Source: Sipunculus nudus
Lineage: Eukaryota; Annelida; Sipuncula; Golfingiida; Sipunculidae
DNA: 64,000 nt
Direction of reading: 5' to 3'
NCBI GenBank assembly: GCA_026874595.1
Contig: CM049307.1
Coordinates: 63,916,870 to 63,980,869 of the forward strand
This document shows positions 1 through 64,000 of this stretch, in pieces. The notes under the pieces were generated by a model that was not told where the DNA came from, did no database searches, and was given only the letters and a program-made list of their open reading frames with translations. Numbering within the stretch: the stretch's first letter is position 1; the number at the start of each line of letters is the position of its first letter. The position numbers and the translations under genes were made by a program.

Positions 1-2056
1 AAACAATGATGTTGAGAATCCAGAATATACAAAATTCACACATTTAAATAATGATCATAAGTACTTGGTTTTATGGCTTTTATTCATATTAAAAAATAAC
101 TGTAAAAAATTCATTTTGGACTAATTTCACATCAATGTACACACTAGACACAGTAGGAATCTAGATTAATATTATCAACTGCATCTTTGTCTATCATTAA
201 TTTCCTTCATATAATCCTTAATGATTAGTAATGAATAATATGATTTACTTCTTTATCATTAAAATTGAACTGAAAAATGCCATAGGTGACTGCATGGTGT
301 TATTTGGAATATGTGACATTCTACCCATCGATACAAGATTCTTATATCATCAGTAACTGCAAGTTAATTTCCTGTTATTATAAACTAACAAATTCCTTTT
401 CTATTTTTCTTTAATTTGTTATTAAAAACAAATAAAAATTTATTAATTTATTGTTTATTGTTATGTTGTTGGTTAAAACTACTAGATGAGTTGGGTTGAA
501 CACCTGGATCAACTGTGGCTGGCCATAAGCTGCCTGGATTCTCCCCTCAAGCGTGCATAATTTGATGAAAGGTCAACAAGGTCAACATACAGGTGACTCA
601 AGAGGGGCTGGAGAGAGCCAAAGTCTGACAGGGTCTCATAAAAAACATTAATAAAAGCTACAATATTTGGCAAAATTCTTTCAGCTTTCTAAACTAAAAA
701 GCTGAAATCCTTATGTGTGCATGATATGAAAATTATATCAACAGTGCTCACGGGAAACAAACGTGCCATGGTCACAGTTGGGCAAAATTTAAGGTACTAA
801 TTTTATATTTATACTAATAACTTATAAAATTTGAAAAATTCAGAACTAATTTTGGGTATTCAATTGAATCTTGATTAAATAATGTTACATCCCTGACAAA
901 AAAGATCTCTAGCTTCAGCAATGCCCCTGTTAAGGGAGTAAATATATTTCTTGATTTTTTACAAAGTGCATAATGTTTGGGCCCATAACTTAAAAAAAAT
1001 ACACAATACTGACATCATTTCTGGCATGTGCATAGTGAATGTATAGAAAAATATGTATATTATATGATCAAAGTCAGATCAGTGGTTTTGATATTGGGCA
1101 GTCTTAAAGTGTAACATTGGGTTTTTAATGGAAAAATGAAGTTTTTCATTGATATCTCGAAGGAATTAAGTCCTAGTGACCAAATTCTTGGCATGGTAGG
1201 GGATTTTGGAGAAATCTAACTGTATGCCAAATTTAAGGAACTTAGAGCTGAAGCTCGGGAGCTGAGCTCTAGCAAACTGCATAACACTAGCAATATGTGA
1301 CATGGTGCTTGAAAACTTGAATAAAATCTAGAGTTTTTGATCAACTGGTTTCAAATTTTTGGTGTTAACAGTTGAAATGCTAACAAAAACATGCTGTGAA
1401 AATTAAATCCACAGCAGTTACAGCAAAAAAATGTGCCATGGTCAAAGTTAGTCAAAATTTAAGGTACCAATTTTTTATTTTTGCTAATATTTTTAAAAAT
1501 TTAAAAGATTTTGATCTAATTTTGGGTATACAATTTAATTTTGATTAATAAAAGTAATATTACTGGAAAAAAAGTGCTTAGCTTTAACAAGTTTTGTGTT
1601 AAGTGATAAAATTTCTTTCCTGATTATTTACAAAATGCATTATGTTTGGGCCCATAACTTTTTTAAATTAAATAATACAGACCTAATTTCTGGCATGTAC
1701 ATAGGAATTATATAGAGGATTATTTATAGGAAATATGAGGAAAAACAGATGAGTGGTTTTGATATTAGGCAGTCCTAAAGTGTGAAAATAGGTTTTTAAT
1801 AAAAAATTGAGGTTTTTCCTTAATTTCTCAAAGGAAGGAAGTCGCAAAGACCCAGTTTTCGGCTTGGTAGGAGATCTTGGGGACATCTAACATTATGCTG
1901 AATTTTGGATTCCTAGGTCTTACGGTTTCAAAACGTGCCACATCTACGGACGGACGGACGGACGGACAGACGGACGGACGGACGGACGGACAGACGGATG
2001 GACGACGGACAATGGACCACGACTATAGCTCAGATGACTTATAGTCAGCTGAGCTA
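1..2056 (-). mobile_element. Helentron-like non-autonomous element, 5' part, minus strand
   Basis: Two direct copies of a ~660-bp unit (about 770-1430 and 1430-1930) share 'GTTTGGGCCCATAACTT', 'TTTCTGGCATGT' and 'GGCATGGTAGG' segments. The same units occur in reverse complement at 43255-44490. At 1938-2000 there is a (GGAC)n tract. At 2026-2056 is a 14-bp stem with one mismatch and a 3-nt loop (TAGCTCAGATGACT / AGTCAGCTGAGCTA), followed by AAAAAGG. The terminal AGCTCAGCTGACT matches the 5' end of the element at 43248. The 3' end is outside the window or lost. Confidence 0.55.
1938..2000. repeat. (GGAC)n tetranucleotide tract
   Basis: Nearly perfect repeats of ACGG interrupted by CAGACGG. It lies beside the terminal hairpin of the element above, as (GTCC)n tracts also do near other palindromic ends in this window (e.g. 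53462-53475). Confidence 0.9.
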
Positions 2057-2059
2057 AAA

Positions 2060-3030
2060 AGGTTACAGTTTTTGTTATATTGTTGCACTTGAAAATGTAA
2101 AGTTGCTACAACTACTTGGCAAAGGTCACTCTCGTAGTAAAGGACTTCAGTCATGACACAACTTTATATAGCCTTTGTCCTCTCACCCATAACTATGCCC
2201 ATATCAAGTTTGATATGGTTTTGAGAAATATTTTGTGAGTATCTTGTTCCCAAAACAAAATTCTGTGGTGGCAGTGGAGGGACCATGCTGAAACCATAAC
2301 TATCCCCTGACTTTCTCTGGGGATACAACTTTTATGTATCAACAACAACTGCACCAATTCTTACCATCTCAATGAAGTCATGACATGAACTGCCATAAAT
2401 GTTTGCAAGTGTACTTTCTAACAACACCTACCATCTGCAAATAGATTCTGTTATAACTCAGTATAAGTAGGTGAACCTCACTATATCATTTTATAGCATA
2501 TTGTTGCTAAATTTCTGACTCATGCAAACATGTCTCCTATGGGTTATATGATTGACAGCTAGGTAGTGGCAGGCTCAGGTAATGACATTGGCAACTAAAC
2601 ACCGATATTATGGGATTTGCATTTTAGTTCATCCAATAACATGTAAACTTTTTTGTGTTAATTCCTCGCTCATAGTCTACTGTGATCAGCTGTGGACAAT
2701 GATACATGATGGATGGATGGCCATTGCAGTGCAGTTTACCAAATGACAGGCATCACAACTCTAAGCAGGCCCTATTAATCCACATAAAATACCTAATAAA
2801 TTATGTATTAATTGGCTAAATCTCCTCGATACTTAGTAAATCCATCCTTAATTATATTCTAGACAGCCCAACAATCACATGATTTTCAAGACACATTTCA
2901 GGGCTAATGATATGCCTGTTGAGTCTAGCCATGATGATATGAACATTTATAGCCACTTAAACTTAGCATGATAAAGCAAAGCAAATCATTATAAGCTGAG
3001 TGGTTTAACTACAGCATCTCTGGAGTTGTG
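2060..3030. other. Stretch without a recognisable gene
   Basis: AT-rich, with no reading frame of note. The part at 2410-2540 ('CTTTCTAACAACACCTACCA' and 'TAAATTTCTGACT..CATG') resembles 61330-61440 in P450 intron 10, so it is at least partly an unnamed dispersed repeat. Confidence 0.5.
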
Positions 3031-3042
3031 AGATGAGATTCT

Positions 3043-3069
3043 GGTTATATATATATATATATATATATA
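3043..3069. repeat. (TA)n microsatellite
   Basis: Uninterrupted AT/TA dinucleotides bordering the SINE-like tandem array on its left. A second (TA)n tract borders it on the right. Confidence 0.9.
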
Positions 3070-3930
3070 GAAAGATGTTGAATGGCCATGCTGGTCCATC
3101 TCATGGAGATAAAGAACAAGAATACACAGAAAAAGTCGGATCACCCCGTATGGGAATCGAACCCATGACCCTCCGATTGCCGGTTGTCTGCTCTACCACT
3201 GAGCTAACAGGGATCCCCAACTTCCTCTGTGTATCAGCACACTTTCATTGGAACCAGCGAAGTGACGTCACTACTGTGACTGGTATTATACATACTATGT
3301 GTCGACACGGCGACTTTGCATGTTGCAGTGATAAACTGATGGCCTTTTATGGTGTGCATCAAATATTATATAGAAAGATGTTGAAAGGCCATGCTGGTCC
3401 ATCTCATGGAGATATAGAACAAGAATACACAGAAAAAGTTGGATCACCCCATATGGGAATCGAACCCATGACCCTCTGATTGCCGGTCGTCTGCTCTACC
3501 ACTAGGCTCACAGGGATCCCCAACTTCCTCTGTGTATCAGCACACTTTCATTGGAACCAGCGAAGTGACGTCACTACTGTGACTGGTATTATACATACTA
3601 CATGTGTCGACACGGCGACTTTGCATGTTGCAGTGATAAACTGATGGCCTTTTATGGTGTGCATCAAATATTATATAGAAAGATGTTGAAAGGCCATGCT
3701 GGTCCATCTCATGGAGATATAGAACAAGAATACACAGAAAAAGTTGGATCACCCCATATGGGAATCGAACCCATGACCCTCTGATTGCCGGTCGTCTGCT
3801 CTAACACTAGGCTAACAGGGATCCCCAACTTCCTCTGTGTATCAGCACACTTTCATTGGAACCAGCGAAGTGACGTCACTACTGTGACTGGTATTATACA
3901 TACTACATGTGTCGACACGGCGACTTTGCA
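3068..3930 (-). repeat. tRNA-derived SINE-like unit in tandem, 3 copies of ~304 bp
   Basis: Units begin at 3068, 3371 and 3676 (TAGAAAGATGTTGAA). On the minus strand each carries a tRNA-like head with an A box (TAGCTCAGTGGTAGAGC in copy 1) and a B box (GGTTCGATTCC), spaced as in a tRNA. The heads lie near 3144-3213, 3447-3517 and 3752-3822. The acceptor and T stems can largely fold in copy 1, but the anticodon arm does not, so this is not a functional tRNA. The A box degrades in copies 2 and 3 (TAGTGG lost or altered). The body after the head is ~75 bp and leads into (TA)n. Tandem amplification of the whole unit with its flank is unusual for a SINE. Confidence 0.7.
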
Positions 3931-3982
3931 TGTAAATGGTTAAGTGCATGTAAATTGGACAGAATTAAGACGACTGCTTAAG

Positions 3983-4066
3983 CAGACGGCCGGCAATCGT
4001 AGGGTCATGGGTTCGATTTCCATACGGGGTGATCCGACTTTTTCTGTGTATTCTTGTTCTATATCT

Positions 4067-4107
<41 letters not shown>
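3983..4107 (+). repeat. Inverted partial copy of the tRNA-like SINE unit ending in (TA)n
   Basis: Reads GCCGGCAATCGTAGGGTCAT, then a B box (GGTTCGATTTCC, one change from the other copies), then the SINE body to 'TCTATATCTCCA' and a ~40-bp (TA)n tail. It faces the three tandem copies, giving a (TA)n-array-inverted copy-(TA)n layout. The A-box half is missing. Confidence 0.7.
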
Positions 4108-4108
<1 letters not shown>

Positions 4109-4359
4109 GGAGTGATTCATGTGATTGGGGCCTGACTTCCGCATTAGTGTATTTAATCTGCTTGGTGCAATGGGGATCTGATCTCCAGGGTTGTGTTCTC
4201 AATCTATATGTCAGAACACTAACACAAACTTTGAGGTGGACATAATGGCCAAGGTTTAGGCCCCTGCTGGTGGATACCATGTGAGAATATGGAAGATAAC
4301 CAAAACAATAGTTGCAATTGATCTTCTGAATGACTGGGAATGCCTATTTGTACATGGTA

Positions 4360-4700
4360 AATGGTTAAGTGCATGTAAATTGGACAGAATTAAGACGACT
4401 GCTTATCAACAATATTGGCTATCTTACATTACGTTTGCTTAACATTCCGTACAAGAATTATAGTGTTACACAAATAATCACTCTGTCTTCCCTATGTTCA
4501 ATGTGTAGTGGTAAGTATTAATTAATTAAGATGCAAAATCCTGTCACACAAAGTGGGCCCCTTATTGTGACCAAGTACAGGCTTACTGGTTGCTCTAGTG
4601 TGCTGAAGTGTGTCTGGTCATATGGGAGGTTGCAGGAAGAGGCCTCCTTCCTGTGACCCCCCCCCCACCCCCAACGCATTGAAGGAAAGACAGCCATATA
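4360..4700 (+). repeat. Dispersed repeat, same family as 59945-60284
   Basis: Begins AAATGGTTAAGTGCATGTAA and runs to the C-rich tract near 4659. The second copy in the P450 gene is in reverse orientation, which shows this is an interspersed element. The first ~47 bp also occur at 3935-3981 on the same strand. Confidence 0.6.
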
Positions 4701-4859
4701 TATATATAACATATATATACCCAACATTTTTATTTGGTTACTTATACAACTGTTCAGAGAATGTATCATCTAGGGTGAAACAAGTAAAACATTTGGCCTC
4801 AAGTACTCGACAGACATTACCCTACTCACACTCGAGTACTCATTATATGTAATTGCATG

Positions 4860-7800
4860 ATTTCTATGCTGGATATTAAGTACTTCGTCACTATTACCCA
4901 GACTAAAGTACATGCATCTTTCAGCCACAATATTATAAGATCTTATTTCGAATCAGATGTTTATGAATTTGTAATTATATGTTTCACAAATAAATGTAAC
5001 ATGTTAATTGTGGATACCAGTCGATTCGTATGATAAAATGTCTATCTATTACAATTAAAATTCAAATGCACAATGATACCTATACTAAAAAGTTTGTTTG
5101 GTTGTTGATTTTTTTAATTAACGGCTCAGGATACACCATGCAAGGAGTGGATTACATGTAAATACAAACATTGCGCAGCATGGACAACTGGCCACCATGG
5201 TATTCAGGGCTATTTACGTCACCGCTCATTGTAAACGACTCCCTCAAGGCAGCCCGTTTGAAATGTTTTTTTATTACATACACGCAGGTGTTTTCATTAA
5301 ATAAAATCCACGTCCACAATTGACATAGTACGCTCCCGAGGCAGCGGAAAACTTGCGCTTCTAAAGAAGCAACTGATTTTCACGCTGCCAGCTTTGACCA
5401 TTTATGATATATTTAGACACCAGATGGCGGTTTGTTGTCCACTGAAATAAACGTGCGTACGATGTGACAAGCAGCCAATCAGATGCCAATAAACAAACAC
5501 TCGACAGGCATCCTGGCTCCACCCATTGCCGCGCTTCAAGCGCCCCTTATCAGTTTCCGGTCGAATTTAAATTGCCCCCTCTGCATTCTCGCATCATCGA
5601 CCGATTCGATTATGACATTATGACTGTGTTAGCGTAGCCATGTATCTGTTGTCTGCAGAACTGAAACCAGCCAGCGAGGTGTGCACGCAGCCCTTGTTGT
5701 TACGTTTCGTTTGAATTACAGCTCACCGGCCGAGCATCCTATGTGCCCAAGGCCCTAAGCAAACCACGTCAGGGGCAATTCTCTCTGAGCCTGTGGCCTG
5801 TTCAGACAGTTACGCTGGGGGATGAGCTGTCACTCAAAAAGAAATTAATATGATTGGCTCCGTGTATTCCTCGCTTGGCTTTGTCTTCCAGCACAAGGTC
5901 TCATCTGATTGGACAAAAATACAGTGCTCCCCTCTGGTGTTGCAATTCAGGATACGAGGTCATAACAAACAGCGCCTTACGATATAGGAAGTAGCCCTAT
6001 AGGTAAAGCGCTGTGTAAAGAGCGTATTGACATAGTCTATGTCATATGTCTATGTCATAGAGGAACAAGCCGCCAAAAGAACTCTAAAATCTGAACCGGC
6101 CTTTGCAGAGTAAAAACGCCTTTTTTTTTGCAGTAACTATTTTCCCAGCCATATTTCACTCTTCTGTCCTTCACTATTCTGTTCTTCTGTCATTCCCTAT
6201 GCATTTGAATTGCTGACTTTAAGAACGTGCCAGATCAAGTCCAGCCTGACGTATCCTGACAGTCACTTTGTCACCAATTTCTTGTGGTGACGAAATGACT
6301 GTGGTGACGAAACCACTGGTTCCCTAAATTGTAATGTACTGGTATCATTCATACATGTGCACATTTCATATTGAAATTCAACTTGCATGATACTCAAATC
6401 AATATTTCCAACAAGAGGGTTGGAAAAAAATTTTAAAATCCACAAATTTTGATAAAAAAAAACAACTGTCATATGTTAAAAAAAAAATCTTGTGTAATGC
6501 CAATAATGGAATGCAAGTAAGCAAATTTCTATAGTATATATATTAAATACAATGGATTAATGTACATTATGGGTAAATGTAGGAAATTACAGTTTATTCA
6601 ATGACACCGAGGAAAGCACTTATGGTTTTCTTGTAATCTATAATGACTATATGAAGCTTATTGTTTAAAACTCATGACATAGCAAACGTCTTCCAGGATA
6701 TAAGACGAAATGTTAATCTACACCCGTAAAAAATAAAGGTATTATCAGATTATAGATCGACGAGTCCGATTGTGGATTACAGTGTGTGCTGGGTGAAAGA
6801 TAGCTCGCTTCAGTATACCTGGTTGCCATGGTCGCCCGTGGGCTGTCAGGACAGCAGTTGTCAGATGGACAGGACGGGACGCTCGGCGAAGACCGCAATC
6901 ACAGGTCCAGAGGGCCTCAGTGCCCAGACAGGGGGACCAAGGGGAAGGAATCCATCCAACAAACAAACTTCATGAAAAAGTGTGTGTGAAGTTACCAAAG
7001 GGTTCGAAACCGTCCTTCAAGTGTTGCATAACAGTCGCGGGAAGTCTGAGACGTCCTCTGGCACTTGTGTTTTGGGCTCAGAGACAAAATCAGACGTATT
7101 TATTGGGCATCTTAGCCATTTTTGACCTCGTGGTGTGCAGACTCGGCTCGCTGTATTTATAATGACAGCCATCTTCGAATTTCGTGCGAGTTATACTTCG
7201 AGGCTGCGTCCTGATTGGCTGATTATAATTAGGTCTCGTAGTTGCCCAATCAACGTATAGAATTCAATAATTTGACCTCCTTCTCAGGTCAACTGTACGG
7301 AAACACGTGCTTTTACCATCTGTTTACCAATCCCGCAGAAAATATACACAAGGCTACCTTTGAACTAAACGAGTAGCTGACTGGAGGCCAAAATGTAGGT
7401 CTCTATGGTCCAACAGCCAAGCAGTTTACAAGACTTTTACCATAGGTAAGACGTCAATTTGGTAGCGTTAATATTGCATATCTACTTTGTTTTAGAAGGT
7501 GATCCGTGAGCGATATCTGAGGAGAATAAAGGGGGTCTTTAAAGCCTATTATTAAGGTCATACCCCTGCGTTGGTGTACTTGGTCCTAGACCAAGATGTC
7601 AACTAGTTCCCAGCAAGTGATCACTCATGCACCCTTTTTCAGCAGCGAAACGCCTGTGAAATCATGAATAAGGTGTGAATATGACTGTATGTCATGGTGC
7701 TGTACGCGTGTACCTACAATTGTGTTATGTGTCACTTTTTCAACTTTTGAAGGCCCTATACCCGGAATTATAATGATTCAATGAGATTTTAGAATCTATC
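4860..7800. other. Lower-copy stretch, no gene recognised; CCAAT-rich, promoter-like in part
   Basis: 5200-6010 and 6770-7300 are richer in GC and CpG than the flanks. CCAAT-type boxes occur at 5474 (GCCAATCAG), 5853 (GATTGGCTC), 5909 (GATTGGACA), 7211 (GATTGGCTGATT) and 7245 (CCAATCAA). A 67-codon open frame at 6772-6975 has no recognisable domain. This could be a promoter or first exon of a gene whose body lies elsewhere, or an old transposon; the sequence does not decide. Confidence 0.35.
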
Positions 7801-7803
7801 ATT

Positions 7804-7812
7804 GATGATTGC
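7804..7812. repeat. Left target-site duplication GATGATTGC of the foldback element
   Basis: Identical to 21138-21146 on the same strand. The preceding base (T, 7803) also matches 21137, while the next outward base differs, so the repeat is 9-10 bp. Confidence 0.8.
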
Positions 7813-8213
7813 ACGTCAAGGAAATTCATAGCGTATTCGATATTCGAGGTTCGAGATTCAGATCCATAATACTCCCCCATTGCTCCAAAAGCCTCTATCT
7901 TTCCGTGCCCTCCAAACGGGGATTCCCAGCCTCATCAAGGGTTATCGTGAAACGGAGCAAGGCATCCTTCTTCAGAATAATACAGAGCAGTTATCAGAGC
8001 AGCACAAACGGCCGTTTTAGAGCAGCAGCCAACCATATCTTGGTCCAAATCGCATATATCTATCGATATTTACGGCCTCCTTTCTGTGACGAATGCCATG
8101 TACCGGCAGACTATATATCGTTTTTTTTTTGTTTTTTTTTTTATCTCCGTATGTTTGGTATCAACTTTCACCACATGTGCACGCCCTTCGTTTTCCAACC
8201 CGATAATAATTAG
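7813..8213 (+). repeat. Outer unique domain of the left inverted arm
   Basis: Pairs along its length with 20721-21137 in reverse complement, with scattered substitutions and small indels, notably in the T-rich tract near 8120. It already contains one copy of the satellite box (GCACAAACGGCCGTTTTAG, 8004-8022), which links the terminal domain to the tandem part. Confidence 0.8.
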
Positions 8214-11200
8214 AGCGGCACAAACGACCGTTTCAGAGCAGACCTCCAATTTGATATTCGCCGAAAATAGGGCACAAATCGCTGCTTTAACGGCCCACAG
8301 AGCCAAACTATCGTTTTTTTAAGGTCACCTTGCATACCATTCGATACCTCGCCCCCCCCCGCCTTTACATCCAATAAGATCCAATATAACGCCAATCTTC
8401 CCATAGAAGCCAGAATAACACACACCTCGCTATTCTGACCGCCGCAGGCCCGCAAACTATCGTTTTCCAACGCCATGTTGGGTATCAAGTCAAAGCCCAC
8501 ACCCCTGGCTGTCCGGCCCAATAATTATTCGAGCGGCACAAAAAGCCGTTTTAGAGCAGAGTCCCGCCATTATATCGAAAAGGCCATAAACATTGGGAAC
8601 ATCGCTTATACGGCTCCCACGGGTCACAACCATCGTTTTTTCAAGGTCGTCTTTCCCACCGGTCGACAGCCTGACCACTCCGCCCTCACGCCCCATGATA
8701 ATTAGAGCGGCACAAACGGCCGTTTCAGAGCAGGCCTCCATTTTGATATTCGCCGATAATAGGGCACAAATCGCTGCTTTGACGGCCCCCAGAGCCAAAC
8801 TATCATTTTTTCAAGGTCACCTGGCATACCATTCGATACCTCGCCCATCCCGCCTTCACATCCAATAATATCTAGAGCGGCACAAAGAGCCGTTTTCAGA
8901 GCAGTGCGCCATTTGGATATTCGCCAATATTCCCATAGATGCAAGAATGACACACACCTTGCTATTCTGACCGCCGCAGGCCCGCAAACTATCGTTTTTC
9001 CGGCGCCATGCTGGGTATCAAGTCAAAGCTAACATGCCTGGCTATCCGGCCCAATAATTATTAGAGCGGCACAAAAAGCCGTTTTAGAGCAGCGGCCCGC
9101 CATTATCTCAAAAAGGCCAAAAACATTGGGAACATCGCTTACACGGCCCCCCACCGATCACAACCATCGTTTTTTCAAGGTCGTCTTTCCCACCGATCGA
9201 CAGCCCGTCCACTCCGCCCTCACGACCCATGATAATCTGAGCGGCACAAACGGCCGTTTCAGAGCAGGCCTCCATTTTGATATTCGCCGAAAATAGGGCA
9301 CAAATCGCTGCTTTGACGGCCCCCAGAGCCAAACTATCGTTTTTTCAAGGTCACCTTGCATACCATTCGATACCTCGCCTATCCCGCCTTCACATCCAAT
9401 AATAACTAGAGCGGCACAAAGAGCCGTTTCAGAGCAGTGCGCCATTTGGATATTCGCCAATATTCCCATAGAAGCCAGAATAACACACACCTCGCTATTC
9501 TGACCGCCGCAGGCCCGCAAACTATCGTTTTTCCGACGCCATGTTGGGAATCAAGTCAAAGCCCACACCCCTGGCTGTCCGGCCCAATAATTATTAGAAC
9601 GGCACAAAAAGCTGTTTTAGAGCAGCGGCCCGCCATTATCTCGAAAAGGCCATAAACATTGGGAACATCGCTTACACGGCCCCCCACCGATCACAACCAT
9701 CGTTTTTTCGAGGTCGTCTTTCCCACCGATCGACAGCCCGTCCACTCCGCCCTCACGACCCATGATAATCTGAGCGGCACAAACGGCCGTTTCAGAGCAG
9801 GCCTCCCTTTTGATATTCGCCAAAAATAGGGCACAAATCGCTGCTTTGACGGCCCCCAGAGCCAAACTATCGTTTTTTCAAGGCCACCTTGCATACCATT
9901 CGATACCTCGCCCATCCCGCCTTCACATCAAATAATAACTAGAGCGGCACAAAGAGCCGTTTCAGAGCAGTGCGCCATTTGGATATTCGCCAATCTTCCC
10001 ATAGAAGCCAGAATAACACACACCTCGCTATTCTGACCGCCGCAGGCCCGCAAACTATCGTTTTTCCGACGCCATGTTGGGAATCAAGTCAAAGCCCACA
10101 CCCCTGGCTGTCCGGCCCAATAATTATTAGAGCGGCACAAAAAGCCGTTTTAGAGCAGCGGCCCGCCATTATCTCAAAAAGGCCAAAAACATTGGGAACA
10201 TCGCTTACACGGCCCCCCACCGATCACAACCATCGTTTTTTCAAGGTCGTCTTTCCCACCGATCGACAGCCCGTCCACTCCGCCCTCACGACCCATGATA
10301 ATCTGAGCGGCACAAACGGCCGTTTCAGAGCAGGCCTCCATTTTGATATTCGCCGAAAATAGGGCACAAATCGCTGCTTTGACGGCCCCCAGAGCCAAAC
10401 TATCGTTTTTTCAAGGTCACCTTGCATACCATTCGATACCTCGCCTATCCCGCCTTCACATCCAATAATAACTAGAGCGGCACAAAGAGCCGTTTCAGAG
10501 CAGTGCGCCATTTGGATATTCGCCAATATTCCCATAGAAGCCAGAATAACACACACCTCGCTATTCTGACCGCCGCAGGCCCGCAAACTATAGTTTTTTC
10601 GACGCCATGTTGGCTATCAAGTCAAAGCCCACATCTCTGGCTGTCCAGCCCAATAATTATTAGAGCGGCACAAAAACCCGTTTTCGAGCAGCTTCCCGCA
10701 ATTATCTAGAAAAGGCCAAAAATATTGGGAACATCGCTTATACGGCCCCCCACGGGTCACCATCATCGTTTTTTCAAGATCGTCTTTCCCAACGATCGAC
10801 AGCCCGTCCACTCCGCCCTCACATCCCATTATAATTAGAGCGGCACAAACGGCCGTTTCAAAGCAGGAATCCATTTTGATATTCGCCGAAAATAGAGCAA
10901 AAATCGATGCTTTAACGGCCCCTAGAGCCAAACTATCGTTTTTTTCAAGGTCACCTTGCATACCATTTGATACCTCGCCCATACCGCCTTCCCATCCAAT
11001 AATAACTAGAGCGGCACAAAGAGCCATTTCAGAGCAGTGCGCCATTTTGATATTCGCCAATCTTCCTAGAGAAGCCAGAAAAACACAGACCTCGCTATTC
11101 TGACCGCCGCAGGCCCGCAAACTATCGATTTTTCGACGCCATGTTGGCTATCAAGTCAAAGCCCACACGTCTTCGTGTTCAGCCCAATAATTATTAGAGC

Positions 11201-13223
11201 GGCACAAAAAGCCGTTTTAGAGCAAAGGCCTGCAATTATCTAGAAAAGGCCAAAAATATTGGGAACATCGCTTTTACGGCCCCCCACGGGTCACAATCAT
11301 CGTTTTTTCAAGGTCGTCTTTCCCACCGATCGACAGCACGTCCACTCCTTCCTCACAACCCATGAAAATTAGAGCGGCACAAACGGCCGTTTCAGAGCAG
11401 GCCTCCATTTTGATATTCGCCGAAAATAGGGCAAAATTCGCTGCTTTAACGGCCCCCAGAGCTAAACTATCTTTTTTCAAGGTCACCTTGCATACCATTT
11501 GATACCTCGCCCATCCTGCCTTCACATCCAATAATAACTAGAGCGGCACAACGAGCCATTTCAGAGCAGTGCGCCATTTTGATATTCGCAAATATTCAAA
11601 TAGAAGCCAAAAAAACACAACTCAATATTCTGACCGCCGCAGGCCCGCAAACTATCGTTTTTTCGACGCCATGTTGGCTATCAAGTCAAAGCCCACACGT
11701 CTTGCTGTCCAGCCCAGTAATTATTAGAGCGGCACAAAAAGCCGTTTTCGAGCAGCGGCCCGCAATTATCTAGAAAAGGCCAAAAATATTGGGAACATCG
11801 CTTATACGGCCCCCTTCGGGTCACAACAATCATTTTTTCAAGGTCGTCTTTCCCACCGATCGACAGCACGTCCACTCCACCCTCACATCCCATGATAATT
11901 AGAGCGGCACAAAGAGCCGTTTCAGAGCAGTGCGCCATTTTGATATTCGCCAATCTTCCCATAGAAGCCAGAAAAACACATTCCTCGCTATTCTGACCGC
12001 CGCAGGCCCGCAAACTATCGTTTTTTCGACGCCATGTTGGCTATCAAGTCAAAGCTCACACATCTGGCTATCCAGCCCAATAATTATTAGAGCGGCACTA
12101 AAAGCCGTTTTAGAGCATCGGCCCGCAATTATCTAGAAAAGGCCAAAAATATTGGGAACATCGCTTATACGCCCCCCCCCCCCCCCCCCCACGGGTCACC
12201 ATCATCGTTTTTTCAAGGTCGTCTTTCCCAACGATCGACAGCCCGTCCACTCCGCCCTCACATCCTATTATAATAAGAGCGGCACAAACGGCCGTTTCAA
12301 AGCAGGAATCCATTTTGATATTCGTCGAAAATAGGGCACAAATCGATGCTTTAACGGCCCCCAGAGCCAAACTATCGTTTCTTCAAGGTCACCTTGTATT
12401 CCAATTGATACCTCACCCACCCCGCCTTCACATCCAATAATAACTAGAGCGGCACAAAGAGCCGTTTCAGAGCAGTGCGCCATTTGAATATTCGTCAATC
12501 TTCCCATAGAAGCCAGAAAAACACACTCCTCGCTATTCTGACCGCCGCAGGCCCGCTAACTATCCTAACTATAGTTTTTTCGACCCCATGTTGGCTATCA
12601 AGTCAAAGCCCGCACCTCTGGATGTCTGGCCCAATCATAATTAGAGCGGCACAAAAAGCCGTTTTCGAGCAGCGGCCCGCCATTATCTAGACGAGGCAAA
12701 AAATATTGGGAACATCGCTTATACGGCCCCCACGGGTCAGAACCATCGTTTTTTCAAGGTCTTCTTTCCCACCGATCGACAGCCCGTCCACCCCGCCCTC
12801 ACATCCCATGATAATAAGAGCGGCACAAACGGCCGTTTCAGAGCAGGAATCCATTTTGATATTCGCCGAAAATAGGGCACAAATCACTGCTTTAACGGCC
12901 CCCAGAGCCAAACTATCGTTTTTTCAAGGTCACCTTGCATACCATTCGATACCTCGCCCATACCGCCTTCCCATCCAATAATAACTAGAGCGGCACAAAG
13001 AGTCGTTTCAGAGCAGTGTGCCATTTGGATATTCGCCTATCTTTCCATAGGAGCCAGAATAACACACACCTCGCTATTCACAGGCCCGCTAACTATCGTT
13101 TTTTCGACGCCATGTTGGGTATCAAGTCAAAGCCCACACGCCTGGCTGTCCGGCCCAATAATTATTTGAGCGGCACAAAAAGGCGGTTTAGAACAACGGC
13201 CCGCCATTATCTCGAAAAGGCCA
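8214..13223 (+). repeat. Satellite array of the left arm: ~533-bp trimeric units, about 9 copies
   Basis: Each ~533-bp unit has three related monomers of about 175, 171 and 187 bp. Each monomer opens with a box of the form GAGCGGCACAAA-nn-GCCGTTT-n-AGAGCAG. Downstream sequence differs between monomers and defines types 1-3 in fixed order. Neighbouring units alternate, so the best match is at 1066 bp (9158-9520 equals 10224-10586 in translation). Units past 10592 are more diverged, and some lack a monomer (near 8380 and 11900). Reading frames of up to 167 codons cross it but match nothing. Confidence 0.9.
8390..10591 (+). repeat. Left half of a 2.2-kb near-identical palindrome within the arms
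   Basis: Every position x here pairs with 28356-x (17765-19966) with no length change. All frames in the two blocks match in mirrored coordinates, and I saw only a few substitutions (e.g. near 8471 and 8943). Outside these limits, at 8389 and 10592, the match drops sharply. Confidence 0.85.
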
Positions 13224-13760
13224 TTTTTCCATGTACGTCTATATTCATCAGCCTATACCAAAGAAGACTAAGCGATATTCGGTCGAACGCTTTGCTGAAG
13301 TCGACAAATAAACATTAGCACAGACCTTTTTGTCTTGTAAAATACTTATGCACAACACTGTATAATGAAAATATATTATCTATTTCACTTCGGTTTTGTC
13401 TGTATCCTGCTTGTTCTTCATAAAATCTGTGATTTTCTTCTGCCATTTTAACAAGGCGATTATTTAAAATTCCTGTTAATATTTTTGAAGTAACACCCAG
13501 TAAGGATATACCTCTAAACTTATTCACATCTGAATATGACCCTCCTTTATTCAATAGTACCAACACAGCATTTTAAAGGAAATGATCCTTTAGCCGTAAA
13601 ACAATTATACATTTTCTTCAATGCCCGAACTAATGAATTAGTGCCATTTTATACAGTTCAACGACCACACTATCAATGCCAGGTGCTATACCACTGTTTT
13701 ATGATTTTATACTGTTAACAATTTCTTCAGTTGTTAAAGGGATAAGATAGTTATTCTGTT
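13224..13760 (-). pseudogene. Non-LTR retrotransposon (LINE) reverse transcriptase fragment
   Basis: Minus-strand frames give the middle part of a LINE reverse transcriptase. In order: 'APGIDSVVVELYKM' (13640-13690), 'NKGGSYSDVNKFRGISLLG' with 'EEQAGYRQNRSEID' (13340-13560), and 'LFVDFSKAFDRIS', which carries the first catalytic Asp region (13270-13312). A TAA at ~13313 interrupts the frame just before that motif, and further stops and shifts lie above 13566. The fragment ends abruptly at 13223 against the satellite, before the YADD-type motif, so its 3' half is gone. The clade is not decided. Confidence 0.85.
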
Positions 13761-14182
13761 CATTTATTTAATATTATTCATAAGTTATTAATGCAAGTGT
13801 ATTCCTATAAGCTGTATTGATTTAAATTTGGAAAAAAAGTTGCAACTACTTGCTTGTTTTACATGGTTTTAATACTATTAAATTTACTCAACTGTATATT
13901 ATAATGATCACTTTATTTATAAAATTTAACGTTCTATTTTTCTGAACACATAACTTTTCGCGGTTACAAAGAGATTCAAAACATACACACGTTTCAGATT
14001 CTTATTTTTTCATACTTTAAATGTAGAGCCTATTCTCACATTTTTAACATTATTTATGCTTTAATATTCCACGTGCATTAGTTATGTTTTTCTCTTCTCA
14101 TCTGTACATATATCACGTTTGTTGTATTTGTATCAGTTATCACTAGTTCTACATTTATTCATTCCGTTGCTTGTATTGATTT
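13761..14182. other. AT-rich spacer in the foldback centre
   Basis: Lies between the LINE fragment and the NADAR remnant. No domain seen in any frame; the N-terminal part of the NADAR frame could not be found here. Confidence 0.5.
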
Positions 14183-15055
14183 TTGGGCTATAAGAAAATG
14201 GCAAAACTCATTTTGACGACGGACAATCCAAACATTCAAATAGAACTTGGACGACGAGTGAGGAATTTTGACGAAGGAACATTGAATGTCCACCAGATCG
14301 AAGTTGTTGAAAAGGGCAACATGGCCAAGGTGAGAACTAGCTCAACTGCAGTCATGGAGTGCTACAGCGATAACAATAAGGACACATGGAAAATAACCTG
14401 TGCATATAACATACAAAGTTCTGACTGTTTTATTTTTTATTCTTTTGTTATGTGTATATGAACATCACGAGATCATAAATATAAATATAAATATATCTGG
14501 TTTATACAAATAAAGATTATACATAGGAGATGTCTATATTTTCTTAACTCACAACAATTAGAATGTAAGTCTATACAGATAAAGTGGGTCAATTAATCGT
14601 TATACATGTTTATTGATGATCAGTATATATATATTCTTTACCCAAACAACTCATAAAAAAGTAGCTATTCTACACTGACAAGACAAAAACGGATAAAGTG
14701 GGCCGGATATGTTTGTATGATGTTTCAAATTGCACCCGGTGAGTTAAAACTGGAAAACAATTTGACACCTGCAAAAACGAAAATCGATAGCTCTTCTTGT
14801 AATCATCTAGAGACACAGCACATTTTCACAATTGCTCAATACCTTTTCATGTGTCTTTTCCATTTATTTCAGTTTTCACAGAATCAAGACTTTGGGAGAT
14901 TTCCTCCTGTGGACAGGCAGAGCAAGACTAGTCCAGGCCTCTCCCTTCGATAGGAAATGGGGAGTTGTCCTCGACATGAGGGATGTGAGGGCTTTGTACC
15001 CACTGCAGTGGAAGGGGAAAAACATGTAAGGGAAGGTTTTGATTTATTTGTGAGA
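14183..15055 (+). pseudogene. NADAR-domain (YbiA-like) gene remnant with one intron, in the centre of the foldback element
   Basis: Exon A (to 14329) encodes 'LILTTDNPNIQIELGRRV', 'NFDEGTLNVHQIE' and 'VEKGNMAK', ending at a GT donor (GTGAGA). Exon B starts after TTTATTTCAG (14872) with FSQNQDF, then continues as 'FLLWTGRARLVQASPFDRKW' and 'ALYPLQWKGKNM'. This is the order of conserved NADAR blocks (LGR-V-FD; GN-KF-QN; TG--LVEASP-D--WG; W-G-N-LGK). NADAR proteins are N-glycosidases linked to NAD/ADP-ribose and riboflavin-intermediate metabolism. It is broken: a +1 shift near 14895, a TAA in place of the Leu before 'GKVL' (15028-15030), and no N-terminal part of the domain. The splice sites look sound, so the original copy was a spliced gene, not a processed cDNA. 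Confidence 0.75.
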
Positions 15056-16261
15056 GGGTCAGTAGAAAAAAAGGCAGATAGCAAGAACGCATAAGAATTT
15101 CCACAGCGTTCCACATGGTTCAATATCGTAAATGGTGCCATGTCGTTTGGATGATATATGTAAACATGTATAGATTTCGTGTATATATCGTGACATCTCT
15201 TGTATATAATTATATATATTGTACATAATATGATCATGTATGTTTTTTTAAATAAATAATGTCCTCACTTTTTTTTGTTTCTTTCAAATTTTTGTGAATG
15301 TTATCATCAGTAATGATCTGATGAGACATTAGACAATTATCCTCATGTCGATCGTTCACCCATTGACTGACCTTAACCCGTTTTATTTATATTTATTAAT
15401 CTTCTCATCAAAATGTGTTAAGGACAAAATGTGACAAAATGTGTATTTATTAGAAACATGTTCCTAATGCCTTGAGGTTGAAAACATTCGAAAACGATGG
15501 GTCAGTGTAACCGACTGTATTCGAGCAGAGTACGTTGTAAAAAAATTACAACAAAATTCCTGAAAATCAAATTCAGTTGAAACAGTGTTGATCTGCCGTC
15601 CATGTACAGAATCACTGAACCGTGCCGCTACTCTTAAGCAAGATGTTCTGTTGTAAAAGTTATCACAAAAACAATAACCATGGCACTTTTTTTATACTGT
15701 AAGTACATTTGATCTAATTTTCACAGCATGTACACATACACATTTAATGTGTTAAATTCTTAAGTTTGAAAGCATGAGTATTGAAGTCCTCGGGTCGCCA
15801 AGGCCTTCCTGTCACAGGTGTACAGTCATTCTCATGTGCCACCCTCCCCCCTCCCCCATTAAGTCTTTGCAATACTTGTTATTGTTATCGTTAAATATAG
15901 TTCTTTATTAGTTAAGCTGTTTCAAATGCAATGTACACACCTTTTTAAAAAAAAATTATACAGGAGTAAACCAGAAGATGCCATGTTGTGCTTATATAGC
16001 AAATAGCAAAATAAATTAATTTTAAATTAATACTAAATAATTTATAAAAATATATTTAACCTATTAGTAAGCAAAATTTGATAATAAAAGACCGAATTCG
16101 TGGATAAATTAGAAATTTTAAATTCTGAACAATATGCTATTTTTAGACACATTGGTTTGCAAATTAGAAAATATATATCCTCGTTTCAGTCCAGCAATCA
16201 CGTTCGCTGATTTATTAATTGACCTGTTGATCACGCACTCGCCGTCAGGTCAATTATTATT
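15056..16261. other. AT-rich part of the foldback centre, right of the NADAR remnant
   Basis: No gene recognised. About 15680-15780 resembles a short piece of the Helentron-like unit ('TTTTCACAGCATGTACACATA'; compare 43780-43810), so it includes an old repeat fragment. A C-rich tract is at 15841-15860. Confidence 0.45.
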
Positions 16262-19200
16262 GTATGTAAGGGCGGAGTGGACGGGCTGTCGATCGGTCGA
16301 TCGGCGGTATGGGCGAGGTATCAAAAGGTATGAAAGGTGAATTTGAAAAAACGATAGTTTGGCTCTGGGGGCCGTTAAAGCATCGATTTGTGCCTTATTT
16401 TCGGCGAATAGCAAGATGGAGGCCTGCTCTGAAACGGCCGTTTGTGCCGCTCGAATTATCATGGGGCGTGAGGGCGGAGTGGACAGGCTGTCGATCGGTG
16501 GGAAAGACGACCTTGAAAAAAAGATGGTTGTGACCCGTGGGGGGGCCGTATAAGCGATGTTCCCAATGTTTTTGGCCTTTTCGATATAATGGTGGGCCTC
16601 TGCTCTAAAACGGCTTTTTGTGCCGCTCGAATAATTATTGGGCCGGACAGCCAGGGGAGTGGGCTTTGACTTGATACCCAACATGGCGTCGGAAAAACGA
16701 TAGTTAGCGGGCCTGCGGCGGTCAGGATAACGAGGTGTGTGTTTTTCTTGCTTTTATAGGAAGATTGGCGAATATCAAAATGGCGCACTGCTCTGAAACG
16801 GCTCTTTGTGCCGCTCTAGTTCTTATTGGATGGTAAGGCGGTATGGGCGAGGTATCAAATAGTATGCAAGATGACCTTGAAAAAACTATAGTTTGGCTCT
16901 AGGGGCCGTTAAAGCAGCGATTTGTGCCCTATTTTCGACGAATATCAAAATGGAGGCCTGCTCTGAAACGGCCGTTTGTGCCGCTCTAATTATCATGGGA
17001 TGTGAGGGCGGAGTAGACGGGCTGTCAATCGGTGGGAAAGACGACCTTGAAAAAACGATGGTTGTGACATGTGGAAGCCGTATAAGCGATGTTCCCAATG
17101 TTTTTGGCCTTTTCGAGATAATGGCGGGCCGCTGCTCTAAAACAGCTTTTTGTGCCGTTCTAATAATTATTGGGCCGGACAGCCAGGGGTGTGGGCTTTG
17201 ACTTGATTCCCAACATGGCGTCGGAAAAACGATAGTTTGCGGGCCTGCGGCGGTCAGAATAGCGAGGTGTGTGTTATTCTGGCTTCTATGGGAAGATTGG
17301 CGAATATCCAAATGGCGCACTGCTCTGAAACGGCTCTTTGTGCCGCTCTAGTTATTATTTGATGTGAAGGCGGGATGGGCGAGGTATCGAATGGTATGCA
17401 AGGTGGCCTTGAAAAAACGATAGTTTGGCTCTGGGGGCCGTCAAAGCAGCGATTTGTGCCCTATTTTTGGCGAATATCAAAAGGGAGGCCTGCTCTGAAA
17501 CGGCCGTTTGTGCCGCTCAGATTATCATGGGTCGTGAGGGCGGAGTGGACGGGCTGTCGATCGGTGGGAAAGACGACCTCGAAAAAACGATGGTTGTGAT
17601 CGGTGGGGGGCCGTGTAAGCGATGTTCCCAATGTTTATGGCCTTTTCGAGATAATGGCGGGCCGCTGCTCTAAAACAGCTTTTTGTGCCGTTCTAATAAT
17701 TATTGGGCCGGACAGCCAGGGGTGTGGGCTTTGACTTGATTCCCAACATGGCGTCGGAAAAACGATAGTTTGCGGGCCTGCGGCGGTCAGAATAGCGAGG
17801 TGTGTGTTATTCTGGCTTCTATGGGAATATTGGCGAATATCCAAATGGCGCACTGCTCTGAAACGGCTCTTTGTGCCGCTCTAGTTATTATTGGATGTGA
17901 AGGCGGGATAGGCGAGGTATCGAATGGTATGCAAGGTGACCTTGAAAAAACGATAGTTTGGCTCTGGGGGCCGTCAAAGCAGCGATTTGTGCCCTATTTT
18001 CGGCGAATATCAAAATGGAGGCCTGCTCTGAAACGGCCGTTTGTGCCGCTCAGATTATCATGGGTCGTGAGGGCGGAGTGGACGGGCTGTCGATCGGTGG
18101 GAAAGACGACCTTGAAAAAACGATGGTTGTGATCGGTGGGGGGCCGTGTAAGCGATGTTCCCAATGTTTTTGGCCTTTTTGAGATAATGGCGGGCCGCTG
18201 CTCTAAAACGGCTTTTTGTGCCGCTCTAATAATTATTGGGCCGGACAGCCAGGGGTGTGGGCTTTGACTTGATTCCCAACATGGCGTCGGAAAAACGATA
18301 GTTTGCGGGCCTGCGGCGGTCAGAATAGCGAGGTGTGTGTTATTCTGGCTTCTATGGGAAGATTGGCGAATATCCAAATGGCGCACTGCTCTGAAACGGC
18401 TCTTTGTGCCGCTCTAGTTATTATTTGATGTGAAGGCGGGATGGGCGAGGTATCGAATGGTATGCAAGGTGGCCTTGAAAAAACGATAGTTTGGCTCTGG
18501 GGGCCGTCAAAGCAGCGATTTGTGCCCTATTTTTGGCGAATATCAAAAGGGAGGCCTGCTCTGAAACGGCCGTTTGTGCCGCTCAGATTATCATGGGTCG
18601 TGAGGGCGGAGTGGACGGGCTGTCGATCGGTGGGAAAGACGACCTCGAAAAAACGATGGTTGTGATCGGTGGGGGGCCGTGTAAGCGATGTTCCCAATGT
18701 TTATGGCCTTTTCGAGATAATGGCGGGCCGCTGCTCTAAAACAGCTTTTTGTGCCGTTCTAATAATTATTGGGCCGGACAGCCAGGGGTGTGGGCTTTGA
18801 CTTGATTCCCAACATGGCGTCGGAAAAACGATAGTTTGCGGGCCTGCGGCGGTCAGAATAGCGAGGTGTGTGTTATTCTGGCTTCTATGGGAATATTGGC
18901 GAATATCCAAATGGCGCACTGCTCTGAAACGGCTCTTTGTGCCGCTCTAGTTATTATTGGATGTGAAGGCGGGATAGGCGAGGTATCGAATGGTATGCAA
19001 GGTGACCTTGAAAAAACGATAGTTTGGCTCTGGGGGCCGTCAAAGCAGCGATTTGTGCCCTATTTTCGGCGAATATCAAAATGGAGGCCTGCTCTGAAAC
19101 GGCCGTTTGTGCCGCTCAGATTATCATGGGTCGTGAGGGCGGAGTGGACGGGCTGTCGATCGGTGGGAAAGACGACCTTGAAAAAACGATGGTTGTGATC

Positions 19201-20720
19201 GGTGGGGGGCCGTGTAAGCGATGTTCCCAATGTTTTTGGCCTTTTTGAGATAATGGCGGGCTGCTGCTCTAAAACGGCTTTTTGTGCCGCTCTAATAATT
19301 ATTGGGCCGGATAGCCAGGCATGTTAGCTTTGACTTGATACCCAGCATGGCGCCGGAAAAACGATAGTTTGCGGGCCTGCGGCGGTCAGAATAGCAAGGT
19401 GTGTGTCATTCTGGCATCTATGGGAATATTGGCGAATATCCAAATGGCGCACTGCTCTGAAAACGGCTCTTTGTGCCGCTCTAGATATTATTGGATGTGA
19501 AGGCGGGATGGGCGAGGTATCGAATGGTATGCCAGGTGACCTTGAAAAAATGATAGTTTGGCTCTGGGGGCCGTCAAAGCAGCGATTTGTGCCCTATTAT
19601 CGGCGAATATCAAAATGGAGGCCTGCTCTGAAACGGCCGTTTGTGCCGCTCTAATTATCATGGGGCGTGAGGGCGGAGTGGTCAGGCTGTCGACCGGTGG
19701 GAAAGACGACCTTGAAAAAACGATGGTTGTGACCCGTGGGAGCCGTATAAGCGATGTTCCCAATGTTTATGGCCTTTTCGATATAATGGCGGGACTCTGC
19801 TCTAAAACGGCTTTTTGTGCCGCTCGAATAATTATTGGGCCGGACAGCCAGGGGTGTGGGCTTTGACTTGATACCCAACATGGCGTCGGAAAACGATAGT
19901 TTGCGGGCCTGCGGCGGTCAGAATAGCGAGGTGTGTGTTATTCTGGCTTCTATGGGAAGATTGGCGAATATCCAAATGGCGCACTGCTCTGAAACGGCTC
20001 TTTGTGCCGCTCTAGTTATTATTGGATGTGAAGGCGGGATGGGCGAGGTATCGAATGGTATGCAAGGTGACCTTGAAAAAACGATAGTTTGGCTCTGGGG
20101 GCCGTCAAGGCAGCGATTTGTGCCCTATTTTCGGCGAATATAAAAAATGGAGGCCTGCTCTGAAACGGCCGTTTGGGCCGCTCTAATTATCATGGGACGT
20201 GAATGCGGAGTGGACGGGCTGTCGATCGGTGGGAAAGACGACCTTGAAAAAACGATGGTTGTGACCGGTGAGGGGCCGTATAAGCGATGTTCCCAATATT
20301 TTTGGCCTTTTTTTCGAGATAATGGCGGGCCGCTGCTCTAAAACGGCTTTTTGTGCCGCTCTAATAATTAATGGGCCGCACAGCCAGGGGTGTGGGCTTT
20401 GACTTGATACCCAACATGGCGTCGAAAAAACGATATTTTTCGGGCCTGCGGCGGTCAGAATAGGGAGGTGTGTGTTATTTTGGCTTCTATGGGCAGATTG
20501 GCGAATATCCAAATGGCACAATGCTCTGAAACGGCTCTTTGTGCCGCTTTTGTTATTATTGGATGTTAAGGCGGTATAGGCGAGGTATGGAATGGTATGC
20601 AAGGTGACCTTGAAAAAATGATAGTTTGGCTCTGTGGGCCGTCAAAGCAGCGATTTGTGCCCTACTTTCGGCGAATATCAAAATGGAGGCCTGTTCTTAA
20701 ATGGCCGTTTGTGCCACTCT
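16262..20720 (-). repeat. Satellite array of the right arm: ~533-bp trimeric units, about 8 copies, inverted
   Basis: Same unit and box as the left arm in opposite orientation. It also shows the 1066-bp higher-order period: the blocks at 17425-18132 and 18491-19198 encode identical frames. The inner end (16262-16900) and outer end (20144-20720) are more diverged than the middle, a pattern expected when a central part has been homogenised recently. Confidence 0.9.
17765..19966 (-). repeat. Right half of the 2.2-kb near-identical palindrome
   Basis: Mirror of 8390-10591 about the axis at 14178. The much higher identity than in the flanking array suggests recent conversion between arms, or an assembly effect. 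Confidence 0.85.
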
Positions 20721-21137
20721 AATCATTATCTGGAAAAACGAAGGGCGTGTGGTTAAAGTTGATACCCAACATGACGGTGAGAAAAAAAACGATATAGTCT
20801 GCCGGTACATGACGGTGAGAAAAAAAAAACGATATAGTCTGCCGGTACATGGCATTCGTCACAGAAAGGAGGCCGTAAATATCGATAGATATATGCGAAT
20901 TGGACCAAGATATGCTTGGCTGCTGCTCTAAAACGGCCGTTTGTGCTGCTCTGATAACTGCTCTGTAAAATTCTGAAGAAGGATGTGGCTTGCTCCGTTT
21001 AACGGTAACCCTTGATGAGGCTGGGAATCCCCGTTTAGAGGGCATGGAAAGATAGAGGCTTTTGGAGCAATAGGGGAGTATTCTGAATCTGAATCTCGAA
21101 CCTCGAATGTCGAATACGCTATGAATTTCCTTGACGT
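20721..21137 (-). repeat. Outer unique domain of the right inverted arm
   Basis: Reverse complement of the left terminal domain. A ~45-bp segment (a poly-A run followed by CGATATAGTCTGCCGGTACA) is tandemly duplicated here at about 20785-20850 but single on the left, a local change after the arms formed. Confidence 0.8.
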
Positions 21138-21146
21138 GATGATTGC
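21138..21146. repeat. Right target-site duplication GATGATTGC of the foldback element
   Basis: Direct copy of 7804-7812, directly after the terminal CCTTGACGT. The base after it (G) differs from the base after the left copy. Confidence 0.8.
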
Positions 21147-21268
21147 GCTCAATCATTGTCACACAATTCCTCGTTGGGCATGCCACAGAAATGGCTAACC
21201 TTGGTCTAATTTTCCCATAAATCCTTTGGAATTTGATTTTATAAACGACTCAAAGATTGTACAACTTG

Positions 21269-21277
21269 AACTTAAAG
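21269..21277. repeat. Left target-site duplication AACTTAAAG of the MULE-like element
   Basis: Exact direct copy at 30860-30868 on the far side of the element. Confidence 0.85.
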
Positions 21278-21645
21278 GGGTGTATCTAAAACCCAGAGAT
21301 CTCCCGCCTGAGATCAAAATAAAACCCGGAGATCGCGATATCTTAATTAATAAGGCAGCAATTTGTATTAAACCTTCCCCTTGACACTTCTAAATGACAT
21401 CCGCATCGAATATGATACTTAATTTGCAAGTGCACAAAGTAATTATTCAGTTATCCACGGAAACCTCACCCGGAGATGACCCGGAGATCGTCCGGAGACC
21501 GCCATCTTGCCCGGAGATCCACCAATGAGTGCTTCCCACTGATTCCCACTCGCCACAACAGATGCCGCCACATACATGTCTGACTCCCGCTCTGATATGT
21601 TATATCGTTTACGAGTCTAGTTGATTGGAACTGTCACTAAAATAC
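21278..21645 (+). repeat. Left terminal inverted repeat of the MULE-like element
   Basis: Matches the right TIR over its full length with few changes. It contains several CCGGAGAT motifs (about 21325, 21472, 21481 and 21513, plus close variants), likely repeated protein-binding sites. Homology ends at CTGTCACTAAAATA. Confidence 0.85.
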
Positions 21646-22129
21646 CTATAGCTTCTAACTAGAATATTAATTCATATAAATTTTATTTTCCGATATTAAC
21701 AATATTAAAAAAAATGATAATAATATATTGATATGTTATTGATATGTATTTGATACGATATTGATATATATATATATATATATATTTATATATTAAAATA
21801 AACTGTTTTAATAAACTTATTATATTTACCTGTATATAATAAAAAAATTATATTATTAAGTATTATTATTATTTATGTTTATCAATTTATTTATTTATTA
21901 TTTACCTGCCTCATAGCCGCATTATTTGTTTTTACTTTAAAATAATTGCATTACAGTTTATTTAGTGGACCGCTGCATTCCAGCTCTGGGAAAACAGGGT
22001 ATCCAGTTAGAAAATGGTGTTTTGGGTAATTGCCATTCAAGCACATAAAGTTTACCTGCCTCATAGTCGCGTAATTTGTTTTAACTTTATAATAATTGCA
22101 TTAGGTTCTCTGTATTTCTGCTCTGGGAA
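21646..22129. other. AT-rich spacer between left TIR and gene remnant
   Basis: Very AT-rich, with a short (TA)n tract at 21769-21785. Two copies of a ~50-bp segment ('TTTACCTGCCTCATAG..GC' then AATTTGTTTT-type sequence) occur at ~21901 and ~22050. No coding content. Confidence 0.5.
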
Positions 22130-23752
22130 TGCATATTCATTGTTTGCAGAGGGTACATGTAAAGACATAATCCTCCGATATATCTTCAGGTTCATTTGCA
22201 CAAATATTATGCCACCATATATCACACATTGAACATGTTATCATATTTCCATAAAAATAGTCAGGATATTTGCATGCACAGTGTAATTCTATCCCATGGT
22301 GCACATGTTTAACCTTGACAGGACGTTTTTGCTGAATTTTTGAAAACGGTGTGAATTTTTTTTGCTCTAAATGGGTTCTCATATTAATCATATAACCAGT
22401 AAAATTTTATCATTTAACCAACTGTTCAGCCTCTTGTTGGAAAATTCAACCGCATTTGCGATCGCATATACCCCACAGTCTGAGTTATTATTCTGTAACA
22501 TGGCATTCACTACCGGAACGTAATTAAGATTGCTCCAAGTTGTAGATTCGGCAAAGCTGTATTTCTGTTGAAGAAGTAAGACTCTTTGCATGCAGCACCA
22601 CCCAAACAATCTATTACAAACAGACCCCTTTCATCCGGTCGGACCGATATAAGCCAATGTGAATGTCCAGTGAAATGTATTTGTACACACGGGCCTTTTC
22701 GAGAACCTATATTTTTAAAACCTGTTTCAGGCACGAACCATTTGTTTTGTTCATCACTGAGGCAAGGTGTTAGTGTAGTATCTTGGAATCCGATGATTTC
22801 TGGATATTGTTTTTGTAAAATTATTTGCGCAGCACGGATATGCTTATCAGAAAGCCAAGAATCGTTTTCTATTTCTCTTTTGTTTTGAACTGTTAGTCCG
22901 AATTCATGCAGCCAATACCTGTCGGCAATTTATTCTGTTTTAGCGAGAGTCAATTTCTTATTATTTGTTTTTGTAGGTGTTATCTTCGGGGATTACTTTA
23001 CGAATATCGCTTATCGGGCGATTACATTCGTTAGAGGTCACACAATTTACCTTGGTTATTTTATTTGTGGTCTGTTTTGGGGTAGAGGATGCACTAATTT
23101 CAAAAGGTTGTGTATCGATAATGCTTTTGGGCATCCCTACTGGACTACAATTAGGAGTTGGAAGCGAGTATGAACTGTCGTCTTTATTTTTTAAATCAAG
23201 TCTAATTCTCACTCGTTTCTGTTCTGAATTTTTCAAAATTGATTTCGGTGATTTTTTAACTGTAACTTTATTTAATGGTGTTTTATCTGGGGTAGCTTGT
23301 GTCTTAACTTTATCAACAGTACTCTGTTTTTTGTTTCGAAATGGGAACTGGGCCATCTATAGCTTGGGAGATTGCAGAGTTCTATCTCTAAGCGAGGTTA
23401 TCATGGAAACATCGGTATCGGGAGCAGCTTCAAATTCGTACACGAAATCTGATTTTCTCAGCTGTTTTCTACCCGTTTTTCTAGCCACCCTTTTCTTACT
23501 ACGCCGAGACATTATTGAAACATTTAGTTTGCGTTTTTGATTGATTACATCCATACCTATAGATTTCCTGGCTGCAAGAATATGGTAGCAAATATTTGTT
23601 GCTGCGCATTGACATTTTTCTTTTGGGAACAGAGTTATCGCAAATTTATTGTCATTGTTTCCCTCCACAATGAAAGTACCAAATTTCGCAACTAATTCTA
23701 TTTTCCCTTTATTGATTATATCTTGTGCCCTTTCAGTTTGTGTCAGGATCAA
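22130..23752 (-). pseudogene. Decayed SWIM zinc finger / Ulp1-like (C48) protease / PHD finger gene of the MULE-like element
   Basis: Reading down the minus strand: a SWIM zinc finger CxCx5CxH ('KCQCAATNICYHILAARK', about 23590-23640); a basic linker (to ~22960); a C48 cysteine-protease domain with 'WLSDKHIRAAQIILQKQYP' (~22800-22860), catalytic His in 'HWLISV', Asp in 'VIDCLGG' and Cys in 'NNNSDCGVYAIANA'; then a PHD finger with C-x-C, C-x2-C, H-x2-C and C-x2-C ligands (22137-22270). SWIM domains bind DNA or protein in Mutator transposases, and PHD fingers read histone tails. It is dead: adjacent stops near 22955-22960 and frame shifts near 22925, 22530-22590 and 22400. No transposase catalytic domain precedes it. 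Confidence 0.8.
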
Positions 23753-24169
23753 AGGATAATAGGATTACAGTACTTCAGATAGCTACAAGGGATTAATTTC
23801 CCTGCTGAGGTCTATTGGTCATCGCTGTCTGTACATAAACAATATTACTCCATAAATGAATTCGTTTGCCTTCAATGGTGCGCAACAGAAAAATAAATGA
23901 GTTTAATTAGTTTATTATTAAATAGTCAAATTGGCCATGTCTCTGGATGAGCCACACCGTTAATGAGGTTTGCCCATAATAACTGTGTACACAGTATGAC
24001 ACACCAGCACCTGCCTGAATGCCCAGGCGTGCTGGGAAGAGAATCCATAATTTTGTAATCAATTTACTTTGATGGGGGGATCCTCGCGCTGCCCTTTTTA
24101 TATAATTATGTTTCAAATCCGTTAAATTCTGGTCTTAGTGCCGAATAAATAAACCACAATTTTGACATA
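23753..24169. other. Spacer upstream of the SWIM/protease/PHD remnant
   Basis: No transposase motif seen in the frame expected to precede the SWIM domain. A 69-codon minus-strand frame (23907-24116) matches nothing I recognise. Confidence 0.4.
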
Positions 24170-27100
24170 GTTTTTAGGGAACCTGTGAGCTTATGCGATG
24201 GTGTGGCGTCGTCCGTCATCTGTACGTTAACCCATACTATCTTGAAAACACCACGAGGTGGCATCACGAAATTTTATTTAAAAAATTAGTCATCTAAAAA
24301 ACTATATCGGATTTTGCTTATTTTTTGACTAACTGCATTTTCTTAGATTTTATAGGGAAAAAGCAAAAAAAAAGCTTTAAAAATCTTCTTCTCCGAAACT
24401 GTTCAGCCAAATTGTCCAATATTTCACATAAATGATTCCTGGAATAATCTTTCTCAAGTTTGTTCGAATGGTTTAAGTTCGGTGATATTTGGCCGAGTTA
24501 CAGGAAGTTGAACTTAGTCATCTGTCCATAAAGCATACTAAAATTACAATCTCCGAAACGGCTGGAGCTATCATCAACAAATTTTATGCCAATGTTGTTA
24601 ACATGAGACATATCTGAAATTGAGGTATTGGTGGCGCCACCTGCACCAACCTATTTTGTATGGGGGTCATCAGTGCCCGTATCATACTGACAGCTACAAA
24701 AAACTTCTTCTCTGAAACCATATGGCCAAATAGTTTAATATCGCACAGAAATGATCCTAGGGTAGTGCTTTCTGCAATTTGTTCAAATGGTCTAAGTTCA
24801 GTGACTTTTGGCTGAGTTGTTGGAAGCTGAATTTAGTCATATGCTGTAACAGCCCATTTTAGCTCAGTGGCTACAAAGATCTTCTCCTCAAAAACCACTG
24901 GGCCAAATTCTTAAATCTCACACATTAATTATCCTTAGATATTGATAATTCAAGTTTGTTCAAATGGTTTTGGTTCAGTGATTTTTGGCTGAGTTATGGG
25001 AAGCTTAACTTAGCCATTTTGCTGTATTTTCCCATATGAGTTATAAACCTGTAAAAATTTATTTGACTGACCCTACTGAGGCCAATTTGTTTAATATTTT
25101 ACATGAATAATCCCCTGAATAATTCTTATAATAATTGTCTTTTATGGTTCCAAAGAATGAATTTTGGCTGAATTATAAAGGTTCAATTGAGTCATTTTAC
25201 CATATATGTTAGCTGTGTGAAGCAGATACACAGATACATCTAGATACATCTAGACTGGCACCAGTTTATCAGCATTTATTACATCATGCCTCTAGACATT
25301 TAGATTTCAGGTTATCTATGGTTAATATTGACAAGAATGTTTTTTAAAAGCTTTTAAAAAATGTAGATTTATGATTTTTAGATATTCCTCATGCCAGGCA
25401 ATGTTTACAATCACAGCTATACAGCTCTCTGTATAAAGACGGCTGTACATGGATTATAAATAATTGGTATCCATAGTCAAATTAATTCAAGATTTTGCCA
25501 TCAGTGAGATGTAGCTGTATCACAATTTTGCATTCAATATGCACCTGTATTAATTTTTAGTGAACCTGTGAACTAATGCGATGGTGTGGCGGCGTTTGTC
25601 TTCTGTACATTAACCCATACTATTTTGAAAATGATTGGAGCTAGCATCATGAAATTTAATGCAAAAAATTAGCCATCTGAAAATTTTCTTAAATTTATAG
25701 AGAAAAAGCTAAAAAAATCTTCTCCTCCGAAACACTCAAGCCAAATTGTTCAATATTTCACAGAGATAATCTTTTATACCATCTCCCTCAATTTTGTTCA
25801 GGAAGTTGAACTTAGTCATCTGTCCAAAAAAGCATACTAAAATGACAGTCTCAGAAACAGCCAGAGCTATCATCACCAAATTTTTTGCCAGTGTTGGTCA
25901 CATGAGTCATATATGAAATTCAGGTATTGGTGGCGCCACCTGAATTGACCTATTTTTGTACAGGGGTCATTGGTCAACTGTACATTAATCCATAATTTCT
26001 CAGGAATAGCAGGAGCTACCATTCCCAGATTTTATGCAATAATCTGTCACATATCAAATTTTGTCGGATTCAGCTTATTTTTTTGCTATCTGCATTTACA
26101 TTTTATAAGGAAAAAACTGACAATATTTTAAAAGTTGTCTGCTTGTAGACGGTCCAGCCAAAATGTTAAATATTTTACATAAATGATCCCAGAGGCAAGC
26201 CCTCTGAAGTTTGTTCAAATAGTTTGCATTTGATGAATTTTAGTGGAGTTGCACAAATTTGAAAAGTCATTCGGCCAAGTAAGCATACTGACATAGTACT
26301 CTCAGAAATGACAGAAGCTAGCATTACCAGGTATTGTGCAAATGTTGGTCACATGACTCATATTTGAAGTTGTAGATTTAGTGGTGCCACCTACATTGAC
26401 CTGTTTTTTATGGGCAAAAAACCTCATAATTTTAGCCTCTTTCAGCTTAATGATGAAACTGTCAAGTTGAATTGTTCAGTTTTTCAAAAGAATTATCCTA
26501 GGACATGGTACTTTTAATCATATCAGAATATACGGAGTTTGTTGATTTTTGGTTGAGTTGTGAAAAGCTTAAGTAGGTCTTATGGCCATTATTATGTGTT
26601 TTTCAAACTGAGGACTGCAATAGTGTTCTTCTACAAAATTATTATTTCAATTATATCTTCTGTAACATTGCACAAAAATTATTCTTAGGTGGCCTTTGTT
26701 CAAGTTTACTAGAATGATTTTTGGCAGAACTATTGGACCTTTAACAATGAAAGTACTGCATCTTTTATTATTCTAGATATTTTGATAAAAAGTTTATGAA
26801 TATGTCGGCTTGAAAAAAGAAATTTTAACCAAAGTCTTTCAGTATGTGTAAACAGATATACCAACAGGCCAAGATTGAATCTGTATCTTTAAATAGGTTG
26901 AGAAACTGCCAACTGTTTCAGATTTGGGAACAGATCAAGAGTTCATTCAGTGGAGCCAGATATAGGTCAAGAGTTCAATCAGTGCAGCCAAGCACATGGC
27001 ATGTGATCACCTCATGGGTGACATGTGAACACCTCAAGGGCACCATGTGATCACTTCATGGGTGTCAAGCCCCTCAGGGGAGGGCCCCTGCATGAGCTTA

Positions 27101-27872
27101 TGCAATGGTGTGGCTACTATTTCAGATTTGGCAACAGGCTTGAGGTCAGTCTGGATCTATTTATAGCTTTGGCAGACTGCCAACTGTATCAGATTAGGCA
27201 ACAGGTCAAGAGTTCACTCAGTGCAGCCAGGTATGGGTCAGGAGTTTACTCAGTGCAGTAGCTGCATTCTATTTATAGCTTTGGCAGACTGCCAACTGTG
27301 TCAGATTATGCAACAGGTCAAGAGTTCACTCAGTGCAGCCAGGTACAGGTCAAAAGTTCACTCAGTCTAGCCAGGTGCAGGTCATGAGTTCACTCAGTGC
27401 AGTAGTCTGAGCAAGCAATTTGTCACAGTTCACTCGGGGCAACAGCCTTTCTCATCTAAGCCTGGTCAGCCCCATGCATTAGACTCAAGGTAAGTTTGAT
27501 GTATTGGCCTAATATTTTGACCTGTCTATGTGTCTTTGATGGCTTTCTCACTCACAAGACAGGTGTCGCCACCTACCATGACTTTTGCACACGTTTTTCT
27601 CAGGAGGAGTTTGATATATCAGTCTGAAATTGGGCGTATGTATATATCTCTGATAGCTTCTTTGTATACAAGACTGGTGGTGCCAGCTACAATCTTTTTA
27701 GTGTTGTGTGCACCTATGCCAGAATTTCAGCAGTGATGTTTGTGTAATTGTTTCTTATTCAAAATGTTTAGTACTTGCATATTTCATATACATGAAAAGT
27801 AATGGTCCAGCATTTAAGCATTATACCTGGTGTATTTCGCAATGCACAGGTTCGCATTAGGCCTGTAGGCCT
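24170..27872 (+). mobile_element. Helentron-like element (GAACCTGTGAGC family), nested in the MULE-like element
   Basis: Starts GGGAACCTGTGAGCTTATGC and ends CACAGGTTCGC then ATTAGGCCTGTAGGCCTTGTT. The GAACCTGTG start and CACAGGTTC end are inverted, and the end has a small palindrome (AGGCCT-GT-AGGCCT) just before TTGTT. A second start-like sequence at 25558 shows duplication or nesting. The interior is degenerate tandem modules with GGTGGYGCCACC palindromes. No coding capacity. Short terminal inverted repeats, a subterminal hairpin, tandem internal repeats and no TSD fit non-autonomous Helentrons (HINE type). Confidence 0.55.
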
Positions 27873-28029
27873 TGTTATATGTTTTATAATTTCGATATTT
27901 CAATATTAAGTAAACCACATATTTGACATACTATTTTATATGTTCTATAATTTCGATATTTCCATATTTAATGCATGTACCCTTTATACCATTAAAAATT
28001 AAGGATATATTTTCACATATTTGTATTGG

Positions 28030-30333
28030 CTAAAACGAAGTTTTGCGGATACTATGTTTTTGACCGGGTTCCGCCGCCGCCGCCGCGGCGTTTGTTTCCA
28101 GAAAACTCCTCTAAGACTACTGGACAGATTTTTCCGAAACTTACACAAATTATCGGGTCACATGTGAACTGGTGCCTAACCAAGTGACCTTGGCCTCTGA
28201 CTTTTCGTCTCTGCCCAGCGTCTGTTTGTCGTCTCTTTCCACACATAAACCCATAAATCTCGGGAACCGTTTGACCGATCCGGAAAAATTTTTTACACAA
28301 ATGTAGCCCTGGGATAGCTTTATAACATACACAACAAAAGGTGGCACCACCTGCAACCATGTTTGCACAGTGTCCATCTGTTCATCTGCCTGGGGTTAAA
28401 ATCACTCATATCTCTGCAGTGGTTTGACTAATTCACCTAAAATTCGGCATGCTTATACATCCTAGATAGCTTTCTTGATTTTATGACAGGTGGCGCCACC
28501 TACATTCACGTTAACACACTACACATAAACCCATATATCTCGGGAACCGTTTGACCGATCCGGAAAAAAAATTTTACACAAATGTAGCCCTGGGATAGCT
28601 TTATAACATACACCACAAAAGGTGGCGCCACTTGCAACCATGTTTGCACAGTGTCCATTTGTTCATCTGCCTGGGGTTAAAATCACTCATATCTCTGCAG
28701 TGGTTTGACTAATTCACCTAAAAATCGGCATGCATATACATCCTAGATAGCTTTCTTGATTTTATGACAGGTGGCACCGCCTACATTCACGTTAACGCTC
28801 CACATATAAACCCACATATCTTGGGAACCGTTTCACCAATCCGGAAAAAAATTTTACACAAATGTAGCCCTGGGATAGCTTTATAACATACACAACAAAA
28901 GGTGGCACTACATGCAACCATGTTTGCACAGTGTCCATCTGTTCATCTGCCTGGGGGTAAAATCACTCATATCTCTGCAGTGGTTTGAATAATTCACCTA
29001 AAATTCGGCATGTGTAAACATCCTAGATAGCTTTCTCGATTTTATGACAGGTGGCGCCACCTACATTCACATTAACGCTCCACACATAAACCCATATATC
29101 TCGGGAACCGTTTGACCGATCCGGAAAAAAAATTTACACAAATGTAGCCCTGGGATAGCTTTATAACATACACAACAAAAGGTGGCGCCACCTGCAACCA
29201 TGTTTGCACAGTGTCCATTTGTTCATCTGCCTGGGGTTAAAATCACTCATATCTCTGCAGTGGTTTGACTAATTCACCTAAAAATCGGCATGCATATACA
29301 TCCTAGAGAGCTTTCTTGATGTTATGACAGGTGGTGCCACCTACATTCACGTTAACGCTCCGCATATAAACCCATATATCTTGGGAACCGTTTGACCAAT
29401 CCGGAAAAAATTTTTACACAAATGTAGCCCTGGGATAGCTTTATAACATACACAACAAAAGGTTGCGCCACCTGCAACCATGTTTGCACAGTGTCCATTT
29501 GTTCATCTGCCTGGGGTTAAAATCACTCATATCTCTGCAGTGGTTTGACTAATTCACCTAAAATTCGGCATGCGTGTACATCCTAGATAGCTTTCTTGAT
29601 TTTATGACAGGTGGCGCCACCTACGTTCACGTTAACGCTCCACACATAAACCCATATATCTCGGGTACTGTTAGACCGATCCGGAAAAATTTTTTACACA
29701 AATGTAGCCCTGGGATAGCTTTATAACATACACAAAAATGGTGGCGCCATCTGCAGCCATTTTTGCACAGCGTCCATCTGTTTGTCTGCCTGTGGTTAAA
29801 ATCACTCATATCTCTGCAGTGGTTTGACCAAATTACCTGAAATTCAGCATGCTTATACATCCCGCATAGGTTTCTTGATTTTATGACAGGTGGCGCCACC
29901 TACATTCACGTTCACGCTGTAGACATCCATGCTTATATCTCCAGACTCATTCAACCAATCAGGAAAATTTTTTTACACAAATGTAGCCCTTGGATAGCTT
30001 TATAACATACACAAAAATGGTGGCGCCACCTGCAGCCATTTTTGCACAGCGTCCATCTGTTTGTCTGCTGTGGGATAAAATCACTCATATCTCTGCAGTG
30101 GTTTGACTTTTCCACATGAAATTTTGCTTGTGTATATATCTTGGATAGTTTCTCATTCAAATAACAGGTGGTGCCACCTACAATCATGTTTATGTGGCAG
30201 AGATCCATTCTAATATTTAACACATGTAACTCTATATCCCCTTGCCACTCAATCCATGCCTCACTTCACCCGTCCTTCTCTGATTTTGGCGGATACACGT
30301 AGTCGCTTGTCGACTACCCTTATTCTAGTTATA
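28030..30333 (+). mobile_element. Helentron-like element with a 7-copy ~280-bp tandem array
   Basis: After a GC-rich head (CCGCCGCCGCCGCCGCGGCG, near 28070) come about seven ~280-bp units, each opening CACATAAACCCATATATCTC (about 28238, 28522, 28800, 29080, 29360, 29640 and a diverged one at 29920). Each unit has two palindromes of the type GGTGGCGCCACC about 140 bp apart. The right end has a GTAGTCG-5 nt-CGACTAC hairpin (30298-30317) followed by CCTTATTCTAGTT. It lies inside the MULE-like element. Confidence 0.6.
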
Positions 30334-30490
30334 ATATAAAATTTATACATAAAGAAAATATTCTGTATGATATGCAAGAAAATATAATTAGTTATAAAAA
30401 TATTACAAACATTCTAGAGTTTTCGGAAATAGAAAATTGGTAAAGAGAATATATGATTAGTGTATTAAACAGTTATTTAAACAATATACA

Positions 30491-30859
30491 TATTTTAGTG
30501 ACAGTTCCAATCAATTAGACTCGTAAACGATATCACATATCAGAGCGGGGAATTAAGACAGGTATGTGGCAGCATCTGTTGTGGCGAGTGGGAATCAGTG
30601 GGAAGCACTCATTGGCGGATCTTCGGGCAAGATGGCGATCTCTGGACAATCTCCGGGTCATCTCCGGGTGAAGTTTCCGTGGATAACTGAATAAATACTT
30701 TGTGCACTTGCAAATTAAGTATCATATTCGATGCGGATGTCATTTAGAAGTGTCAAGGGTAAAGTTTAATACGAATTGCTGTCTTATTATTTAAGATATC
30801 GCGATCTCCGGGTTTTATTTTGATCTCTGGCCGGAGATCTCTGGGTTTTAGATACACCC
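30491..30859 (-). repeat. Right terminal inverted repeat of the MULE-like element
   Basis: Reverse complement of the left TIR, with the repeated motif appearing as ATCTCCGG. Several copies have point changes here (ATCTCTGG), so this side is a little more decayed. Confidence 0.85.
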
Positions 30860-30868
30860 AACTTAAAG
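30860..30868. repeat. Right target-site duplication AACTTAAAG of the MULE-like element
   Basis: Exact direct copy of 21269-21277, immediately after the terminal GATACACCC. Confidence 0.85.
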
Positions 30869-31314
30869 GGACATAATCAGGAGCAATATAATTCCTATTC
30901 TATTCTACACTATTAGTTCAGTTTTGCTTTATACAAAAGTTTCCCAGCAAAACCATTCCAGCACAGTCTCATGTGTGTGACTATTTACCGTCCGGGACGT
31001 CCGACACCATCCGGGTCTCCCTGCATACCGTTCGGGACATAGCGGTACCACCTGGGTCACTAAGACACCGTCCCAGACACCAGAATAAGCTTAAAAGTAT
31101 TACTTAAATGCACACAGACCTTCAGGGACCGACCGGGCCTCCAGTATACTGTCCTGGTCAACAAAACCAGCCCTAAAACAGACCTAGATGTTGCGCACGA
31201 ATGCACAATAACAAAATATACTACATTGCAAAACATTCAAAGATCATGTGATTATATTCCAGAGCTAGTGATTATTATATTTTAATATGAATATATCAGT
31301 TTAACGCCATGTTA

Positions 31315-31420
31315 ATGATTATATTATTATTATTAATATTATTAATCTATTAACATTATTATTATTATTAATCTGTTAATATTATTATTATTATTATTAT
31401 CATTATTATTATTATTGTTA
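31315..31420. repeat. (ATT)n-rich microsatellite
   Basis: Interrupted TTA/ATT trinucleotides within the TIR transposon. Confidence 0.8.
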
Positions 31421-31531
31421 ATCATATGCATGCTGAATATAATTCTTCCGCCCAGTATAACGTACGGGACAACAAAAACCAGCCCCGAACAGGCCTGAGA
31501 TCAAACATGCGCAATAGCCAATTTAAATATA

Positions 31532-32748
31532 CAGTGGAACCCCGCCTTGCGACCACCCCACAATTGCGACCACCCCACAATTACAACCATTTTGCTTGGT
31601 CCTGAATTTTTTTTAGTTTATTTATGTTTAAAAATGACTCAAAATTACGACCACCCCTGAATTCAGAATTACGACCAGATTTCCTGGCCCCCAGCGCTAA
31701 TGCGACCCCTCTAATGCGACCACCATCGAGAAGTACTGAAACAACATTTGTCACGAGTCAATGGCTGCGTCTTGTCACAGGCGCCTTAACGAAAGATCAA
31801 AGCGGGTAACAAGGTTTCTTAACCCGAGTGTTAATCTGGTCCCGCATATCTTCCCGACTTGGTGTCTTCGCTGAGACTCGTTGAGGTGTAGGTTATAGAT
31901 CAAAGAGGGTAACCATCGGCCTGATTACTTAATGAGCCGGTCTGACCTGGGGTCAGATGCTAATTGCCCCTCAGTGATCACCTGTATTACAGCTACCCTA
32001 AGTGTTGGGTTGCGGGCTTAATATTTCAACTCATCACATATTGTTCGATCCTCATTGGTTAAATTAACGACCTAGTTAATCTTAAATGTGTTCATACGTT
32101 ACTGTCACTGGGTATTGAGCAGTCAGTTAAATGTATAAATAAAGCTTGCATGGGGGGGAAATCCCTCACATTAACTTGCCTTTTCTGATAGATCGTTGTC
32201 AGTTTATTTCTCTACTGGTTAAGTTTGCATTTAAATTGCTTGCTGTTAGGACTCTGAAAGAGCTCTCCTTGAAGGATAAAGTGGCGTTAATCAAGGCGGC
32301 AACATCACGCGCAGTCAGCACCAAATGGCTCAGCAGTTTAGCGTCAGGAAAACTCAAGTGCACGCAATATATACTCAAGGGTAAGGCTAAATATATGACA
32401 ATCACGTATTATGTTCAATATGCATTCAGTAGGTTGTAATCGTATTGCCTTAGTGTTATAATTTGTTAATCATCAGTCACTACGTATGTGTACATGTATA
32501 TTCATTTTATCATGAATGAATATGTTCAGCTACACACACACACAAAAACATTCATAATAAGGGTCCTCCGCTAAGTAAAATATTTTGTTATAATTCACAT
32601 TAAAGATATGCAATAGATAAACTCTGATACACATTAAATATCAGCGTGTTATATGCGACCATGGTAAGAGTTTCACAAATATGACCACCCCCAAATTACG
32701 ACCACTTTGCTCAGTCCCCAGGGTGGTCATAATTGTGGGGTTCCACTG
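31532..32748 (+). mobile_element. pogo/Tigger-like Tc1-mariner element, TA target site
   Basis: Ends CAGTGGAACCCC...GGGGTTCCACTG, flanked by TA on both sides (31530-31531 and 32749-32750). This is the classic end of the pogo/Tigger group. Both ends also carry 'CACAATT-GACCACCC' subrepeats. At 1.2 kb it is too short for a full transposase. The frame around 32200-32410 includes 'LKELSLKDKVALIKAA' and 'GKLKCTQYILKGKAKYM', which resemble the N-terminal helix-turn-helix (CENP-B/Psq type) of pogo transposases. The catalytic domain is absent. Confidence 0.8.
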
Positions 32749-33182
32749 TACTACATATTATAATATTAACACTCAAAAGATATTACGATTATATTTTTGA
32801 TAAGAATAAAATTGTTTGGTAGGCCTATATTGCCATGGTAATGATCATGTTAATATTATTATAGGCCTAATTAGTAATCATATGTATTCAGAATGTGATT
32901 ATACCCGCCAATATATCGTCCGGGGCAACAGAAATAGCCCTGAAAAATTCTCACCCAGTCGAGGAAGAAAATCGGGGAAAACTTACCCTTTGATCACTAA
33001 CCAACTGCCACTAATTGCTTCACCGAAACCCTGCACGCCTGTCAGTGTGACATAATTAATTAGCCAAGTGGTGTGATCAGTAGTTGTTATACAATGCGTT
33101 GAACCTTTACCGTCTTCCCTGTTTGACGGCTGTAGTCTTTGTTGCTGTCACTGATACCTACATGTGCTTATTGTTGTAATCA

Positions 33183-33430
33183 TATCATGTCATTAATTAT
33201 ATTTGCAATACATAATACTATGAGCAATACGCACATCAATAAAGGCTTAATCCTCATGGTTAACATAGGCGACCCTCATAGGTATATTTTATTATATTCC
33301 ATGTTGTAGTAATCATAACGTGTCATTAATTATTTGCTATACATAATACTATCAGCAATACGCACATCAATAAAGGCCTCATCCTCATGGTAAAAAAATG
33401 CGACCCTCATAGATATATTTAATTATATTC
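33183..33430. repeat. Tandem duplication, two ~120-bp copies
   Basis: Both copies contain 'ACGCACATCAATAAAGGC', 'ATCCTCATGGT' and 'GCGACCCTCATAG'. They lie near the right end of the TIR transposon and differ by scattered changes. Confidence 0.75.
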
Positions 33431-33829
33431 AATATCGATGATTTTACTTATTTTTAGAGAGAGAGAGAGAGATAAATTCAATCTATCATTAATATATTGT
33501 ATGTAGTTGTTTGCACAATTGTGGGTGCGCATGGAAATTATAAATATAAGGTATCTTAATTTTATCTCTCTTTAAACAGATAGAATCGAAATTAAAAATA
33601 ACAAAAATCACTGTACAGTCGCCAATTAAAGCAATATTTCTTGGGATCTGGACAATAAAATTGTGTACTTAACATCAATAAGTGTCTGTATTCATTTAAG
33701 TAATATTTTTAATCTAGTTCTGGTGTCCAGGGCGGTACAGCTGAGTCCCGGACAGTATTCAGGGAGTCCTGGACAGTGTCGGACGGTTCTGGACGTCCCG
33801 GACGGTAAATAGTCACACCGCAGTCTCAT

Positions 33830-34639
33830 TTTCTCGCATACCACTGTTTAAAACCTTGTCATAGCCCTGCCTGTTGGAAATTTTGAGTCTGTTTACCATA
33901 ACAAGGCCGCGTGACCGGAGGTCCGATTAAGGGGCAACATGCGGTGTTTCAGCCAGCAGGAACATGTATTTCATTTTTTGAGCCAAGTCAGTGAGGGCAT
34001 TTCCTGACTGGCGTGAGTTGTGGCTCCGCCTAGCACACGACCCAAAGCACTGTGTTTATATTTACACCTGCGATCGCACCCGGTTCGGTGTTTTTAACAC
34101 TCGTTTACACGAGTAAGCAAACAGTTTCAATTGAATATTTTGGCAGGTACAAATTTATTTTAAATGGAAGAAACTACTTTTCGTGTTAACTCAACATGCT
34201 TTATATGTAATTTGGCCCCTTTAAGGGTCTGATGTAGCTGCCTTAAGCAAAGGAAAATTTGATCATTCATGATGGCTCAACAGCTGGTTCATTGCCTGCA
34301 CGGGTCTGATGAAAGACACAAAAAGACAATGAAAGACACAAAAAGCCAGTGAAAGACCATATTATGAGTATTAACATATTTCATTTGAATCCTGTTTTTA
34401 CTAGTAAGATGAAACAAGGCTAAACGTGAACATGTGCGTTGGGATATAAAAAAAGGGACACTGCTTCTGTGATAACATGCTTGACCATTAATTATTTGAA
34501 AAGTAGGCCTACTTGATTATTTTTCAAGCACGTGTGAAATGAACAATACAAGTACAGTACTAAACATTTCGAACCTGAGTACAAGCACCAATTCAAAAAC
34601 ATCATTCGGACTTACTTCTGAAATACTGGCATTGATGCA
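33830..34639. other. Stretch with no recognised gene
   Basis: 33880-34090 is somewhat GC-rich, the rest AT-rich. A short tandem 'AATGAAAGACACAAAAAG' occurs at ~34309-34345. Nothing else was recognised. Confidence 0.4.
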
Positions 34640-34790
34640 CATAATATAAAAATGTTTGTAGGTGGTGCCACCAGTCTTGTGTATGAGAAAACCATCAAAG
34701 ATTTATGGACAATGTCCCCATGTCTGATGGACATGCAAAATTTCAGGCTGGTACGTCATGCCACCTACTCTTGAGCTATGTGCAAAGATG
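34640..34790 (-). repeat. Fragment of the GAACCTGTGAGC Helentron-like family, reverse orientation
   Basis: Contains GTAGGTGGTGCCACCAGTCT and the CATCAAAGATTTATGGAC segment, which are the reverse complement of modules such as 38340-38370. Too short to show ends. Confidence 0.45.
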
Positions 34791-35370
34791 CACCAGTTAA
34801 CCCCAAAAACAACTGGTTTGTGTGACTCCATCTCTTTCATGAAAACAATGATAAGAGCTGCTCTCACTCACTATAACCTGGTTGCACTGAATTCATACTA
34901 TATTGAACTGTGTGTATACAAAGTTTTAAATAATGCAATTGTTGTCTTTTTTCACATTAACTGTATAGGAAACATTTAAGGCAATAATAAAAATTATAAT
35001 TCAGTGGTAAAATTTTTGTACTGACTGGAGAACCTGACTCTGCTTGGTGACAGACTTTGACTGAGGGAAATATATCGCCACCTGTTGGCCAAATCTGTTA
35101 CAAACATTACCAACAGATTGACAGGCAGGAGAGAAATAAGTTTAGTATTCATTTATATATGTTACTCTTTTTTAATGTAAGTTAAAATTTTGTTGAAACA
35201 ATTAAAATATTCATGAATATCAAAGAATTAAGTTGATTTTCAGTGTTTTTGTCAATTTTTGGTAGTTTTCTGTGAATAGTCAGACTGTGGGTAAAACCTA
35301 TTTTACCCAACCTGGGTGTAACCCGGGTGGTGGGTAAAACCTGCAAACCCTGTTTCCTTGAGATACTTTT

Positions 35371-38300
35371 AAGCCGACCTTTGAGCATATGCGATGGTGT
35401 GGCGTGGTCTGTTGTCTGTACATTAACCCATACTCTTTCAAAATCAGTAGGGGCTAGCATCACCAAATTTTATACAAAAAAATCAGTCATTTAAAAAAAC
35501 CATCTGATTTTGGTTTTTTTTTTTTTGCTATATGAAAAAAGCTTAAAACTCTTTAAAAATCTTCTTCTCCAAAACTGTTGTCACCAGAGGACTGTGACGA
35601 TATGTATTTAGGGATAGGGAGAATGACCAGATGTTAGTTTTGCAAGTTTTTTTAATTTTATGAAATATCATGTTTAGCCACTAGCATAAGAAACCCAGTA
35701 AGGAAGAACCTGTGGTTCATTTAAGGTAAATATCAAAGCAGTTTAGCACTCAGTATACGCCACCTGCATCCTTTGATGTTCATTTCTATTTAGCATGGAC
35801 TTGTGAGAACCAATCTTGTATAACCGGCTTCAGAGGAACTGTGTTTGATAGGTGATGTCTTGTCAGCATATTTTTCTTAGGATTGTTTTCCCACGAAACC
35901 TTCTTGGGGGCGTGTCTATGTTAGGTTGATGTGTGTTGACAACAGTCAACAGACATCATCGATGGAAGTGCTGATTTGCGGAGAAGTAAAGTAAGAGTTA
36001 TGACATCAGGAGTCTCATATAAGGCTTGAATCCCAGCTATCTTGAGAAAAGCTGGAGTCCTTTGTGAGAGTAGGGTCACTTGAGCTTGCTTGAGCAGTCC
36101 AGTTGGCTGGTCTGATATCTTCTGTGTGTCCAAATGGGTGATTTCTTCAGTGGTTATTGACAATCTATGTCTGAGGGAGGCCACCTTGTTGATACTTGAT
36201 CTGTTAAGTACATCAGAGACAGTGATGTTGTTTGCTGAAGGACAGGCATGCTTGTGATGGTGCGTGCTCCCAGGAAAAGGCAAGTTGACTCTTTCTTGAG
36301 GCGAAACAGTGATGGTGCTGAATTTCGCTAGAGACTGCGTTTGTTCAGTATCCGGTAACTGGAGGGCTACAGTAGACTGCAGTTGAGAAAGCCATTGATC
36401 AGGGTTCCACAGGAACATTTGGTGTGTAAATATTGTTTGCAACTGTGTCTGTGTTTGGAGGATTAGTGTCATGAGGGTACATGTAATTGGACTCTGTGAA
36501 CTATCATGATTATTGTGTCATTTGTGCTGATGACACCCCCCCCCCCAAGAGATCTGTAAGTAACCCATTTATTTGTTGTTTTTCTTTTGTTATCTTATAA
36601 TGTCTTAATAAATTAGAGTTTTTCTTTGTTAATGTCTGGTCTGCCTGATTTTTTGAAGGATCTGAAAGTTCACATCCCAAGTGGTGTGACAACTGTCCAG
36701 CCAAATTGTTCAATATTTCACAGAAAATTAGAAATAGTCTTTAAAGCAACCTCACTTAAGTTTGTTGGAACGATTCTAGTTTGGTGAATTTTAGCCGAGT
36801 TACAGGAAGCTGAACTTTGGCCGAAAAAGAATCCTAAAATTACAGTAACAGAAAGGCTGGAGCTATCATCACCATATTTAATAAAAAAAGTTTAGTCACA
36901 TAACTCATATTGGAAATTGAGGTATTAGTGGTGCCACCTGCATCAACCTTTTTCGTACAGGGGTCAGTGGTCATCAGTACATTAATCCATAATATCTCAG
37001 GAATAGCAGGAGCTAGCATCCCCAAAATTTATGCAAAAATTGTACATATCAAATGATGTGGTATTGAGCTTTTTTTGGCGCCATCTGCATTTACTTACAT
37101 TTTAAGGGGAAAAAACAAAAAATCTTTAAAAAATCTTCTTTTCTGAAATCATTCAGCCAAATTGATCAACATTTCACAGAAATGATCCCAGGGACAAGCT
37201 CTCTCAAGTGTTTTCATATGGTTTGGGTATGATGAATTTTGCCCGAGTTACAGGTTTTTGAACTTAGTCATTTTGCCAAGTAAGCATACTGACATAACAG
37301 TCTAAAAAAAGACAGGAGGTAGCATAACCAAGTTTTGTACAATTGTTGATCACATGACTCATATTTGAAATTGCAATTTTTGTGGCGCCACCTACATCAA
37401 GTTGCTGGTCATCAACCTGTTTTGAAAGGGCAAAAACCTCACAATTTTAGCCTCTTTCAGCTTAAAATGTTTTTTTTATGAAATTGACAAGTTGAATCAT
37501 TGAATTTTTCACAAGAATTATCCTAGGGTAGGGTTCTTTCAGTTGTATAAGAATATCATGGGTTTATTGATTTATGGTAGAGTCATAAAGCTGAAGTTGG
37601 TCTTGTGGCCATAAGTAAGCCTATCCAAACTGAGGGCTGCAATAGCCTTCTTCTGCTAAACTGTTGTTTCAACTTCTGTATCATTGCACAAAAATGATAC
37701 ATTACTAAGGAGGCCTTTGTTCAAGACTTAAATGATTTTGGGCAGAGTTATTGGAACTTAAACAATGAAAGGACTGCATCTTTTATTATTCTTAACATTT
37801 TGGTAAAAAAAATCTTATGAATATGTCAGCTGGAAAAAAGTATTCTAGCCAAAGTCTTTCAGTATGTGTAAACAGATTTACCAACAGGTCAAGATTGTGT
37901 CTGTATCTGTATAAAAGCCTGTAAGACAGCCAACTATATCAGATTTGGCAACAGGCAAAAGGTCAGTCTGGATCTATTTATAGCTTTGGCAAACTACCAG
38001 CTGTATCAGATTAGGCAACAAGTTCACTCAGTTCACTCATTGTAGCCAGGTACAGGTCAAGAGTTCACTCAGTGCAGTAGCTGCAGCTAGCAGTTTGTTC
38101 CAGTACAATTGGGGCAACTGCCTGCCTCATCTGAGCTTGGTCATCCAAGTGCACCTGAGTCTTCCAAGTTTGATGTATTGGCCTGATATTTTGACCTGCC
38201 CATGCATCTTTTATGGCTTTAATGTACACAAACTGGTGTCGCCATCTACAGTGGTTTTTGCCTTGTGTTTGTCCCTGCTTATTTCTCAGGAGGGATTTGA

Positions 38301-38862
38301 TATATCAAGCTGAAAATGTGCATATCTCTACGTCTCGGATAGCTTCGCCATATACAAGACTGGTGGCACCACCTACAAAATGTTTGCAGTGTATATCCCT
38401 GCGTATTTCTTATGAGATATTTGACATATCAGCTAGAAATTGGGCATATTTATACAGCTCTTAATGCTTTGTCATATACAAGACTTGTTGCGCTGCCTAC
38501 AGTTGTTTTGGGTTTCATACATCTGTGCATAAAGCTCAAGAGTGGTTTGAACTATCTGCCTGGAATTTTTACATGTCCATACATCTTCAATGACTTTCTC
38601 ATAGTCAAGACGGGTGGTGGCACCTCTAATCATTTTCTGTTGTGTACATCCATGCCAGTATTTAAGGAGTGACATTTGTGTAATTGGTACTTGAACTTGA
38701 GTTTAAAATGTTGTATTACTTGCATTGTACATGTGCATGTCACACAAGTTATTGAAAACTAATCAAGTACTTTTCAAATATTGGTCATACATGTTATCAT
38801 GGAAGCATTATACCTGATGCATATCCCATTGCACAGGTTGCATTAGGCCTGTAGGCCTTGTT
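35371..38862 (+). mobile_element. Helentron-like element (GAACCTGTGAGC family), split by a solo LTR
   Basis: Starts with a diverged GACCTTTGAGCATATGCGAT at 35374 and ends AGGTTGCATTAGGCCTGTAG-GCCTTGTT at 38862. The interior follows the same order of modules as 24170-27872, with GGTGGYRCCACC palindromes at intervals. It is cut at 35578/36692 by the LTR insertion, after which the sequence resumes exactly (CCAGCCAAATTGTTCAATAT). Confidence 0.55.
35579..36691. mobile_element. Probable solo LTR, 1.1 kb, with 5-bp target duplication
   Basis: The insertion begins TGTCACCAGAGGACTGTGAC and ends GTGGTGTGACA, so it has TG...CA ends. It is flanked by ACTGT on both sides (35574-35578 and 36692-36696), and removing it restores the host repeat's sequence. 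These are hallmarks of an LTR retroelement that lost its interior by recombination. A minus-strand open frame of 183 codons (35921-36472) crosses it and matches nothing known. A C run lies at 36535-36547. Confidence 0.6.
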
Positions 38863-39000
38863 TAATGTCTTCATCCAATGCATTTAACATCACAACAAGC
38901 TGTGTTTCATAATTGTATATGACAACCCATTTAAACAAATAACTGTTCCAAAAAAGACCTCAGATGTCCTAAATGTCCACTATAAACAGATTTCTATTTT

Positions 39001-40392
39001 TAGCGAACCTGTGAGCTTATGCAATGGTGTGGCATCGTCCATTGTTGCGTTATGCGTCGTCTGTAAGTTAACCATAGCAAACTAAAAAAGGGCAGGAGCT
39101 AGCATTACCAAATTTTTTGCAAATAATCAGTCATCTAAAAACTATCAGATTTTGTTTATTTTTTTTTTCTAACTGCATTTTCTCAGATTTTATAGGGAAA
39201 AGGCTAAAAAAGTTTTAAAAATCTTCCTCTTCGAAACTGTCCAGCCAAAATGTCCCATATTTCACAGAAATGATCCCTGGAACAATCTTTCTCAAGTTAG
39301 TTCGAATGGTTCCAGTTGGGAGATTTTTGGCTGAGTTACAGGAGGTTTAACTTAGTCATCTGTCCAAAAAAGCACACTAAAATTTCAGTCTCAGAATTGG
39401 CTAGAGCTATCATCACTAAATTTTATGCCAATGTTTGTCACATGTCATATCTGAAATTGAGGTATTAGTGGCACCACCTACATTGATCTGTTTTTTACAA
39501 GCGAAAATGTAATTTTAGACTCTTCTGGAGTATACATTGTTTTATGATGAAACTGTTAAGCTGATTAGTTTAAACTTTACAAGAATTATTTTATGGTAGG
39601 GTTCTGCCAGTTTTATAGGAATAGATTGGTTAAATGATGCTTTAAAAAAGTAGTGTAGCCAATTGAAAAAGGCTTTCTGTGTTTGAAAACACATTTGACA
39701 ACATGCTGAGTTTCAGCAGCCAAGTCAAGAGGTCACTCAGTACAACCAGATGGGGTCCAGACATCACTGTGGCAACTGACCTGGCTCTGTCTGGTGTTTA
39801 GAAAATGTGTCTAGACGTCTAGACATTGCGTCTAGATCCAGAATTGCCAGATTAGAACTGTTGGAACTATATCTTTTTTAACTGTTTGAAAATACTTGGT
39901 TTGCATTTTTAGCAAATCTGTGAGCTTATGCAATGGTGTGGCGTCGTCCGTCTTCCATTGTCAGTAGTGTGTCACAGCTATCTAAAAAAGGGCAGGAGCT
40001 AGCATTTTTGCAAAAAATTTGTCATCTAAAAAATTCTATTGGATTTTGCTTATTCCTTGGCTAACTGCATTTTCTTAGAATTTATAGACCTGTAAGAAGC
40101 TAAAAAACATTAAAATGTTCTCCAAAACCATACTGCCAAATTGTACATTCATCTGTCCCAGTAATCCTCCCTGGCAAAAAAAAACATATCCAAAAAATCC
40201 GGACTGATCCATCTTAGTTTTAAAATGTCCTAGTCTGAAACTTGCAGGTCCAAAATTTCCATTTTTCTGAAATCATAATTACCAAGGAAGATATGCAGGA
40301 CATAACAGGATCAATATTAAATTTTAAAAATAAACCTCCATTCATACTCCCAAACTTTGCACAGGTTCGCATAAGGTCTATAGGCCTTGTTT
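39001..40392 (+). mobile_element. Short Helentron-like copies (GAACCTGTGAGC family)
   Basis: Begins AGCGAACCTGTGAGCTTATG and has a second start-like sequence at 39912 (AATCTGTGAGCTTATGCAAT). It ends CACAGGTTCGCATAAGGTCT-ATAGGCCTTGTT. The middle modules are largely missing, so this is a shortened or twice-inserted copy. Confidence 0.5.
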
Positions 40393-41383
40393 TTGTATAA
40401 AATAGAAAAATTATGAAATTGAAACCTCATGTAGATTTGAGTCAAAGGAATAAGCAGTCTCCTTGAATATGTATAAGTTGGTTGAATGTCCAACACATAT
40501 CCAGTAACTTGTGCAACATCACTATCTTTAATTTTAAAAATAGAATGTAACAGGTGATAGAGATATGGTCTGTAATCATATAATGTCTTTTCATGTCTTT
40601 CATTGTCTTACAGTGTCCATTTGTGTCTTTTATCGTCTTTTCATTTCTTTTATCAAAATATACTACATGCCCACATATTGAGTTACAAACTGCTTTGAAT
40701 CACATCTTTTAAGATCAAAATGGCGGAGTTCTGGGTAGACTAGTCTCACAGGGCAGAATTTGGCCAGCTTTAAGTCACACATTTTGGAGGTGGTGTAGTA
40801 GTTTCTGGAATAGCAACATGATAGCGCTAGGGTTAGGAGGACATTTAAAAATTTAGCACTATAAAGTAAGTATCTTATTTAGAACCCAACTGCAACATAT
40901 TAGCAACAAAAAGTAATTTTCACTTCAGTTGTTGCAAAGTTTGGTCCAAGAAGACATGCTTAGGTGTACCTCTCACTGCAGCTGTGACATATGCTTGCAG
41001 TAAGAAGGATTTTGCAGTGATATGACTTGCTCACAATCCCTGTATTTATCTGGGGATATAAAAATTTATAAATTGAGTATTCATGCATATTAGTTTACTA
41101 TAATAAGTCTGAATATGCAGAACTACAAGACATAATTAAGAAAAAGCATCAGAAATGGGGTCTGCAAACCCTGTGCTGAAGATAGTGTCCACAGTAGGTG
41201 TCCTGGAATGTTAATTAAACCTGTTTTATTTCTGATAACTTTTTAATTGAAATAATTGAAAATGCCCCTGGACATTGTGGAATTGCTGCCCTTGACTGTA
41301 AACACAATGCACAACAACCATGGCCCCCATTATTTATGTATATAAATATTACATGCTTGTCATTTTTATCTTGTTGATTTCAG
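40393..41383. other. Stretch before the first P450 coding exon
   Basis: No coding content. A cluster of 'GTCTTTCATTGTCTTACAGT'-like imperfect repeats is at 40580-40655. If the P450 has a 5' non-coding exon it could be here or further upstream, but no clear donor or promoter stood out. Confidence 0.4.
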
Positions 41384-41399
41384 ACACAGAGCAGTCACC
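41384..41399 (+). other. 5' UTR segment of the P450, start of a coding exon after a splice acceptor
   Basis: A pyrimidine-rich stretch followed by CAG (41381-41383) lies 16 bp before the ATG. It reads as a splice acceptor, so transcription would begin in an unseen non-coding exon upstream. No TATA box or CpG-rich promoter is evident just before it. If there is no such exon, this is ordinary 5' UTR. Confidence 0.5.
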
Positions 41400-44300
41400 A
41401 TGTCTGTGCTGGTGGACCTGTACCAGCAGTTAAATACCAGTGTCACCTGGTCATCACTACTGTTTTATGGATTCCTGCTGTATGCTACTTACGTTGTATA
41501 CAGTTTTGGAATTAAACCATTCCTGTCTCCTCTGAGAAAGGTGAGTCATTCCTAAAATAATACAGTAATTATCAGTCCTAAACCTGCAGAGCTTAAAATG
41601 TTTATAACCAGGTTTTATTTTTTAATAGACCTTTTCCATGAGCATGCACACTTTGGTCTTTAAGCATGGTTTTAGTCTGCAGGGTTCTGACCTCCACATA
41701 TAAACAAACAGGCTAGATGATGATATCTAGTATTCAGGTGTCAAATATTAATAAATACCAGGTAGAATGCAACTATATTATAGCTATATAGCTACATATG
41801 TTTGTAATATGACAAAAAATAAAGGAATTAAATTCATTATTTTGTTGATGTATGTGGCCTTGGTCAGAAAATGGTCAGGACTTGTAATGTAAGCAGGCAT
41901 ATATAAGCCATGGATACGAAGATCTGGTTACAAATGCTTATGTCAGCACAATAGTGAGGTGTATTCTGCAGTTGTCTGCAGTCCAGAAATGGGTCTGTGC
42001 TTGTGTCTGTACAGCTAAGAGACAATATTCCTGAGTGAAGAACGTTGGTGTTTGAGGACGGCCATATGGATACCTCTGTAACAGACTTCCTAGTGGATAT
42101 TGCAATTCCCAATGGACTGCTAATCCGTGGAATGTGTGTCTATCATAAGTACATCCAGTTACAGGCCAGGGTGATGCAGGCCAAACTATAGTGACACCGA
42201 ATATTGTCCTGCAAGGGCATATTCTTGCTGGATGAATCCAGGTTATATCAGCTGTGAGAGAGATTTCATCAGTAATACTACAGTGGAGGCTGTGGGCCTA
42301 TCTGTCAGTGCTTTCTGGACTTTGCCTTGAGGGGCAAGTGCCTGCTTCAGTGAGGAATTGTGTTGATTTGTAGCGTTCGGTGCCAGTGAATCCCTGTGTA
42401 TGTAAACGGTGAGGGCAGATTGAGCTTAAAACTAACCTTCCGATTTCATGTGTGCACATTGATCATGTGATCTGGAGAAATGTAAACAAGTGACTTTCAG
42501 GTGTGATGGACCAAAGGAGTAAACAGGACCAAGTGATTGTGTTTGATCATGTGGAATATTAATATATATATATATGCCTCTCCAGAGAAATGTAAATGTA
42601 TTTTCATTTATCTCATTTTTTTCACTCATGTCTTTTTCATCTTGTTGAGTGTATGTGTGAGTTTCAGCCAGGTGGTTAACTGTTTTTAAGAACCTTGACG
42701 TCCGTTTCTACAGGGGGGGGGGGGGGTTTACAATGTCACTTTCTGGAACTGCAGCATCTATGTGGTGATTTACTTCTTCCACATTCAGCAAGATTTTGAT
42801 TAACAACTGAGTCACAACTGGAGATAGCTTGGCAGTATCTGGCAGGGACACGGAAGTGGGCTGTTTGGTTGAATGCCAGGGTTTGGTCAGGGTAGCAGAC
42901 CAAACAGTCATTAAGTCAGGGCTTTTTAATGGGCTTTTGAAAGTTCGGTGAATTTTGGCCGAGTTACAGGAAGTTGAACTTAGTCATCTGTCTAAAAAGC
43001 ATACTACAATGACAGTCTCAGAAACGGCCAGAGCTATCATCACCAAATTTTATGCCAGTGTTGGTCACATGAGTCATATATGAAATTCAGGTATTGGTGG
43101 CACCACCTGCATTGACCTTTTTTGTACGGGGGTCATTGGTCATCTGTACATTAACCCATAATTTCTTAGGAATGGCGGGAGCTACCATCCCCAGATTTAA
43201 TGCAGTAATCTGTCACATATCAAATGTGGGATTCAGCTTATTTTTTTAGCTCAGCTGACTTTACGAATCTGAAATTGGGCATACAGTTAGATGTACCTAA
43301 GATCTCCTACCATGCCGAAAACGGGGTCAATAGGACTTTGTTCCTTCGAGATATTAAGGAAAAACCTCAATTTTTTATTAGAAATCTATTTTCACACTTC
43401 AGGACTGCTTTATATCAAAACCACTCATCTGGTTTTCTTCATATTTACCTTAAATATTCCTCTATATAGTTTCTATGTACATGCCAGATATTAAATCAGT
43501 ATTATATAATTTAAAAAAATTATGGGCCCAAACATAATGGACTTTGTAAAAAAATCAGGAAGATATTTGGTCACTTAAGACCAAAAGTGTTAAAGGTAAG
43601 GACTTTTTTCCAGTAATACAACTTTAATTAATCAAAATTAAATTGTATACCAAAAATTAGAACAAAATCTGGTAAATTTTTTTAAATATTGGCAAAAATA
43701 TAAAATTGGTACCTTAAATTTTGCCCAACTTTGGCCACAGCATGTTTTTTTCCTGTAAGTACTGTGGATTTAATTTTCACAGCATGTATACATAAGGATT
43801 TAATCTGTTAAAATCTGAAATTTGAAAATAAAATCTGCAAAATTAGGCTAGTTATTTAATTTTTTTGGAGGCTCTTGTTGTATTCCCTTACACTGTCAAG
43901 CAGTCCACTTTGATGACTGTAGGTCATTCAGTGCACATCTCTATGCTCCCCAGGCTGTTGGCATAATTTTAGATGTCCCCAAAATCTCCTACCATACCAA
44001 AAATTTGTCATTAGGACTTCGTTTCTTCCAGATATTAAGGAAAAAAACTCTGTTTTCCATAAAAAAAGCCATTGTTACACTTCAAGGCTGCCTAATATCA
44101 AAACCACTGATCTGTTTTTGATTATATTTAGTATTCACTTTCTTTCATACATTTTCTACGAACATACCAAAAATTAGGTCAGTATTGGGTATTATTTTGA
44201 AGTTATAGGGCAAAACATAATGCAATTTTTTTAAAAATCAGGAAATATATTTACTCACCTAACATGAGAATTGCTGAACCTAGAGACTTTTTTCAGGAAT

Positions 44301-47300
44301 ATAACTTTATTTAATCAAGATTCAAGTGTTTAACCAAAATTAGATCTGAATTTTGCAAATTTTTCAAGTTATTAGCATAAATAAAAAATCAATACCTTCA
44401 ATTTTTGTCCAACTTTGGCACTGTTGATTTAATTTTCACAGCATATATACATAAGGATTTAATCTGTTAAAATCTGAAATTTCAAAGAAATTGATTGGAA
44501 AGAATAGCTTTTATTCATGTTTTCATACACCATGTCAAGTGTTGTTTACATCTAGCCCACCTAGTAGTACAGCCTTCACTTGCATTATGTAACCCACCCC
44601 AGGCAGCTTGCTTGGGTCAGCTTGGCCACTACCAGCAGGCTTCCCCTCTGCCCTGCACTCCCCCCCCCCCCCAGCAGGTGCATAAACTAGATGAATGTTA
44701 TTATTTTCTGTATTTGATTTATTCTTATTCTAGGCTATGCTACATTTTAGATTTTGTATTTTACCACCAGGGTTACAGTGATTAAAGTGTACATTTCATT
44801 GTGTCCACAAAGTGGTGTATTGCTATGAAAGTGTGGATGTTCATCAGATAAGTAATTCCTTACTTCAGAGGAGTAAAAACTTCACCAGGTGTGAAATTGA
44901 GTATTAATTCCAGTAATAAATTAAAACTGGGATAGTAATTAGCACAATGATATTGTTTGTCCATCATTCAACCAACAGTGTGTTTACTTTATTTGAAAAG
45001 ATGTTTTATTTTATCAAATTTACTGAATCTTTTATTTTATTTTGGTGAATAAAATTAAGCATGTACTGAAAATTCCAATGTGCAAAACTTTTTAATAGTG
45101 ATTCAAGGAATATTCTTGTAGATGCCATGTTGTGGCATTATTTTCTTTTAAATTCAGTTTAAACATTTATGATTTAAAAATAATAAAATATATGTGTATG
45201 CATAATATGACCCAATATGAGCTACACTCTGGATATATGATGATTGCAACTTTTGCAACAATTCTAATATTTTAACTTATAGTTTCAGTTTTTTACTCTG
45301 TATATATAATGATTGCAACTTTTGCAACAATTCTAATATTTTAACTTATATTTTCAGGTTTTTTTTATTAAAAATTTATAAAACCTGTAAATAAAAGAAT
45401 GATTCAGATATAAACTTCTTAATGGAAAAAGTGGATATGGTTAAAAAATAGGATTATATATAAACTTAAATGCATTTTTCCCTTGAAAGTGAAATAAAGG
45501 TATTAGTCCATTCTGTCAACTTGCCTGTCCATCTGTAAATTTTCATATGCATCACAGTATCTCAAAACTTTTACTGTTTTTCTTCATGACAGTCTTGTCA
45601 GAGTATTAATTGCAATCATATATTTAGAACTTTACTGTAACCAAGTAGGAGGGCCCCTTTCCTCTTAGCTATTCATATTCTTATATAAATGAAAAACATT
45701 ACAATAGAATATTTGAACATCCACCTTCGTGCTGCCCTCACTTTTCCCTTCTCCGAACCCCATCCCAAAGTCAGCCTCAGTAAGCAAGAACAAGATGAAT
45801 CAGAAATATTCATACTTTAATATTTTGTATAACTATTCGTCCATAGGTACCTATGTACATGCCAAAAATTATGTCAGTATTGTGTAATATGTAGACATAG
45901 TGGGCATCACAATAATGTACCTTGTCAAGACTAAAGAGATATTGTGTCATACAGTCACAAATTCATGAATCACTTCATCAGCATAGTTAATCATAACATC
46001 ATATCTGTCAAATTGAAAGCTTGCAGACTACCATACACTTTAGATCCTTCAACAAATAGCCTTATCATCATTCTACTACTGCTTATTACTGCTGTCATTG
46101 CATTCATATTTGCTCAAATATATCACAATTTTCAACCCCTCCTAAATAAATAAAAAATAAACCACTATATTTGACTCTATTAATCCATCAGTCAGATAAT
46201 TTCATTTATCATTTACTCACATATTACATTAAATTCCTTTATAATAGCCCAACATGTCCATGATATTCATAAGCTTTATCGACTTGATATAGTATCACAG
46301 TGGAGAAACATTTATAGTCCAATCATGATCAGCTGAGCGCCGTGACCCATGGGTCCCTTGTTTTGCTATCTGTGTTTACTTAGATTTATAGGGAAAAAGG
46401 GAAAGGGGAAAAAGCTGAAAAGTCTTCTTCTTGTAAACGGTCCAGACAAATTGTTCAGTATTTTGGAGAAATGATCCCAGAGGCAAGCCCTCTCAAGCTT
46501 GTTCAAATGGTTTGCATTTGATGAATTTAAGTGGAGTTACATGAATTTGAACAGTCATTTGGCCAAGTAAGCATACTGACATAGTAATCTCAGAAATGAC
46601 AGAAGCTAGCATTACCAAGTATTGTGCAAATGTTGGTCACATAACTCATATTTGAAGTTGCTGATTTTGTAGTGCCACCTACATTGACTGGTTTTCTATG
46701 GGCAAAAACCTCATAATTTTAGCCTCTTTCAGCTTAAAATTTTTCATGATGAAACTGTCAAGTTGAATCGTTCAATTTTTCAAAAGAAAAATATCAGAAA
46801 AGCTTTTGTTGGTCTTATGGCCATTATTATATCTATTTCAAACTGAGGACTGCAAAACTGTTCTTCTACAAAATTATTGTTTCAATTATAACTTCTGTAA
46901 CATTGCACAAAAATTATTCTTAGGTGGCCTTAGTTCAAGTTTACTTGAATGATTTTTGGCAGAATTATTGGACCTTCAACAATGAAAGAATGCATCTTTT
47001 ATTATTCTGGATATTTTGATAAAAAGTTTATGAATATGTCAGCTTGAAAAAAAAAGCATTTTAGCCAAAGTCTTTCAGTATGTGTAAACATGACCTGTCT
47101 ATGTGTCTTTGATGGCTTTCTCGTTCAGGTGTTGCCTACTACAATGACTTTCGCACAGTGTATGTGCCTGCTTATTTCTACAGAGGAATTTAATATATCA
47201 GCCTGAAATTGGGCATATATATGCACATCAAATAGCTTTGTCATATACAAGACTGGTGGTGCCACTTACAATAATTTTTGCACAGTGAGTGTCCCTGCTT

Positions 47301-50300
47301 ATTTTCAGGAGAGGTTTGATATATCAGTCTGAAATTGGGCATATGTATATATCTCTGATAGCTTTGTTGTATACAAGACTGGTGGTGCCAGCTACAATCA
47401 TTTTTGTGTTGTGTGCACCCATGCCAGAATTTCAGCAGTGATGTTTGTGTAATTGTTTCTTATTCAAAATGTTAAGTACCTGCATTGTTCATATGCATGA
47501 AAAGTAATGGTCCAGCATTGAAGCATTATACCTGGTGTATTTCCCAGTGCACAGGTTCGCATTAGGCCTCTAGGCCTTGTTTCGATTTTTTACAATTTTT
47601 TTCTCTTTTTTTTTGAGACCTCAAAAGAGGCCGTCATCTGTTGACAGAGCAAAAATTGTAACCGCTGGACCTGGAATCTTCTCACCATACATCCAGGGAG
47701 GTCTAGGAAAAGTCTCCTTGGAAACCTGGAATTAGGTCTCTGTTACCCATATCCTTCAAGCTATGGGTCTCCGAAGTACCAAAAAGAATAACGAAAAATT
47801 TGATACAAAAGCTCAAATATCTGAACAACTAATGCATTGAACACCATGATTTTTTTGCATGGATATTGATCATTGGAATGTGTCATCAGATTCTGCAAAC
47901 TGGTGGAGCCACCTGTATTTTTATTGATTTTTTAATGATTTTTTTCCTGCATTTTGAGACCTTAAAAGATGCTGTCATCTGTCAACAGGGCACAAATCCT
48001 TACACCTGGACCTGGAATCTTCTCACTGTACATCCGGAGAGGTCCATGAAAAGTCTTCTTGGAAACCTGGAATGAGGTCTCTGTTACCCATATTGTTCAA
48101 GCTATATGGCTCTGAAGTACCCCCCAGAATAATCAAAAATTTTTATACACAAGCTCAAATATCTGAACAACTATTGATCACCATGATTTTTTGCATGGAT
48201 ATTGATCATGGAGTGTTTCATCACTTTCTGCAGACTAGTGGCACCACCTGAATTTTTTAATTTTTTTTATAATTTTTTTCTCTTTTTTTTGAGACCTCAA
48301 AAGATGCCGTCATCTGTTAACAGGGCACAAATTGTAACCGCTGGACCTGGAATCTTCTCACCATACATCCAGGGAGGTCCATGAAAAGTCTCCTTGGAAA
48401 CCTGGAATTAGGTCTCTGTTACCCATATTCTTCAAGCTATGGGTCTCCGAAGTACCCAAAAGAATAACGAAAAATTTGATTCAAAAGCTCAATTATCTGA
48501 ACAACTAATGCATTGATCACCATGATTTTTTTGCATGGATATTGATCATGGAATGTTTCATCAGATTCTGCAGACTGGTGGAGCCACCTGTATTTTTTTT
48601 ATTTTTTAATGATTTTTTTTCCTGTATTTTTGAGACCTTAAAAGATGCTGTCATCTGTCAACAGGGCACAAATCCTTACCACTGGACCTGGAATCTTCTC
48701 ACTCTACATCCAGAGTGGACCATGAAAAGTCTTCTTGGAAACCTGGAATGAGGTCTCTGTTACCCATATTGTTCAAGCTATGGGGCTCCGAAGTACCCCC
48801 CAGAATAATCAAAAATTTTTATACAAAAGCTCAAATATCTGAACAACTATTGATCACCATGATTTTTTGCATGGATATTGATCATGGAGTGTTTCTTCAC
48901 TTTCTGCAGACTAGTGGCACCACCTGAATTTTTTTTATTATTTTGCAATTTTTTTTTCTTTATTTTTGAGACCTCAAAAGATGCTGTCATCTGTTAACAG
49001 GGCACAAATCTTAACTGCTGGACCCGGAATCTATTCACTGTACATCTAGGGAGGTCCATGAAAAGTCTTCTTAGAAACCTGGAATTAAGTCTTTGTTACC
49101 CATATTCTTTTTTTCTCTATTTTGAGACCTTAAAAGATGTGGTCATCTATTAACAGGGCACAAACCGTAACACTAGACCTAGAATCTTCTTTCTTGACAT
49201 GCTGGGAGGCCCATGAAAAGTCTCCTTGGAAACAGATATTAGGTCTCTGTCATCCATATTGTCCGAGCTATGGGGCTCTTAAGTACCCCCCAGAATAATT
49301 GAAAATTTGATACCAAAGTAGGGCACAAATCGTAACCATGGGGCCCAGAATCTTCTAACTTGACATCCTGAGACTTCCTTAAAAGTTCTCCCCAGAAACC
49401 TCAAATTGGGTCACAGTGACCTATATTTTCAGTTTTGGGGTATGTTTGAGCACCCCAGAAATAATGCAAAATACACACAAATTGCCGGATTCCTTATGAA
49501 AGGCTGGTTTGATATTTATCAAATTTGTTGTGCTTATGGGTCTTGATGAACTTAAGCTAATATGCATGAACAATGATGCCACCCATCTTAATTAGTTGTC
49601 TGTGCAAGGACATATTATCAACATGTCAGTCGACTGAGCGTCATGACCCATGGGTAACTTGTTCATTTTAATGTGTTCACACTCTGTCCTTGCAAAATTG
49701 ATATTTTGTCAGTTAACTCCAGACTGAAATGTAGAATATATTTGGATATGCAAGAAAGCAAGGTCAACAGACAAGTTTAAATAAGAGTGTAATTTCTAGT
49801 CTAGTCACAAAATTAATATTAAATTATTTATTTGGATTTTCAGAACATTTCACAAAAATTGTTGAACATGCATACCAAACAAGGAAATTCAGTCAGAGAT
49901 TAATAATATATTATTATATATTATATTAATATATAGTAATATTTTTTTTTTCAGCTGCCAGGGCCACCATATAATCCATTCTTTGGCAATGTTCGTGAAG
50001 CAATGGTTGGTCAAGCCATGGAAAGCTCTGTGCGGTCAGTGTATTCTTTGTGGTCTGATTTCAGTTGTTTAATTTTTGTCAGACTATAGCAATAGTGTTG
50101 CCAGTGTTGTATCTATTCAGCTGGCTGGCTAAAACCAGAGTAAGCATTTATACACTTGGACAGGGTGCATTTTTAGTTCAGGTGTCACACAATACACCTC
50201 ACTGATTTTGCAAAATAGACATTAACACTTAACTCTGTTCACTTTCATCTTAGATAATTTTGCTATGGTAAAAAACAGATTTTTCCTCGACCATGGACAA

Positions 50301-53300
50301 CTATAGTAACTTAAAATTCTATGATATGCATAATTTTGTCATGTGGTCTATGTTTTGGAATGCTCCCAAAACTGTTTGCATTCACATACTTGGCCCATAA
50401 ATTCCTAATGCATGAAGCATAAGTGACTGTACATTTGTGAATATCTTCCTTGATGATGTTTCTGAATCCAGTTCATGTGTCTGATCCACACCAATATCTA
50501 ATAAAATTTTCATTGAACAATTTCCAAAATGTCCTGACAATTTCTTGAGATTGTGTTCATGATTGTGTGAGTTATGTTGTGAACAGCTTAGAGAGTTAAA
50601 GAAAAGCTTTTTTCCATTGTTACAATGTATGTTCTATATCTAAGATATCATGTATATCCGACATTGTTTAATCGCAAAAAGCCCATTTTTTGCCCAATAT
50701 GTTCAGAATAAATTATATCTGTTGCAGATGGGTGAAGAAGTACGGAGGCGTGTTGCGTTTTTACCACCTGCTGGGTCGTGAGCGGGTTTTAGTGGCAGAT
50801 CCCCAGGCCCTCAGGCATGTCATGGTTGTCAATGAAGCAAACTATGAACGAGTCATTGGAAATGACAGGTGACTTGTTTAACTCTCATTCTGTTTTCATG
50901 AAAACTACTGAAATTTACTCTTTTTTTTTGTCAGACCAGTAATCTGAACAGGACATGTCTCGTACTCTTAGGAGAAACACATTGAAGACTAGTTTTACTT
51001 ATGTACATTGCAGTGAATAATAAAGGACTGATGAAGTCCGGTCGTAGATTCAAACCCAGACTCACAAAAGTTAAAAAAACTGGTGTTCTTGATCTTCAGT
51101 TTAATCTCTGCAGAATTCTAAGATTATTGTAAACCCCTCAACTTCAGAAGGACTGAAGATTTTTCCCTCAAATATGACACACTTATTGTTTCAGCCATGT
51201 TCTCAGACAAGTTTTAAAACTGGTGACCTTGAAAATCAATTTGACACAACAGTTGCTTCTGCCATGTTCTTGGAAAGTTTGAAATCTTTTACCTTGACCT
51301 TGATCTTCAAGGTCAAATCTGCAGAATTCTGAAATTATTATGACCCATGTAACTTCATATATTTTTTCTTCAGATTGGACACACCAGTTATTTCTGTCAT
51401 GTTCTCAGAGGAGTTTGAAAACTGGAGACCTTGATTATGAATTTCAAGGTCAAATCTGAGGAAATCTAGAATAATTGTGACCCCTACAGGCCTAAACTAT
51501 TAAAGTACTGAAGCTTTTCCCTCAAAAGTGACACACAACTTCACAAGTTGTTTCCACAATGCTTACTTACAAGGTAAAAAAATTGGTGACCTTGATCTTC
51601 AAGGTCAAATCTGTGGAAATCTAAAATTATTATGACCCCTATAATTTGTATTGAAGATTTTCCCCTCAAATTTGACACAAATTGTTTCCATAATGCACTT
51701 TGGCAAGGTAAAAATATTTGAATAAAAATATTAAAGATGTTTTTGTGATTTCAGGGTTCTTGGTGAGGGCATTTTTAATGTGAAGGGAAAGGTGCACCAG
51801 CAGCAGAGACGACTCCTCAACCCTTTCTTTACAAATGAATCCATCAAAGGTCAGCATTCTGGGGGAGTTTTCTCTGTAATAAATGCATTGTGTTTATGTT
51901 AACTTGGAGGTATAATGGGAGGAAGAAGTTGAAGAAATGATATTTTGTTATTTGGCAGTTCATCCAGGGTTCACATTTGACCCAGGTAAAATATTACCCA
52001 AGCTTTCTCCCCATTTCTATTTGCTTTTGTCAAGCAGGACCCAAACTTAGTAACTTTCTGATTGGTCAGCAGAAGTTATACACATATTTTGTGAATATTG
52101 AAAGCAAGCCAAGTGGCTCTGACCACATCACCCCTGTCAAAAAGAAGCCATTTACAAATCACTCTCAACTTATGTTTGGCTGTGCAGAGCATATCACTCT
52201 AATCAACAGGAATTAGTGGTAAAACCCAGGAATCCAGAGTAACACCTGGGTAAATCCTATTATACCTAACCTGGGTTTTATGCAGGTACAATCCAGGTTT
52301 TACCTGCGAACCCTCAGTGCATCTGAGAAGTTTTTAATGAAGTATATAAGAAGACTTATTTAATGCATATATGAATATCTGAGTACATGTATCTCCAAGT
52401 CAAAGTGCATAAATGAACACCACATTCATATCTTATTATCTCCTCTGTTAAGGTTGATTATATTCTCAATTTCTTCCTAATTACTTCAGGTAATCAAAAA
52501 AAATTTAGTGCTTATGAAATGTCAAACCCTGTACCTCCAGTACTTAAGAATAATTTCTCCACAGGTAGCTGATGTTTTATAGATGAAATTCCTGAACAAA
52601 AATTACATGAAAAACTAATTTGTTCAGTGTGTATTTAAGATTGCATTACTTTTATATGTCATATAAAAGAATGTTCTCTCTGTCTGTCTCTCTGTCTCTT
52701 AACACTTAATTTTAGCATTTATTTCCAGAAAAAAATAATATTGCTGATTTTCAGCTTTTAAAGGGTTTAGTGGGCAGTGTTTTTCTCTTTTGATTTGACA
52801 GGATATATTTTGGGTCATGGGAGAATGATCTGTGGATCTTTTGCAGGATACCTGGAAGTGTTTAAGGACAAGTGTGCTGACCTGATGGATTTCTGGAATG
52901 AGAAGATTGAAGCAGCAGGTCCAGGAGGCCATGCTGTCATTGATGTACAGGAAGACTTCCTGAATATGGTAAAAATCAGTGTTGTAGTAGAGACTAATTC
53001 AAGCCCTGAAGTCCACCATCTGTTCATAACTCAAAGTCAAAGTTTGCATCTGATTTAAGTTAAGATTCGAGTCAGTTTATTTTTTTCAAATAATTAGAAC
53101 TTCATATGCAGGTTAATAAATGGTAAAAAGGGTAAACAAATAATGATTGTAATCATACTTTGTAGAGCTAAATTACTGGTATGTATTTTTTCAAAATTCT
53201 ATATATAAACTGTCAAAAAGTTTTATTTTTCTGCTGCACTTGGCCTGACTTTTCAAGCTATTGTATATATTTGTAAATCATTCTGCATGCTTGTTGTTTT

Positions 53301-56300
53301 ACTGACAGCATGAATACAAGCATGGCCAGCAAGGGTTACTGGACGACTGCCAACCCATACACCATACTGTATTTAAATGAATCATTACCTAAGAGACAAG
53401 TTTTCAGTTTGGTTTTTGAGTTCACCTGTTTTTTATACGCCTGTCATATGACAGGAGTATTATGGTATACCCACTGTCTGTCCGTCCATTACCTTTTAGT
53501 GTCACTGCAATAACTTTCTGGGGCTTTGATGGATTTTCACCAAACTGACCATAACTTACTTACCCATATTATCTTGTACAATGGAGACAGTATAAAAAAT
53601 TCTTTGCCAAAGGTTGCAGGAGCCATTCCTCAGATTACCCAGTGAATAATAATATCTTCCCTGGCACGTAATTAGTATGAGACAAATAATTAAACATGGC
53701 AAGACAGTTTGCAATCACTACATTATATTCATCTATGTAGAACAGCGATTCCAGTTGATGACGTCAGTCAATGCAACATTCATCATCGACCTTTGTGACA
53801 TCATTAATGTCTTGTAAAGAACACCCTGGGCATGGAAGACTTTTGGGATCTCATTATAATTATCAGGTTAGAGGGGCGGAGCATATGGGCTGTGGTGGAT
53901 AGGTCAGTTATGAAAGATGTCACCTTCTTCATATGTTCCATTATGATCAGGTTCATCTATATTTTGAGAATTGAGTGCTGTTTTGCAAAATTACAATTTA
54001 CAAGGACATATATTGACATTAATTAAAGAAGACTAAAATAGAAATATCATATGTCAGTGACCATCCGGAGTTGCCTGAAATTATTGGGAGTGTAACAGTC
54101 ATGTATACCTGTCAGTTTTGCATGAATTGCGTACATACCCTGAAGGTGCTGCAGTTAGACGTGCAACATATAACATCACAGTGTGAGCCTAGCATATTGA
54201 CTTGATTGAATAATTTACAATGCACCTAGTTTGGTTTTTATTGCTAGGTCCAATATAGACTTGTAAAACCATCTTTTTATGCACCTTTATTCTTGAGATC
54301 AAACTAAAAAATTTAAGTGTCATGAACCACTTTAAAGGTGCCTACTGGGTATTCTGATTCTGATGTCTTTTAACTAAAGATGAACTCTTGAACCTTTTAA
54401 TATAAATAGGCCAGAAATCACTCACCCCATGGTTCACAGTACCTTAGGGTTTTCATGGTTTTTCCCTTTTTCAACATTGCTGTCTTTATTAACAGCTTGT
54501 AGATACACAAGCCCATACATCCACAGCATGGTCAATATCAGAACTTTTCCTAACAGTCATTTTATAGAGTTCTTTATCATGTAAGCAGGATAAGTCAGAA
54601 ACCACATAAATTCCACAGAAAAAGTTGACAAAAAGCTGTATGCTTTAATTATTTGATGTGTAACAATTCAAAGTTTGTTTGTTTATCAGCACTAGTTTGT
54701 TTCTCAGCCCTTGAGGTACTAAGTATGTAGAATGATATTTTGTTTCAGACATTTGACATCATTGGACAAAGCATCTTTGGACATGAATTCAAGAGTCTGC
54801 GGGATCCATCAAATGAGAGTGCAAAAGCAATCCACACAATGACGGGTGTTCAACCCATTAGGTGGGTCTGTGTACATTTATTGTTAGTTGCATGGCTCTA
54901 TTGACATTTACTATAACTTATCTGGAACTATAATAACCTGCATTCTAAGGAATGCAAGCCTCTGCCATATGGGGGTGTCACTGTTTTAGAATGCTCCCAA
55001 ACCGTGTTTTCAGTCACATATCGGCCCATATTTCCAGGTTCATTTCGTGCATTCAAGTGACGTGTTTGAATCTGGATCATATACGGATCTACATCAAAAT
55101 CTCATCAAACCTTCATTGATCCATTCTTAGGATGCCCTGAAAATTTCATAATATTTGGTTCATGATTGCATGAGTTATGTTGTAAACAGTCACACAAACA
55201 CATACACACACATGATGAAGGTGTATACCCTCCTGGTAGAGACAAAAAAGCTTAAACATTAATATCTTTTAGGTAACTTTAAAATTACATTCTGGATTGA
55301 AAAAAAAAATTGTTTTTTTTTTAACTATAGGGAGTTATAAGTGAATGATGTTTCATTTATACTAAATATTATAAACCAAAATGATATGAATTCAAAAGGC
55401 TATGTCCATTGAATTTTTTTAAATTTTATTCAACAAAATATTTAAATTTCATTTTAAAACAAGAAACTTGGCAGAGAAAAAAAGGGAAAAAAAGCAGTTT
55501 TGAGATATTGTCAGGTGGTTTGATATTAGTCCACTAAAAAGTTGTTTGCTATTACTGATTGCTTTAAATTGTGTATCTTTTAAAAAATATTAATTTTCTA
55601 AAAGAGTATAAAATATGATAATGAATGTGAATTTCCTAATTACATATACCATTAGAAGGGGGCCATCAAATCATAGTTAAAATGATATATACTCCAAAAA
55701 TAATTATTCCTCAGACCTGTGTGATTCTGATAGTTGTCTCTTTTTGTTTTGCAGGTTGATCAATTTATTACCATTTTCAAGCTGGCTACCAACAGCTGAT
55801 AATAAACAGTTTGAAGCAGCTTTGGAATATGTGAATAACCTGATAGCCAGCATCATTGAGAAGAAAAGGCAGATGCTGAGCACTGAGGAAGGTAGAGCCT
55901 TATTAAAATATGTAATGAAAACATCAGGGTTACGGTTGACAGTTATACTGTTCCACCAACCTGTTTCCACCTGTTTTATGGAGATATTATCTGAAAATTG
56001 ATATTTTTATATAATTTCCTAGAAAGGTACATATGGAAGTGATGGCCTATATATGGATATCAGATATAAGAGTAGGCCCTTTTAAAAAAGTCTATTTAGT
56101 CTATCTTGTTACAGAAAACTTATGACTTGCAAAACAGTGTTTTAATCAAAATAGTAAGTTTATATTCAGACTATTTGTGTTGCTGTATGTTTTACAGGGA
56201 GAGCTAAGGCCACTAAGGACTTCCTGGGCAGGCTGATGTTGGTGAAGGACCAGTCAGGGGAAGGACTGTCACAGAAAACACTGAGGGACCAGGTCCTCAG

Positions 56301-59300
56301 CATCCTTATTGCAGGACACGAGGTGATGAAATACCATATTTCCTTGATCAGACCCCGGTCCTTAAATAGTGGCCTGCCTTATTTTTTGGCTGGGTAAAAA
56401 CAGTGTCTTAGAAAAATAAATGCTGGCCTTAAATTAACTATGGATACCAGAGTAGACACAATGTTTGCCACTGGATGTCTCTTCCCTCCACTATACCGTA
56501 AATCCTGTTTATTGCCGCGGCCTTAAAAACAAACTCAAAATCGAAAATCTCGACTTTTTTTCTGAACTCGGGATGCGGCCATAAATAGATGGTTTATCAG
56601 AAATGAACTGTGAGAAGAACTCTCTCCCGGACATGGCGCTCCTTTGGGCGATAATAGGAGATCAAGCACACCACAGAGGAAATACTCTTAGTAGTCACAG
56701 ATTTATTGTATAAAATTGTATAGTCTAAATGTTCATATAAAATATAACAATTATATGCAATCAATTAAACAATAACAATAAACATTGAACAATAACAACA
56801 CTTATTACGAGATTAAAATGAATGAGATTATTCATGGTGAGGACTAGTGGTGACGTCTGTTGGGAAAAATCGGTATTACCGGTCATACCTTTGACGGAGC
56901 TGAATTGCCCTTGAATCTATGTTGTTCATAAAAATAATTCAGAAAATCAAAATATGTAATTTAGAACACTATGAAATCTTTATAAAAGTTCAAATTTAGC
57001 AGGTACTTACTGACATTTTTTATAATGTCTGATACATGTACCTCAATATTGAATAGCCCATCTTCTCGCCCCCATGTCATGTTTCTGGAAAACCTTCATC
57101 CTTGAATGCGTATAGCCCGGTCATTTACTTCTGTTTAATCTTTGTTTTTTTTTATACAATCACGAATATATTGTATGGATGGAAATAGTGTGAGAGGGGA
57201 AACCCGCTTGTAGATATAAATGGTAGAACATGTCACTACAGCCGATGGAATTTGGTGAATATACAGATTTTACATGCGGTGCCGTATTCTTGTTTGCTAC
57301 TGATTTTTCAATATATTTTGTATAGAAACATTCTGCTGATCCATTTAAAGTCACTGTTTATTTTAATTCTAAAAGTAATATTTTTTTTTAATCTATGATG
57401 AAAATTCCATTTCTTGAATTACTCGGAAGATTCGAATCATTTTCATACCGGTAACTTCGGTATTATCATCGTCACATTGTTCGTTGACATCGCTCCATGT
57501 CACAATTTGCTGATGCGTTTGAAAACATCGCTGGTCAACTCAACTAAATATTAAAATAACTGAAGTTACCTTGTCGAGATACGCACGTATAGCAAACATG
57601 ACGCTTGAAAACGAGTGATTTTGAAGTGAAATTAAATGGCCGGTCGAGGTAAGCAAGTTTTTTTCCTCAAGAAAGTGTCCGTGTACGCGTGTGGAGAGCC
57701 ATCTTGTCAAGGTAGCGTTCGCTCAAGGCACACTGGGACGAAATAGGCGGCTGTTCTGTTTACCACCCACCGCGTACAGCCGTTCAAAATATTCTTAGCA
57801 GAACACCAGGGCGTTTCAGCACATGGCGGCACTCAAACTTGATTTTAAAACGATCGTCAGCCTTTATGCGACTCTTTACAATGTCAGCTTTATATTCATT
57901 TTACTTTTTTAAACAAATAATCGTTGCTAAATAACGCTGCAAATGAGTTTAAAGTAGGCATTTACTTCAATGTTGCTTGACCATGCCCAACGGGCCGCTG
58001 TGTTACAGTTGGGGTGTTTTAAACGTATTATTTGGTGACAATTACCAAGATTTTTTATAACAAGTTATATATCGCACGAAAGATATACATGTCAAGGTTC
58101 TACAATTAAGTTTTTAAGTTCCCGCAGGTTGAAAATCTGACAGTCTCAGCAGTCTTAGCCATCATGTCGCCCCCTGTACGCTACTGTGCGTAATAGTGGA
58201 TAGTATTCAGGCTTTTTGCTTCAATAAATGTACATATAAACCTCAATTCAGTGTTCATACTATGGTCTTTTACATGCAAAGAAGCGTGTTGATGCATACA
58301 AGAATCGTTTTGCCTAACCACCATTCAAATGAAACGATCGTTAGGGGAATCTTTCTTTTTCTGATAAATGCCTGCCAATCCATGTGCAAAAGTCGTTAGG
58401 GACAAAATATCTATATTGTCCCTATCTCGAGCGTTAAATATGTTTAATATACGTAATCTGCCAACATATTTAACCTCTGTAATTAATACTTTTTTATTCT
58501 AGTCTTCATTAAAGCAGATATGTCGTGATTTATTTTGCTACGTGCAACTAATTATCTTACCCATCAGGCCAGAGACGGAGTCAGGGTGCGGCCTTTAAGG
58601 GGGGTTTTGGATATTTGGACCTCAGTGGGAGCTCCTTTAAGAGACGTTGCAAACTCAGGCTGCGGCTATAAATAGACGTGCGGCCATAAAAACAAGATTT
58701 ACATTGCATTTACAGGTCACATTGACCATTATGATTAAAGGGTATCACCAATCCTAGCAAATGCGGCACAAGTCCAGTAACAGCATTGAGAAGGCTAGAA
58801 ACAGATAAGTGCTATTACCACTGTCATGCCACATCATATCCTCAGTTCCTTTGATTTTTTAAGTGTTTTTTAGTCAAAGGAAATGGCGTCATGGGAATAT
58901 GTTACAATTTTGGGTGGGAAATAAATTGGAATTCTTTTCATTTTTTTTTTTTTTTTTTATATCAGGAAATCATATCCTGGTGTAACTGAATGTATTCTTT
59001 TTAATGCTGTGTTTTGATTATGTGGTTTCATTTATACTTCATTCTGTGTCTTTGCTTTTTTAAATAACAGACAACAGCCATGACAATGTCCTGGTTTCTG
59101 CTGACACTGGCCCAGCACCCAGAGGAGCAGGCCAAGCTGCGTAAACACGTCACAGAACATCTACCACCAAACAATGCTGATATCACCTGGGATGACCTGG
59201 AGAAGATGGATTATCTTGTGGCTTCCATTAAAGAATGTCAAAGGTCAGGGAAACATCAGGGACAAGGCCATTCTAGTTAGTGCAGATGCAAGGAATACTG

Positions 59301-62004
59301 AGAAATAACAGATATCAGAAGTTGATAAAGTCACCAAGTATACTGAATATTTGTTTATGTTGGTTCTTTTTTATGTTGATGGATAAATCCAGCAAGCAGG
59401 CTTCCTTTGCCAAAAACAGAGGACAATTACTAAATTTGTTTTATGTTAACATGACATGACAGCATTTGTATATAATGTACTGGACTTACATACGCGCTAT
59501 CTGAGTTGCAGTTCCCTCATTCTTGTTATTATTTGTTCAGAACTTAATCATTCCAATCAAATTTCAAGCAATTTGTAAGAGTTTCATTATGCTTTGTGTA
59601 ACACTTTAACAACACAAGATCTGAAGCAGGGTCCCGGTCTAATAGTACTGGAGACAGAGTGCATCACAGCAAACATTACCAGTGGTAAATTACAGTCAAT
59701 TGGCACAGTATTCAAAATGTTTGAGTGCTTGATATAATGTTCGAGGGAATTTCCATTTTTCTATTAAAAAAAGCAATTTTACATTGACTGGCATTTACAC
59801 CCACATGCATCTTCATACCACCAAGTCTGTGACATGACCACACATTAAAAGACCTTGATTCAACCACCCTTTCTGGCATCTAATTAATCCCCCTGTAACC
59901 AGTACATTTGATCACTGATTATTTCTTATCTAGAAAGTTAAAAAGGCTGTCCTTCCAATGACAGGGGGCCTTCTTCCTGAGCCCCCCCCCCCCCCCCCCC
60001 TCCAATGTGACCAGTAATGCTTCAGCACACTAGAGCCACCAGGGTATCTGCACTTGGTCCATGCAGGAGCCTGCTTCATGCAAGGGGGGTCTTGGATTGT
60101 AGTTAAATAACACTAATCACTACACACTGAACATAGCGATAAGGGACGACCAGAGTGATTATATGTGTAAAACATTATAATTCTTGTATGGAATGTCACG
60201 AAAACATAATGAAATTTTTTAAATATAGTCAATAAGCAATGGTTTTGATTCTGTCCAATATATGTGCACTTAACCAGTTAACATATAAATATTAGCAACC
60301 CCATTCATTAGAATGACCATTTGCAACCACTGTTTGTGGTAATATTCGATATTCTCACATGGCATAGGTCAGTAGTGGCCTAAAGCTTGGCCATTATGAC
60401 CGCCTCAAAGTTTGTGTTATTGCTATGTAACCCTGGAGGTCCGATGCCCTTTGCTTGAAGCAGATTAAATATGCTACACCAGAAGTCAGACCCCAGGCCA
60501 ATTGCACAAAGCACTACGTAAAAATAAACTAAAAAAAAATAAAATAAACTTAATTTTCTTGAAAAGGTCACAATAAGGAAGAGTATGTCTGGGATTATGT
60601 TGTAATTACATTTTTTGTTTTGAATTGACACCTGTAATAATAAAAATTATTACCTATAATTCTTTTAAGGCCAGAGTTCATGATTGGAAGGTAAGAAATT
60701 TATTTACAATTTGCTTTTGTAGGCTGTATCCTGTTGCACCGACTTTTGTGAGGAGGGCAGTAGAGGATGACCACATCAACGGTTACTTCATCCCCAAGGA
60801 CACCACTGTCATCTACCATGTCGGAGCAATGATGAGGTAAACTCCAGATGGCAGATTCACCTGATGGTCAACAACTTATTTATCAGATACTTCTCATTCC
60901 ACATGAGTGCAAGACAACAACCTTTCATGGTTTCTTATAACCTTGTAATCCTAAGCTAACCTACCATTGAGCCCTTTTCTGGTTACAAATGATCGCAAAG
61001 TTAATCCTCAGCCATCTTGTTATCTGCACAGAACCAGATCTACACCACTTGATAGGCAGCTTAAAGGAAAATTTTGGTGTCAGCATATAATAGTATCCCC
61101 AGGCTGAAGAACCTTGGTCCTACAGCCATAGTCCTATAGTGTCAATTTGGCCCTCTGACAATAGTCTATGACCAGCGTACTACTGCTAGCTTTATAGTGC
61201 CTTTACATCCTGCATTTAGGATCGCACTATAACACTCAGTGAGGTCACAAATGTTTTGTATTTTGTCATGACACATGGCCTACAAGTATGCTGTTACTTT
61301 CCATGAACCAGACTAATCGTTAGCTTTTCTAGTATACTTTCTAACAACACCTACCATGTGGGAGGAAAATTCTATTTTTATATTTGAAAATCCCCCTGCA
61401 TGTTCATTAAATTTCTGACTGCATGAATACAAGCATGGCTCACACAGGTTACTGTTACTTTTATCTATTTCCAGACATTCTCTTTTCAGAGCACCTATTG
61501 ACTGTAATGTGTGCCATTTCTCATAACTCTTAAGAGTAGTTTTGTAGCTCTGTATGAATACTTGTAATTACATATTTCTGCAAAATTTATAGCACTATAC
61601 TCATTGATTTAGGGGAACAGTCAATATTCCATGTTTTACCTTAATTTTATTGTAAAGGACCAAAAATAATTAAATGTTCTGATATTTCTCATAATCTGTG
61701 TTAAAGGCAGTTTTTTCTTGTGTCATTTAGAAACCCTGAGATTTGGCCAGAACCAGAAAGCTTCAAGCCAGAGAGATTTCTGGATGAGCAGCACGACCTC
61801 TACACGTACATCCCATTCGCTACTGGTCCTCATCTGTGCCTTGGTCATCGTTTTGCTAAAATGCAAATGAGATTGGTTATGTCTTGTCTGTTGAGGGCAT
61901 TTACGTTTGATTTGGTTCCTGGTTTGAATTTTGTGAGAAAGCTTCGCACAGTCCTAAAATCCTCACCAAATGTACAAATCAAGGTCGGGCGTGCCACCTC
62001 TTGA
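41400..62004 (+). CDS. Cytochrome P450 monooxygenase, 11 coding exons, 504 aa, complete
   Basis: Haem-thiolate monooxygenase, expected on the cytosolic face of the endoplasmic reticulum. Coding exons: 41400-41540, 49955-50034, 50728-50868, 51755-51849, 52847-52968, 54749-54861, 55755-55891, 56198-56322, 59071-59243, 60723-60836 and 61731-62004. All introns are GT-AG, phases match at every junction, and the sum is 1515 nt including TGA. Seen in the protein: N-terminal membrane anchor (about residues 17-36), proline hinge LPGPP (48-52), I-helix AGHETT (315-320), K-helix ExxR as ECQR (373-376), PERF (427-430) and haem loop FATGPHLCLG (443-452) with Cys450 as the iron ligand. The haem loop has His448 where most eukaryotic P450s have Arg. 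The ATG is the first in frame and follows a likely acceptor (CAG ends 41383), so a non-coding 5' exon probably lies upstream. General resemblance is to animal clan 3/4 microsomal enzymes; family and substrate are unknown. Confidence 0.95.
41541..42934. other. First part of P450 intron 1, no clear element
   Basis: Holds a (TA)n tract (42561-42575) and a run of about 14 G (42714-42727). Frames at 42220-42260 include 'LLDESRL', faintly like the DESRF block of Tc1-type transposases, but the surroundings do not support it. The rest is unrecognised. Confidence 0.35.
42935..43247 (+). mobile_element. Left half of a Helentron-like copy in intron 1, split by insertion
   Basis: Matches 25800-26090 ('AGTTACAGGAAGTTGAACTT', 'GGTATTGGTGGCACCACCTG', 'GATTCAGCTTATTTTTTT') and breaks off in the T run at 43247. 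The match continues at 46362 (TTTTGCTATCTGTGTTTACT), as expected if a later element landed in the T run. Confidence 0.65.
43248..46361 (+). mobile_element. Complete non-autonomous Helentron-like element, 3.1 kb, in P450 intron 1
   Basis: Both ends are fixed by the split host repeat. It starts AGCTCAGCTGACTTTACG in a T run and ends TCAGCTGAGCGCCGTGACCC-ATGGGTCCCTTGTT. CTCAGCTGA and TCAGCTGAG are inverted termini, and GACCCATGGGTC is a perfect 12-bp palindrome a few bases from the end. It contains two direct ~700-bp units (43255-43810 and 43960-44490) that match the element at 1-2056. No TSD, no transposase. This fits Helentron-type (HINE) elements, which insert at T-rich sites. Confidence 0.6.
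45232..45366. repeat. Tandem duplication, two ~68-bp copies
   Basis: Both copies read 'GATTGCAACTTTTGCAACAA' then TTCTAATATTTTAACTTATA with almost no difference, so the duplication is recent. Confidence 0.85.
46362..47580 (+). mobile_element. Right half of the split Helentron-like copy in intron 1
   Basis: Continues the module order broken at 43247 and ends GCACAGGTTCGCATTAGGCC-TCTAGGCCTTGTTT, the family's 3' end. GGTGGTGCCA-type palindromes are at ~47253 and ~47382. Confidence 0.65.
47581..49663 (+). mobile_element. ~340-bp tandem array with dimeric order, ending in a Helentron-like 3' end
   Basis: Five to six units start at about 47610, 47955, 48291, 48632, 48965 and 49120 (GAGACCT(C/T)AAAAGATG). 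Type A (CCTCAAAAG, 'ACTAATGCATTGA') and type B (CCTTAAAAG, 'ACTATTGATCACC') alternate, so the best period is ~676 bp. Later units decay towards 49500. The end at 49630-49663 (GACTGAGCGTCATGACCCAT-GGGTAACTTGTT) is the same kind of palindrome-plus-CTTGTT terminus as at 46361. Confidence 0.55.
50354..50590 (+). repeat. RTE-like LINE 3'-tail remnant in intron 2
   Basis: Contains, in order, 'GAATGCTCCCAAAAC', a TCTGAATCCAG/TCTGATCCACACC segment, 'GAACAATTTCCAAAATGTCC' and 'GAGTTATGTTGTGAACAGC'. This order matches the 3' tails of RTE-type non-LTR retrotransposons seen in many animals. A better-preserved copy is in intron 6. No coding part remains. Confidence 0.45.
51050..51720. repeat. Degenerate tandem repeat in P450 intron 3 with nuclear-receptor-like sites
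   Basis: About 5 degenerate copies of a ~110-150-bp unit. Each includes variants of 'ACCTTGATCTTCAAGGTCA', 'AAATCTG..GAATTCT' and 'ATTATTATGACCCC'. Two copies (51295-51315 and 51587-51607) hold a perfect inverted pair, TGACCTTGA and TCAAGGTCA, 3 bp apart. TCAAGGTCA is the extended half-site known for NR5A and ERR nuclear receptors. A role in regulating the P450 is inference; it may simply be a repeat consensus. Confidence 0.6.
53440..53455. repeat. Perfect 16-bp palindrome CCTGTCATATGACAGG in intron 5
   Basis: The palindrome sits in 'TTATACG..AGTATTATGGTATACC', followed by a CTGTCTGTCCGTCC tract. A terminal palindrome next to a GTCCGTCC tract resembles the ends of the other Helentron-like repeats here. 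It probably marks the 5' end of another such copy covering roughly 53430-53840. Confidence 0.45.
54985..55245 (+). repeat. RTE-like LINE 3'-tail remnant in intron 6
   Basis: Same segment order as the intron 2 copy: 'GAATGCTCCCAAACCG', 'GAATCTGGATCATATACGG', 'CATCAAAATCTCATC', 'GAGTTATGTTGTAAACAG', a CACACAAACACATAC tract and 'TACCCTCCTGGTAGAG'. The ending after a CA-rich tract is typical of RTE-family 3' ends. It is truncated at its 5' side, as usual for LINE copies. Confidence 0.5.
56494..58704. mobile_element. DNA-transposon-like insertion in intron 8 with imperfect terminal inverted repeats
   Basis: The left end (56494 on) reads ACCGTAAATCCTGTTTATTG then CCGCGGCC. The right end, reverse-complemented (from 58704), reads ATGTAAATCTTGTTTTTATG then GCCGCACG. 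Both ends then carry further 'GCGGCC/TATAAATAGA' motifs in mirrored order (56574-56590 and 58665-58690). The interior is richer in CpG than the intron around it and includes ATGGCCGGTCGAG followed by a GTAAGC donor-like sequence at 57635-57653, perhaps the start of a lost gene. No transposase was seen. The superfamily is not assigned. Confidence 0.5.
59945..60284 (-). repeat. Dispersed repeat in intron 9, inverted relative to the copy at 4360-4700
   Basis: The ends match in reverse complement: 'TTGATTCTGTCCAATATATG' and 'TGCACTTAACCAGTTAACA' here against the GGTTAAGTGCATG / TTGGACAGAATTAAG start at 4360. Both copies share the ACTAGAG/GCTTCAGCACAC segment, the CACTACACACTGAACATAG segment and a long C run (about 59981-60000 here). 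No coding content, and family unknown. Confidence 0.6.
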
Positions 62005-63791
62005 ATATCTTATAAGGATTATATATTTTTTCACAAATATGATTTTCTGATATATTTTTAATTTTTATTGTCAGAACGGAAACAGAAATGTGCACAAATT
62101 GAAGTCGTACAAAATAAACATGGCACAAACTAATATTTCTATATATCTTCCATGACATGAGTCACCAATGGCATTTTATGTATGCGTGAATACATACACA
62201 GATTATCAAACACGTTGAAGCATCTAGTTGCTACACTAAGTCTCATGCCATCATGTAGGCTGGTGATAGCACAGGGGCAGTCATCAGACAGCCCTTGTTG
62301 TGCTGGGTATGATGATCACCACAGTGTTAACACAACCCTCAGCAATGGTACGACTACTCAGATTACCAACTAACTGCTCCAGGGTGTTTGATACACAGTT
62401 CATATGCTCTGCTTAGCTTTACTGAGCATTATTCTGTATCAACTGTAATTCACAGAAATATTTAAATGTATTTTATAATTCATGTCTTGAGTTTCCAGTG
62501 ATAATATTAAGACTGATCCAGAATATGGCTCTTGATAAAACATACTCTTTATGAAATACAGTGAAGATGCTTTTAAAACTTTGATGTCTCAGATACAGCA
62601 TCTAGAGAAACTGAAACATCTAGAGGAGTCACTTTAGTTGAGAATATTAGCTAATCTACTTATCCCATATATTAAATTTGATATTACTTTACATTTACTA
62701 TGGAAATGAAGCCAGAATTTGTTTAAGGACCTTTGAGATATCCAGTGGCTACAAAAATTCCTTGACACTTGTATCAAGATATGTGTTTGTTTTTTTCCCT
62801 TGAAGTTTTGAAAAATCTCAATATATCTCAACTGCTCTATTAGCCATAACAAATATCTGTTGTATTGTGTCAGACTGTCATATATAATATGCATAATATA
62901 TTATTAAATGATTACTCAAAGGACTAGTCCCAGCAATCACTATGTCAGTTTAAAATTTTTTTTTTTTTAGTCAGAGAACCTTGTCCCCTTGGAAATATAA
63001 ACAGGTTACATACTTACACGAAAGCAACAATAGCTCTTAAAACTGTAAATATTTTTGCTCCTTAAAGTTTTGCTCATGTTTTTTTTACTGCTTTTGTTAT
63101 GTGATCTGATGTTGATTTACAGTTGTACAGTAACTGTATTTTCATTGTTTGTGTTGGATTTTGATCTTCAAAATTTTCTGACATCAAACTCACTTTGCAC
63201 AGTTACTAATAATAAGCAACACTGGCAAGATCTTGGCTTTTGCCTGTAATGTCCTTAATAGAGAGGTGGCAGATCTTTTTCAAGCGACCACCTAAAATGT
63301 CCAGTATAAAGAGACTTTTCTGTAGATTCTCGAAGAACATACTGTAAAGGATTTGTAGTGTAAAGATAGGACAACCTGTTTTAATGATAAGACTGAAATT
63401 ATATAACAAGGGAGATTTCAAAATAAAGTAGAAGTCAAACTAATGTTATTAATGTATGTGTTAATATGTACCGGTATAAGGAACTATATAAATGTGGATG
63501 TTTCATAAAGACCAGTTATTTAGATAAAGTATTTTTGTAAGTGTGCCAGGTTTCAAAGAAAACCTTGTCACAGATTCTTTTCTGACCATTAAGTTCTTAG
63601 TGTACATGTGTTTAATATTCATTAGAAGCTTGTAAAATAACTCACATCATTTAGGGATTCAAATGAAGTCACCATGTTACCATGTTACAGATTCTTTCAC
63701 ACCTGCAAGTCTAATAAAAAATGTTAAGAAAAACCTGCATTGATTTATATATATTATTTACTTTAGGCAAGTGGTAGGATTTCCTGGATTT
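62005..63791 (+). other. 3' UTR and downstream flank of the P450
   Basis: The first AATAAA after the stop is at 62113-62118, about 110 bp downstream, which would give a short 3' UTR. Further AATAAA hexamers are at 63422-63427 and 63713-63718, so longer 3' ends are possible. The stretch is AT-rich and the short open frames in it have no recognisable domain. Confidence 0.55.
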
Positions 63792-64000
63792 CTGAGATGA
63801 CACACTGCCTATCACACAGGTTTAAATGTGATTTCTCAGATGACACAAGGCTTGTCACATTGGGTTATCAGATGTCTAAGGTGACACCTGGCCTGTCAGA
63901 CTTGGTTATGTGATGTCTGAGATGACACAAGGCCTGTCACACTGGGTTATGTGATGTCTGAGATGACAAAAGGCCTGTCACACTGTGTTATGTGATGTCT
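63792..64000. repeat. 41-bp minisatellite running off the window
   Basis: Five copies, starting at 63792, 63835, 63876, 63917 and 63958. The consensus includes CTGAGATGACACAAGGCCTG then TCACACTGGGTTATGTGATGT. The last copies are nearly identical and the first is the most diverged. The array continues past 64000. Confidence 0.9.

Follow-up and report, generated by a model that had tools for sequence, protein, structure and literature searches.

Two described elements are the nearest parallels to the locus reported here: Tetris of Drosophila virilis for its arms and Ssk-FB4 for gene capture. According to PMC4079207, Tetris has an outer flanking domain followed by ~220-bp tandem repeats in inverted arms, a variable, non-protein-coding middle, and duplications of 8 to 10 bp, and no transposase is reported there. 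Drosophila FB4 and Ssk-FB4, as presented in PMC8277862, have long inverted repeats and 9- to 10-bp duplications, with a host gene between the arms. That source presents fly Ssk-FB4 as Pack-MULEs and reports that its animal reference genomes yielded no Pack-MULE. Galileo (PMC3573991 and PMC3688188) has foldback-like arms, and one subfamily carries ~210-bp tandem repeats whose number is unequal between arms. However, it belongs to the P superfamily and is described with 7-bp duplications and arms of up to ~1.26 kb. The foldback arms of Tm1 from root-knot nematodes (PMC3169594) are composite and contain internal repeats; its duplications are 9 bp long, and the gene Cg-1 lies within one member. 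Tm1 differs from our element in its ~14-bp arm motifs, its asymmetric 7-bp terminal motifs, and the putative transposase of some members. Rehavkus, as summarised in PMC6446971, shares a 9-bp duplication and has a tandem array near an end, whereas here satellites fill both arms.

The element that we describe occupies positions 7813-21137 (13,325 bp, ~13.3 kb) of a 64-kb window, the whole stretch of DNA analysed, from a eukaryote-type genome (Table 1). The evidence comes from this one copy. Its ends are exact inverted repeats over the first 28 bp, with 56 of the 59 outermost positions matching, and both are directly flanked by the 9-bp direct repeat GATGATTGC, whose two copies are identical. The initial annotation had claimed exact mirrored ends and a flanking direct repeat, and both were borne out. 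Exact ends with such a repeat are rare in simulated sequence. To be counted, end pairs had to share an exact 9-bp end seed, match at 15 or more of 30 end positions, carry a perfect 9-bp flanking repeat, and span between 150 bp and 20 kb; pairs inside the element were left out. The window contained three such pairs (27 to 29 of 30 end positions) versus one in total in 30 order-1 Markov sequences.

Table 1. Positions of the element, its parts and its neighbour in the window
Feature	Position	Strand	Remarks
Left target-site duplication	7804..7812	.	GATGATTGC
Left end	from 7813		ACGTCAAGG
Left outer domain (terminal inverted repeat)	7813..8160	+	One conserved-box copy at 7996
Left satellite arm	8160..13224	+	533-bp higher-order repeat of monomers A, B, C
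Near-identical tract, left	8470..10591	+	2,122 bp, 2 mismatches to partner; sharp edges (exact blocks, windowed identity)
LINE-type reverse-transcriptase fragment	13225..13990	-	Pfam RVT_1 match within 13315-13572; wider limits by eye, six frames
NADAR exon 1	14180..14329	+	Splice donor AAG/GTGAGA at end (slash, exon boundary); 5' limit is open-frame start only
NADAR exon 2 (consecutive)	14873..15029	+	After TTTCAG acceptor; frame broken inside exon
Short dispersed repeat	15677..15772	.	Partial copies at 712-772, 1389-1442, 43745-43827, 44424-44487
Right satellite arm	16303..20790	-	Trimeric repeat as in left arm
Near-identical tract, right partner	17765..19886	-	
Right outer domain (terminal inverted repeat)	20790..21137	-	Box copy at 20923
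Right end	to 21137		CCTTGACGT
Right target-site duplication	21138..21146	.	GATGATTGC
Neighbouring candidate element	21278-30859		131 bp away; 9-bp repeat; weak PHD-finger and C48-peptidase matches

On each side, a ~350-bp outer domain is followed by satellite. The two outer domains can be aligned over ~345 to 370 bp; the first 298 aligned bases include 13 mismatches, and a further 8 fall in the 90 bases after these, a heavily gapped section. Folded as single-stranded DNA, the left outer domain reached -27.2 kcal/mol versus a shuffle mean of -32.5 kcal/mol, and 88 of 100 shuffles were at least as good. Therefore, a structured element end is unsupported. The left arm measures 5.4 kb (7813 to ~13224) and the right arm 4.8 kb (~16303 to 21137), and they are unequal in both length and unit number. 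The structure given in the initial annotation stands, with sizes (~400-bp outer domain, 4.5- to 5-kb arms) that were slightly off. By eye, monomer-like sequence in the right arm may reach inward to ~16245.

Tandem Repeats Finder reported a period of ~170 bp for 8628-13037 and 16765-20729, but the true unit in both arms is a higher-order repeat, a 533-bp trimer. As phased, the consensus lengths of its monomers are 170 bp (A), 188 bp (B), and 175 bp (C). These rest on 50 classed monomers (18 A, 15 B, and 17 C), with each consensus drawn from those that deviate by no more than 6 bp from the modal length; the 55 box positions (29 left, 26 right; see below) gave 52 retained intervals of 150 to 260 bp. 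Two 188-bp monomers, L04 and R08, are A by box label yet fall among B in the tree. The right arm also contains a 1066-bp tandem duplication, of which 1037 bp are exact. Arm size and trimeric order both go beyond Tetris and Ssk-FB4. In Tetris the longest arms measure 1,735 bp and repeat a single ~220-bp monomer (PMC4079207), and FB4 arms are ~700 bp (PMC8277862), whereas here arms of 4.8 to 5.4 kb have a three-monomer unit; the comparison with Tetris is by description, not sequence. A transposon with higher-order-repeat arms is not described among the literature matches listed, which cover few subscription journals, and the account of oyster satellites in PMC8268682 did not help in reading the element. 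No further copies of the arms were found when the element was searched against the 64-kb window. Ten arm open reading frames (ORFs) of up to 176 amino acids, two of them crossing an element end, gave no Pfam match, and we take them as non-coding.

A ~34-bp box stands out within the monomers. Across the A, B, and C consensus sequences, 29 of its 34 columns are invariant, versus 56 of 154 outside it; none of 20,000 column permutations was as good, in a test computed on consensus sequences with non-independent columns. The box also occurs in both outer domains (91% over 33 bp), much as a 37-bp outer-domain stretch of Tetris recurs in its tandem repeat at ~80% (PMC4079207). All 23 exact matches to its pattern in the window fall within the element. 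Galileo arm repeats carry secondary transposase-binding sites (PMC3573991, PMC3688188), and by analogy the boxes are probably additional sites of this kind. Scans of other collections found no stretch matching the exact element end in viral contigs, none matching the exact box of one monomer in bacterial and archaeal genome contigs, and none matching the degenerate box in either; as the contigs come from viruses, bacteria, and archaea, the scans tell little about a eukaryote. The element also contains every one of the 18 copies of the palindrome AAACGGCCGTTT present in the window. This palindrome was considered as a centromere-protein-type box, but nothing supported this.

Aligned as inverted repeats, the arms are 90% and 94% identical in their two best registers. 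A 2.1-kb tract is almost identical between the arms, and blocks beside it differ by ~5 to 8% on the outer side and 8 to 13% on the inner side. The tract is putatively the product of recent conversion between the arms, or an assembly or polishing effect. Satellite arrays are hard to assemble, and such a tract would also be expected if the whole locus were an artefact, whether through a chimeric inverted duplication or through misjoining of a satellite array. However, outside the tract ~4 to 13% of aligned bases differ (18% in one heavily gapped block), the arms are unequal, and a perfect 9-bp repeat lies beside the outer ends. We therefore regard an artefact as very improbable. The initial annotation read the locus as a foldback element whose arms had expanded like a centromeric satellite. 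Its foldback reading with satellite arms is strongly backed by the inverted ends, the duplication, and the arm anatomy. The trimeric repeat and local homogenisation fit the centromeric comparison as a pattern only; a link to centromeres or to arrays elsewhere was not supported.

The spacer, on which the initial annotation was silent, resembles ordinary host DNA: it holds a reverse-transcriptase fragment truncated where it meets the left arm, two consecutive NADAR exons separated by an intron, with splice signals in matching phase, and a dispersed repeat. The exons matched adjoining stretches of the NADAR profile, 55-105 and 99-150 (E values of 1.5e-6 and 7.2e-8), with bit scores of 29.0 and 33.3, both under the Pfam cut-off of 35.1. 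Against solved structures the exons matched NADAR chain 8BAU weakly (E values of 0.75 and 0.59), and an unrelated chain was slightly better for the first exon (0.49). Matches to CIMIP3 (3.6e-4), E7 (0.09), DUF5629 (0.015), DUF6834_C (0.033), Tli3 (0.09), and Sox17_18_mid (0.0085) were below curated cut-offs and were set aside as chance. The NADAR exons are non-transposon sequence between transposon ends, as in Pack-TIR elements and Pack-MULEs. The 64-kb window has no other match to them. Because no parental NADAR gene was found in it, we only infer that the spacer is captured host DNA. Host gene exons in the middle distinguish the element from Tetris (PMC4079207), and whereas PMC8277862 describes the Ssk copies as potentially functional, the NADAR piece here is partial and its frame is broken.

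A spacer of this kind would also fit two independent, opposite-facing insertions of satellite-bearing elements around ordinary genomic DNA, with no single mobile unit. However, the 9-bp repeat lies beside the two outermost ends, as expected from one insertion. Furthermore, GATGATTGC occurs only at 7804, 21138, and 45239 in the whole window; it is therefore absent from the inner arm edges, where a lone arm insertion should have left a copy. Two insertions thus seem to us very improbable. The extra 9-mers, GATGATTGC at 45239 and CCTTGACGT at 42693, look like chance, and neither was touched by any of the 17 rows from the search of the element against the window.

The long inverted arms full of tandem sub-repeats and the ~9-bp target-site duplication are those of foldback elements. 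Mutator superfamily duplications are 8 to 11 bp and mostly 9 bp, as is the one here. The table in PMC6446971 gives 9 bp for many groups. In Pfam scans, no transposase was found among 16 spacer and 10 arm ORFs (the spacer has 38 of at least 40 amino acids), so the superfamily is assigned from the 9-bp duplication and the structure. These 26 ORFs also lacked the PHD-finger domain of the Rehavkus transposase (PMC6446971), which a non-autonomous member would lack anyway. We think it very likely that this is a non-autonomous foldback-type cut-and-paste element, most likely of the Mutator superfamily, with a transposase acting in trans and captured host DNA in its spacer. Duplications of similar length are made by hAT, P/Galileo, and Merlin-like elements, and a real element of one such superfamily could have gained foldback arms by convergence. 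Such arms are not confined to one superfamily, Galileo being a P element (PMC3573991, PMC3688188), and the ORFs scanned yielded no transposase to decide the matter. However, 9 bp fits Mutator and FB-type elements, and we judge another superfamily unlikely. The initial annotation recognised no described family and did not mention Tetris, which as a close structural parallel places the element in a kind already described.

For the preferred Mutator-type element, the outer domains would be the functional ends, bound by a transposase supplied in trans, whose insertion of the element would create the 9-bp duplication. The arms may have been lengthened into the trimeric satellite as a sub-terminal stretch containing the ~34-bp box was amplified in tandem, and the mirrored arms could swap sequence, by conversion or unequal exchange, so that part stays identical. 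As in Pack-TIR elements, copying or trapping at the DNA level may have brought in part of a LINE and the two NADAR exons with their intron. More tentatively, and less probably than not, the element might be a mobile satellite nursery: a transposon with higher-order satellite in both arms, homogenised by pairing of its own arms and able to seed the unit elsewhere. On this reading, ~5 kb would be enough for higher-order structure to arise, with no need for a centromere or megabase arrays.

The locus offers one example of how a higher-order satellite may be built and homogenised in a mobile element, and one of a foldback element bearing host exons. If its host is an animal, it would be another animal Pack-MULE case alongside Ssk-FB4 (PMC8277862). 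If further copies exist, a comparison of their arms could reveal the way in which higher-order repeats form and whether the two arms of one copy undergo conversion with each other. The neighbouring candidate element is closer to Rehavkus, as summarised in PMC6446971, than the foldback element is.

The inverted ends of the foldback element are identical over 28 bp, 56 of their first 59 positions agree, and the direct repeat abutting both of them is GATGATTGC. We screened the window for end pairs that share an exact 9-bp seed, agree at 15 or more of 30 end positions, are flanked by a perfect 9-bp repeat, and span between 150 bp and 20 kb, excluding pairs internal to the element. Three pairs were found, each with 27 to 29 of 30 end positions matching. 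As a control, 30 simulated order-1 Markov sequences of window length yielded one such pair altogether. Scans of 16 spacer ORFs (5 + 1 + 10, from 38 listed of at least 40 amino acids) and 10 arm ORFs revealed no transposase domain. On the basis of its structure, its 9-bp duplication, and the absence of recognised coding capacity, we classify the unit as a nonautonomous foldback-type element, with mobility that we infer from one copy.

Putative mobile-element features of the window
Feature	Position	Strand	Description
Foldback element	7813-21137		13,325 bp; exact inverted ends, 9-bp direct repeat directly outside
Reverse-transcriptase fragment (Pfam RVT_1), in spacer		minus	E 3.3e-5; 24.1 bits (cut-off 29.6)
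Short dispersed repeat, in spacer	15677-15772		four more partial copies in window
Second candidate transposon	21278-30859		9.6 kb; ~375-bp inverted ends (93.6%), starting GGGTGTATC

The arms are unequal in length (left, ~5.4 kb; right, ~4.8 kb). Each opens with an outer domain of ~345 to 370 bp, whose left and right versions show 13 differences over the first 298 aligned bases, and continues as a tandem array. Tandem Repeats Finder reported a period of 170 bp, but the true unit in both arms is a 533-bp trimer of monomer classes A, B, and C. A ~34-bp stretch that recurs in all three classes (the box) is spaced mostly in a repeating series of ~175, 170, and 188 bp in both arms. In a tree and in identity tables, the 52 retained monomers sorted chiefly by trimer position rather than by arm; several inner left-arm monomers additionally formed a cluster of their own. 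Mean identity was 93% within B and 92% within C, compared with 55 to 67% between classes. The mean within A was 82%, a figure pulled down by two B-like monomers and by the outer-domain copies, all of which carried that label. The arrays are richer in G+C (~50%) than the spacer (33%) and the sequence outside the element (37 to 38%).

The A, B, and C consensus sequences have a common 34-column stretch with 29 invariant columns, compared with 56 of 154 elsewhere, and 20,000 column permutations produced no equally good window. Both outer domains contain this box (33 bp, 91% identical to monomer A), and all exact matches to the box pattern in the window (11 plus strand, 12 minus strand) lie within the element. 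Excerpts of the Tetris report likewise describe a stretch common to the outer domain and tandem repeat of that Drosophila virilis foldback element (PMC4079207). In Galileo, another foldback element, arm-repeat sites are bound by the transposase DNA-binding domain, as stated in part of PMC3688188. By analogy, the box is a putative transposase-binding site. Most naturally, the array would have grown from a sub-terminal stretch important for transposition. A perfect 12-bp palindrome, AAACGGCCGTTT, occurs 18 times (8006-20942), always within the element, in A-type boxes and the box of each outer domain.

One tract is nearly identical between the arms: 8470-10591 and 17765-19886 (offset 594 bp) have 2 mismatches in 2,122 positions. 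In the flanking blocks, the mismatches per aligned bases are 11/142 and 5/108 for the two on the outer side (gapped), 12 to 19 per ~150 on the inner side, and 17/92, with 47 gap columns, for the last inner-side block. The probability of at most 2 mismatches over 2,123 bases is ~10^-83 at a flat 9% difference and ~10^-38 at a flat 4.4%. The right arm also contains a 1066-bp tandem duplication, 1037 bp of it exact. Recent conversion or unequal exchange, by which the mirrored arms would swap sequence, explains both the 2.1-kb near-identity and the duplication. An assembly or polishing effect would also explain the near-identity. On the boldest reading, which we consider tentative, the element might be a mobile satellite nursery, with higher-order repeats arising and being homogenised within a transposon.

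The reverse-transcriptase fragment in the spacer extends, by eye, as far as the left arm's inner edge. The spacer also holds two plus-strand, exon-like stretches matching a host-gene domain, NADAR, which cover adjoining portions of the profile (55-105, E 1.5e-6, 29.0 bits; 99-150, E 7.2e-8, 33.3 bits; cut-off 35.1). Among solved structures, both weakly matched adjoining stretches of NADAR chain 8BAU (E 0.75 and 0.59), and the first also matched another chain, general stress protein 26 (E 0.49). The first exon ends at a donor, AAG/GTGAGA, at 14329, and the second starts past TTTCAG (14872). Their splice phases are compatible, and the reading frame is broken within the second. What remains resembles part of a gene, disrupted but with its intron, and would therefore have been copied or trapped as DNA, not via mRNA. 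Introns and LINE-type sequence mark the host as a eukaryote, conceivably an invertebrate animal.

Duplication length and its precedents point to a probable place in the Mutator superfamily; the precedents are Tetris (PMC4079207), FB4 of Drosophila (PMC8277862), and Tm1 of root-knot nematodes (PMC3169594), each as excerpted. Apparent gene capture is shared with Ssk-FB4, put forward in part of PMC8277862 as Pack-MULEs in Drosophila. The arms resemble those of Tetris, although, judged against the excerpted description, they are ~3x as long and their unit comprises three monomers. Because of these two likenesses, we rate the element as a known category with unusual elaboration, not a new one.

The second candidate lies 131 bp to the right, the gap starting at 21147. 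It is flanked by the 9-bp repeat AACTTAAAG, has a 280-bp tandem array just before its right end, and its ends are by eye unlike those of the foldback element. Its minus strand gave below-cut-off matches to a PHD finger (7.2e-4) and, weakly, a C48 peptidase (0.016), and by eye a SWIM-like cysteine pattern. This layout is reminiscent of Rehavkus as described in part of PMC6446971. No transposase domain was found in 8 ORFs and 4 overlapping ones, of 72 listed. Since the domain scan covered a minority of the 72, we do not propose it as the foldback element's partner.

A third candidate element (34658-38376) has inverted ends GTAGGTGGTGCCACC (27/30) and the 9-bp repeat AAAATGTTT. By eye, a GGTGG..CCAC motif akin to its own occurs in tandem repeats at 28238-30190 and 47128-47406. 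The region 3059-3933 (305-bp unit x 2.9) has two minus-strand Rfam tRNA matches (3142-3213 and 3750-3821), and ARAGORN reported no tRNA there; it is possibly a tRNA-derived repeat. Another tandem array, at 47586-49109, has 4.5 copies of a 341-bp unit with 84% matches.
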